64,000 bases of DNA from Branchiostoma floridae (taxonomy: Eukaryota > Chordata > Leptocardii > Amphioxiformes > Branchiostomatidae). The position numbers were made by a program, and so were the translations under genes. The DNA is taken from contig NC_049989.1 in assembly GCF_000003815.2 (NCBI RefSeq), forward strand, positions 3,655,580 through 3,719,579, given 5' to 3'. The notes under the pieces are model-generated. The model saw nothing but the letters and a program-made list of their open reading frames with translations, ran no database searches and had not been told where the DNA came from. Below, piece by piece: positions 1-64,000 of this stretch (position 1 is its first letter; each line of letters opens with the position of its first letter).

Positions 1-3000
1 AACTTCCAGGCCAGCTTGGATGCTGCTAGACAGGAAACAGCAAGAATGATTGGTTCGTATTCTTTTTGTTTCTATTTTCTTTTGGACAGACGTGGACAAG
101 GTGGCACTGCGCTCAAGTTAGTAACCTAGACTATCTGTGCCACATACACGGTGCAGAAAGAAGGTAAAGGTAGTCTATAACCTCCCCGACTTAAGTCAGG
201 TACCCATTTTTACACCTGGGTGAATTGAGGAATGTCGTGTTAAGTGCCTTTCCCAAGGGCACAACGTCGGGGACACGACGAGTATCGCACTCGGGACCTC
301 TAGATTCTGAGCCGAACGCTCTACCAGTTACGCCACACCGATTTGTATTCGGGATCGTTTCTCCTGCTATGCCTTTTCATATGGGCTTTTGAACTAGACT
401 TATGTTTACGTTACTTAAGGAATTTGGTTTCATAGAACTTTATGTACGTTTATGTTATTGAAGTTTATGTGTGAATTATGTTCAGGGTTCTCCCCCCAGC
501 GGGCTTTTTAAAACGCCGCCAGGCGATATGCTTTCATCATGGTTAAATGAAGAATAAAAACAAAACAAAACAAATAGACTTGTTCAAGTATCAAATCATC
601 ATGATCCTAAGTTAGCTGTTGAGTAGTCTGAATCGAGAAAACAGCGTCAAAATAGAGGAAACGGTTGAAAAATGAATCACTTTTTATTGCTGGCATCTAT
701 TGATATGCTATAAACCAGTAAAATCAATATTATGTTACTGACATTCTGTAAAATCGTGATCGAACAAAGGAAAGGTTTGATATGCTGGATGCAAATTTTG
801 GAAGAAACTGAAAAGAGAACAAAGAAATGCAAAAATTGCAATTTGTATCTAAACTACAAGAACTAGTCCAGAACAGTTTCCGTATTACCTAAAGGAGTAT
901 AGCCATGCACTTGTAAGCTATAGGCGTCACAAGTGGAAATGTGTTTTCTCGCATGTTCCTTGGCGATGACCGATCGCGAAGACTACACCGTATCCATGGA
1001 GTTACCATGGGTTTTGCACAAAGGTAAACACCCCACAGGTCAATCTTGTGAGCAGGAAATTACTAGTAATTTCGTTTGTAATAAGATATGTTTTACGTTT
1101 TAGTCTGAACAGCTTTAATTTGTCTTTTCTGCCCGGCAAATTGTGCTTTTTTAATAGCTTTTTGCCACCCATAGGGCTGTTACTTTTTCATTGAGTTCCT
1201 AATTTTCTTTGCGTTCTCACGCGTTGAGTAATGAAGAACGGTTAGTTGAGACTCTTGTTTACAGTATCAACATCACAGGCTGCGTAATTGTTGTCAGACA
1301 TATTTTTCTTTAGAAAAAACTTAACGAAGTTTCTGATCATCAGTCTTGTTTAATTATTCCCGAAGTCACGTTTTTGTGTGTCCTACCTGACCTAGAAAAT
1401 CACAAAAAGAGGACTATACTCCTCTTGTGCTTATGCACGTGTATCGGACACAGTTACGATTGTTAAGATTTTTTTGAGAAATGATATTAAGAACCCGTGT
1501 ATGTGGGAGCCCCAGGCGCCAAATCCCTGCACCGTGGGAATAGAACTCAACCCAACCACAAAAAAGTAGGGATAAGCTTTCTTGTGCTTCTTGGCTTAAA
1601 ACGCGAGGCGTATAGCGAGGTAGCAGTGCGCGACTATCGAAAAACATCACACTTTGTCTATAGTCTAATAATAAGATCGGCCGCTTTACCTCTTGGGACA
1701 CATTGAGTTGATTATATGGATGACATCCTCTGGGAACCCCCAAACAGTTTGGCCATCAAAAGCTGCCTTCATTATGAAATTCAAGTGGTTAGGAAGGATT
1801 AATGAGTAAATACACAGACTATGGTATGGTGAATAATAGTGGTTATCTCTCTTCTTTCACATTTCTTCTTTGACATTTGAAATGATTTTTTTGGCATTCT
1901 GTGAAATTAGAACCCGCTTTCTGACATTTTTTTTTACAATCTACGGCATATATTTGCCAAATTACATCTGTTTTGTACGGTTTACAGTATGGGTGAAAAC
2001 TTAATTCTTCTTTGGAAACGGTCGAAAATTGACGCGCACGCCGATGTCACCTTTATAATCAAATCAACATGGTTTTATTAGGAATTAAAAAAAAAAAGTT
2101 TGAAAAAACGCTGAATTCAACTGTTATTCATGTAGAGGACAATAGGAGGCGCTGTGAGACGGAGCTGACCAGTATCATCCCAACCATGACCAAGAGCGTC
2201 ATCAACGTCAACTTGTTGGAAGCCATTCGCGAGGCCATGCGCACTGTCATCGACGCTCACTTCAACCCGGAAGAAGAAGAAGAAGAAGAAGCCCCTCCAG
2301 AACTAGACATCAGGTCTAGAGTCGACCAATGTACGTAGCTGTTTCTGTTTGTTCTAAGTTTGTGCTTTGTGATGACAGCATCATTCCGTTCCAACCAACA
2401 CGTTGGTAATGGCTTCAGGGTCGGATTTTACAACCCAAACACCTCCATTTCAATGTTGTCCTACTGATACTCTTTAAGGCGGGTTTGCATGACACGTTTA
2501 TCTACGTGCGGCATAGCGAACCATTCACTGTTGATAGTATCTGACACACTCGTAAGTATATTTATTCGTGAAGCGAAACGGGTCGCTTTATAAAGTCTGA
2601 GTATATAGCAAGTTACTTGTTATCCAGAATCCATCGTTAACGGCAAATCAACTTGCTCGTGGCAATGTTAATGGGAACGAGTTCATTCAAGAGATCGTTC
2701 CTTTGTTCAGTTTGCATTCCAAATTTTCCTGGTAAAATTAGGCTGTGATCATCGACACAACCGGACGCTACATAGTAACTTTTGGGCAACCTGGTGTTCG
2801 ACGTTGCCGGTCCTCCTGAATTTGCTGTTATGAGTTGCCCTCCAAAATCAAATTTAATGCTGAACGTTTTCAGGATCCCCCATGCAGACTCTCTTTTGAA
2901 TCTAAACGGAAAGTCATTTCTAGGACATTTTCCAACCGTGCTGTGTTTTTCCAAAGCATAATTCAACTGTTAAATCTAAACGGAAAGTACAGTCATGTCT

Positions 3001-6000
3001 AGGATATTTTTCAATTATACTGTGTTTTAATTTCCCAAAGCATACTTCAACTTTCGACGTCGCCGGGCTCCGTCCGAAGAAGTCTCCATTGACTACACGG
3101 TAATGCATGTATTTTCACACCTTTTCTACGGTAGAGCGAGACTATTCCGATCGAAATATATTCTAGGCTTTCTTATCTTCAGGTCAAGACGTAATGTTAT
3201 GGTTTTACGGTGCCAGTTGCTTGAAGATTCCAAATTTACCATTTACAAAGGCGAAAGCGATGATGACTGTTGGAAAAGGGTATATAAAATTAAAAAAAAC
3301 AAACAATTGGCCATACTAATACAGCAGAAACTGTTTTTCTTTTTGTTCTGCGCACATTTTAAACCATTTTAGAAGAAGTAGAATGTTCTAATGGCAAATC
3401 TACATTTTGAAAAAAATACAATGTCCATAGATACAACTTCCTGTAGCTGAGCCCATTCAAATTATGTCGAGAGATAGATTTTTTCTAAAGGTCTGTGAAA
3501 CGTTTTTGAGGCGAGCTAGCTGATTTTCATGGGGACCAACCGTTTTCGTCTATCGTTTTGAATTATGGGTCAAACTCCGGTGCCACCTGTTTTTTCAATC
3601 CCTATTTCTAGCCTGCTTCACCAGGCTTCTCTGTGGGCATTGGGGTGTGTTTTTTTTTTTTGGGGGGGGGGGGGGGTCCCGATTTTCAACCGGTAAGGGT
3701 CTGATGCCCGGAAAAAAATATATGCCGGAAAACTTGTGGGCATGCATGCTACAAGCTTTCTGACAATGCCCACATAGAGGCCGGTGAAGGAGGCTATCCT
3801 ATTTTAACCTGCGCTCACATTGCCAATGCAATCCTCTACAACTAGCACCTGTGTCCGACCGGGAAGGCGACATCCGAGGCCCTTCTGGCGGTGGGCGAAG
3901 CTATCGGCCGGGCAACCGTGGACTATGAGGCCATGAGGCAGCTGGTGGTGCAGATGAAGGGTGGCACATGCCCCTCTCACTCAGACATGGACATGGAAGG
4001 GGACGCCAGTAAGTTTTCAACCTGAATAAAGAGACTCTTTTTACACAACCATTGTTTTATTCTCACAGACGTTTCGATAACCGTCTGTCACCTTCTTCAG
4101 GGCAATTCTGGCTGTAGTTCACATTGTACTGCAGGACAGGTGTCGCTGCTTACAGCTCAGATGCGGTCACAAAACGTAAATAATGTGAACCAGTCAGAAT
4201 TGCCCTGAAGAAAGTGACAGTCGGTGAGAATAAAACAATGGTTGTGTAAAAGTAGTCTCTTTATTCGGTGACGTACCAACCTGAATTGTGCATTGGTCGA
4301 CACAAGTCTAACCACTGCCTCCGTGCATTGTGCTCTTGAGATCATTCCTAACCCCTGATACTGTAATGGTTGAAGGTGATGCACTTTACAACAGCACAAA
4401 ACCATCTCTGCAACTTACTATATCTTACCTACTATCAGTTGATGACTTAATCTCCAAACAGATCCTACGGTAGCATATGTATAAAAAAACTGGCAAAGGA
4501 GTCAAGCCAACCTAGAAGTGTGTTCGGCTGCCGGACACCCCTAGGCCAACTTCACTCCTTTATCTGTCAGATTTTGACGCTTATGCTACCGTACTATGCT
4601 GCTTGGAGATTACACAACAACAGTTAGTTACAGACCTTGCACATGCTTAATTTGAACATGAACAGAGGGATCTACGTACGTGAGCCCACCCCTGGACTGC
4701 GGTGACATGAAGAGAGTGGTGCAGCTGTACATCGACTCCTTCACCCAGCAGCTGCCGGATGTCGGCAAAACTGTGGAGACCAGTCTGACGGAGATGCTGC
4801 CTGAGGAAGGTCAGTGTCACCGATGGTCAAATCCAGTACAAATGGCTTCTCCATCCAATGTAAAACTACATGTAGTTCAATCAGATATGCTTCGGTCACA
4901 TTTCCAGACCGGGGCCCGACCGGGATGCTTGCGGAAACGAAAAGTATAGATGTTTATCAAGGAATATACACGAATGACGCTAATGAATAATTTTCTTATG
5001 TTCTGTGTGTTTTATTGCCTTTCATATTATACTTTTCTTTCCCGAAAGCTGCCCGGCCGGGCCCCAGTTTGGAAATGTGACCTAAGCCTAACTGGACTGT
5101 CCGAAATGTTGTGAAATGTTCTGTGTTTATATGACAGAAATTTAACTTTATCTGATCAACACTAAAGAAAGTGGGGAGGCTTTTCAGTAATGTTTTCCTG
5201 GAGAAATGTCCGCTTAAGAGTCGAGGAATGTCCGTCTTACTATATGAATGTCCGCTTTCAAGAGGAATGTCCAGGTTCGATTGGACGGGGTAAATTATGG
5301 TGACTTATAAAAAATATCGAGTTAACGTCATTTGAGAGTGTCTGTGGTTGCCTCAATAGAGTCTCGCAACTCTGCTTTGCATATTTATACACCAGCTAGT
5401 AGACCTCCAAAAAAACTACATTCCTGTTAAAACTACAGACCCCACTAATCATTAAAAACGTGGGACTTTTCATCAGCCACGGCCTCCAAAGAAGAAGTCA
5501 AACCTACCAGTAAACAATGTAGAATCAGGTATGAAGATAGCGGTATAGAATAGACACTTGTTACTTTTTACTGTTACCCTTGCAATTAGCCTACGGGCAT
5601 GGATTTGCAAAATGAATACATAAATATAATATAATATACATGAAATGTATTTTCCCAACAGAGTGGTGCACCGGTGTGGAGATCGGTTCCATCTGCTACT
5701 TCCTGTCGGGCGCTCAGCTGCCGTTCAGCCTCGGGTCGTCGAACTGCCAGGAACACGACGGTCAGATGGCCATGGTGAAGAACCCCGGGGACTACGACCC
5801 CCTCCGGGTAAGACAGTTTAACGTAGTTTATCGCAAATTCTTGCCCGTGGGCTAATTGCAGGTAACATGGAAGGGTACATACAACCCATGCAATATACAA
5901 GAGTCTACATAACTCTAAAAGCTAACTCTAGATTTTGGGTTATTGTGTTCGACTTTTCTTTTTGTCAGTAAGCTTGGAGAAATTTGGGTGGAATTTGGTG

Positions 6001-7155
6001 GCCTCTTCAAACAGCTCTTTTCTTTCGAGATCGTAGAACGAACAGTTTGACATAAAATGTGTTACAGTGGTTTCAGTTGAGGCTTAATCTGAATAATTAT
6101 GTTATAACCAAAGCCAACATCCTCTTTCTATTCACCTTCACCTTTCTATTCATCTTTCACCAGGCGTTCCTGATGTCCTTGTCAGTCGGTGACATCTGGA
6201 TCGGAGCGACTGACTATGACGGGGACATGACGTTCACCTGGCTGGACGGTACCACTTTGGTCGACGGGGCGTGGGGAAACGGTGAGGATTCTGGCGGACT
6301 GCACCACTTCGCAATCTAAAAAAAAATTCACAACTTGCAAAATGGCATGAATGGGCGAAAATGGCACAAGGCGGTGCAATTTATATATTTTATACTGTCT
6401 TTAATACCTATGTGGCGCAAAGTTAACATCCTTTTTTATCTCCATTAAACATGGAGATATTGTTTTGAGTGTGTCTGTCTGCCTGTCTGTCTGTTTGTGT
6501 TTCCCGAATTTGTAATCAGCATAACTCTATTTGGTATGTGGGTACACGAAGGTCAACGCGATTTTGCCCCCCCCCCCCGTATGTGACCTTGGTACTGCAG
6601 CAGAAATTCCGTTTTTTGCATCTTTTGACCTGGATGTGCTTTGGTCTTGAATTTTTGGTGGCAGGTAGCTTGTGACGTAAGGGATACAGGGTATATGTTT
6701 GGGTCACCTAGCAGGTTGCTCTGGAACTGCAGTGGCGTTTTTTTGTCAAAATCTTCTAAGGCGGATAACTGAACAAGGGAACGACAATTCAGATATTTGG
6801 TATTCGACAGAGACGTACATCGTAAAGTGCAAATTAACCAGCACTGAATTTGCATATTTAATAAGAAAAAATCTGAAAGCTTCTTTCTAGAACTTTATGG
6901 CTCAAACTTCCTCGTGATTGCCCCCGTGATGAGTACAACCTTAAAGTTTTAAAAACTAGCTAGAAGTACACATATTCGTTGGCCATGGCGCCTTTCCCTT
7001 AGTTTTCTTCTTTTTGAACAACAGGTGAACCCAACAATGTTAACCAGAAGTGTGCCCAGATGTGGAGATACGTCAACCTGAAGCTGGATGACGACTACTG
7101 CACCAACCGGAAGAACATCCTGTGTATGAAAGAGCGGCTGATTGCGGAAGAGTAG
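1..7155 (+). CDS. C-type lectin-domain protein, 3' part (5' end outside window)
   Basis: Spliced model: 1-52 (partial), 2136-2330, about 3901-4008, 4666-4809, 5662-5807, 6164-6281, 7025-7155. The last four exons join in perfect phase. They encode a C-type lectin domain: WC and ICYFLS near its start, NCQEH, then WIGATD in exon 6, EPN at the start of exon 7, LDDDYC and ILC near the C terminus, with stop TAG at 7153-7155. EPN in the long loop is the family signature of mannose-type calcium-dependent sugar binding; the usual WND partner reads LDD here, so binding is uncertain. The upstream exons encode an acidic, helical-looking stalk with a run of seven Glu around 2268-2290. No signal peptide or membrane segment is visible, so secretion or anchoring must be decided upstream of the window. 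The 2330-to-3901 junction fits only with a weak acceptor, so the stalk model is less sure than the lectin domain. Confidence 0.72.
185..350 (-). repeat. tRNA-derived SINE fragment
   Basis: On the minus strand the head reads TGGCGTAACTGGTAGAG, an A-box-like tRNA motif, followed by a degenerate B box near 285-300. The body shares GTGCCTTTCCCAAGGGCACA (about 246-265) with the better preserved SINE at 50899-51413. It lies in the first visible intron of the lectin gene. Confidence 0.5.
1695..2073. mobile_element. Harbinger-like MITE, degenerate copy
   Basis: The left end contains TTGATTATATGGATGACATCC and the right end is its inverted counterpart, ATAATCAAATCAACATGG. The last 60 bases, inverted, align closely with the left end of the better element at 14536-15785, including the ATTTTCGGCC-like stretch. 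The terminal bases of the left end have decayed and no target duplication can be read. It sits just upstream of lectin exon 2136-2330. Confidence 0.55.
4024..4266. mobile_element. Fold-back (palindromic) MITE
   Basis: The left arm, from GAATAAAGAGACTC through TTACACAACCATTGTTTTATTCTCAC to AGGGCAATTCTG, is repeated inverted at about 4191-4266, giving arms of roughly 80-90 bases round a 75-base centre. It starts 15 bases after the donor of lectin exon 3. A related sequence lies in a BLMH intron near 27030-27120 (TTACACAACCAG, then CTGTCAGACATCTTCCTCAG). Confidence 0.6.
4449..4608. mobile_element. Second fold-back MITE
   Basis: The ends are TAATCTCCAAACAG and CTGCTTGGAGATTA. Inside, CCTACGGTAGCATA pairs with TATGCTACCGTA, and the centre (AAAGGAGTCAAGCCAACCTAG) pairs with CTAGGCCAACTTCACTCCTTT. 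Almost the whole 160 bases folds on itself. It lies in the lectin intron just before exon 4666-4809. Confidence 0.55.
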
Positions 7156-8477
7156 CGGACAGATGCTGGACTATGATGCTGGGCCATTCAGTCGCATATA
7201 TGACGATGTTGACTTGTGTGTGTGTTTGTTCATTTACGTGTGAAGAGGACAACTCGAGAAGTCTTTTGACATTTTTTTTCTACTTTTTGTTTTGTTTCAC
7301 AAAGCAGGTAAACTGCCATTGTATGTCCATAACATGCAGTACTACATGTAGGTAGAAGTTATAAGGTTTGATCTACTAACACCAGAATGGACCAATACTC
7401 CTTTCAATAAGTTAGGTGGGATTTATAGCGTGCTTTGGGTTTGGCTCTCATTCTTCTGGCGTATAGCGTCAAACAAGAGAAAAGAACATGGGGCTTCTGG
7501 CTGGCTTGTAACGTCCCGTATGAGAGGACGCTTCCAACATCTAGGCACCAATATTCACCCGAGTTGAGTAACGTCTGGAGTAAATTACCTTTAATTACCT
7601 TTCCCAATGGTACAGCATTAGGCCGTGGCAGGGATTCGAACCTATAACCTTCTGATTGCTATCCAACAACACTTAAACCACATCTTACTTATAGGTTACG
7701 TACATGTACGTAGCGATATATAAACACTATCATGAAGACTAGAACTGAGTTTGCATAACAATTGCGAAGGAAATAAAGTCATAAAATGTCTCTCCTCGAC
7801 GACGAAAGTCAGTTCACCTTTAATTTTAGCATAGGAGCATTATGTGTATTGTGCATCAGATGTGTTGAAAACTAACATGAATATTATTTGATGTGATTTT
7901 GAAGGTTTTGAACTAATAATTGCGTGTTTGAAAATGTGATGATTTTGCATAGACCAAACATACATACATGTTTGCTACTGTAACATCTATTATGTAGATC
8001 ATCTTGGGTTGTAGTGATCAGTGACATCATGTACTTGAGCGCAAACAGATGTAAGGTTTTAAATCTTTAACTACACCACATTAAAAAAAAGTATTAGTAG
8101 AAACAAAAGTGTGTCATCGATCTTTCTAGTACACATGTATATGTATTGGCCTTTAAGATTATTAGTGGTTCCAGCATTTTCCTGGTGACATGAATTTACA
8201 ATCGAGAGGTCACTGTGAAACTGCTGCAAATGTAAGATTTACAGAAACATTTGCCCTCACTTTTTTTGCAAAAGACGTATACCATCAATTCGAATACATA
8301 TATAATATGTGTAATATGTAATATGTAATATACAATTTCAAGGCAGCAAGGTTTTCCATGTGAAGTATTGCTGCGCAGCGAGTACAAATTTCCACATTCA
8401 AAGTGACTAACCTTAAAAGGCCCTTTTAATAATTGAACTTCAATACAAGTAACAGTTACAGGTTTCTTGTAACATCA
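7156..8477. other. Intergenic: lectin 3' flank and left edge of the tandem duplication
   Basis: No further coding exon is seen. The stretch holds the probable lectin 3' UTR, an AATAAA at 7772-7777, a tRNA-SINE fragment at about 7575-7690 (inverted B box GGATTCGAACC at 7632-7642), and the FN3K copy A 3' flank. From 7575 rightward the sequence is repeated from 14280 rightward. Confidence 0.6.
7772..7777 (+). terminator. Candidate poly(A) signal of the lectin gene
   Basis: AATAAA in plus orientation, about 620 bases after the lectin stop codon, and the first such hexamer I see downstream. Its duplicated copy at 14463-14468 lies behind the truncated BLMH copy. Confidence 0.4.
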
Positions 8478-11400
8478 TCAATAATCCTTAAAAAAAAACT
8501 TCATGATACTAACTGAGGATTCTCTGTATCTTGACCCAAAGTGATTCCTGAAAAATACAAAAGGAAGAGATCAACTAGAGTGAAATTTGATATAAGTTAG
8601 GAGAAGGGTCAGCATGTTACATCATTGTCTGTGTGATACATTGAGAAATATATAAAAGTAACTATAGTTTATAAGCTTGTGTCCCCTTAGTGATCTCTAA
8701 TTTGTCCTACATGTAGTTTGTAATCAACCTTGAGTCCACAGGTACAATACATATAAAAAGGGCTAAAATCTACCCTAAAGTAAAATAAAAAGAATGTCGG
8801 CAAAACAAAATTAGAAACCTTGCTTTTCCTAAGAATTTCAAACATGTTGTAATACAAAAAAAAAGCTTCATCATTTTTCTGGAACTTGCACTGCACTGCC
8901 CAGCTCCAATTTTGGGTGCACAAACATGCATGCACCAAGTATTTTGAGCCTACTTCACACTCACCAGTGATTCAAGTAGTGGAAGAGTTTGTACAGTTCA
9001 TGCCTGGCCTCCCAGCCAGGAGCTTTTGGAAGAAGTTTGTGGTACGCTGAGAAAAAGCTTCCTCCGAATCCACCAAACATGGAAGCTATAGCCATCTCAA
9101 ACTCATGATGGCCATAGAAGGATGCCGGATCAAATATAACTACATGTACATGAAAGAAATAAAAGGATACATCAGATATAAGGACAGTGTGGAATAATTT
9201 GTAAAAGGCGATAAGATCAAAAAGCTCAAAAAATGATCAACCATCTATTTCTGCGAGATTTAGATTACATTTTCGCACCAATATGTCCGGTATTTTCCGG
9301 ATAGAATACTACTATATAGGCCAATGGTCGTAGGGCACCGAGACAAATAGATATGAAAGGGTAGAATTTCAGGTGAAAAATACGCGCAATCCCCTGTTAA
9401 ATGTAACAGGGGCATTAGGAGGAACTTACATAATCCTCATACGACCTCAAGTGTTGGTAATGTAAGGGGTGTGTTCAGCACCAAGGACAGGTATGTTTGG
9501 TAATGTGAGGATGGTGTTCAGCACCAAGAATAGGTATAGAATAGGCAATGTATTATGCAGATCTCAAAGAGTCTGTTATGTTTTTGCGAAGGAGTCTTGA
9601 TCTCTTCTCTTGCCTTTATTTGAAAGAAGATGCACTGCTGCTATCAAAATGTGGGAGATTCTTACTAAATAATACAAGAAAGGGCTTGATATGCCTTGCT
9701 CCCCGGATGCCATACATGTGCCAATACATACTCTTTTAGCCTTGTTAGATTGATTGAAGTTCCTCAAAATCATGATGAGGACCATTATGGCAATGACTTT
9801 GACCTTGGAAGTGACACAAACCTGGTCCTTTATCATTCTCAGCAGCATTCCCTCCCCAGAGGTCTCCATGTAGTAGTGACGGGCTCACTTTCAGGCCCTC
9901 GAAAAACTTGGGCAGCTTCCGCTCCAGCTGGGGCCAAAGGTCACGGGTCTCTCTGTCATGGTACTGGTGAGACAGGAGGCAGAAGTGCAAAGTTCAAATC
10001 AATGAATGAATTAATTAATTAATCAATGAAAAGTTCACATCACAAATAAATCATAACAAAACATGTTATTTGCTCATTATGTTTTTTTTCAGCTTTTATC
10101 TATAACTTCTGCCTGTAGAGATTTTTTTGCATAACTAAGATTGATATACAATCATGTATAATATGAAGTGTATTGGCAGCAATAGAAAGAAAAAGCTCAC
10201 ATCTTTCTCGACCAGGTCCAACTGGAATTTCAGTTTTCTGGTTGCAAAGAAGGCCTTAAAAGACGAAAAAAAAGTTTATCACCATTTCGATATCAAATTC
10301 TACATGTATAACATAAACGACAAGAGAAATAAACACGGAATATATTAATATGCCAATACTTTGTTTTGATATCATGCATCATTCTGCAATATACCTCTCG
10401 TGTATTTACTTACTTCTCAAAACCATTTCTGTTACTCAAAATTGACTTAAACTTTGAAAAAGTAACCAGAGTAGAGAAATAGGAAACCCTACGACGCACC
10501 ACCCAGTCATCTAACCATGTGTTATCCTGAGGGAAGATGCCGCAGCATGTTGTTGTGTGGAAGCCAAACTGCGACACGTACGCTGGTGCTGCATCCCCAC
10601 CGTGTCCGACTCTGGATGAACCAGCTGCTGCCTTTTTAGCCACCTCTTCATTGCAGAGGTGCAACCTGTAATACAATGCAGGAAGATAAAGAGAAGCTGC
10701 TTTTCACTTGTTTATCATGGAGATGCCACCCGTAAGACCATGTAGGCAAGGTTCTAACCGGTGCAGTTGAGCATAAGGGTGTCCCACGCTGTGATTTGTA
10801 TCCCCTATGCTGTAATTTGGGTCTCTACGCCGTGTTTCAACCAGCATAGGAAAAATATCCTGGTGACAACCCAGCTGGAAGAAGGATAGGGTCAGAGAAA
10901 CTGTCAGATGTTTTTTTTTTACATCTTTGGAAATGGTGATAGGATGGACAAACATTCTGTGTAGTCGTATGCATATGTGAAACACCCCCGTACTCGTACC
11001 GAATGATTCCATCCACCACATGATGTCATCTTTTTCGGTTATCAAACTTCAGCAAACAGTTTGTATCAACTTACTAACCGGTGTCCAACTCTTTGGGTAT
11101 TCGTTACTGTTAAGAAATACATTTATCTTTACAATCAAAGTGTCTGAAGATGTAGAAGAATGTACCGGTATGAAATGAACAAGAGAACAAATAAAAGAAA
11201 AATGAAGAACAAAAGGACGGAAAATTAAAGAAAACATGGTATCCTGTTGACCCTTTATCAAACACACACTGTTTCAAGAAAGAATGTCTTGTACAGAGAG
11301 CAGTACATGTATATATATTGTGTATACTGTAAATGCATTTAAGTTAGTATTATGACTTTTACCTTGCTATTTGTTCTCCCAGTTGGTCAGCATACGACCT

Positions 11401-12470
11401 CAGGCCCTCCATGTCTACATGTTCCATAATCAGCATGGCTCCTCTTCCTCTTGGGTCATCTAAAACCTGTAAAATGTTTTCTTTTAATGAAAGTTTTTAT
11501 CATCAAATTAATGGTTTTGTATTCATGATGTACTGGTCCTTTTGCCCAATTCTGAACAACAAACCGGAGGTTTCACATACTCCATGAAAATTCTAATGTT
11601 TGGGGGGATTTGGTGGGAAATTAATAGTCATTATATCTAACTAGCAAGGTGGTTAAAAAACAATACTGGGTAGCCTTTGAAGAACATTGCATGTTTTCCA
11701 GAATGAACTAATGAGTGATGATCATGAGATGGAGGGAGGGAACAAAAGAGAGACAGGAAGACGAAAGTAAACACCTCTAACCTTGATAGGTTTAGGCACT
11801 GTTACAGTACCAGTAGCTGCTATGGCCTCCAAGCTGGCATGTTCTCCTTCAAACATCACTCTTGCCTAGAAAACACAAACTAAACTGTAAGAATATGATT
11901 GACATGACAACTTGGCCCAGGCCACAGGCCCATTCAAATTTATTGCTTCAAGTGTCACTGATGATAAGAGTTACACGGTGTCTTATGATAAGATCTACAC
12001 TTACCTTATCTGAAACGTCTGACCGTTTCCAAAATCATATCCAGTTACTTAAGTAACTGCTTTTTGGCGTATCTTATTGCCTGGATTTCTAATCTTTATC
12101 GAAGTTCTAACTGTATGTTTGGAGGGATTTAATTTGTCAATAGGGAGAAAATGGAGTGTTTTCAGTATTTGGTTGAAACAGGGAGTATGGGGAGAAGACA
12201 GAATTTTGTGGTGGTTTCATTTTCAGCTTGTGGTAAAAAAAATCTTAACTCATAATCGATAAAAGTAATAAAAAAACAAAAACACGAACATTAAACCACC
12301 GCAAACATTTTAACATTTACAGTATGCCTTACCCCCTTGTCACCGTTCATCTTGACAAAGAACTTCCCGTGATCAGTCTCGTACCCCTCGCCATGGTTGA
12401 TACAGCCGCCTCCGCCACCGATGGGCCGCAGTTTCGTCGTGTTCAACTCTCTCTTCAGAAGATCCTCCAT
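8478..12470 (-). CDS. FN3K: Fructosamine-3-kinase (FN3K family), copy A
   Basis: Eight exons on the minus strand: 12470-12333, 11865-11782, 11466-11363, 10665-10500, 10254-10201, 9963-9822, 9139-8965, 8547-8478. They join in phase to give 310 residues; the human enzyme has 309. FN3K family enzymes phosphorylate C3 of protein-bound ketosamines so that the sugar falls off, which repairs early glycation. Visible motifs: glycine-rich loop [10 protein letters not shown] near residue 18, the aminoglycoside-kinase-type catalytic motif HGDLWGGN at 214-221 (Asp216, Asn221), and the metal-binding segment IFDPASFYG (Asp233). No transit or signal peptide is seen, so it should be cytosolic. The start ATG is the first in exon 1 and matches the paralogue and the family N terminus (MEDLLKREL). 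It is transcribed divergently from BLMH-A. The last exon carries nine consecutive T, so its end reads MKFFFKDY where copy B has MKSLLKEY. Confidence 0.9.
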
Positions 12471-13401
12471 GGTGTGGTGGGTGGCTACTGGTGCATGGTG
12501 CTGGTATGTATCTTATAGACGAAGGAATGGTCAGAAGCTTTATATTAGCCCTTAACTTCAAATCGTATAACGCAACATAGGACAAGCTAATAATTTTGCC
12601 AGACAACTTGTCAACATTGCACATAGTTGTACACCACACTGCACAATAATTCTATAACGTTAACACATTAGTTGTAGACTTTGTTGTGAATAATATGATA
12701 CGCATCAAACTCTTATCACCCCATTCCTTGATTATGTAAAATGATCAAACGCTTCTTACAAAGCTGCCCCGCCCCCCGTCTCTTCCACAGAGAATACCTG
12801 CTTTTAGTTCCGATGTTACGTGCTATCAATTGCATGAATTAAGACAATTGTGCAAAAAAGAACACATAGAAATATATGAAAGATAAACACATCTTCTACC
12901 TTGAGATCTCTGCTTCCGACCAAGGACGTTAGATAGAAGACAGCGACCCAACCCAGTAACTTTAACCAATGAGGTTTTATCATACAAAACCTCCTTGCTT
13001 GAACCTAACCAATATTTAACTAGTCAACTAATAAGTAAACCACGGCCTTATATTTGACCGTGACCGGTAGCATCTAAACAACAATGATCGATAAAATAAT
13101 GATATTTTCTCCTAAAAGCGGAGCATATTTTTCATTTCTAATCCTTTAAATAATCAGATAAGTATATTGTCATTTTTATTACAGATATTAGGTAATTTTG
13201 TTCCATTGGTAAACTCTATTTCTTATACAACTGGCTGCGTCTAGGTGCGTTTTCTTTCCGTGTTTTATCACTCGATCGCATTGAGTTCACTTCCGGGTAG
13301 CACAAAGCTAGACTCTGACTTTGACTTTATCCACACTGTCTGCGCCTTTGACCAGGCGGTCGAATATTTAAAACTTTTACAGTCTTCTGGCTATAAGCAG
13401 A
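12471..13401. promoter_or_regulatory. Divergent promoter region between FN3K-A and BLMH-A
   Basis: 931 bases separate the two start codons. The BLMH-proximal part is conserved in the second unit: TGCGTCTRGGTGCGTTTTCT, then ATCACTCGATCGC, then CACTTCCGGGTAGCACAAAG. The FN3K side may include a non-coding first exon: GAGATCTCAAG followed by GTAGAAG on the minus strand near 12895-12910, with the donor GT kept in the second unit near 21240. Confidence 0.55.
13288..13296 (-). promoter_or_regulatory. ETS-type site, copy A promoter
   Basis: CACTTCCGG, the reverse complement of CCGGAAGTG (the classic ETS/GABP core), lies 114 bases before the BLMH-A ATG. The element and its right flank are identical in copy B while the surrounding sequence differs. 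ETS sites are common in bidirectional housekeeping promoters. Confidence 0.5.
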
Positions 13402-14377
13402 ATGTCTCAGTCTACCGATCCCTCCTCCCCAGCCCAGGCGGCGTCAGAGGCCATGTCCACCGGAGAAATTAAACAAGACCCGGCACCTTGTATCAAAGCA
13501 GGTAACTAACGTTACACATTATGCACGATTTGCCTGTCAAATCTTCGAACCTGAGGACCTTTGCAAAACTGATGGTAGTAACACGTTCGCCGATAAAAAG
13601 AGTTTCGAAGATTTTCTCCCCATACTGATTTTACTTTATTTGCCTAATTTGAATAAAAAGCGAGAATATTTATTTTACCACCAATTGGAAGGGTGATTGA
13701 ATAACAGGGTACAAAAGAATAATAATGATTTGGGCTTGCAGACCATTGAGGAAGAAACAAATGTGCAATGTTCTGGTGTACCTGTAAATGCATTTACTGT
13801 TATGGTGGTTTCATTTTGCGATTGTAGTTCTTTTGAAATGTTTTGAAGTTTGTGGATTAAACAATTCTGTAATATACGTACAGAAGAATAAATGATATAG
13901 AAAACACAAGGTGTTATGAGTTCTCTGTAAATTTGATGGCTCAAATTATACTGTGATATATATAGTCATGAGTAATTAAATTTTTTACTTTAACAATAAT
14001 TATTCTATTGATAAGTCATAAATCAATGGCTAACCTTGACACAATGACCAAGGGATGATGATGATGAAAATGATGATCATTGATGATGATAACGATGATC
14101 ATTGATAATTATGATGATGATTATGATGATCATTAATGATGATGGTAATGATGATGATCGTTGATGCTAATGATCATTGATGATGATGATGAAAATGATG
14201 ATCATTGATGATGATGATGATTGTTTATCAACAGGTGTACCCACAGAGGTGCTGGCCAAGTTGCAGTCCAACTTTGAAGCTGGAGTAAATTGCCCTTTCC
14301 AACATTGTGGCGTGCCAGGGATTCGAACCTATAACCTTCACATTGTAATCCAACAACAAACCACATCTTACTTATAG
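13402..14377 (+). pseudogene. Truncated bleomycin hydrolase copy A / possible chimeric mini-gene
   Basis: Exon 1 (13402-13501, ATG to a GT donor, phase 1) encodes an N terminus nearly matching the intact gene (MSQSTDPSSPAQAAS). Exon 2 begins at 14235 with a good acceptor and matches the intact exon 2 (GVPTEVLAKLQSNFE) up to 14279. There the duplication breakpoint replaces it with SINE-derived sequence. The frame stays open to TAG at 14375-14377, giving a predicted 80-residue protein with none of the protease catalytic residues. AATAAA follows at 14463. It keeps the ETS-site promoter. As a protease it is dead; whether the short chimera is made cannot be told from sequence. Confidence 0.75.
14055..14222. 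repeat. GAT/ATGATC-rich simple repeat
   Basis: Imperfect (GAT)n with interspersed GATCATTGAT palindromes in intron 1 of BLMH-A. A shorter version (about 22222-22262) sits at the same place in the intact copy, so it predates the duplication. Confidence 0.8.
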
Positions 14378-14535
14378 GTCACACACATTATAGGTGGGGA
14401 GAAACATGATCATGTACAGATTATGAAGACTAGGACTGAGTTTGCATAACTATTGTGAAGGAAATAAAGTCATAAAATGGCTCTCCTCAAAGTTAGTTCA
14501 CCCCAAGGACTAGGAGCATTAAGTATTGTACATTA

Positions 14536-15785
14536 GGCCACGTTGATTTGATTATATGGATGACATCCGCGCTCGCACCAATTTTCGGCCATTTCCAAAA
14601 AAAAAAAGTTTTCCACCACACAATAAATTGTGCAAAGCAGCTGTAAAATGAGCACAAATATTCCGTAGATTGAAAAAAAAGTATCAGAAAACAGCTAACT
14701 AATGCCATAACTATAGAATGCCAAATTGAATCTAAAGTCAAAGAATAAGATGTGAAAGGACAGAAAGAAAAAAAAAATCTATTGTTGGTTGGGGCAGGTA
14801 CCAGTACAGAAAATTCAGGTCCAGAGGATCATTTCCAGGTCTGGACATGAACCTGGACCTGATTGTCTGTGGAAACTTGAGAACTGGCAATACTCAAAAC
14901 AATGGTAATTGGTCAATTTTGCTACAAAGGAATCTGTTTGATGAATTATTGGACTCCCACTGCATTTTAAAATCCCATCTACATGTAATAAAGGCTAACT
15001 GTCTCTGTACCTTTGACTGTAGAAACTTGGTGCAATTGACTATAAACTCTACTTGACATNNNNNNNNNNNNNNNNNNNNNNNNNNNNNNNNNNNNNNNNN
15101 NNNNNNNNNNNNNNNNNNNNNNNNNNNNNNNNNNNNNNNNNNNNNNNNNNNNNNNNNNNCGGTTATATTCCTCTCTATTTGTTCCATTTCTACGATTTTC
15201 CAGCGATTCGGAGTCTGGTAGAGACTACCTATACAGACGGATAGAACAGTTTCCATGCTTTTGACTTGTTCTTGCGTGAGCCACTGTTACTGATCTAATC
15301 GTATCTACCCTCTCAATACGTAATAGTATACATTAGTACGACATTTGTATCATGGTGAACATACTGTACAGTACTGTAATACAGTTGGTCGTATGAAAAA
15401 ATTACATGTGTGTCTTCAGTCAAGACTTCACCGTAGTAAGTATGTCAAACATTTCATTATACAGTGACAAAGACAGTAGTAGTATGTACATGGAGCGGAA
15501 AAGGGGCACCTTAGGCGGCGCCAGCAGACCAAATATTCGCGGTGGATTTAATTTCGCGGTGAAGCGGTCGCCGCGAAAACCGCGAATATTAATCCACCGC
15601 GAATATTTCTGCATTTACAGTACCATACTATGTGTGTTAAGTCCTATGTTCAACCTTCCTGGCCACTTTGATTTCATACTGAAGGCAACTTTTTTTTTTG
15701 GCCAAACTTTTTTTTTATTCGCTCGCTTTGCATCAGTTTTGGAGTTCCCGGAGGATGTCATCCATATAATCAAATCAACATGGCC
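14536..15785. mobile_element. Harbinger/Tourist-like non-autonomous element with TTA target duplication
   Basis: Inverted ends GGCCACGTTGATTTGATTAT and its complement at the right end (ATAATCAAATCAACATGGCC) match over more than 30 bases. TTA flanks both ends (14533-14535 and 15786-15788), typical of PIF/Harbinger elements. The equivalent place in the left unit (about 7853-7862) is uninterrupted. The element contains the 100-N gap, so its length is uncertain, and no transposase reading frame is visible. A fragment near 14788-14870 (GGTACCAGTACAG, CAGGTCCAGAGGATC) matches the hAT-like element at 50572-51590, so it is itself composite. Confidence 0.75.
15060..15159. other. Assembly gap (100 N)
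   Basis: A run of exactly 100 undetermined bases inside the Harbinger-like element. The true size is unknown. No coding exon is interrupted. Confidence 0.98.
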
Positions 15786-16045
15786 TTAGGTGTGTTGAAA
15801 AGTTAAACTAACATGAACATTATTTTGATGTGATTTTGAAGGTTTTGAATTAAATTATTGCGTGTTTGCAAATGTGATGATTTGAACCAAACATTATATG
15901 TTTGCTACTGTAGAATCTATTATGCCGATCATCTAGGGTTTAGTTATAATCACACCTCATTAAAAAAATGCAAGTTAAAACAAAAGTGTTGCATTACTAT
16001 TTCTAGTGCATGTTTATGTATTGGCCTTTAGGATTACAAAGTTAC

Positions 16046-16170
16046 CAGTGGGCAAGTATAATACCAGTGGGCAAGTATAATATCAGTGGGCAAGTATAAT
16101 ACCAATGGGCAAGTATAATACCTGGTGAGTGGGCAAATAGAATATCAGTGGGCAAGTATAATACCAATGG
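16046..16170. repeat. 19-base minisatellite
   Basis: Six to seven imperfect copies of CAGTGGGCAAGTATAATAC. It forms the left part of an insertion absent from the paralogous left unit, where CCAG and CATTTTCC are directly adjacent near 8172. Confidence 0.85.
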
Positions 16171-16468
16171 GGCTTTAAGGCATTTAGAGGCTGTTAGGGT
16201 TTAACAATATTGAAGAACATGTTACATCAATAACATGTTATTTTGGTTTTGTCTTAAATAGTCATAGTTGCTGCTGCATTAGGTTTTTGATTGGATTTAC
16301 ATTAAATATGTTTTTGCAAAATTGGGCCAAATTCTTATAATATTGGTAAGTTCATCTATTTTTGCAGGGATAGAAGTGGGAAGAATAGTTTTCCCTAAGT
16401 TTTATGTTTGGAGATAAAACAATTGTATTGTACAGTACATGCTGTAGTCATATATTAGAAATACATTT

Positions 16469-17347
16469 CAGAGGCGGCGGCAGCAAATTTCGTATGGGGG
16501 GGCGAACTTTACTGACAGAATTTTGCTGCACATGTAGCGCCGAAGGCGCTACCAGTCGCGGCAAAGGCACGACAATCCTATGGGGGTCTGGGGGCATGCT
16601 CCCCCGGGGAAAATTTGAAATCTTGACCCTCTAAAACGCCATTTCCTGCGTTTTGACGGGCAACTTTTGCTGCCAGACTAACCTAAGTTTGATGGCAATT
16701 CTGTAAGAAAGACACATGGTTTTTAGTAGCGAGGGCGATGCCCCCAAAATATTTTCACGATTTCGAGTACCGAAGATGCGAGCTGTCGCAAGGTTGGTCT
16801 GGGGAAATTTCGAAATCTGCACCCTCTGAAATGGCATTTTCTGTATTTCTAGGGACAAATTTTACTGGCAGACTATGCTAAATCTAATGCCATTTTTGTC
16901 AAAGAGAGAAATTGTTTGAGGGCGATGACCCACACAAATTTTCGCCATGTCGTTGTGAGCGCCCAAGGCGCAAGTTATCGCTAGGGAGGTCCGGAGAAAA
17001 TTTTGAAATCTTGACCGTCTGAAACGTCATTTCCTGCATTTGGGGGCCACATTCTGCTTGTAAACTAAGCTAAGTACGATAGTAAGATTCAGTTAAAAAG
17101 ATTTTTGAGAGCGACACTCCCGCAACATTTGCCCTGCGACGGAGACGCGGGCCGTCACAAGGGAGGTCTGGCGAAATTTTGAAATCGGGACTCTGAAACG
17201 CCATTTCTTGCATTTTTGGGGGTAAATTTTGCCGTTAGACGAGCTTGATTTAATGAAATTTCCATCATCAAAAAAATACAAAAGGTTTCAGCTTGCTTTT
17301 CTGGGGGGGCGTCGCCCCCCCTGCCCTTCCCGGTGCCGCCGCCACTG
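16469..17347. mobile_element. GC-rich-ended DNA element with internal 190-base tandem repeats
   Basis: The left end CAGAGGCGGCGGCA and the right end (reading inward on the other strand) CAGTGGCGGCGGCA form terminal inverted repeats followed by G-runs. The interior holds four diverged units of about 190 bases, each with GAAATCTTGACCCTCTAAAA-like and CCATTTCCTGC-like segments (near 16616, 16812, 17004, 17180). No transposase frame is seen. CATTT borders both ends. I do not assign a superfamily. Confidence 0.55.
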
Positions 17348-17658
17348 CATTTTCCTGGTGACATGAATTTACAGTCGAGAGGTCACTGTGAAATAAAACT
17401 GCTACAGATGTTTCAAGATTTACAGTAACATTTGCCCTCACTTTTGCAAAAGACTTATAGCATGAATTCAAATAAATAGAATATGTAATACATTTATAGG
17501 CAGCAAGCTTGTCCAAACAGCAAGTGAAACGTTGCTGCACAGCAGGTAAAAATTTCCACAATGACATTCAAAGTGACAAATGTTGAAAGGGCCTTTCAAC
17601 AACTCAGAGCAATATCTAACTTCAATGCAAGTAACAGTTGCAGGTTTATGTTAAATGA

Positions 17659-20600
17659 TTAATATTCCTTCAGAAGACTCTTCATGATGCTGACTGAGGA
17701 TCCTCTGTAGCTTGACCCAAAGTGATTCCTGAAAATTACAAAAGGAAGAAATCAACTCAAGTGAAACAAGGCTCATAACATTTGCTTCACTCTTATCATA
17801 GAATTCGATACATGTCAGGGCAGGGTCAGCATGTTACATTATTGTCTGTGTGATGAATTGAGAAATATATGAAAATAATTAAAGTATTCATCATCGACAT
17901 TTGCTCATGACTGAGCAATAAAGTTTCATGTCAGATCAAGCCTCAGTTACTATCTGTGGATGACAGTGTCTCATGTGTAGCCTCTCTTTACGTTGCTGTC
18001 TTCTAGTTGGATGGGTCCTAGAGACAGGCCTGATTTGAGCCTACTTCACACTCACCAGTGATTCAAGTAGTGGAAGAGTTTGTACAGTTCATGCCTTGCC
18101 TCCCAGCCAGGAGCTTTTGGAAGAAGTTTGTGGTACGCTGAAAAAAACCTTCCTCCGAATCCTCCAAACATTGAGGCTATAGCCAACTCATACTCATGGT
18201 GGCCATAGAAGGATGCTGGATCAAATATAACTACAGAAAAAGAAGGAAAACACACATCAGATTTTAGGACAATGTGTAATGAATGTGCAAAGCCATATGC
18301 CAGAAAGCCTAAACCTCCGTCACAAAGCGTGAAAATTCATTGGCCAAGTGACACTAACCCGGTCCTTTATCATTCTCAGCAGCATTCCCTCCCCAGAGGT
18401 CTCCATGTAGTAGTGACGGGCTCACTTTCAGACCCTCGAAAAACTTTGGCAGCTTCCGCTCCAGCTGGGGCCAAAGGTCACGAGTCTCTCTGTCATGGTA
18501 CTGGTGATGAGACAGAGGGTAAAAGTTCATGTAATCAGGTTATTTGCAAATTATGATTTTCAGTTTTTATGTATTATTAATGACATGCCTTTATAGATTT
18601 TTCATGCATGACATTAAGATTTGTGTATAATATATTTGAGTGTAGTGGCAGCAATAGACTCACATCTTTCTCTACCAGATCCAACTGGAGTTTCAGTTTC
18701 CTGGTTGCATAGAAGGACTGGAAAGAAAAACAGCATTTATCACAGTGACTATGAATGATGTTAGCATTTAGATATCAAGTTCTACAAGTATAACATCAAT
18801 GACGAAACAGACGTGCAATATATTAACATGATTAAATGTAAATTAATATCAATTTTGCTATTTTGTATCACTCTACAATGAACCTTTCATTAATTGGCCT
18901 ACTTATCAGAACAATTTTCATTACTTTATCTACAACTTTGAACAACCATAGGAGAAAAATAGGGAAAAACCTACTACGTACCACCCAGTCATCCGACCAT
19001 GTGTTATCCTGGGGGATGGCACCGCAGCATGTTTTCGTGTGGAAGCCAAACTGTGACACGTACGCTGGCGCCGCATCCCCGCCATGTCCGACTCTGGACG
19101 AACCAGCTGCTGCCTTTTTAGCCACCTCTTCATTGTGGAGATGCAGTCTGTAGTACAATGCAGGGGAAACTGTCAGATGTTATCATGACTGATGATAGGA
19201 TGGACAAACATCCTGTATATTTGCATGGGAAGTACCCCTGTCCCTGTGGGACTTAGTGCGCCAGTAGACGAGAGGGTGGAGAAGGAAGTGCACACCCCTC
19301 CTTCACCTTAAAAAGTCACGTGCAAGCCAGGCAAACGGCTCACCTAACCCACCCTGTCTGCCGTAACCATTGTCTTACGAGACAGATGGATGCCAACCAC
19401 TGTACTCTAAATGGTTCCGTCTGTCATCATATCATCCTTTTCGATTATCAAAATCCAGACAATATAATGATTTATACCTTGCCATTTGTTCTCCCAGTTG
19501 ATCAGCATATGACCTCAGGCCCCCCATGTCTACATGTTCCATAATCAGCATGGCTCCTCTTCCTCGTGGGTCATCTAAAACCTATAGAAGAACGTTTCTA
19601 TTAACAAAATTGTAAGAGCACTTGTCATCAATATCATGAACATGCCAGCACCAACAAGTTGGTCCATACAAACTGAAAGACATACAGTATCGTGACAGTG
19701 ATATATAATTCATGATGTGCTTGTCCAGTTTGCCTATTTTCTGACTAGTACTAGTACACCATCTTTGCCTCACATCATGTCACTCAATTATTCCAATAAC
19801 TTCAAACACATGCCAAGACAAACAAACAAACAGACTGGAAACAATACCTCCATTTTCATGAAGGCAAATAAGAAATTGACATGATATAACTGTTAGTCTT
19901 TGAAGAACAAATGCTTCACTCACACATGCTTGTCTGGATAAAATTGAGAAATGAGATAGAGAGAGGGAACAAAAGAAAGACAGGAAGACATCTAGATAAA
20001 CACCTCTAACCTTGATAGGTTTAGGCACTGTTACAGCACCAGTAGCTGCTATGGCCTCCAAACTGGCATTTTCTCCTTCAAACATCACTCTTGCCTAGAA
20101 AACACACATTAGAAATGAAAGAACATAATTACATGGTCACATGCCATGAGGCCTTCTTAATTGGTTAGCAATGGCCCATTTCTTGTTCATTGCTTCAAGT
20201 ATCAGATGTCAAACTGAACTAGTAATAATTGTAATAAAAGTATAGGAAAGTACTAGTAGTTAATGACTATTTCAATTAAAAGATTTCCCAAGCAATGTAC
20301 CAACATCAAGGTCTTTAACATCATCAAGGTTGCATTCAAATACTGTAAATGCCTTAAAGTTCAGCGGGACATCATCATTTACTTTTGCAACAGGGACTCA
20401 AGACGAAAGGTTGTGTTTGTGGTATACGGTTGAAACAGGATGGACAGAATATGCATTTCACAGTGTTTTCAAGTACATTTGTGGTGACAACATTTTTTAA
20501 CAGCTAAAAACACTGCAAATATTTCAACATTTACAGTATGCCTTACCCCCTTGTCACCGTTCATCTTGACAAAGAACTTCCCCTGATCAGTCTCGTACCC

Positions 20601-20684
20601 CTCGCCATGGTTGATACAGCCGCCTCCGCCACCGATGGGCCGCAGTTTCGTCGTGTTCAACTCTCTCTTCAGAAGATCCTCCAT
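17659..20684 (-). CDS. FN3K: Fructosamine-3-kinase (FN3K family), copy B
   Basis: Eight exons with the same lengths and phases as copy A: 20684-20547, 20094-20011, 19581-19478, 19147-18982, 18717-18664, 18500-18359, 18230-18056, 17728-17659, again 310 residues. The glycine-rich loop, HGDLWGGN and FDPASFYG are all kept, so it should be an active ketosamine kinase. Differences from copy A are few and mostly conservative: Gln for His in the exon 1 segment [16 protein letters not shown] for [10 protein letters not shown] in exon 5, EYELAIA for EFEMAIA in exon 7, and a C terminus MKSLLKEY closer to the family's basic end. It is divergent from the intact BLMH with 971 bases between start codons. 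The protein is clearly FN3K family; orthology to FN3K or to its vertebrate paralogue FN3KRP cannot be settled here. Confidence 0.9.
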
Positions 20685-21655
20685 GGTGCTGGTATGGATG
20701 ACTCTCCTACGTGTATCTAACGCTAATTCATGTACATGAAAGAATGGTTCAAAGCTTTATGTTAGCCATGAACTTCAAATTCTATTATACCTACAGTAAC
20801 ATCTCAAATGGAGGTATTGCTTTTACGATATAATAATACTTTGATACTTTTTTATGTTAGACTTGTCTACATTGCACATCAAATCCTACACCACTCTCAC
20901 ATGTAAAATCATAATCATAATAATTGATGTGCAACCATATAGCACAGGTTGTCAATCAACCCTTGAATGCATCTCATACTATGCCCCATACTTTGAATAT
21001 GAAGACCTTTAAATCGCACGTTCAAAATGAACATATTGACATAAAGGGGCTAGACAAAAACAAAACTATTTTGATACAATGTAATATGATCAAACGCTTA
21101 TTGCTTTAGCTGCCCCGCCCCCTGTCTCTTTCAACGAGAATAACATTTCGGATTTAATTTCCGAATTCCGTGCTATCAATTGCATCAAGACATTTGCACA
21201 AAAAAGAGCACATATCATAAAGATTAACACAACTTCTACCGTGAGATCTCTTCTTCAGACAGCGACCCAGTAACTTGAACCTTACTGGAGCTAAACTCAT
21301 CAACTCATGATCATCAATTCCATCAGAACCTGACCTTTGACATGGAACCGGAGGATGGGTAGCATCTAAACAACAATAAACAATAAATCGATGGGTGAAA
21401 TTTTCTAAATTCACAACGTATTTTTCAGATTTAATCACTTAAATACTCTTATGGATATCATTTTATTTTTAATACAAATATTATTTAATTTTGTATTGAA
21501 AATAAACTCTTTAACGATGTTAGAACTGACTGCGTCTGGGTGCGTTTTCTTGCCGTTAATCACTCGATCGCCTTCACTTCCGGGTAGCACAAAGAACTGT
21601 CTGCGTCTTTGACTGTCGAATCTTTTTAAATTTTACAGTTTTCTGGCTAATCAGG
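20685..21655. promoter_or_regulatory. Divergent promoter region between FN3K-B and BLMH-B
   Basis: 971 bases between start codons, homologous to 12471-13401. Conserved blocks near the BLMH side include TGCGTTTTCTT, AATCACTCGATCGC and the ETS-type CACTTCCGGGTAGCACAAAG. No TATA box is evident. No other gene is seen. Confidence 0.55.
21575..21583 (-). promoter_or_regulatory. ETS-type site, copy B promoter
   Basis: CACTTCCGG (complement of CCGGAAGTG), 81 bases before the BLMH-B ATG and identical with its flank to the copy A site. Survival through intron-level divergence suggests it is functional. Confidence 0.5.
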
Positions 21656-24600
21656 ATGTCTCAGTCCAACGATCCCTCCTCCCCAGCCCAGGCGGCGTCA
21701 GAGGCCATGTCCGCCGACTCTCCGAAGGACGCGGCCGCCCAGAAACAAGACTTGGTACCTTGTAGTAAAGCCGGTAACTAAAACGATCATGACTGGCATT
21801 TTTGTTTGTGATTTTCCGATTCTGCTTTGCAGAGCTGATCAAAGGAACGATTGCGTCCAAACACAAAAAGGGGTTCCCCAGATCTTCCCTGTTTAGTTTT
21901 CGCTTTATTTGCCTAATTTTAACAAAAGGCGATAATACCAATTTACCACCAATTGGATGGGAAGTGGGGGTGGGGGTGGGGGTGGGGGGTGGTGGGTTAA
22001 TAGCACTGGTAACGTTACGAAACGAAAATAATGAGCATGCAGACCATAGCATGTTCTGGAGTAACCGTAAATGCATTTACTTTTGTTTTTGTTTCGTTTA
22101 CCCATTGTAGTTTTGCCCGCGCGTTTTGCCCTTTCCTTTATCAATATTTTTTTCTTCTTTTAATTCATTGATAATTCATAAATCAATGACTGACATTGAC
22201 CCAAAATTATTGGCCAAGGGGTGATGATGATGATGATGAAAATGATAATCATTGATGATGGTGATAATGTTTGTTTATTATCAGGTGTACCGATGGAGGT
22301 GCTGGCCAAGTTGCAATCCAACTTTGAAGACGAACCCAAAAATAGGCTGGCACAGAACGTGGCGACCTCCAATGACCTCCTGTCGGTGTGCCTGAATCGG
22401 AAGGTCACCAGTCAGATCAATCACGTCTTCCAACACAAGATCCCAACAGAGGGGAAGCCAATGACCAATCAGAAGAGCTCTGGCAGGTGTGAGGCGAAGG
22501 AGATAACCAATCATGTGCCAGATAACATCAATATTTAAAAGCATCAATATCTAAGAGCCGTTTTGAACTAAAAATTTACAGTTAAAAGTTGCCTGTTTCA
22601 AAAATATATTTGTATGTACAAAAAGCACATGGAATGGATATGTATACTTTGGTTCAATAGCACAGCACATGTATGTTGGAAATCCAGCTAAGATTTCACT
22701 TGGTTATATCTTGATGTCTGGTTAAAACATTGCGATCCTAAGTTTTCATAGTGAAAATCAACTCACCGTCAATTCTGACTGGTGTGTTACAAGATAAGCA
22801 GATGGCCATGGGGAAGCATAATGAAACTATAGTTGGCTCAACGCACCATGTGCAAGAGGATGAGTGAGTGAGTGAGTGAGTGAGTGAGTGAGTGAGTGAG
22901 TGAGTAAGTTACTGGAGAACTTTTGACTTACCTCTTTTTCTATCCACTGCCCCACAGATGTTGGATCTTTGCGTGTCTGAATGTAATGCGTGTTCCCTTC
23001 ATCAAGAAGTTTGAACTGGACGACTTTGAGTTCAGCCAAAACCACCTTTTCTTCTGGGACAAGGTAATGGCTAGAAAATTAAATTTAGAACTTAATTGAC
23101 TGACCTGTTTATGCATGTAGCATTCTTATCATTTGTACTAGTAGGTGATTGAAAAATGTACATGTATGTTTGAAGCAACATGAAATAGGAAACAGGCTTC
23201 TTAGACCACCAAAGTGTTATTTTAAATACTTCTTGTATGATTCCTTGCTTTTATTATGTATTGTTGTAGGTCCTAGGTATGAAAATCATTACGTTGTAAA
23301 GTTTGGGACACAGATTTCTACAGACTTAGTTTGAACAGCTGGTGGGATTCATGCTGATATGTATGTCTTTTACACAGATTGAGCGAGCAAACTACTTCCT
23401 GAATGCTTACGAGGAGTGTGCAAAGCGGAAAGAGCCCGTAGACGGTCGTCTCTTCCAATTCCTCCTTGCCACGCCCAACCCCATGAACGACGGCGGCCAG
23501 TGGGACATGCTGATCAACCTCATCAACAAACATGGCGTCATGCCAAAGAAATGCTTCCCAGAGTCCTTCAGTGCCACAGCGTCTAGGAGACTGAACCAAA
23601 CCTTGAACTACAAGGTCTGTCTGTCAACCTATTTTTGTCTGGCCTCCGTTGATTATTATTGACCGTAAATCAGCCTTAAAGCATCATCTTTTTTCTAAAC
23701 AGTCCAAGGAAGGTCTCTTCCATATAAGTCACATCTTTAAGTGTAAGCTGACAGAATTTTGTTCTTTTGTTCCTTTCTGTGGATCCGCTTTTCTTTTTTG
23801 TCTTCTTTTCTTTTCCTTCTTGTGGTCTTCAGCAGTTCTTATCTGTATCAAAAGGAAAGGTGGATTTTTTTCTTTACTTTTAGATCCTGATATCAAAGTT
23901 CTACTACCTGACAAGGACTACTGCATTTCTATATTCTTCTACATTTGTATAAGGATACTGTTGTCCTTCAAATTGGTAGCATTTGGGAAAGAGTGTCATA
24001 TTGAACACACAGACCACTGCAGTAGTGATTGCACAAAAGTTGTGTGGCCCAGGGCTACAGAAACAGAGATGGGTGCCACCCTATGGACCATATAGTGGTG
24101 GACGGACTTTGACTTAATAAAATATTCTGCCCCGTCTCTGCAGCTCAGGTCCTTTGCAGTGCAGCTGGCCAGCCTGGTGGAGAAAGGCGCATCACAGGAC
24201 GAACTTGACCGTGAGAAGGTCAGGATGATGGACGAGGTTAGTCAGGTTTCAAAGTCAAGTTGTTAATAGAAATTGGTTACAGTGGCTATTTTCTGATGGA
24301 GATGTAAAGACTAAAGCTAAGTTTAATTTTTTTCTCAGTCCTTTTTCCAGTCCTCTTATCAGCTAGAGGCCTGCGTAGAGCCCTTTATATTCTATCATTG
24401 ATGTTATAACTTAAATGAAATACACAGGTACAACAGGTACCCAACCAACTGGATGTATGTTTTGTATATGGTCAGAAGCTCTATGTACATGTACATGTAC
24501 ATGTAGCATCATGTACTAGTAGTTAGTCTTTCTTCTGCGACTGAGAAGAATCTGAAGTTGTACAATTTTATTCAACCAAAGCTTAAAACATGCATTGATT

Positions 24601-27600
24601 CATAAGTAAGGTGACGACAATGGTAGGACAGTTATATGCATCAGGTAAAAGATCAGTGAACATAATGACCGTCTGTTGTCATTTCTTTCCATCAGGTGTA
24701 CAGGGTGACCAGCATCAGCCTTGGAAGTCCTCCTGAAACCTTCACCTGGGAGTACTATGACAAGAGCAAGAACTACAAGAAGATTGGGCCCATCTCCCCC
24801 AGACAGTTCTACCATGAGCATGTCAAGCCACTCTACAACATGGACGACAAGGTATCAGCTTGTCATTCCTTATCTCGGAGTATGGGCTGAAGTTGTTGTT
24901 TACCTTGTATTGCGTAGTGGCACAAGAGTCAGCAACTTTCTTTCCTGTTTCTGTAACAAGATATATTTTTACAAATGGCGGTTGCTAGCCCTTTTCCCTT
25001 TCAAATTATCGATTACCCAATTTTATGTCCCTTCTGAAAGATGGGTGCAGCCCCAACCAAGATGCCCTTCCCAAGACTTGATCTGGGTTACCAACTCATT
25101 GGACCCAGGAGCTGAACTGTGCTACCAGTTGAGCACAGGGACAACACTTGAATTCGAAGTACATGTTGTATGAATGTTGGGAACGGAAATTTGTATTACC
25201 ACAAGAAACGGGAAAATAAAACCACCATGAACATCTCAAGCCTCAAGTTACACAGTATTCATGAGAAGTCTTTATCCAGACCATTGTAGATGTCATGAAT
25301 TGCCTCCTATTTTTCCACAGATCTGCCTGGTAAATGACTGCCGTCCTGCCAACCCCTTCAGTAAGCTGTACACAGTGGAGTTCCTGGGAAACATGCACGA
25401 GGGCCGGAAGGTCCTGTACAACAACCAGCCAATCAGTGTGCTGAAGAAGGCCACGGCAGAGTCCATCAAGGCGGGGGAGGTCAGCACCCAGTTTTGTAGT
25501 GTTTTTGAATGATGATGATGATGCTGTGTGTGTTTGCTTTCTGCTTTGCTGCAGCTTCTAGACTAGAGTATATCACCAGAATTTGTAATGAAAATAACAA
25601 CACCAAATAGTTTAAAGTGTTCATGACTCAAAAATAAAATATTTTCTTATGATTAATGACATTTTGGATAGTGTCATTCATTGAACATAACTATTTAAGT
25701 ATTTACATCAAATTAAACCCTTCTGATGGTATTGAAAGCCTTGTTTAAACCACCATGATCATAATTTCAGATCTTGATCTTGATGCCATATAGTCAGATT
25801 AAACGTTGACTGTACCTGCAATGATATAACAGGGCACACTGGCAGCTTGCAGAAACATTATAAGTGAATAGCCTTAATCATTGTGACACACAACTGCAAG
25901 ATATACAAAAATGTAAATGCATTTGCTTGATTTCTTATGGGAACATTTTTTGCAAGCTGGCTGTGTTCACTTTGACATCATCTCTCTTAACAGATTGAGT
26001 TAGTCCTTTACTGTTTTGTCTCCATCTGTAAAGGCTGTCTGGTTTGGCTGTGATGAAGACCCACAGTCTAATGACAAACTGGGCATCAGGGATGTCGGTT
26101 TGTAAGTGCGCTTTTGTTCTTGTTCCTTGTAAAATCATTGAGCATGGTGCAAAGATCTTGACTAATGCTTTTGTCTTGACTAAGGCTATCTGGTTTGGCT
26201 GCGATGTTGGACAACACTTTGATCGCAAACTGGGTGCCATGAACCTTGAATCGTAAGTGCCTGTTGGTATATATCTATATGTGAGTTGCTTGTCTGTCCT
26301 TCGGCAAAAACAATATGTATTTCCTATTGGGGAAAACATAATTATGCCAGTGTGTCTTTTTGTTTTGTTTCTTTGTTCTGTCAAAAAACAAGTACTAGTA
26401 GATGTAGGGTGGCAGCTCTACTAATACAGAAAGTTGTCTATGTTGGTATACTTGATAATGTGGTTCAAAATTTCCGTATCACAGTATATCAATGGATGAC
26501 TCCACTTGCATAAGTTATGTTAATGACCTTGGGCCTGGGGCTTCTTTTTTTCTTTTTATATTCATTGTGCTCTCTTGGATAGTTAAAAAGAAGCAAGCAT
26601 TACCATTGCCCACATCTGCAATGTCATGATCTAAAAGAAGGATTCCCTGTTTGTTCTTTAGGCACGACTTTGAGTTAACACTTGGGGTATCCAGGAAAAC
26701 GATGGATAAGGCGCAGAGGGTGATATTTGGTGAATCTCTCATGACCCATGCAATGGTCATCACAGCTTTTACTCAGGTAGGTACACGCCACATGTTCTAG
26801 CTTCATGATACTGTAATACAATGTACACATTGCCTTCTGCATCCTCTTGAATGTGAGTTAGACAAAGTATGACAATCACTGTAGATGTGCGTGTAGGCAA
26901 GGCTGACTACCCCAATGTGTCCTTAACTTGGTACATGTAGCTCCTGAAAGAAGCAAGCTCCTGTAATCTCTTTTCAACAAAACATCACTTTTCCTTTTGA
27001 ACATAATTTCATCGGGTTGGTAGATCATAGGACATAGGAGTCTTTTACACAACCAGTTTTTTTCTCACCTGCTGATGTTTCAACGTCTGTCAGACATCTT
27101 CCTCAGAGCTTCTAACTGGAGTTCTGCTTCTCACCACTGTATGTAGCTGATGTTGGTGGCGCTTGGGATAGTTCAGCCACGTTTTGGATGGTGTCCTCGC
27201 TGCAAAAGTGACGCCTACATCAGCTACATAAAACGGGATCTAGTGCAATATTTGGGATCTAAGCCTAACACGTCTCTAACAATGCTACCTTTTCAGGGTG
27301 ATGATGAGAAGTACGTGAAGTGGAGGGTGGAGAACTCCTGGGGAGAGGAGGGAGGAGACAAAGGTGGGTTATCTTAAAGTCAATGTACCTCCAGTGTCAA
27401 TGTCAAGGTATATTGGTATTGGTTGCTGTTTAATACGTTTGTACTGTCTTTGTCTCTGTCAAAAGTGCTAGTTCTTTGTAAGAGCCACAGGCTAGTTGGC
27501 CCCCCTTGCTGTGCATGCAGAATAGCCAAACAGATGAATAGATATTAAGTAAAGCTACAAGTGTATGTAGTGAAACTGCAGTATTTTGTCAGGCTTGGGT

Positions 27601-28134
27601 CTTGCGAACATTTCAGAATATCAAGATACATGTATTAGAACTCACGAGCTGCCAAATGTGCAGGAGCTTTGCTAGTCCAAAAGGATATTTCAGTAGCAAT
27701 ATATCTGTCATCCTTTTGAATACTCTGTCAGTTTTGAAATTTTGGGACCGTGTAGAAATCAACAATTTGGCTTGGTCATTAACACTGCTTTTGAAGTAGA
27801 GTGCTGCAGATTTCTAAATTTACATTATGCAGGGCATACACCATGTCTATATTTTCCTTCCTATCAGTTCATTCTATTTTCCCTTACTCTGAAAACTAAT
27901 TTTCATTTCATGTTTTCCGACATATCAATGAAAATTATCATATTCCTTTCTCCTACAGGCTACCTCATCATGACTGATGACTGGTTCACAGAGTACGTGT
28001 TCGAGGTGGTCGTCGACAAAAAGTTCGTCTCGGAGGAAGTCATGACTGTGTTCAAGCAGGAACCTGTTGTCCTTCCAGCATGGGACCCCATGGGGTCTCT
28101 AGCCAACAGCTGCTCAGCAAAGTCTCACCTTTGA
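21656..28134 (+). CDS. BLMH: Bleomycin hydrolase (C1B cysteine peptidase), complete copy
   Basis: Eleven coding exons: 21656-21773, 22285-22486, 22958-23063, 23378-23614, 24144-24236, 24696-24851, 25321-25479, 8a 26034-26101 or 8b 26185-26252, 26662-26776, 27297-27363, 27959-28134. With either exon 8 the frame is intact and gives 498 residues (human about 455). Bleomycin hydrolase is a cytosolic homohexameric aminopeptidase of the papain fold that trims N-terminal residues and homocysteine thiolactone and inactivates bleomycin. The triad is visible: Cys108 in SSGRCWIFACLN (exons 2/3), His409 in MTHAMVITAFTQ (exon 9), Asn431 in VENSWG (exon 10). The C terminus DPMGSLANSCSAKSHL runs past the usual short end, which in the family lies in the active-site cleft. 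The extra N-terminal length is a Ser/Ala-rich leader of about 35 residues, poor in hydrophobics and not a signal peptide. The gene converges on the Kv gene. Confidence 0.93.
21958..22006 (+). repeat. G-rich tract with G-quadruplex potential
   Basis: Repeated GTGGGGGTGGGGGTGGGGG within intron 1 of the intact BLMH, downstream of its start. The homologous place in BLMH-A (near 13681-13695, GGAAGGGTGATTG) lacks the expansion. Confidence 0.6.
22857..22906. repeat. (GAGT)n microsatellite
   Basis: About twelve tandem GAGT units in BLMH intron 2, roughly 50 bases before the acceptor of the catalytic-Cys exon. Confidence 0.95.
23985..24118 (+). repeat. SINE 3' fragment
   Basis: GATTGCACAAAAGTTGTGTGGCCCAGGGCTAC through GGACTTTGACTT matches, inverted, the tail half of the SINE at 56646-56927. 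It lies in BLMH intron 4 and is 5'-truncated. Confidence 0.6.
26034..26101 (+). other. BLMH: BLMH alternative exon 8a
   Basis: 68 nt, acceptor ...TGTAAAG, donor GTAAGTG, phase 0 in and phase 2 out. It encodes AVWFGCDEDPQSNDKLG followed by IRDVGL. It is homologous to exon 8b but diverged in the middle. Including both exons would shift the frame by 136 nt, so only one can be used per transcript. Confidence 0.7.
26185..26252 (+). other. BLMH: BLMH alternative exon 8b
   Basis: 68 nt, acceptor ...GACTAAG, donor GTAAGTG, same phases as 8a. It encodes AIWFGCDVGQHFDRKLG followed by AMNLES, which is nearer to the usual family sequence (CDVG.HF..KLG..MNL) as I recall it. Only 83 nt separate it from 8a. 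Confidence 0.8.
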
Positions 28135-29066
28135 GGGGTCACAGGCTCCCGGATGGTTGCTTGGCTACCTTCAATCTACCTTTAAATGGTAGCTTTTACC
28201 TTTAGTCAATAGATAGTTCATCGAATTTGCTCACTTTTTGAAATGATATTTCCATCTTGACCTCTATAGTGCACATAATTACACTGCTACCTCCTGTAAG
28301 CACAATAATAGTCTAAAAACAGATGGAAACTTGAAGTATGAAATTTGTGTTGTACATGTATGTCAATTTCTGATGTAATCTTTCACATGGGTAGCTCGAG
28401 ATGTTTACTTGCTGAGACCTTTATTCTTCTTGACTAAGACCCAGGCTCAAGTCTGGGGTGATCTGCACAACATGGGTAATCCTGACAAAAGTCTTTTCTT
28501 TAACGTTATACTTATCAACATATCTTTATACATAACTTGTTGACAAACAAAACTGGTGACTATGAAATTTGTTCTCTCCACATAACTGAGACTCATTTTT
28601 ACAGTCTGTGTGACATAATTAATCCATCAACGATCTTTTATTGTCAAAAGCACATTCAAATCAGAACAAGGTTGCAGCAGTGGTAAAGTAATGCGACCAA
28701 TGCACAGCAAAACACTACCATTTCCACATTGTATGACCACTGACTTTTAAAAGTTTTACACCTTGCAGAGCTTATAACTCGCAATGGGCTATTAAAGAGG
28801 ATCGGAATTCTGCACATGCTCCGTTGTCTAGTTGTCATTTTGTCTATCATGTAGTTCGTTTTGATATGTATAACGCTAGTTTATCTGTGAGGTAACCAGT
28901 ATCCATTTTATTCAAAACAGGATATTTAGGGATATCGAGTTGACAAATGGTGGTTTCAAACTGCAATATTAACCTATATCCGCTGTTAGGTATCTGACTT
29001 TACCACATTATCGTAAGAGCGCATAAAATTACAGACTGCAATACCAATCTTTAAAGTTCACAGCAA
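28135..29066. other. Intergenic between convergent BLMH and Kv genes
   Basis: 932 bases without a supported exon. It probably holds both 3' UTRs. A weak ATTAAA at about 28791 could serve BLMH; TTTATT at 28907-28912 (AATAAA on the minus strand) lies 155 bases after the Kv stop. Confidence 0.5.
28907..28912 (-). terminator. Candidate poly(A) signal of the Kv gene
   Basis: AATAAA on the minus strand, 155 bases downstream of the channel stop codon, the nearest such hexamer I see. Confidence 0.45.
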
Positions 29067-30527
29067 CTACACACTGCTGGCCCAAGTTAATAGCGGTGTA
29101 CTCTCGTACTCCTCCGTACCCCTCTCGTTCCCATGGCTCTCTGTTCTCGTTGGCTGATTTAACACCTCATCACTTCCTGTAGTACACGTGTCCCTTGTCT
29201 GAGGCGCCTTTGGTTCAGGTGCCAGACACCGACACCCCTTACGTTTCATGTAGACCATGTCCTGGGAGGACCGGCACAGCTCGTTATAATTGCCAATGAC
29301 GACCGTTACGGGCAGCGTGAGGAGAATAACCGAGCTGATCATGCAGATGCCCGTCACCACCTTGCCAAATATGGTCACAGCCACCATGTCACCGTATCCA
29401 AGCGTTACCATGGTGACGATGATGTACCAGAAGGTGTGAGGGACGGAGATGAAGGGGGAGTCTGGCACGCCCCTCTCAGCCTGGTATACGATGATAGAGA
29501 ACAGCACCACTGTGATCAACATCGTGAAGACGAGAAAGCCCAGGTCTTTCAAGCTGTTCTTCACCACGTAGCCCAGTCGTTTCAGCTTTTCCGAATGGCG
29601 TGCGAGTTTGAAGACCCGGAAGACGCGGAGAACCCTCAGTGTGACGAACGCGCTCGTGACGGTGCTTTTCTGCGGCAGCACGAGGCTGATGTAGAAGGGC
29701 AGGATGCTGACCAGGTCGACGACACTCATGAATTGCCGGACGTGCTTGCAGCGGTTAGGAGCCGCGTAGAGTCTGATGATGTACTCTAACGTGAAGACTA
29801 TGGCAACCGCAACCTCAAGAACTGAAAACGGTGTCGTGAAAATCTGTCCAACGTATACAAACTCTCCCTCCTTTTTCCCAAGCGAGTAGATAGAGTTTTC
29901 TACGACATTTGCAGTGACGGAGAGCGCTATGAACGCCGAAGTAAGCCAGAAAAACACTGCCCCAAATGTGCTCTGTTTAGGGTTCTCGATCATGTGATAC
30001 AGACGTTCTCGGAAGGTTCGCGGCGTGGGTCGGGCCATCTTTTTCTTCAGAAACGGCTTCAACTTCTCCAAGGCTTCCTGTTTGTCCTCATAAAACTCCA
30101 GACAACAGCTGCTGATGACTTCTTTGAGCTGGTCCAACTCAAACCCGAAGGATGATAGTTCCTGCTGATAGTCCAGCAACTCCTCTTCGAAAGGAAAGTG
30201 CAGCATCCCTGTTTGATAGTAGTTGAGAATGTATCGGAAGATCTCAGGGTCACGATCAGGAAAGACATACTCCTGACAGTCCTTATCGAAGAAACGCTCG
30301 CGTTCTTCACTGCCTAGCAACGTATCCGGATGGAATTCCAAGATGTGTCTCGAGACTTGAAACCGAGCACCTCCGACTCGCAAAACGACTTTGTCCGAAC
30401 GACAACGAGCGATTCTCTTCGCTTCTTTCCGGAAGGTTTCCAGAGGTGCTCGGGTTAATGCCTCCTGTAGTTTGCTGGTCCTGTGAGTGGGCTCCGGAGT
30501 AGAGGCCCCACCACGTACAGCATACAT
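29067..30527 (-). CDS. Intronless voltage-gated potassium channel, Shal/Kv4-like
   Basis: A single 486-codon frame. The tetramerisation (T1) domain spans about residues 47-145 (VVLRVGGARF, then DRDPEIFRYILNYYQTGMLH). Six membrane segments follow. S4 at 297-311 (LRVLRVFRVFKLARH) has regularly spaced Arg/Lys voltage sensors. The pore carries the potassium selectivity filter TLGYGD at 375-380, and S6 ends LTLPVTVVIGNYNEL. The pattern ENP..S, FFWLTSAFIALSV, AAPNRCKHVRQFMS and TLGYGDMV is closest to Shal/Kv4 among Kv families. Members form tetramers in the plasma membrane and carry fast transient potassium current. Oddities: the gene has no introns, the T1 zinc-site Cys after LHFP is missing, and the S6 hinge PVP is PVT. 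The start is the first Met, 46 residues before T1; the typical Kv4 hydrophobic N terminus is absent. The cytosolic tail is short. Confidence 0.9.
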   Translation of the reverse strand: MYAVRGGASTPEPTHRTSKLQEALTRAPLETFRKEAKRIARCRSDKVVLRVGGARFQVSRHILEFHPDTLLGSEERERFFDKDCQEYVFPDRDPEIFRYILNYYQTGMLHFPFEEELLDYQQELSSFGFELDQLKEVISSCCLEFYEDKQEALEKLKPFLKKKMARPTPRTFRERLYHMIENPKQSTFGAVFFWLTSAFIALSVTANVVENSIYSLGKKEGEFVYVGQIFTTPFSVLEVAVAIVFTLEYIIRLYAAPNRCKHVRQFMSVVDLVSILPFYISLVLPQKSTVTSAFVTLRVLRVFRVFKLARHSEKLKRLGYVVKNSLKDLGFLVFTMLITVVLFSIIVYQAERGVPDSPFISVPHTFWYIIVTMVTLGYGDMVAVTIFGKVVTGICMISSVILLTLPVTVVIGNYNELCRSSQDMVYMKRKGCRCLAPEPKAPQTRDTCTTGSDEVLNQPTRTESHGNERGTEEYESTPLLTWASSV

Positions 30528-33106
30528 CGTCAGCAGTGTTACAGTGATTCTCTGTTAGCAAACTTGGTTACCAAAGAGTCTAGCGCGAGCGTTAAAACGT
30601 CATCAGCCCAGATTGTCCCCTGAAAAATTTGAGAAACAATTTATGACCGTTGACGAAATGATTTGGAAAGTCACAATATCCCAACCATCTTTGCAAGTAC
30701 GAAAACAGCTTGGTTTCTGTCAATACACAATCTATGGCGGAAAATGGCAACAGAGCAAGACTATTCGTGTAGTGGTCTACTGCAAACGGTGCCAATAATT
30801 CTATTTACTGACTGTTGTCAGGTAATGATACAGGTCCGGCTGTCAAAAACACCGTACAGTACATACAAAACAGTGGACTACAAGTAGAGCATTCGTGTCT
30901 TATCGTATAGACTTAGTTCACCAATCTACGGAAGTACGTGTACGTCTTTTCACATTCAAGAGTCCGTACTACTGTTGTTGACAGGTGGTAGATGTCTACA
31001 GTTACCACATGCAGTCACAGCGTATCACACACGGGTTCATATGATACAGGTGCACGGGGTACACTAATCCGTACGTTCGATTACTTTGGAAGATCGAGGC
31101 ACTCTCACTTAGTTATTACTCACTTAATGTTGTTTTGGCTGTGTTGATAATCTGCCAACATTTGTATAAAAAAAGGAGTTGGAGCTCCAGTGAGTGAAAT
31201 GGTCCCAATTCGGTCAGTGTGATCACACAGTATACTAGTACTATTCTTGACCCTCTCCTTCTACCCCTTTCCGCCTCACTTTTCACGACGCAGACTTCAG
31301 TACAAAGCCTAAGCCTACGTACTAATGTTACACGCATACCTGGTGCTTCCATGGCCTGTGTCACTGACGGTCTAGTCAGCACCAGTTGTCATGAAATCCG
31401 TCGGCACACTCGGTCTCCCCCAGTAGTACGTGCAACTATGGTCTTATCCGAACACCATTTTACGCCTCGGTACACGGTAAACAACGGCTAGAAAGTAGGC
31501 GTCGCTTTTCTTTGTTAACGCGTTGAAAGGTGGGTTGAAACTCTAGAAAGGTAGCCTTAGTGAAACTTGAAAAGAGAGGCCGTCATCCGATAAGAGTGCG
31601 ATGAAAAAGGAAACCACCTAACCACATGAAAACAAACAGAATGGGTAAAGAGAAGTTGGCAAATTGTTTGCGTTGAGACCAAAGAAAAAAACCATCAATT
31701 ACACCAGCAACAAACGTTGTTAAATACTAGCCTCCTTTGCAGACTTTTGGAGGGGCGCCTTTGCAAACTTTTGGAAGGGGGTGGGGGGGGGGGGGAGGTT
31801 CTCTATGCAGGGAGAGGTAGTTGCTCCATAGGTCTGCGATGTAGGCTAGCTAAATACGACAATTTCCAAATTTCTTGTAAGCCCACAAGATTTCGTGGAA
31901 GCCAATCTGCCGTGAAATACATGTACAGATTGAATAATGTCTGAAATGATGACTCTCTTACACTAGCGATATCATTAGCATAGACTGATGTATAAGCAAA
32001 TACTATTACATGCTGAGTAAATGGCGGAAGTTATCAGGGGAAAGCGGATGATAAACACATATGTCCTTCACCTACTCTTTTCGAACAAAAAGAGAGTAGA
32101 TATTGAGGTAGGTGGTGCTTCTACTGTGATCACTGTGTGACACGGGCTTCACGCGTGGTGTGTAAAAGTCTGTCCTTTTTATTCCAAATCGTGTCTTTCT
32201 AAGTCATAACGTTCATTCTCGGCGTATGTGAAGACATCTGGACCTGTTTTGGAAATTGTTCACATGCTTTAAACCTAATGTCTTGTAAATATTCACAGTT
32301 TACACATATCGAGACTACTAGTATATACCCCATAAGAGCCCAATCTGCAGTACCACTGTCGTCCGCGGCCAGAAAAGTGGTAAAACGACCGTCAAATTGC
32401 TAAGTTCTGCTCTTTTCGAGAATGAGGAAATCACGAAAGACTCGCGAAGGGGTTTGACTTTTTAAAACTTCTTTATCTATATTTTTTAAAGAAATAAAAC
32501 CATTTAGAATGCGGAATGGAGATGTTTTGGACATTTCACGAACAGAACAATTGGTTATTAGGCCCAAGATAATTTCCTTCGCATTTTACCAAAGTGGTCC
32601 AGCGTATATTTACAGTACTAAACTGTCATGTTCTGAAGGGTTGCTGCCCTGAAATTGTAATCCGTATATGAAACAGTAAGGCGTTAAACAAATGTAAAAG
32701 TGTTTTGTACATTAGCCTGTCAATCGATCTTGAATGTTCCCCTTTAAAATACAGTAACGTGTATGATCACTTGACGGTGCAATATAACCTTGGAAGCTTG
32801 GGGAGCCCCTAAAGAATCATTTTGACACCCTCCCCTAAATAAAACAAGACTGCATATAGAATATAGGGGAAAACTGGCTTCATATACTTCATCATGATGT
32901 TCGAGGTTGCCTTCAACATGTATTCCAGCCCGGAAAGAAAATGATTATCAGGAAAAGAGACCCCATTACCCAAATGGCTTATAACCTTTGTTCGGTCAAC
33001 GACCCACGTGTACATATTTACTCGGAGTTGTAGATTTGTTTTTGCCGTCGTGTACCAGTGGTTCCAAAAGTCACTAAGTTAACCCCTAACCTGCCAGGGC
33101 AACAGA
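30528..33106. other. Intergenic between Kv gene and ependymin-like gene
   Basis: About 2.6 kb with only short unconvincing frames. It must hold the divergent 5' regions of both neighbours. A G-run lies near 31780-31795. No TATA box, tRNA or clear repeat family was recognised. Confidence 0.5.
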
Positions 33107-35861
33107 AATGGCGGTTCTGTCGTTTTTACCTGTGTTAGTGATTTACTTCACACTGGGACGTGTGGAGGCCCAACAGCCATGCTGTACACCGCTACAGTGG
33201 CAGGCCACACTGGGAGTCACATACGGACAGGTACTTATACACAACACCTTGCGGTTAATACGTTGATGGAAAATGGGCGGTACCCCACTACTAACATGTA
33301 GGAATAATTGCACATTTCCATCCACTTGGTATCTGGCAAGCATACTTTGCCAATTGTTTAGTTCTAAGCGTATAACCCTATATGGTTGATACGTAACTCC
33401 GGGACAAGACCATTCATAAGAGAAAAAGGCCTTAATTAGCAAAGCTTGGCTGGGATGCAGTTCGTTGTTTCTTATTTTGCATTATCTTAAAATCGTTAGG
33501 GTCTTGGTTTACACGGTTACTTATTTTCTTAGCAGAACACATAGATTAATAATGACCCATTTTAATTTTGGTATGTAAAAGGTACGCTTTTTTCGGTTTG
33601 AATATTTTGCTTCCATGCTTTTGGACTTTGCTCCACATACATTTTGTGAATCCTCACCAAGCAAACAGAACTCAAACTACTTACCGGATAGGGGCACGTC
33701 AATCATTCAATCGATCGATCAATCAATCAATCAATCAATCTATCAATCTTTATTGCACAACGATTGTAACGGGTACATTGCATGACAAATTCTAGAGCTG
33801 TACATGTAAAATATATCAAGACTATCTACGCAATAGCTTATAACAATAGTAAAGAGTTCTATATGAGTACAGACTCGACAGCATGCTTCTTTATATGAGA
33901 GGTTCAATCTACAATAAGGAGCAACGATTACAAACCTAATGTTTTCATTGACCATTTGTACACACAGGCCTGGATTGACAGTAACACTGCCCAGGCGGTT
34001 CAGAACCTAACTGCAGAGTTTGCCTTCGACTGGAACAAGCGCGCCACGGCGATGTGGATGACGGGAACTCAGTACAGCCCTCTCGTTCCCGGGCCACTAC
34101 CCGTCCACAGTGCCTACATCTGGGACCACGCGACGGTTGGTGAATGTGTTGATAACTACCGTCAAATCTGTACAAGTGACCACCTCTGTAATAGTTACAC
34201 CTGTACAAGGGACTACCTCTATGTCTATGATAGTACTAGTACTAGTTATCAAGTACTAGTTATCAAACTTCTGTAATGATAAGTAGAGTGAAAACTGTAC
34301 AAGTAACAAGTATAGTCAATCCTGTCCTAGAGACCATCTCTGTGATAAGTACAGCCAAACATGTACTACTGACAACCTCTATCTGAAGTGCAGTCCAACC
34401 TGTACAAGTAACCACCTTTGTAATGTGTGCAGTGACACCTGTGCTACGTAGTGCTATTTCTGTCTAAGGATTACCCGGATATTGTGGATATTTTCATCCA
34501 AAAACCTATCCATAGTGACCACCTGTCGACAATAACCATTGAGTGGTCACTGAAGACATATTCGACTGTATGACATAATTGTTAAAATACTACCAAATGC
34601 GTTTCATTTGTCAGCATGGGAAAATTACGACCAGCTAGGTCAACATGTTGTCACTTTGTTCTCAGGGAGTCATGTGGACCGTCGACCTGGCGAGAAAAAG
34701 CTGTCAGCACAGTGAGCTGAGTAAAGGGCCTATAGCCAAGCTGTGTGTGGCAGGTATGCCGGAACAAATCATTATCCTGATAACGGCTGAGTAATTACAG
34801 ATAAGAAAGAAAATGCTTTGGACTAGCTAGCTAGCTACATAGGTAGATAGATATATAGATAGAGGGTAGATGAAATCTAGATAGATAGATAGATGCATAG
34901 AGATAGAATTATAGATGAAATCTAGATAGACAGATGGATAGACAGATACAGATAGATGAAATAGCGATATAGACAGATGGATAGATAGATATACGTAGAT
35001 AGGTAGATACATGTAGATAGATAGATAAATTCAGATAGATAGATGAATGAGTTAAACGTTGGGAGTGTGCCCTTCCCCAGATGACGCCATGCACGTGGCT
35101 ACCACACATCTTGGTCCAAGTCAAATGGTCTGCGACATCTTCAAGTTCAAGTGGCCGGTGGGAGAGCCCGGTTTCCCTGCAATTGCCGCGGCTACGGTAG
35201 CCAGGAATGGTACGCCTTAAGCTTTCTAAAAGAAAATTTTCTTTTGCTGATTCTGTTGACGTAATTACAAATGATAAGAAATTAGGACATAATGGTGATA
35301 TTCGATCGAGAATGTGTGAAAGAAAACTCTCAGTGAAGTTTCTTACCAAATTCCACATCACTGCTGACTGTATTTCCAGGCTGCACGCCCGTGAGGATAG
35401 GGATTGTGGACGGTAGCCCCACCAGCGGAGGGTTCTTCTTCGACGCCCGGGTTTACAACATGAAGGAAGGGATACACAACACCAGCCTCCTGTCTCCTCC
35501 CTCATACTGCACTCATGGCAGCAACACGGTAATGTCATAAATGCATGAACAGCCAAGAAATCTATGTCGTGGTCGTGAGGGGAAATTCCCATTGATGTAA
35601 TGCACGCTTTTCGTTTTCTTTCCTTGCTATGTCGAAATGTTGAAAACAACTTATCAAAAAAGGCTTTTATTCGACGCACACTTAACATGCATATCTCATT
35701 ATCGTAATTCATCTTCTGATCGAATTGGACCATTAACGTTTTATGACAGATAAGTAGTAGTCGTCTCGAGAACACTTATTGTATCACTTTTCTTTCCTTT
35801 CAAACAGACTACAGCGAACGAGTCAATTTCTCCTTTGACCAAGCTTTTCTCAACTCTATGA
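33107..35861 (+). CDS. Ependymin-related secreted protein
   Basis: Six exons: 33107-33231, 33968-34135, 34665-34753, 35082-35214, 35382-35529, 35808-35861 (inner edges read from AG/GT, within a few bases). A signal peptide (MAVLSFLPVLVIYFTLG, cleavage near VEAQQ) is followed by PCCTPLQWQATLG, which resembles the start of ependymin-related proteins. Later segments VMWTVDLARKSC, GCTPVRIGIVDG and FFFDARVYN, plus a terminal SYC, fit the family's conserved Cys and sheet pattern. Ependymins are secreted or lysosomal beta-sandwich proteins thought to bind hydrophobic ligands or calcium. The protein has several candidate N-glycosylation sites (NLT, NTS). It ends in a short tail TANESISPLTKLFSTL. AATAAA follows at 36033. 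The family assignment rests on motif pattern, not on an alignment. Confidence 0.7.
33708..33752. repeat. (ATCA)n microsatellite
   Basis: Tandem ATCA/ATCG units in intron 1 of the ependymin-like gene. Confidence 0.9.
34838..35049. repeat. (GATA)n microsatellite
   Basis: Imperfect AGAT/GATA repeats over about 210 bases in the ependymin-like gene, ending some 35 bases before the acceptor of exon 4. Confidence 0.95.
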
Positions 35862-36656
35862 GAGACCATCAACGTTAAGTAAAATCAGCGTGCATAGATC
35901 GACATCACTGTGGGTTCTAAGAACGACATGTACAGCGAAGCCAAGAAACCATTTTTTTGACTGAGATGTATTGTTGATATTTGGGACGTTGTTAACATGA
36001 AACGTACCGTTATACTGTCAACACTAAGCAACAATAAACGTTTACTGTCCGCTGTCTGAGTGACTGGATGAATTGCATTGTAATGACTACTAGCAAGTAT
36101 ATTTCGCAGTGCACTCTTTAGTTGTGGAGAATCATAGGATTTGCAAAAGCCTGCTGAAAAGTACCGAGAATCCGTCGCCCTCGCTACCACAAAATGTTCA
36201 TTGCATTCAAAAGTCTCTTGATGACTTTGTGTGACTTGACGGAAGTTGTATATTAGATAATTGTAACTACAGCAGCATGGGATCAGGTAGCAGGATTAGC
36301 TTTTCACAAGTGTGTTCAACAGATCAATGGAGTCATTATGTTGTCTTGGATACACTGAGTGTTTATAAAACGCTCAAGGCGGTTGTGATGAAGTGTGTAG
36401 TTTTGTATGCATCTCCATTTTGATTCACAGAAAAAGAAGAAAAGATGTGAGCTATAATCGTAAACTGCCACAATATAGAACTAATTACGCAGGAAAAAAA
36501 CGCTACAATATGAGTCTAATTACACGGGACTAGAACCGACTAAGCTAAGAACTGTTCCCAGCAACGTACCGTTCTTCGGGCGCTAGTGGTCTTCTCTCAC
36601 CGTCCACAACGCCACGGAGATCTTAGCTAAAAGACGTCTCCTAAAACGGCTGAACA
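35862..36656. other. Intergenic between ependymin-like and GPCR genes
   Basis: About 800 bases. It carries the ependymin-like 3' UTR with poly(A) signal and presumably the GPCR promoter. Nothing else is recognised. Confidence 0.5.
36033..36038 (+). terminator. Poly(A) signal of the ependymin-like gene
   Basis: AATAAA 172 bases after the stop codon, in a suitable A/T-rich context. Confidence 0.55.
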
Positions 36657-38215
36657 ATGAACCGCAGAAGTAACTGCATTGGGGCAACCTTGGTGATCCT
36701 TCTCGTCACAGCTCGCTACACTGGGATACGCTTGGCTTCGGGGGCGAGTTTGAATGTTACAGAGCAGGCCAGCGAAACAACCAACATCCTCCACAACTCG
36801 ACATTACGGAATGGCTCTTTGGAGAACTGGGATACCTTATCGATCACTAACAACTCTAAGGTAAGAGAAAACGTCCTTTCAAACGCCCCAGAATGTATCC
36901 ATATCTGTATCCGCATCTGTGTAACTATACTTCGGTGTTAAAAAAAAAAAAAATTGGTCACAAACTTTGCAGACAAGCGTCGCGGCAGCATTGTGCGGTC
37001 TGTCACACCGAACCACTGTACAGCTAGCTGTCAGCATTGTTTGAAGCTATGGGTTGATGATGCTCATATAGCACTTGGTGGCAACAAGTGCCACTATATG
37101 ATAGTTCCAGCCATCTAAAGTACCAGTCCAAAAATCTGTTTTCCCTAGCAGGTCCAGGGAAAAAACGAACTTCCAGAAGAACAAATTTTCAACTGGCTTT
37201 TTAAGGCAAGACTATAACCTTCTTCTTTTTCTGAGCTGGTATAGGATACTTAGTAGTCGATACGTCTTCCCGTTTTGTAGTCATTTGCACATCATTAACA
37301 TTTTCTGTCTTCTTCTGTCTTTAGGATGACTCGAAATCCCCAACTGTCTACATAGAGGACCAGTCAACCGTAGGTGCATACATGGCTTTATGTGTTGGTG
37401 TCTGGTCGGTGGTGGCAAACAGCCTCCCGCTAGCAGCCATAGTCAAGTACGAACAGCTCCACACGCCTGTCTACATCCTCATGGCTAACCTGGCGGTAAG
37501 TGACGTCTTAGTAGGCATACAATTCGTAATTCGGAGTATTGCTCTGTTGGCCTACAAAAGTACGCAGTCTCTTCCGTCCAATACCGCGGTACGCCTTTCC
37601 TCCACCTCAACCCTCGTTTTTGGCATGTCCTCCGCCTACGGTCTGCTGGCCCTGACGGCTGAGCGCTACTGGTTCATCGTACATGGGATGACCTACGTCA
37701 ACAACGTCGACAACGGCAAGTGCAAGGTCGTGGTCTTGATCGTCTGGGTGTGGTCAGTCCTGCTGGGGATGCTACCCAACTTCGGCTGGCACTGCGCAAG
37801 TCCTACCGAGGAAGGATGCAGCCCGACAGGAGGAGGATTGCCTCACGGCTACATAGTCCTCATCCAGGCGTCCATTGTCATCGCCATGGCGGGAATCATC
37901 CTTCTCAACACCGGTGTGTTCTGGTGCCTGTGGAAGCACATGAACGCCATCGCTGACCAACAAGCCGCAGTGGGCGCCGAGTCGGGTACAAGCAGAAGAT
38001 CCGCCATCACAATCGTCATCATCACTGCGATGTTCCTGGTGGGATGGCTACCAGCAATCATAAAAATGGCCTATCCTACTGAAGCCAGCAACATCTATGC
38101 TGTCTTCGTAATCTTGAACTCGGCAATCAATCCTATCATCTACGGATTTCGACTGTCGGAGGTTCGTCGTAGCGTTGTGCGGCTCTTCGCGAACTGTAGC
38201 GGAAACGGAAACTAA
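36657..38215 (+). CDS. Class A GPCR of the EDG/melanocortin/cannabinoid (MECA) type
   Basis: Two exons, 36657-36860 and 37325-38215, joined in phase 0 to give 364 residues. Exon 1 encodes a probable signal peptide and an Asn-rich extracellular tail with several N-glycosylation sequons (NVT, NST, NGS, NNS). Exon 2 encodes all seven helices: TM1 WSVVANSLPL, TM2 MANLAVSD, TM3 ending TAERYWFIVHG (ERY for DRY), TM4 WSVLLGMLPNFGWHC, TM6 AMFLVGWLPAII, TM7 LNSAINPIIYGF. TM3 lacks the usual disulfide Cys and the second extracellular loop has its own Cys pair (WHC...EGC). That combination is typical of lysophospholipid (EDG), melanocortin and cannabinoid receptors. The TM4/ECL2 text looks most like S1P/LPA receptors. 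The ligand is unknown. The cytosolic tail is very short (about 20 residues). Confidence 0.85.
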
Positions 38216-41200
38216 CTTTTCTCTGACACTCCCTGGCTTTGACCTTAGACTCTCCTACAACTCTGTTTTGTGAAGCAGGCTTAGCTGAGAATAAGTAAGA
38301 AAAAATTTTAACCTCAAAGTGCCAGAGAATAACAAGAAAGAGAAATCCATTTCCCTATGTTATGTTTTACTCTTGTGGGTTGTCAGGGACATTTAGTGTT
38401 GCCATTGGTCTGCTGTTGACATGTAACGCTATAGAATGGTTGTGATGAAGAGCGTAATGATGTATTCAGTTCATTGGACAGATCCAGATCATTTAGACTC
38501 AATTGTACTCTGACGGTAAGTCTGAATAACGTAAGACTAAAAATATGCACAAAAGCAACCTAAGGTAAAAGCTTGCCAGGCCTGCTCGGCTTGAGTTACA
38601 TGTTTCTCCTGCACTCTTACATGGATGCGGGCTCGTGCACGCTACATTTTATTTGAGGTCCACCCCCCCCCCCCCCCCCCAGCACACACTCACACGGCTA
38701 CATCAGGAAGGTTCAGGGTCCCCAAACAAAGCATCGGAGCCGGCCCGAACTTGCAAAACCACCTTGGTTCACCTGTCCGGTTCTCTTCCTTACAAGGCGG
38801 AACTGCGCAAGCAATGTAGAAAACAATATACATTTCAGCACCAAGGACATGTTAAAGGTCGCGTCGCGAAGTAACTCAATTTACCGCGCAGCTGACCGCT
38901 CTTCAGACACGCAGAGCAGTATGGGACGCCCTTCTGAGCTCTGAGACATTTGTGCGGCCAGGGCTGAGGGATGAATTAAGGGGAGCGCCTACTCCCGTCG
39001 CCCCATACGATAATGGAAATGGGACGAAGCAAACGTGAAAGTAAGTGACGTTCATTGTGACTTGCTTATAACCTGCTGCAATACAAGACGAAAAGCAAAA
39101 AGTTAGGCGACGTAAGTTACTTTCTGGCGAAGAAATACTAATTTTGTAAATATGGAAAGCCCTAACATTGATGTCTGCCCTTTCGACACTCTAACGAGCT
39201 TGTTGTCATTGTGATGTAAGGTATTACGTATCTGCGTAGATATTACTAGTATGATGACTTGAAAATGATTATTGTGTTGACTTATCGTTGTAATGTAAGC
39301 TATTTACATATCTACATGCATATAACAGTGACTTTAAAATGAGGGTTATTGAAATATCTGGATATATATTAGGATAAATTGAAAATGCTGATTGTGGTAT
39401 AATTTTGTAGATTATCTATATATATTTTAGAAAGGTCTGAAAATGTCAACTGTTGTTGATTTATCGTTGTTCTGTTCGTATAACAATGGCTTAGAAAATC
39501 CTTAGAGTTGGGTTTTGAGTTAATGTTATTGTGATGTAAGCTATCCACATATCTACAATTATGACATGAAAATGTTCATCTGGTTGAATCTGTATAAATT
39601 CACTACCATGATAAAGTGATTAAAAAACAAACTAACTTTTATCACCTTAACAGTAGAAAATGGGAAAGGACTCGAAGGAGTATTTGACTCCATGGAGTAG
39701 TAAATAAATGACTCGGCAAAAATGATACTTTTAATGCGGCTTTATTGTAGCATAACTTGCAGCAACAATCAGACAAGATATACTAGAGCAATGCCGTACA
39801 TAATATACAAGTATATAACCCATAGACAAAGTAAATACATAACCGAAGCAAAAATATGTCCTTGGTACAAGTGTTTGGACTCACAGTCGAGTTGACATAG
39901 ATAGGCACTCATGCTCCTAGCCACATGTGATAGGATGAAGGTGAGTTGACAGTCATGGCCAGGATTAGCTGTTCAGTAACAATGTGACCCAACCATGATC
40001 CATGACAGCAAACATATTATTTACATAATTTGAGACAGATAGGTCATTAAAAATCCTTAACTATCCATCTATTTATCTAGAAGCACGCGTATGCATCTTA
40101 CTAGTCAACAATGTCATCTGATACTGAATGGTGAAATAGTCATTTTAGACAAACCTGGTATTACCACAAGGATTATTCCTACCAGGGCCTACAATGAACA
40201 AAACCAGTGCTTAAGTACTGAAATAACTTTCAAACATGAACTTTGCTAGATTGCGTGAGGATTTTCAGTTTCATATCAGATCGTGTAAGACATGCAGCAA
40301 TAGTATGTCACTCTACAAGGTCTGAAGGAAAGAGAGTAAAACTGAATCCATGTAATACAGAGTAATCTCCCAGCAGATCATATGGTGGCATAAGATATTA
40401 TCAAATAGCTGACCAAGAAGCGTAGCCAAGTATCTTGGCTGGCTAAACTCCTTGGCCAGCTTTATGATACTATCTTGTGCCTCAATAGGATAGGCTTTGA
40501 GATAAATACAGGGTACAATCTGTCCACTATCAGAGAAATATGCTATAAAATGTCCCAAACAAAATCTATGTATCAACACATACACGTAACTCTACATTCC
40601 CTTAGTACACTGTGCAAAGTAGTTTCCAGAAAATAATTAATGATGTCACCTATGTACAGTATTCCCCTTCCTTGACATAGATGTACACGTAAAGTAACAT
40701 TCAAGTACATACAATGTAAGTATTATATACATTATACAATATAATATCACAATGAATATCAATGAACAACGAATGAAGTAATCTTTTTTAAAAACAAGGA
40801 TGTATTGCTTAATGTCATACTGTTGCACTTTGTATCTATGATTTGATTCATCCTGGAAATGTAACATTGACTCTCATAAACTACGAGGGGCGTTCAATAA
40901 GTAATAACTCTGACTCATTTCCCATAGCAGGAGTTTAATGGAACTTGGCATAGTTATTAGTCTTTCTCTTCATAGGAACAACCCAGAGTTATGCATTTCT
41001 CTCATCGTTTGATGCAGCTCTGGACACCGTTTTCGTAGGACACCCCAGGTTGGTCCTCCAACAGATGCCTCATCAATGGCAGAAGAGGAACGACCAGGTC
41101 TGGGAGCTGTTTCCACAGACTTCCGGCCATGTTTTAATTCAGGATGCCAGCGTTACAAGGTCATATGATGGGGCATCATCACCATAAGTTTCTTTCATTT

Positions 41201-44200
41201 CATCAAAAGTCTCCTTTGGTGTGCATCCTTTCAAATACAAAAACCGGATCACTGCGCGACACTCACATGGCTCCATTTCACACCTGGTCCATTTCACACC
41301 TAACTCAGTTCAAACACAAGTAAATCAGAAACCACAATTAGTTCAGAGCTCTTTTTTGCAACATAAACTATAGACATATGAATCATTACACATGCAAAAT
41401 TTCATTTAGATCAGACAACTGGAAGTGGGTCAGAGTTATTACTTATTGAACGCCCCTCGTATATGCAGTATGTTCACCCTTACTAGATTGCCATACACCG
41501 CAGTATTACCAAGTCTGTCTTTCTAAAGAATGCTAACAGAAATCAGCATACTCCGGCGATTACTATGCTGCAATAGTAAATTTTTATCTCTTACATTCAT
41601 TATGAAAAATCTGGCAAACGTAGAGTACCTGTTGGCATTATGAAAGTTTTTTTTGTTGTTGGGAGGAAAAGGTGCATGATTTAATCTGAAGGTATATTGT
41701 GTCTACATCTTTTCCAAAACAGAAGACTCAACTTACAAAATTCATGACAACGTGCATATGATCTGTGTACCGTGCATTGTGAATACAAACAACTAAAGTA
41801 TCACTTCCCTAGGAATGTTCTTTGCCTGAGAGTTCCTGTTTGGATAAGTAGTGAGTACTAATGACAAATTGCCATAGTAAGCCTTAATCATAAGCAAACA
41901 ATCTGGGTATTCGGACTTTGAAATATGTTTTTATGTAAGTTGCGGAGAGGAAAAGCCTAGGTTGTCTGATGCCAATTCATATACTAGTATGAAGCTGTAA
42001 TCTCTCTCTAAGTGAGTAGACTAATGGTTTACTGTTACATTATCCCATATCTACATTATATATTGTACATACCCATTCACCTGAATAGTACACATTCATG
42101 CAAATAGGTAGAGTGATCAAGACATGGGCTTTCATAACACTGTATCAGTTCCACAATTAATGATATTCCTGCATTGGAAATGCAAGCTTTGTAGAGACTG
42201 AATTGTGCTTTGTGATAAGTAAGGTTGTACTATGGGTTTCAATATGTGAAACAGGGCTAGGCACAGCAACATCCATAAGACTGGAACAATAGCTTATACA
42301 TGTATCTTTCATAGAAATATAAGATTGTACAAAACCATGCATCCATTCCCCTAGCTGCATAGTACATGTACTCATGTATTATAAGCACAGGTAGCAAGAG
42401 ACACTCATACACATTGTTGTATCTTATCTCATTCTTTGCTGCTTTGGTGCTGACTGGGAAAAGGCATTTTTGTTACTGCCATTGACCTTCATGCAGAAGC
42501 TCTGTATGTTAAGTCTTGGAAATTGTATTGAGTCTCTGAAGTATCTATTTCAAGTTTTGAAAGCACATCAGTTCATGCATGACATGGAAGGTTGAGCAAT
42601 GTCAAGTTTGATATGGGAAAATAAGCTCAAGGACTGCCATGACTTTACATGTGATTTCTTTCCTATTGGTTCATCATGTAAACTTGCCTATTTACATTTT
42701 AGCAACAATGCATGTAGGATGTAGGGAAAACAAGAACCTATCAATGGTACAAGGTTTGTGTAAGGCAAGACTCTATACAATCTTCTGGAATCCCCTTTTC
42801 TCTTCACCATATTGTGGTCTTAATGGATAATGTTTTTTTAGTTTATGTTATTTTTGTTTTAGTTACATTGCATCTAAGAGACAGATCTGGAAATGTCATG
42901 CACTATCTCGCTGTTGAGTTGCACATTGCGAAGATAGATTTCATTTCTTTTGTTCTGATAAATAGAGCATTTTTCATCGTTCTAACTTGTTTCTATAATT
43001 TTATATCTACTATATATATTCATAATCTTTGAGACAACATAAAATTTAGTAAAGAATAAAGGAAAAACAAAATTTACTGTTAGTTGCCAGCAAAACATAA
43101 ATACAATAACTACACATTCAGTATGGATTTAACTTAAAAAACCTTACAATCAAGGCTCTCTGATTGTGCACTGTCACTTCTTGTAATACTTAGAGGTACA
43201 GTATAATGTACTTCATTTTGGTTGACTGCAGTTCGTACACATGCCAGAAATGGTATCCGAACAGTTTGGCTATCTACAACTGCCTTCAGTGCAATGGTTG
43301 ATTGGGAGTACACAACAGCCAGGTGGGCCATGCTAATTCGAGACATCAATGTGTTTTCTATTAAGATGTCCCTGACCACAAAAAGAGAGCAGTTTCCTCT
43401 GTATGGCAAGGGCAGCAGCAATGGCTTAAGTTAGATGATTGTTTCACCAGTTTTGCAACACAACAGCAGTGCCCTATTTATTTTTGAGACAGGCTGCCCA
43501 CATTTTAAACTAGGTCGGCCATTTGAGCTTCAATTCCCAGGCTTGCCAGAGTCTTAACTATATTAACATACAGAAGTTATGTACATAGTTCCTTGCACCA
43601 GTAACATAATCATAACAGTTACGAAAAAAACAGTTACCAATGCAACTGTCCTATCTGCAGATAATCGTGTATCACCATTAGGAAGCGTATATGTTGACAC
43701 ATGTTATAATCCACAGACAGAAATTAAGAACACCTTGTACATTTGAAGACAGCCAGAATTCAGAGGTTATCAATAATATTATGTCCTGCACAAGTCCATG
43801 ATATCTTACAAAACAATGCAATGTACAATCATTACAATTGTTGGTGACTTAAGTTAAACATATCAAACTGGCACTTATCTCAGTGACGATGTATTTCTAT
43901 GTACAAAACCTCTTCCATACTAACATTTGCCATCCACCATGACCTATAGGCCCATTTCAATCATTAGTATTTGAGCATATATTAACCTTATTCCTCCTGA
44001 GGGTACATCCATGTACCAAATTTGTACTTGTCACAACATAACCCAGGAGGAAGAGGGTTAAACTATCTGCAATTATGACTTGTATATGGTCAGAGACAAT
44101 CATTTCTTCGTTGTAATTCTAGAATAATGAAGACGTTAAAGTTTAGCCTCGTTTTTTTGTCCAATTTGCCTGGAACAAGCGGTAAAGTTGACAACAGCAC

Positions 44201-44370
44201 AGCAGCACAGCAGTGATGGCGCCAAAATTTAGAACTGAACCTTTTACCTAGAAATGTTTTGGGGTGTAAAATGTACATGGAACTGGTAAACTTTGATGAA
44301 ATCGTCGATGTATGAATGAAGAGAATATGGGTCTACAGGAGAGGTGGAGTTGGTTAGCCAGAGTCAGGGT
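38216..44370. other. Gene-poor interval downstream of the GPCR and WSB genes
   Basis: 6.2 kb with no supported exon. It holds a C-run near 38660-38680, diverged roughly 100-base tandem-like units at about 39200-39590 (recurring TGATGTAAGCTAT and ATATCTACA), and the mariner relic at 40884-41459. It also has AT-rich sequence that could be a long 3' UTR of the WSB gene; a minus-strand AATAAA occurs near 39742. Confidence 0.5.
40884..41459 (-). mobile_element. Internally deleted mariner-type element with TA target duplication
   Basis: Perfect terminal inverted repeats of at least 30 bases, starting CGAGGGGCGTTCAATAAGTA, flanked by TA at 40882-40883 and 41460-41461. On the minus strand a remnant of a mariner transposase N terminus can be read (MEPCECRAVIRFLYLKG, later HGRKSVETAPRPGRSSS), interrupted by a stop and a frame change. 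The catalytic region is missing, so it is not autonomous. Confidence 0.85.
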
Positions 44371-47300
44371 CTAGTTCTCGTACTTGAGGTAGCCCATGAG
44401 CTTCTGTGGAATCGGCAAGGCATCGACCTTGGTGGAGGGGAGGACGCGCCGCACGGACAGGCGGCACAGGTGCTGGAGCTTCTGTACTCTCATCGGAGCC
44501 ATGTAGAACACGACATTGCCGTCCCGCGTACTGGGAAAGGGAACAGCAAAGGGAAGGATTAGATTGTACACAGCCTTAAAAACAAGATCACACAGCTTGA
44601 GCCCCAAACCACCCTTGACCTTCATCTTCCCAATTCCAAACCACATATACATATCATTACAATCCATCCAGAGGTTCTAGAGTTATGCTGACCACAACTA
44701 TTTGGGAGCACAGATACACACTCACACACAGAGACTAATAGACACACAGACACATCTAAAACAATACCCCCCCCCCCCCATAAATGTATGTCATGGAGGT
44801 TATAAATCCTTACCCTGTAGCCAAGCAGCAGCCATCGGGTGAGTAGTTACAGCATAAGGCATTCACTAACTGGGCCTTCTTCACAGGAACCTCCTCATTG
44901 TAGATGGACCAGAATCTCACATACCTGCAGTCACAAAAATAAACAAGACAAACAAACAAAGAAATGAGAAATACATTTGTAATTTGTAATCTTCAAGAAT
45001 CCTACCGGTGACTCCAAAATATAGCAGGACATATGTCCTAAATTTTACTGGAAAATAGAAAAGTATGATTTGTTTGTGTTAACATGTATGTACATGTACT
45101 TTGTACATATTCCTTTCTTAACATACATTTATATGAAATCTTAATACAATTTTTTTTTTGAACGGATAAGTTTACAATATATTTATTCAGAAAAAAAGAC
45201 AAAGGATTTCAACTAACTGATAAACAATCACGAAACAATTATACAATATTATTACTATACAAACTATAACTTAAGTAAAACAACTGGCAAAATGGCATAA
45301 ACATGAAGCAGATTTTGAGTGATGCATTGAAGCTCTACAGAAGCAAACAACCCATAATCATTCATTTTCAGTTAGTGAAGAATACCAGCAACAGAAAAAT
45401 GCTGGCTCTTTGAGAAAAGAAAAGACAATGCGGCCATGCTCTACGTTTTGCAACAGGATAAGTATAATTTAGACAACAAAATCCAGTGTTTCCTGATATC
45501 TTTTTCATTGCAGCTCTGTGATATTACTTGTCATATCCTTTTCAATTTTTGGCCCTGCTATCTACATGCATTGGAAAGGTAATGCCAAACATTAAAGTGT
45601 TTTGTCAATTTTGGACTTAATCAACATCCCTTTGACACACACCTTTATAGCTTCTTTTCAGGCAGGACAATGGGCTACAATTTAGCATAAAGACATATTT
45701 GGTGGCCCAATCATTTGCTAGAGTGGGCCACCATACCATAACAATGGTAGGCAGAGGAAACACTGATGTTTCATCAAATAATACACTGAACATGTTGTTG
45801 AGAGAAATATGTACACAGAAACTAAAACCAGTGATCAAAGTGAAGCATAGCGGGTAGAAGTAATTTGGTGGCCCATCATTTGGCAGAGTGGGCCTGCATA
45901 TCATACCAATGGCAGATAGAGGAAACACAGTCAGATGTTTCATCAAAATCTATAATAAACTGAACGTGTTGTTAAGAGTAATTTTGTACACAGAAACTGA
46001 AGCCAGTGATCAAAGTGAAGCATAGCGGGTAGAAGTAATTTGGTGGCCCATCATTTGACAGAGTGGGCCACCATATCATACCAATGGCAGATAGAGGAAA
46101 CACTGATGTTTCATCAAAATTTATAATAAACTGAACATGTTGTTGAGAGAACTTTGTATGCAGAAAGCCAGTGACCAAAGTGAAGCGAAGTGCAGCTCTG
46201 TGGTCTTACTTGTCGTCGCACAGAGTGGCAATATGGCAGCCGTCATGCGAGAAGGAGATGTGCCGCACCCAGAAGTCGTTAGACCCACCAGAGAAAATGC
46301 ATGAAGGGGGAGGGAAGAGGTGCCTGGAAAACACCAACCGTGACTTTCTCAGACACCTTAAGATTTCTTACACCACAACTTTGCAGCTCCTTCTGTGGTC
46401 CTCCAGGCTTTGTTATAAATCAAGCCTTTTTTTTGTCAACCCCTTTGTCTACTAAGGTCGACATTACTGTAATGTAGCAGTTGTCACAGAGGAATTTCAA
46501 CTTAGGAACAATGGGCACTTTTAACCTTAAAAACAATGAGCACTCTAGGCTTTCGTGGTGCTTTATTTCAAAGTTGTGTAAACTAGAATAAAGGCATTTC
46601 AATAACACAGAGACTGCAGAATATAGCAGCAGAAAAGAAGGCACCGATGATGTGGTACACTTTCAGTAAATGGGGCCATCATGTATTTTTAAAATGAAGA
46701 AAAACGTATGTTTGGGAGGACCAGAAAGGAGCTGCACACTTTCATGACACACGTGCAATTGAATCACAATGAGATAGTCTTACTTGTCGTCACATAGAGT
46801 GCCCACGTGGCACCCGTCATGGGAAAAGCTCAGTGCTCGCAACCAGTAGTCATTCGCTCCACCCATCATGAGAAATGAGGGGGCAGGGTGCATATGCCTG
46901 TTGACATCATCATCAAATATTCATATGTATTTGTAACAATTAATGGTAAACTTCAATAGCATTTGCTCTTGTGTAACATTACAGAACATACAAATGCACA
47001 TATACATAATCATACATATACATGATGAAACATATTGAACATACATATCTGGCAACAATCAAATTTAAGATACTGTACACATGGACCAAGAAAAGCCATG
47101 TATAAATATGAATTAAGTATATGTATTGTAGAATTGTGCACAATGTGTACAAATTATACAAGTGGATTGTCATATCTGCAAGAGGTATTCTATGACAAAT
47201 CACACATTGAAAGACAACAACACTTGAACCTCACACTTAAGTATCAAGTTTCCCTAATTAAATCTATCAATAAGTCGAATCAAGTGGCAAAAAGCAGTTA

Positions 47301-50300
47301 CTCAAGCAACTGGATATGATTTTGGAAACGGTCAGATAGTATCCACTGGTTTCAGATAGTATCCACTATCTTTCCTCAGTGGGAACTGAAGAAAGAAAGG
47401 CTGTGCATGTATAGTTTAATTTGTAAAAAAGAATTATAAAAAATGTATAGCCTATACATGGCCTACTCACCCAAATGTCCTGATCTTCTGGCCTGTGTAG
47501 GGGTCCCACAAGATGACCCTCGTGTCATAGGAGCCTGTCGCCAGCAGGGCGCCATCTGGAGAAAAGTCACAGGCCACCACGTCATTCTGATGTCCCGTCA
47601 GTTTCCTCATCATGGAATAGTCGGACATGTCCCAAAGGATGACCTGAACACATGTACAATGTATCAGTTAATGCTTGAGGCAATGTGCCTATAAAAGATA
47701 TTGATTGTAGGCAAGGTAAGCTTGAGTTAAAGGTCCCATATACTTTTATATGCTGTAGGGCAGTGGACAATGTTATCCACCTGGAGTGTCTAGGGCACAG
47801 TATAGAAAGGTGGACCCATCACTCTCCCCTGCCATCTCCCCAACTGAAGTCAGGTAACCATAGTACACTTTGTTGGGTAGAGTCACTCACCACTATCCTA
47901 GTCACTTGGCCATTTAAAGATCATTGCTCTATCATCATACCGATAAATGAATAGATCATGTATTGTGATGTAAGTCAGGATGCTAAAAGCCGAAAATCAG
48001 AAAAAATATTCACATTCTCCAATTATATTATGAGGTTTAAAGAGGATGTACTAACATATATGAATTCAATCACGTTTGTGTCTGATTATTTCTGACAGAA
48101 TGGTGAGAAAACCTACTGTTTTATTTTGCCCCACTGAAGCGAGAATCTTGGCATCAGGAGACCAGGAGCAGCTGTACACCCAGCCGTTGTGACCCTTCAG
48201 TGTCTTCTTCATGTTTCCATCGTCGTTCAAATCCCAGACCTGAAAACACATGTTTGCAATGACTAACTGCATCGAAAATGATTGCATATTTTGTGAAACT
48301 TCCTTGTCTGAAAACGTGAAGGGTAATGATATTAACAGGTTGCAGCATATCAAGCAGATGCAAAACACAATTTCATGATTAACAAAACTTTCAAAAGGCT
48401 GCAAACATACTGTAGTTCAATGGGAAAAATCAAAGGGATGGATAATAAGTGGCTTCAATGGCCAAGCACCTGTAATACACAGGTAACAGTGAGGCTAAGT
48501 TTTCCTGCACTGCAAAATCAGTAACTCTGCCTACATGCATCCTCTGCATGTGGAATTGTAATTGCCTAATAGTAATAACACAAAGTGCAAATGCTGCTGC
48601 TCTCCATACAATCAACAGGCAAGGGTTGTAGCACATCATGACTATGCAGAGCTCAAAATACTTCATTCCTAGATCCTGTTTTCTGCCAAATTTGTTTTGT
48701 AATATTCAACTGGCTGGATTGCAAGACCATTTTTACTGCAAATCAAGGTCTCTGAAATCCAGTCCTTGCGTGGCTTGGACGGGCTACATAGCTAGTGTAG
48801 GCTCTCTACGGGCGGATGGAGCTTTATTCCGCCTGGGTAATCGTCTTCTCCCGGTAGGATTTTCACGGGGGTGTGGAAGATAACCCCAGTGGCAGAACGC
48901 TTCTCTTATCCCGAAGGTAGCCTGGCCAATCCATGGTAGACTGGATCCCAGGTCAAAATTTGGGTATTTTGAGCTGTGCTAGTTTGATACAGTTTATGAA
49001 TCTCCACCATGGCAACAACAACTGTCAGTAAGCACTTCCTGTCAGTGATTATTGCACTTTGTTTCCATAGTAACAATGTACTTAATTTCTTGTCAGTATC
49101 TGTATACGTAGTTGTTACCTTGCTTCCATGTTATCAATCTACTTAAGCATTTCCTGTTGTGTTACATAACTTAACTGATGTACATGAGTACTTCAGAAAT
49201 ATACATTTCTAGAAACAAAATCTTGCCAAGGTGACAAAATAACATTTTCTTATTTTTTTGGGTGCTGGGCCAAAGACCATGCCCTAAAGGTTATGAAATA
49301 AAAATTTTGGGAAAGATCTGGATCCATAAATTGATTAAGAGGATTTAATGATTGAAAGAAAGGGCAATGACTATAGCAGCCCCCTTCTGTATTGGACAGT
49401 CCTGACAGAGGTCTTGCACTATCCAAGTACCATCTAGCTTGGGTACCATCCGGTTAGTAGTTCGCTCCTATGTTCATTTCTGCTACCCATCTGGAGAACT
49501 GTACATTCAAACCTTTTGGTGGTGATGTCAGTTAATAAGCAAATTAAGGAATGGGTTCTACTTCTAGAGTGCTCGTTTGATGACAACAGGCTCTCCTGCA
49601 AGCAGATGATTGTTGTTTCGGGGGTTGGAATGCCTGTTCGAGCAAATTCTTTAACCCATTCCTTTATTCGCAAAATTTGGACAATTCCAGACATTAGAGA
49701 TGTTAAGGTTCCCAGGTGGAACAGGCAAGAAGTGACTATATAGTGTATAATCAATGTCAGAGCGAGAAGCGACTGTATATAGTGTATAATAAATGCAGGA
49801 GCGGACTAATTTATGGATGGTACCCAGGCTAAGTGCCATCTGGTTTGGGTTGAAAAGTTGAGGCGTGTATCAGAAAAGTTGACCAGCTGCCTGCCCAAAG
49901 CACAGATCATTCCTGTAAAACGTGATTTGTTCAACTACCTAGGAAAAGAAATTGTTGTGTTTCCTGTTTCAGTCCTGAAAAAATTGGGTCGGTAGGAAGG
50001 CATTATATATTTTTTCAGGTATTTGTAAAAGACTTTGGCCAAAACTGTAGAAATAAGTAATACTGAAATGGATGAGGGCACTTATATTTTCAATGTCAAA
50101 TGTGCATAATGCAAATTAAACATTTATCCTTCAAAAGATAGGAAAAGCATTTTTTTTTACTTGAATAGGAAGCAGGCTGAAAAAAACTGGAAACTATATG
50201 TCACTCCACTGCCCACTCAAAAAAAAGGCAAGGGTTGGCAGGTTTTTATATGGTAGGTCAGGAAACAGGAAACACAACATTTTTCACTAGGCCTTGCAAA

Positions 50301-53300
50301 AAAAGGAAAGTTCAATTTAGATCTGGCTGGTCCTGGAAGATGGAACAACCACATGCAGAGGTAAGGCCTGACAGCCTGGCGCAGCCTGCCGGTACCTTGA
50401 GGGTTTTGTCTCGGGATGCAGAAGCCAGGAACATGCTGCCGTCGGGGGCGAACTGCAGGTCTCTGATCACCTCTTTGTGATCTATAAGGTACAACAGGAT
50501 GCCACCTGCAACACAAGAGGGGGCAAGAACAGGCATCAGTACCTGGAAGTGTTGTGTCAATACATGTCAACTAGGGGTGGGTACGGTACAGTGTACCGGC
50601 ATACAAAACCATTTTTTCTTGTTGGACCGGTCCAGGAAAACTGGACCTGGAAATGATCTGTGGACTGGATATTGGACCGATTCGAAAATGGATTATAGAT
50701 TATACTGGCAAAAGTTCACCTGTTTTGAGGCTTACAGATCCAAGAAAAGAACAAGAGCGCAGTAGAGGAGAGTTGATAGTCCTTTTTACCAGGCTTCTAC
50801 AGTCAAAGACTTGGTCTACAGTTGTAGAGGCTAGAGCAGAGGCAGTTAGTGTTGTTAACATAACTTGGATGATTATAATATGTCAATGGACGCCAGATCA
50901 TCATCATCATCATCATCATCATCATCGGTCGACGTGATCAAATGTAGACATGTTCGCACATGTCTACACACGACGGGGTTATACCGCCCCTTACGGGGTG
51001 ACATACCCTTTCGTAGGCTAATTACAAGACGGGGATGCGCCAGGTCTCCCGTCCGGGTGAATGATGTAATTCACCATGTGGCTGATACGAGACAGAGGTT
51101 CGCCAGGCCTCCATCCGGGTGATTTGAAGTGAATCACCAACTCCCGACAGAAGGATTTGCACCAACACACACCGCACCATCGCACGTGTGGGGGTTCTTT
51201 AACGTGCATGGGGTATGGCTCTCCCCATACACGGGACCTCCATTTAACGTCCTATCCGAGGGACGACTCATTTTTCACTTGAGTAAAGTGAGGAAAGTCG
51301 TGTAAAGTGCCTTTCCCAAGGGCACAAGACCGGCAACACGGTAGGCGGATTCGAACCGGCGACCTCTCGATCACGGGCCGAATACAATACCACTGTGCTA
51401 CGCGGCCCCACGCGGACGCCAGATACTCCACCAAATACAATCCTTTGTAGAGAAATGGATCATTGTTTTGAGTATCACCCATTCACAAGTTTTCAAATAT
51501 GATTTAGGTCCAGGTTGAGGTCCGGACCTGAACCTCAGTCTTGATCCTCTGAACCTGGACCTGAATGTTCTGTACTGGTACCCACCCCTAGTGTCAACTA
51601 ATATGCCCTAATGTACAATGTATGCATCATTCATTGGTTCTTGGACTTTACAAGTAATATGCTTATCTGGAAAACAACAGTTACTGAAAAACAAAGTCTG
51701 ACCTCCAGCATTGTGTTAACTTTATCTTGTTATAGGGGGTGAATACAGTAAGAATGAAGTTTGCCTCTATTTTGATGATGATGTCTTCTTGATAGATGTT
51801 GTTTTCAAGCAATTTTGCCAAGAAAGCCCAATGCTTGTCTGATCTGCAGCAAGATAACTGATCTACAATGTTACAATATTAATTCTATATACAAATGTAC
51901 ATGTACATGTCATATTCAAAAGGAAAGTTTCCCGAAGAACAAGTTACTCCCACATGCACATGTACATAGATCATAAATTGGGAATTTACAACAGAAAGCA
52001 AAAAGATCAAGTTTTCTGTTGTAATAATGCTGTTTAGACTGGATGGTTATTGTTGTTATAGATGTCCTCATTGCAAAGTGACACATGGGCTATTTTAAGA
52101 CCATCGTCATGGGAGTATTTAACCCCTGATGTTTGGGTCAAAGAAAAATCATAACATAAATATTTTGATACATGATGTATAGATTCCAGTCCTATCAATC
52201 AATGCTAAAAGAATGGAAAGTTTTTGTTTGACCATTTATGATATTTTTCAAACTGATATATTATGACATGTCATATGACAGTTTCAAGATATTACATCAT
52301 ATGTACATGTACAATACTACAACTTGAATGATAGGTAAACAATGGGCCAACATGTACGTCATCCGCATAACATAACATGACCTTATGGATGAGATTAGAA
52401 TAGAAAAGCATTCATCATGATTTTGACTGTTGGGGGGGGGTGATTCAGCCTTTTGCCATGGCCAATGACCACTAATGACCTTGCTCATTTCTAAAAAAAA
52501 AATACATTTTTACATGTGCATGCTGTTCTGTTTCACCCCAGAGTGACAGCGGAATGAGATGTGAATGTGAAATGTAGAAACGGAGCCTTTCAACGTAACT
52601 CTAAATTATAGGTAATAAAGAAACCCTGCCATATAAACATTGTTTCGAAATTCAATCACACACAATGTAAATGTAGTGAGTTGTAGCTTAAACCTACAAA
52701 CAAACAAACCTGCCAAGAAATTTTGCTTTCTTGCTGTTGTTTTCTTGAGATCTATTCTCCTCTAGCAGGGCAAGTGTTAGGGTGTTGTGCCAAGTTGATC
52801 AGGGTGTTGTAGCCTGGTATCCAGCCTCATCATTATAGCTCCTGCAGAGACTCTGGAGCTATGATGCGGCTGGACACCAGGCTACAGCACCCAGAGTTTC
52901 TTTTGTCCAATCTGCTAAGAGGACAGAAGAGATACTGAAGCTATAATAAGGCTGAATACCAGGCTAGGATGTTGAGCAGAGTTGTTATGATTCAGGGCTA
53001 CAATTAACCATGGCCCAGATGTTTAAGGGCCCAATCATGGCCAATGGTCAGACAATCTGCAGTTTCTTGACCCACATGTTTTTACCCAGTTCATTCCTCT
53101 CCACAATTGCAAAGAGAGGACAGAAGAGACTCTGGAGCTATAATAAGGCTGAATACCAGGCCAGTATGTTGGCAGAGTTATGATTTAGACCTACAATTAG
53201 CCATGGTCCAGATGGTAAAGGCCCAATGGTCAGACAATCTGCAGTTCTTTGACCCACATGTAACCCAGTACCACCCGTGACCTATTTAGAGGTCAGTGAC

Positions 53301-56300
53301 CAAACCCCATTTATTCCATAATCAGGGAGAGTTATGCAAATTAGTGATGAGCAAGTCACCTTCATTCCTTGGCTATTTTATGATCATATGATATAAGAAA
53401 GGGGACATAAGTGTTTAAAGGCAGAACGCTTCATTGCTACCAATATTACACTCTCTATGCTGACAGCCCAAACAAGTTTTCTAAGACTTAAGACTGAGCA
53501 AATAGCCTAAAGCCTCTCAAAGGATTGAAAACCAGGGGCACAGAAAAGGGTGTTTCTCTTGCTGTAACATTATTGGCTTCATGGTCTCAGTAATCCATTC
53601 TTCTTGAGTTCCAATTCAGTTGTGCATTTCAATTATGTACATGTATGACCTGTTCTTTGACGATAGGCCTGTAATAAACTGAAAATGAATTGGCACTACT
53701 GACTGACTTTACTTATTCGTTGTGTACAATGTACATTTGTTAATTTTCAATAAGCATCCATCCACCAACTCACCTGAATATACAAAATGCACAGGTGTAT
53801 TCAAATCAGCAAGTTTGCTATTGTATTGCTGTTGATAACATTTAAAGTATTAAATTTTGCAGACATTCCTGTAACACAAACCTAAACCATTTTGTGGAAC
53901 ACTTTGCCCAGTATTCCTGTTGACAGCTTATCTATAATTAATGACATGGGACCTTGTGGCATATAGACCTTTCCTTTGTCTCCTTAGTACCAGAGAGATG
54001 TCAAGCATATTCTTTCAAAAGCTACATCTAGATCAAATGTTAAAAAAAAAACAATTTTGGTACACATCAGGGCTGTCTCAAGATTTAAATTCGTAATGTC
54101 TTACTCAATGTTTGGAGGCTCACATTGTTGGTTTTTGCTGTTAGATATATATCATATGTCATTCTGAATTTAGAAAATTCAATCACATGTTGTTAAGTTC
54201 GGATTTTTTGGACTGGAGAGGTTGAAATTTCTGTCTGTCCCGAGAAGAAAATTTCCGCCCCAAGACAGCCTTGGTTCTCACTAGAACAGTACAGAGAAAA
54301 CCTACAGCTGGAGATAGTTTAAAGAAGAAAACAAAACGAAGAGTGCTTATAGAAAAGAAGGAAAACATGGTGTTTTCTTACCTGTTGAAACATCCCATGT
54401 CTTGATTCGGCCGCTCTGCAGCCCCGTAGCCAGAATGAGGTCTTTGCCGAAGTTGAAGCGGTGGAAGCTGACGTTCACAGTGCGGTGACATTTGGAAGAG
54501 ACGGACGATCCGAACGCTACTGCCCACACGTACTCCCCACAGTCTATCACCTTTTCTTTAGGCACTGGCAATGGTGGCTCTCTTTGTCTACCCTCATCGT
54601 CTTCACTGCAGATAGCAAAGAAACAAGCAGAGTTTGTCAAAACATGTCTGAAATTAGCAGAGTATACCAAGTTAGGGCCGGCGTGGGACAGGGACCGATC
54701 TGATCCATACATGGTCTTTCCCTGTCTAATTTACTAAAATATCAACAACACAATTCAAGTGAATATGTAACAACACCTAGAATGATAGCTAATGTTCAAG
54801 TTTTACACACAACTCATTCTAGCTTCAAGTGATAAAAAACATGCATCAAGGAAAATTTAACATGTGTACAAATAAGACATATGCATCACATATTGCTAGA
54901 TGCACATTTCATTCAGACATTTACAGCATTGACAGTATTTGGTTATGTTAGAGCAAGTCTGTCCACACCAATCCAGTCACAGTTACCACTGTCTCTTGTC
55001 TCAGTCAAGATATCATAATTGGTAATTAACTTAAGTCCAGCATTGTCCTTGTGAACACCCCTAACAAGTAAAAGAATGTGGACCAATCTTGCCCTGCAGG
55101 AACCCAGTGAATAATCAGTTTGTACTTTGCAAAAAGATGGGCATTTATCCAACTCTTACCCCACTGGGCAGTTATCTGATGTGACAGTCATTCTACTTTG
55201 GTACAAACTACAAAGGTAACAACAGTTATGCCAAGGGCATGAAAAAGATAAGCACATTTGAATCTCAATTCACAAAACAAATGTTGAAAAAGGTACCTGT
55301 ATATGTTAGTGTAGGCATGATGCCATACATGTGCATGAATAAGAACAATGTTTTTTGTACCCATGTACCCTCAGGTAGAACTGGACTTGACAGGTTAATC
55401 ATATGATCTTGGAGGCAAGGTATGTTGTTTGACTGGTTTTACAACTGTAGGCTACTGGTATGGAAGACTGCTGCAGCCTACACTTTTTGGCATGATAATT
55501 GTTTGTACATAGGGAGTAGATGAACAATGGACTTCTGATCAGAAAGCAAAGTTACTCATAAGTGAACCATGAACTCAAGAGAAGCGCTACTTGTTTTATA
55601 GATGGTGATAGGTTTGAAGGCTGATAGCCAGTATAACGCTACCATACTAGAATGGCTATCACATCAAAATATATACCACACAGGCCTTCTACTGTTAAAT
55701 TTGCCATCCTGGAAGTACCGATTTTTCCTCTGGCCCATGGACCAATACTACACATGTAGTAGTACATGATTACATAGTTTACTCACATTTCATTATTGTT
55801 TATCTTGTGTTTCCATGGGACCAATCTCACCAGCCTGTGACCACACGACCAAGCGAAGTATGAGTTGTCTGGGGCGAACGCACTGCACCATGTCTCTGCT
55901 CCGGCTTTCTGGTCGTTTGGGTTCCCGCCTGGTTTCAGCTGGTAGAGTATTTCTGCATCCGCTGTGAGGGCGAGGAGACAAGACAGATGAATTTAGGAAA
56001 CATCGCAGGTTCTATTAATAAAGTGGCGGGTGGTATTGTGTCCCTTGTAGGTTCATAAAGACAGCTGCTGCTGAGTTACGTGCCTGTGAGGCTGTGTGTT
56101 ATGCCAAAGTGCAAATTACTGGATATACAGATACATGAAACATCCATACCTACCAAAGTTTGATTTCTACTCTAACATAAACTGGTTCTTTCCTCATAAA
56201 TATATAAATTTACGCTATTCAAATACAGTGTACTAGTAACAGCACATGTAGTAGTGTCAGAAGGGAAATACACACAGTGAAAATACTAATCTTTTAACCC

Positions 56301-58713
56301 AAACATTAATTAATTTTATGTATATAAAATTATAACATACCAGTTGACCTATTGTCATAACATGGTCCTACTTAATTCCCTAGCACATTCTGCAAAAGCC
56401 AAGCAAGGCCACAAAATCTTGACTTGCTTCAAATCCACGTGCTTCCATGACCCTGACCCATAAAGATCTTTATTTGCTTCAAATCTGCATCGTGGAAGGC
56501 TAACTGTGACCTGGGGCCCACTCATGCTGACAACGTCTCGTTGACAACTAGCTATTACGTGGAGGTCCCGTGTTTGAGGACAGCCACACCCACGTTAAAG
56601 AACCCACTGCATTTATTGAAAAGAGAAGGGGACCATCCCGGTGTGAGTCAAAAAGTCAAAGTCCTTCCAGCGCCTAATGGCGCATAGGGCAGCACCCATC
56701 TCCATTTCAGTAGCCCTGGGCCACACACATTTGTGCAATCACTACAGCAGGGGCTAGTCCACTGGTAGTGGTGTGTGTTCAAGTTCCATACTCTTTCCCG
56801 AATGCTGAGTGCTAAGCAGAGACAGCAGAATGTACCATTTTAAAAGTCTTTGGTATGACTCGGCTGTGATCGAACTCATGGCCTACCGAATGCAAGGCGA
56901 ACAATCTACCTACTAGGCCATTGTACCGACCATCCCGGTGTGGGTAGATCAAATAAATCTGTCTGGATATGCAGCTTGTACTGTTCGTTCATACCTACCA
57001 AGTTTTTATTTATAAAAAACAAACACATTGTTCCACTCTAGCCAAGTATGGTAAAATTAACCACACGTGGCCAGTACATGGTACATGATTGTGCTACAAC
57101 TACACTACAATATAATGTGTTCATTGGTCTGCTAACAATCAGATCATTTCACTTTTCACACCATATTATGCTGTCAAAAAACCTATTTGGCCAGTCTATC
57201 TTAATGGGAACCCCTGACACTGCAATTCAAGGCTCTGTCAGTGTCACATACAACATGTAATCATGATAATGACATTGGTAGATGACCAACACACAAGTTC
57301 AAGTATCTCAACATTGTTCTGTAACTAGAACATACAAAGCAAGATCTTAAATTATTTTGTGAACAGCGAATGCCTGTGGCTGTGAACCTAGCACAAGATG
57401 TTTTTTACACTCAATTTGATATGGAACAAAATACTTCCCCAACAAGTTTATCAAATGTAGTGAAGAAAGGTACAAAACAGACAACCATTCCTCTTCAAGT
57501 TCAAGGGTCTATAGTACCCTGTAATCCTATGTTGTCATTCTAGCAAATGTTTTCTTACTGTTTTTTTTTAAGTTACCAACACTTATCACTAGTTTCCCTT
57601 AATTAGTCTGATTCTTAGTTGGCATAGCTACAGATTGTATGGATAGATTATGACTCCAGATCTGGCAAACAACCCAGAGATGGAGCATTGAGTACTGGTA
57701 TCTTCTTTCTAAATCTAAAGGTATTCTAATAAGCCTGTAAATCCTATAGCAACATGACTAGTGGGGGCAAAGATGGGGGAAACTATGCTTCCTTGGCAAA
57801 GTCTGCATGGTCTGCCTGATGCCAAGTCACCTTCATAAGCCATGTACACTATGTTGTAAGCTCCATAAAAAGTCTACACAACCCAGAAGTTTAACTGTAA
57901 CTTAGTGTAAGGTCTAGCTATGATACAGATGGGGTGTAGTCATGTACTAGTACCAGGCAAGTGCATGTGCTCATTGGCCTGGTATCCAAATCTATTGCAG
58001 CTGCCGAGTCTCGTTGTATTCTCATGCTTGTTCAAGTTTAGGGCTAGAAATACTTTTTTTGCATACCTGTACTGGTGCAGGTAACATTGAAAATTACCTG
58101 CACCAGACAAATTTTACCTGCACCACTCTGAATTTAGTAAGTATGGATAGATCATACTAAAATTGTTCAGTAACCATTGCTATTTTTTTCTTTGAGTTTT
58201 ATACTCTATAGGTGGTAACAGTCAATGCAGCTAATAATAACGATCCACATACACATACATTATAGGTCCTAATAGGACATTTATGTATAAATCCCAGTAC
58301 ATGGACCAGTGCAGGATAGGTGCAGGTAGACATCAGAAATACCTACACAGCTCTAATGTTACCTGCACTAACCTGCATATGCAGGTGGTATTTTAGGCCC
58401 TGTAAGTTGTTGCAAGGGAGGATCAAGTGACTCAGAAGCTCAATAGGTTTGGATACCACTTTATCAGGATATATTTTCATTGCTCACCTTGTGTGTAATA
58501 ATCCTCATGTGGTGGGAAATACTCAATGTCCCCAATGAAATCATGATTCTCACAGGGCGACTGCTGACACGAGTATTTCCTTGACTTCATCAAACAGTCA
58601 ATGCAGCTACAAACGTTCCTGGAGTTTCTATAACACTCCTCACAGGTACAGGGCATATCCATGTCCGCATTACCTGCCACACAGTTTCTGATGTATTCAT
58701 AGTAAATCTCCAT
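44371..58713 (-). CDS. WSB1: WD-repeat and SOCS-box protein, WSB1/WSB2 type
   Basis: Nine coding positions on the minus strand: 58713-58488, 55961-55787, 54605-54382, 50505-50396, 48239-48117, 47643-47471, exon 7 (7a 46897-46784 or 7b 46323-46210), 44924-44814, 44530-44371. All phases match, giving 471 residues with one exon 7. WD blades are plain, for example FAPDNSYFAWSCGHRLVRLVPW, VWAVAFGSS, IRDLQFAPDGSMFLASASRDKTL and VYSCSWSPDAKILASVG. The C-terminal SOCS box (LQHLCRLSVRRVL to LPIPQKLMGYLKY) is the elongin BC/cullin docking module, so the protein should be the substrate receptor of an ECS ubiquitin ligase. Exon 1 encodes a Cys-rich N terminus not usual for the family. The introns contain a nested hAT/SINE, another SINE and several MITEs. 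The choice between WSB1 and WSB2 is uncertain; both descend from one chordate gene. Confidence 0.88.
45695..46190. repeat. About 170-base tandem repeat, three copies
   Basis: Units begin near 45695, 45862 and 46037 with AATTTGGTGGCCCATCATTT and end with GATCAAAGTGAAGCATAGCG. The array abuts the donor side of WSB exon 7b. Confidence 0.9.
46210..46323 (-). other. WSB alternative exon 7b
   Basis: 114 nt with acceptor TTTTCCAG and donor GTAAGAC. It encodes HLFPPPSCIFSGGSNDFWVR and then HISFSHDGCHIATLCDD. It is the more family-like version (FGHLFPPP context). Confidence 0.8.
46784..46897 (-). other. WSB alternative exon 7a
   Basis: 114 nt with acceptor GTCAACAG and donor GTAAGAC, same phases as 7b. 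It encodes HMHPAPSFLMMGGANDYWLR and then ALSFSHDGCHVGTLCDD. About 60 percent of residues match 7b. The length is a multiple of three, so joint inclusion would also keep the frame. Confidence 0.8.
49440..49830. mobile_element. Fold-back MITE in a WSB intron
   Basis: Ends GGGTACCATCCGGTTAGTAG and, inverted, GGGTACCATCCATAAATTAG, both followed by CGCTCCT. An inner inverted pair (TTAAGGAATGGGTT / AACCCATTCCTTTA) makes the whole about 390 bases self-complementary. Confidence 0.6.
50572..51590. mobile_element. hAT-like element hosting a nested SINE
   Basis: Inverted ends TAGGGGTGGGTACGGTAC and its near-complement GGTACCCACCCCTA, flanked by an 8-base target duplication (ATGTCAAC at 50564-50571, GTGTCAAC at 51591-51598, one mismatch). 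The interior is rich in TCCAGG/GGACCTG repeats and has no transposase frame. Eight-base duplication and TAGGGGTG ends fit hAT. Confidence 0.7.
50899..51413 (-). mobile_element. Full-length tRNA-derived SINE
   Basis: Perfect 11-base target duplications GGACGCCAGAT at 50888-50898 and 51414-51424. On the minus strand the head has an RNA polymerase III A box TAGCACAGTGG (51400-51390) and a perfect B box GGTTCGAATCC (51357-51347). A body follows and the tail is (GAT)n at 50899-50925. It is inserted inside the hAT-like element. Confidence 0.88.
52797..52890. repeat. Hairpin-forming inverted repeat
   Basis: GTGTTGTAGCCTGGTATCCA to ATTATAGCTCC pairs with GGAGCTATGATGCGGCTGGACACCAGGCTACAGCAC across an 11-base loop. 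Probably a small palindromic MITE in a WSB intron. Confidence 0.7.
52915..53264. repeat. Tandem duplication of about 190 bases
   Basis: Two diverged units, 52915-53083 and 53113-53264, both with AGAGGACAGAAGAGA, CTATAATAAGGCTGAATACC and CAGACAATCTGCAG in the same order. Confidence 0.85.
56500..56645. repeat. Older SINE body fragment
   Basis: GGAGGTCCCGTGT and CACGTTAAAGAACCCAC match, inverted, the body of the SINE at 50899-51413. It was the target for the younger SINE that follows. Confidence 0.55.
56646..56927 (-). mobile_element. tRNA-derived SINE with 15-base target duplications
   Basis: GACCATCCCGGTGTG occurs at 56631-56645 and again at 56928-56942. On the minus strand the head reads TGGCCTAGTAGGTAGA (A box) and GAGTTCGATCA (B box). 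The tail ends TTTGACTTTTTGACT. It is of a different family from the SINE at 50899-51413. Confidence 0.85.
58038..58401. mobile_element. MITE with GCAGGTAACAT-containing inverted ends
   Basis: TAGGGCTAGAAATAC and GTGCAGGTAACATT on the left are repeated inverted on the right (CAGGGCCTAAAATACC, GTGCAGGTAACATT). ACCTGCAC motifs recur inside. It lies 90 bases from the donor of WSB exon 1. Confidence 0.55.
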
Positions 58714-61700
58714 ACTCAGAACAGTAATTCACACAATCCTCTCGGGTTTCCTAGTGGAACCTTGGTAGGAGGAATAAAACAAAAGTTTCCGGTTAGTTCT
58801 AATTCATGAATTAGCTGAATGATGGGTCAAATCAGCGGTAGACACAGGGTTGAAAGTTGTTTGGTAGGAGCCTTCAATTTGGAGGGGTTTTAATTCTTGT
58901 GGTGGAAATCAGGTTTGATACAGCATGCTTAATTTTAGCTGCCCAAACTTTCCCTGACTTCTACACGTGTTAGTCATATCTTAGATGAATTTAACTTTAA
59001 GTGAACCCAAACAATACTGCAGAATTCCTGAGTATGACCTGAGTAGGCATTTCATGGCCTGACAGTTTGGCCAACACGTGTAAAATCATGGCCTGACACG
59101 TGTTGACCAAACTGTGTCATGACTGCTACGTGCACAGAGGCATGTCTCATCCAGAGTGTTGTTGTTTCAAATGTACATTGTGAATCACATACTTGCTTTA
59201 TCAAGTTTATGTTCAGACCTTAAGAATAACAGCACTATGTGTACAAATTTGTAGATCACCTTTGATCAAGGTTATACTTATAGTACAGAAGAAGATTGTT
59301 TACACCCTGGCTTTGCTTTGTTTTCTGCCAATCAAAGTCATCTTATTTTAAATTCAAGGAAAAAATGAAGAAACACCAGTGACAACTATGTTCATTCTAT
59401 CTGTTTATAAATAAGAATTTGAGCAAGTGTTCTCAGACTTTTACAAGAAACTTAGAAAGAAAGGCATGCATCCATTTAGCTTCAGTGCTTGTGAAAGATT
59501 TTTGACCTAGATACATGCCAACAGGTTTATGGGTCTGGGTGAAACAGGTGGACTTTTACAACTAGTTCACATTGTTCATGGTTATAAATGCTCCTGATAT
59601 GTCAACAAATGGCCAAAAGGTCTTGATTTACAGTTTGTGCCTTTAGAACAGTGTTGCAGATCCTGCCAAGATCAATAACTTGCACTGCAATGCAGCACAG
59701 CATGTAGGCCATGCCCCACCAATAGAAGACTCACCCACATTTCAAAACAAAACACTCAGAAGGCTACCTGATACACAAAGAGTACAAGGCTTTTGCTTTT
59801 CTGGATGTACTAATAATACAAATCACAAAAGTCTAACAACCACAGATAGTTCCTTGACAGAATGTTATTTGAAAACATATGTTTTGGCAATGAGAAAGAC
59901 CGGTTAGACGAGTTATAAGAACCACATTGACGTGCTTGCCTCCAGAAGGCCACAAAAAGGAAAGCCTTGTGGCCTCAGAACACATTATTGACTGAGCCTA
60001 CAGCATGATTACAAGTAACAGTTTCTATTACTAGGAAAGCTAACACAAGACAGCAAATGTGAATCATTTACCTACATGTAGAAGTACAACAACATTCAAC
60101 ACTCACCAGTAGAGCTGGGTTAATGTGTTACCCAATATACGTAAACAGGGCTGGGACCTAGCTACATGTACTCCTTCCCAGAACCCATGCACCCCCAGGC
60201 CCCAAGGCCGGGATCCAATGACAACGCAGATTAAATGCCTCAACCAATCAGGAGGGAGCACCAAAGCTACACCCCCAGCAAGCCTCTTGGGTGCAAAGGT
60301 TATGAAAACAGAGTTGTTTACCTTGTAAGATCATGTGACTCCAGATGGAAGAGCAGTTATTCATGAAAACAAGAGGCACCTTCAATTCAACGCTCTTACA
60401 TTCACATTTAGGATTCCAATATCTTAACTAGGGTGACCAATCAGTACAGTAGTATGTGTATGTTGTTCTCAATGGTATTCAAGCAATTACGACATTAACG
60501 TCACTGGCATGACGTCATGCGACATTTCTGGATTACCCCAGTTCAGGGGACATTCCAGCCAGTTTGAACTGGTTCAGAATGGCTATTGACACAGACAAGA
60601 CAAGATGTTCACAGTCACACACCCTGTGCTATATATAGAGCTTTGTCTCAGACTTGGAAGAAAATACAATTGCTTTGACCAAGACCAAATGTGCTACAAA
60701 TTGTAAGTGAACCGATACAAACAATTGGTAAACCATTATGATAATATACTTTTCCATCAGCCACTCGCGTAAGTTGTTTTTATTTCCATGTATGTATATG
60801 TGAAACTGGGCCCTATCGAAAACCAGTGTATTGGCACTGAATAGGCTACCCAGGTGTTTCAAAATAAACAAACAAACAAACAAACAAACTCGTAAAGCAG
60901 CGACCTGAAGAATACACAGTGGATAAATGATTCCTCAATGATTCCAAACATAAAGTACGAGTGACATGACAACCACAAATATATACATTTATATACACAT
61001 CATATGTTTAAGAATTGTAACTTCCAATTACCCTGAAAAAACACCTAACTACTGCCTGCAAGCATAATTTACAACCAACTAAGAGTTCTAAGGAAGGATC
61101 GATGTAATGTAAACTGGACTTGAATCCAGAGGATTGAGAAAAATTTCCATTCTGAGCATCAGAATATTAACAATATCCAAACAAATGTTATTCCTGATTA
61201 GCGTTTTGTTTGCACATGTGCATGGTTACAGACAGACAGTTCTAGTATTATTGTCTGTGATGTTACTTTCCATGGTAGAAGTGGATCAATCATATTTGAT
61301 AGGATGGTATTACCAGGTAGGGTTTTAAGTTTCACTTTTCCCAAACATGGGAGACAACACATTATCCTTGACTGATATGCTAATCATCTGACTGGGGCAG
61401 AAATTGTAATCCCTGAATTTAAATCAAGGTCCTAGGCAACAACTGAATTTACACACAATTTCATAGATCTACATGCACATGTACACAATTGAATCTACAT
61501 GTGTACTGAAAACTGAATACACTAACTATCAACACACAGTTAAATCTATGGATTATAATCTATAACTCCTACGTATACTCAGTAAAGAAAAAGAATGGAG
61601 AAGAGTTAACAAATAACTACAACAAGTCAAGGTGACATCATACTACATGCATGTGCCTATAAAAAATTATCAGTAACCCAAAGCAGCAGCAGGGATACAA

Positions 61701-62317
61701 TTTTCCAGTATTATAGTATCTATAACTAAAAAAAACTGTAAGCCAGGGGTTCCATCCCTTGATTTCTGGGTCTTTTCTAGGGTTAACTCAGGGGGCTCAG
61801 CAAAGGTGGCCTGTGTAGGCCCTCAAAACAGTGTTGCATCCAGGCCATGGGTTCTCACCTTGTGCAGAAATAAGATCACTCACAAACTGTGAATGAGTGC
61901 ATCATCCTTTTGCTGTGTTCCCACTATCCAGTACCACCCCCCTCCCCCCGTGTAGACTATTTGACATTCAGTAGTTTCTAGCGAGGACCAATCAAATAGC
62001 TGCTGGCAGGTCACTGACATTGGGCGATAACTGCGAGCTTTTCGCACCCTTGCTTATCATGCAAATGCCGTGAACTCAAATCAAGCAGGCATTATTGTTC
62101 GTCATTTTGCACCGTGCGGGAGCTTTACTTGCTCACAAACAACTCTATATATCAGTTTAAAAAGTTTACTTTGGTGATCAAAAGGTGATGGGACTGTAGC
62201 GAGTTTTCGTGCCATTAAACTTTTTGAAATGACTGCCCTACAGTTTATTTCCGTCTCTTTTATTACGCGCTTTGTGACTTTAGTTCTATTTTTTCATCAA
62301 CATGAACCACAAGGCTT

Positions 62318-62385
62318 CGTGGCGTAGTTGACTAGTGATTGGGTTTGTAACTTTTGGACCAGAGTTCGAACCTGACGTGGAGTAA
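62318..62385 (+). repeat. tRNA-like SINE head
   Basis: TGGCGTAGTTGAC (A box-like) and GAGTTCGAACCTG (B box-like) are spaced as in a tRNA, but the flanks do not form a full cloverleaf acceptor stem. A T-rich stretch follows. Confidence 0.45.
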
Positions 62386-63243
62386 TTTTTTTAACTTTTT
62401 AAAAAGTTTTCTTTGTTGAATATTTTACTTTGTATCACTATACGGTCGTACTTTTGTAACTGAAATGTTTCGCTTCTTGTCACTCCCCAAAAATGTTGTC
62501 ACCCCCAAAAGTTGTGACTTTTAGTACGCGTCACCCTATGTTTCAGTGCTATTTCCTTGCATTCACAAAAATAAAAACAGTACGTAGTTCTACAACTTAC
62601 AACTTGTACCTTGTAACAAGGTAAAGAGACGTCTCTGATGACCCGGTGTACAACGGCTGTAGTACTGTGTCAAATATATGCGTTATGCACTCAAGTCGTG
62701 TTGTTTGCTGATTATTCAGTCCGTCCTTCTATTCTATATAACCAGCATTCAAAGGGACCAGCTCATAAAAATACATGCTGCAAACTAAAGGAAGCACCAC
62801 AAAGATGCCCTTTGCAATGTATTGACGGTATTTAACAGCTAGTAATCGACGGACAATAGGTGTGAAACATTCCTCCTTGGCCCTCGCGTGCCACCGGTCT
62901 GGTGTTAATTGGTTACTCTGCATTTGAAAGAACCGGCTTCATGGGCGTTGACCTCGCTAGAAATCTACTTCATAACATTTAGAGCTAGGCCCCCTCCCCA
63001 CCAAACAAGCTGAATAAGTGAATTGGTTATCTCTCATTAGATTTGGGGTCTCTATCAGCATCAGATATGTCCATAACACAAGCATCCAGTTGGGGTGGAA
63101 AGTTCTCCAATTAAAGCCATCCATGCATCTTCTAAGCATGTAAAGAATTTAGGTCAAGCATGATAAGAGGACAAGGAGCCCAGACCATGACCCCCATCTA
63201 ACCCAAGAATTACTCTACTCTACTAAATACTCATGAGTCCAAG

Positions 63244-63777
63244 TTCTCCAACACAGAAGTAAATATCCAAGGTACAGTAAACCTTACTAACTACTACACC
63301 GCCAAAGACACAAATACAACAGATACTGATAATATTCAACTATCATATGAACAAAGACATTTGTTTGTATAAAATATGTACTCTCCAAGCAGAGGTTGGT
63401 GGAGAAAACCGTGACCTTTTCCTTATGTGCCATATTTTTTTAATCATGATTCCAACACAGAAGTAAATATCCAACTTTCCAAGGTAAAACTAAAAGATAC
63501 TAAATAACTTACAGTCTTACACCACCAAGGACACAGAAATACAACAGATCCTGATGATGTATCATATACAACTATCATATGAACAAAGGCATTTGCTTGT
63601 TATATTGAAAGTTTGTATAAAATATGTATTCTCAAAGCAGAGGTTGGTGGGAAAATTGTGACCTTAGTATTTTCCTTATAATAAAGTTACCCGGTATATG
63701 CTTTTTTTTTCCGACCAGCCAGTGGAGAGGCTCGTTAAAAAAATATGGCATATAACTAATAAGGAAAAAGTCATGGC
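63244..63777. repeat. Tandem pair of about 205 bases with an inverted end
   Basis: CCAACACAGAAGTAAATATC to GCAGAGGTTGGTGG appears at 63249-63405 and again at 63452-63650. The segment TTTTCCTTATGTGCCATATT after unit 1 returns inverted at about 63740-63770, suggesting a decayed DNA element. Confidence 0.7.
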
Positions 63778-64000
63778 TATAAAATATGCACTTCTAATTT
63801 TAGAACATCCAGTCTTACAAATCATTCTCTAGTTCTCTGTTCTTGGCTCCTACTGGCAGGTTATTTATCTATTCGTATGGCTGATGTTACAGTCAGCCTA
63901 GGTCACCCAACTAGCTGTGGCTATTACAAAGGGCAGGCCTTATCATATCAAGGACGTTATAAAAGACTTTATATAACGTCGTTGATCTAAATTCTGCCAA

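Follow-up and report, generated by a model that had tools for sequence, protein, structure and literature searches.

The bleomycin hydrolase (BLMH) gene of the amphioxus Branchiostoma floridae carries two versions of its eighth coding exon, 8a and 8b, side by side, and its reading frame tolerates only one of them at a time. On balance, the probable reading is that a single BLMH gene had exon 8 duplicated in tandem long ago and has kept both copies as a mutually exclusive pair, with enzyme forms that would differ at the S1' site. Here we set out the evidence for the pair, its age, the constraint on each copy, the part of the enzyme that it would change and the way in which exclusive use could be imposed. 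The window, the whole stretch of DNA that we analyzed, is 64,000 nucleotides long.

Results

The gene encodes bleomycin hydrolase with either exon

We modeled the coding part of the gene from start to stop codon as 11 exons, one of which is doubled (Table 1). In phmmer searches, the predicted protein matches human BLMH (7v5l/1cb5) with E values of 7e-201 to 3e-198. Against 7v5l, the 8b form scores 671.6 bits and the 8a form 666.3. Both forms match the Pfam family PF03051 (Peptidase_C1_2) over its full length (positions 4-438 of 438), at 614.1 bits for 8b and 606.3 for 8a, a difference of 7.8 bits with a cut-off of 22. Alignment to the human protein places the catalytic triad at Cys aa 108, His aa 409 and Asn aa 431. 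His aa 409 corresponds to human His372 by the alignment and the numbering in PDB titles, in which Cys73 and His372 are named as mutants; we take human Cys73, His372 and the Asn to have catalytic roles. These matches support the identification of the predicted product as bleomycin hydrolase (BLMH / Gal6 / PepC, PF03051), whichever exon 8 is used.

A search of the species' own genome (513,431,437 bases, 431 contigs) with PF03051 gave six matches at E <=0.001, all within the BLMH gene, and no second gene of the family; this search scores only the best candidates, and a truncated 5' BLMH copy at about 13402-14279 is absent from its matches. The predicted protein ends with nine extra residues, NSCSAKSHL (28090-28134), after the GSLA to which the terminal GALA of human BLMH aligns. 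The extension merits a look, because the C-terminal tail of BLMH/Gal6 sits in the active site. Elsewhere in the window, downstream of BLMH on the minus strand, lies a 495-aa open frame of the voltage-gated potassium channel type (29070-30554; BTB_2 and Ion_trans), and a plus-strand frame of 296 aa (37325-38212) belongs to the rhodopsin-family receptors (7tm_1, 107 bits).

Table 1. Coordinates of the BLMH gene and of its duplicated exon within the window
Feature	Position	Strand	Basis
BLMH coding part, ATG to stop, 11 coding exons, one doubled as 8a/8b	21656..28134	+	gene model
Coding exons 1-3	21656-21773, 22285-22486, 22958-23063	+	gene model
Coding exons 4-6	23378-23614, 24144-24236, 24696-24851	+	gene model
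Exon 7, phase 0 at end	25321..25479	+	gene model
Exon 8a, 68 nt, AVWFGCDEDPQSNDKLGIRDVG + 2 nt	26034..26101	+	gene model, exon alignment
8a codons 8-14 (EDPQSND), replacing VG of CDVG; aligned with papain S1' wall	26055..26075	+	profile, alignments
Spacer intron, 83 nt	26102..26184	+	sequence, branch-point scan
Exon 8b, 68 nt, AIWFGCDVGQHFDRKLGAMNLE + 2 nt	26185..26252	+	gene model, exon alignment
8b codons 18-23 (AMNLE + TC, last residue completed by exon 9), off-family part	26236..26252	+	profile
Exon 9, phase 2 at entry, encodes catalytic His (aa 409)	26662..26776	+	gene model; human alignment
Exons 10-11	27297-27363, 27959-28134	+	gene model

The reading frame allows one copy of exon 8

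Exons 8a and 8b are equal in length, enter in phase 0, leave in phase 2 and share an AG before and a GTAAGT after the exon. They are identical at 45 of 68 nucleotides. Their local alignment score of 26 lies above every one of 2000 dinucleotide shuffles (8.5 ± 1.6, maximum 18); the likeness is therefore not a matter of chance. The initial annotation had the two copies diverging sharply in the middle. The tail diverges too, with IRDVGL in 8a facing AMNLES in 8b. Exon 8a contains neither a stop nor an indel, and a tblastn search of the whole window found only 8a and 8b as copies of exon 8 at E <0.01. On the minus strand, a stop-free frame of 160 aa (25938-26417) runs antisense to both exons; it has no Pfam match at 0.01 and is probably there by chance.

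Joining exon 7 to exon 9 through either copy leaves an open frame of 498 aa, as initially described. Including both brings a stop after aa 398, inside 8b, and including neither brings one after aa 360, early in exon 9. The earlier claim that joint use breaks the frame thus stands, although the length added relative to the single-exon form is 68 nt rather than the 136 nt first given. The premature stops precede the last exon junction by 195 nt (both exons) and 173 nt (neither), and mRNA with such stops is expected to undergo decay. The last residue of exon 8 is aa 380, 29 residues ahead of the catalytic His and close to the distance of about 30 proposed from the first inspection. Together, the frames and the alignment support a tandem exon duplication in which the frame imposes an either/or choice.

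The duplication is old

If the exon was duplicated in a simple tandem event, 83 nt of intron would have been copied along with it. The copied intron flanks of 8a and 8b now match at 25 of 71 positions, compared with 24.3 ± 3.3 in 2000 shuffles, and gapped local alignments of the flanks are equally unremarkable (p 0.25 and 0.40). Simulations at two indel rates (P 0.01 at one rate and 0.025 at the other) set a lower bound for neutral divergence of about 0.4 substitutions per site, and values of 0.8 to 1.5 fit well. Because the copied flanks are down at chance similarity, the data support an old tandem exon duplication as the origin of 8a and 8b.

By contrast, a younger tandem segmental duplication in the window can be aligned through its intron. 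Its two units (7624-14279 and 14311-22329) share aligned blocks that are 74-97% identical. It includes a minus-strand gene that we call fructosamine-kinase-like on the strength of motifs and of a single frame scoring 20.2 bits, short of the Pfam cut-off of 22.4. From BLMH, it includes the 5' flank, exon 1 and 45 nt from the start of exon 2. The resulting truncated 5' copy of BLMH, at about 13402-14279, has a deletion in its exon 1. BLMH and the fructosamine-kinase-like gene stand head to head at 20700-21656; possibly the two share a promoter region that was duplicated along with both.

Each copy departs from the family in a different segment

The most serious rival, which we consider unlikely, sees in 8a a duplicate that is unused or decaying and that looks like an exon through history and chance, with all mRNA containing 8b. 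Much of the evidence on the two copies bears on it, and not all in one direction. The differences between 8a and 8b are spread evenly over codon positions 1, 2 and 3 (6, 9 and 8), as decay would have it. With very few sites, dN is 0.41 and dS 0.58, and neither a 21-nt scan (P 0.06) nor a run test (P 0.60) is significant. The even spread, the dN and dS values and the two nonsignificant tests give no clear overall sign of purifying selection. The absence of stops in 8a is also compatible with decay, since about half of simulated neutral copies are free of stops after 23 changes.

Comparison with relatives treats the two copies more evenly than decay of 8a would suggest. Each matches the human sequence at 13 of 23 residues. 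Where they differ (14 residues), human BLMH sides with each copy at four positions and with neither at the other six, so that the human-polarized changes are equal in number. Among 16 prokaryote relatives, six are nearer 8a, seven are nearer 8b and three tie. We then scored the 23 residues against a profile of these relatives plus human, which gave 37.5 bits for 8a and 45.3 for 8b; the profile is unevenly sampled, as its relatives are mostly Lachnospiraceae and Lactobacillales from one scan with six patterns, among them EAIWFGCD from 8b itself, which favors WFGCD but not the V-G that follows. The off-family segments differ by copy. In codons 8-14, 8a scores -5.7 bits and 8b +17.7, whereas in codons 18-23 it is 8a that fits the family better (+9.1 against -5.5).

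Simulated neutral change gives results that depend on the starting point. Starting from 8b and making 23 random changes, none of about 10,000 stop-free trials reached the score of 8a (35.3 bits over 22 codons). A chimera of 8a and 8b, 13 bases away from 8a, is a more lenient start. From it, the score is unremarkable after few changes, in line with the decay reading: 10 and 12 changes give P 0.18 and 0.08, and 14 changes give P 0.018. Against that reading, the first eight donor bases are the same in both copies (8/8) despite an adjoining intron at chance similarity. Overall, there is moderate evidence that 8a has been kept by selection.

Exon 8a replaces part of an invariant motif at the predicted S1' site

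The segment in which 8a leaves the family begins within the motif CDVG. This motif is kept by 8b and is present in 16/16 prokaryote relatives and in human BLMH; in 8a, its Val-Gly is swapped for Glu-Asp (CDED), residues 365-366 in amphioxus numbering. The loss of two invariant residues is the kind of change that a decaying copy would also accumulate. In one prokaryote relative (A1), the motif is C315-D316-V317-G318 and is invariant across 15 relatives of that protein. The predicted structure of the folded prokaryote relative places V317-G318 directly after a strand at 311-316, although the mean pLDDT over residues 311-320 is only 77.

To place the motif in the active site, we turned to papain, in which Ala136-Ala137 form S1' (PMC4764322). 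The motif's V-G aligned with these two residues in three of three MAFFT modes and in hhalign at mact 0.05 and 0.2, while hhalign at mact 0.35 drops the S1' region. When hhalign compares the whole family with papain alone, its alignment at mact 0.35 is confined to the His/Asn region, and at mact 0.1 the exon 8 region is misplaced. The suggestion that exon choice could alter substrate handling gains support from this alignment of the changed residues with S1', and the choice probably changes the substrate groove of the enzyme. Because the Glu-Asp of 8a aligns at the S1' site of papain, a switch of P1' preference or of activity would be the likeliest effect of 8a.

Splice sites of both copies are ordinary to weak

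The two exons had been credited with good splice sites, a description that did not hold up when we scored 11 acceptors and 11 donors with a splice-site matrix. The acceptors of 8a (5.0) and 8b (3.5), both AAG, are the weakest of the 11, the others ranging from 7.5 to 13.6. Their donors (4.1 for 8a, 5.3 for 8b) are the second and third weakest, though both read GTAAGT. Between 10 and 17% of the GT or AG dinucleotides in the gene region score as high or higher, which suits the view that 8a is exon-like by chance. The sites of 8a are not clearly inferior to those of 8b, however, and its acceptor outscores that of 8b, which argues against decay. Regulated exons often carry weak paired splice sites. 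The splice sites of 8a and 8b are thus ordinary to weak and in themselves little proof of exon status. When a 143-aa peptide running from 8a to the end of the protein was compared with the species' own genome, the four matches at E <=1 were all exons of the BLMH gene, and no processed copy recording the 8a splice was found. We infer from the sequence that 8a would be used in mRNA.

Loss of frame best explains the proposed exclusive use

Three mechanisms have been described for mutually exclusive exon pairs: incompatibility of U2 and U12 sites, a donor too near the branch point, and lengths that are not a multiple of three, so that joint use leads to decay (PMC5740500). In that study, the first accounts for 5 cases, the second for 57 of 629 human clusters (9%) and the third for 377 of 629 (60%). 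U12-type sites are absent from both BLMH exons, which have GT-AG borders and GTAAGT donors (U12 consensus judged by eye).

The initial annotation favored a steric block, in which the short spacer would keep 8a from being spliced to 8b. This is a rival on the mechanism only, not on the pair, and we consider it improbable. The spacer is indeed short: it is shorter than 21 myosin introns of the same genome, which are about 111 nt or longer by estimates from exon matches (21 exon pairs hand-picked from 142 matches), and the other BLMH introns span 314 to 595 nt. However, the two consensus branch points that could serve in the spacer are 60 and 64 nt downstream of the 8a donor, beyond the steric limit of about 50 nt between donor and branch point (PMC7969005, PMC5740500). 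A third consensus match, at +78, leaves 5 nt to the acceptor. The spacer scan also found weaker matches, to TNA only, at +31, +36 and +40, which precede the final AG ahead of the acceptor. The short spacer may still act as a partial length handicap that aids exclusivity.

Exclusivity can also come from base pairing of intron segments with one another (PMC6071210). Of three predicted pairings compared with 100 shuffles in this one species, none was convincing: the uncorrected fraction at least as strong was 0.06 for intron 7 with the spacer, 0.92 for the spacer with the intron between 8b and 9, and 0.02 for intron 7 with the intron between 8b and 9. The local RNA fold scores -86.6 against -84.8 ± 5.3. 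Exclusive use of 8a and 8b is best explained by loss of frame, because it is the only one of the three mechanisms in PMC5740500 that applies to this pair.

A last reading, very unlikely in our judgment, makes the pair an off switch, with joint inclusion (or skipping) shifting the frame and lowering BLMH through nonsense-mediated decay while the 8a-only protein is incidental: the stops in 8b and early in exon 9, 195 and 173 nt ahead of the last junction, agree with it, as do the consensus branch points at +60 and +64, which do not preclude 8a-8b joining, but 8a alone gives a full frame and keeps family-like residues, neither of which would be required of a pure poison exon, and the spacer is shorter than the 21 estimated myosin introns.

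Discussion

We return to the reading that both copies of exon 8 have been kept as alternatives. The proposed course of events would begin with the tandem duplication of exon 8 long ago. The spliceosome would select one copy from two weak and similar acceptors, and nonsense-mediated decay would clear products that contain both exons or neither. Within the active-site groove, the two enzyme forms would differ on its prime side (S1'), with Glu-Asp from 8a and the invariant Val-Gly from 8b. The 8a form may prefer other second residues in its substrates, basic ones being the simplest guess, or it may be less active, and 8a and 8b subunits could mix in the hexamer.

A bolder version of this proposal, which we regard as doubtful, would see a splicing switch within the S1' site of a self-compartmentalizing aminopeptidase. 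Exon 8a would retune acceptance of the second residue while 8b would have drifted in the next segment, so that the ancestral constraint would be split between two forms that mix in the hexamer.

Mutually exclusive exons are well known, in amphioxus as elsewhere (FGFR, PMC5703972), and we found none for BLMH in the open-licence literature searched. The human set resembles 8a and 8b in being adjacent, equal in length, alike in phase, homologous and not a multiple of three, so that joint use breaks the frame; those pairs were validated by splice-junction reads, whereas 8a and 8b are known here from genomic sequence alone (PMC5740500). In amphioxus FGFR, exons IIIb, IIIc and IIIx are likewise mutually exclusive in a cephalochordate, and one of them is lineage-specific; unlike BLMH, FGFR is a receptor, is regulated by Esrp and had its exon use shown by RT-PCR (PMC5703972). 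Exons 4a and 4b of OGDH, a metabolic enzyme, offer another parallel: they too are mutually exclusive, and the size of their spacer intron is restricted, but there exclusivity comes from human branch points 25-41 nt off the donor, compared with consensus ones at 60 and 64 nt in BLMH (PMC7969005).

A further parallel is a peptidase, insulin-degrading enzyme, in which one exon is exchanged for another, 15a for 15b (PMC7830943). There, the exchange alters catalytic efficiency: enzyme with 15b works less efficiently and is able to enter mixed dimers (PMC7830943). The abundance of 15a in mouse liver exceeds that of 15b about 1000-fold (PMC8467815). Unlike BLMH, insulin-degrading enzyme is an unrelated metallopeptidase whose isoform has been established experimentally (PMC7830943). 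Within the BLMH / Gal6 / PepC family itself, the whole amphioxus protein fits with either exon; what sets it apart is an 8a form lacking the V-G of CDVG and a gene with an alternative exon.

The claim that no isoform switch of this kind had been described for BLMH agrees with what we found in the open-licence literature, judged by titles and the starts of abstracts. Among papers on bleomycin hydrolase and alternative splicing, taken in the same way, none reported a BLMH splice isoform, and no open-licence paper on bleomycin hydrolase in amphioxus was found. The words bleomycin and BLMH are absent from the main text of a survey of mutually exclusive exons (PMC9741552).

If it is spliced, 8a would provide a natural variant of CDVG, a motif that the 16 prokaryote relatives and human BLMH all keep, at the place where the second residue of the substrate should bind. 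If this is true, the amphioxus gene would offer a direct test of the role of the CDVG motif and a rare case in which exon choice tunes the specificity of a protease.
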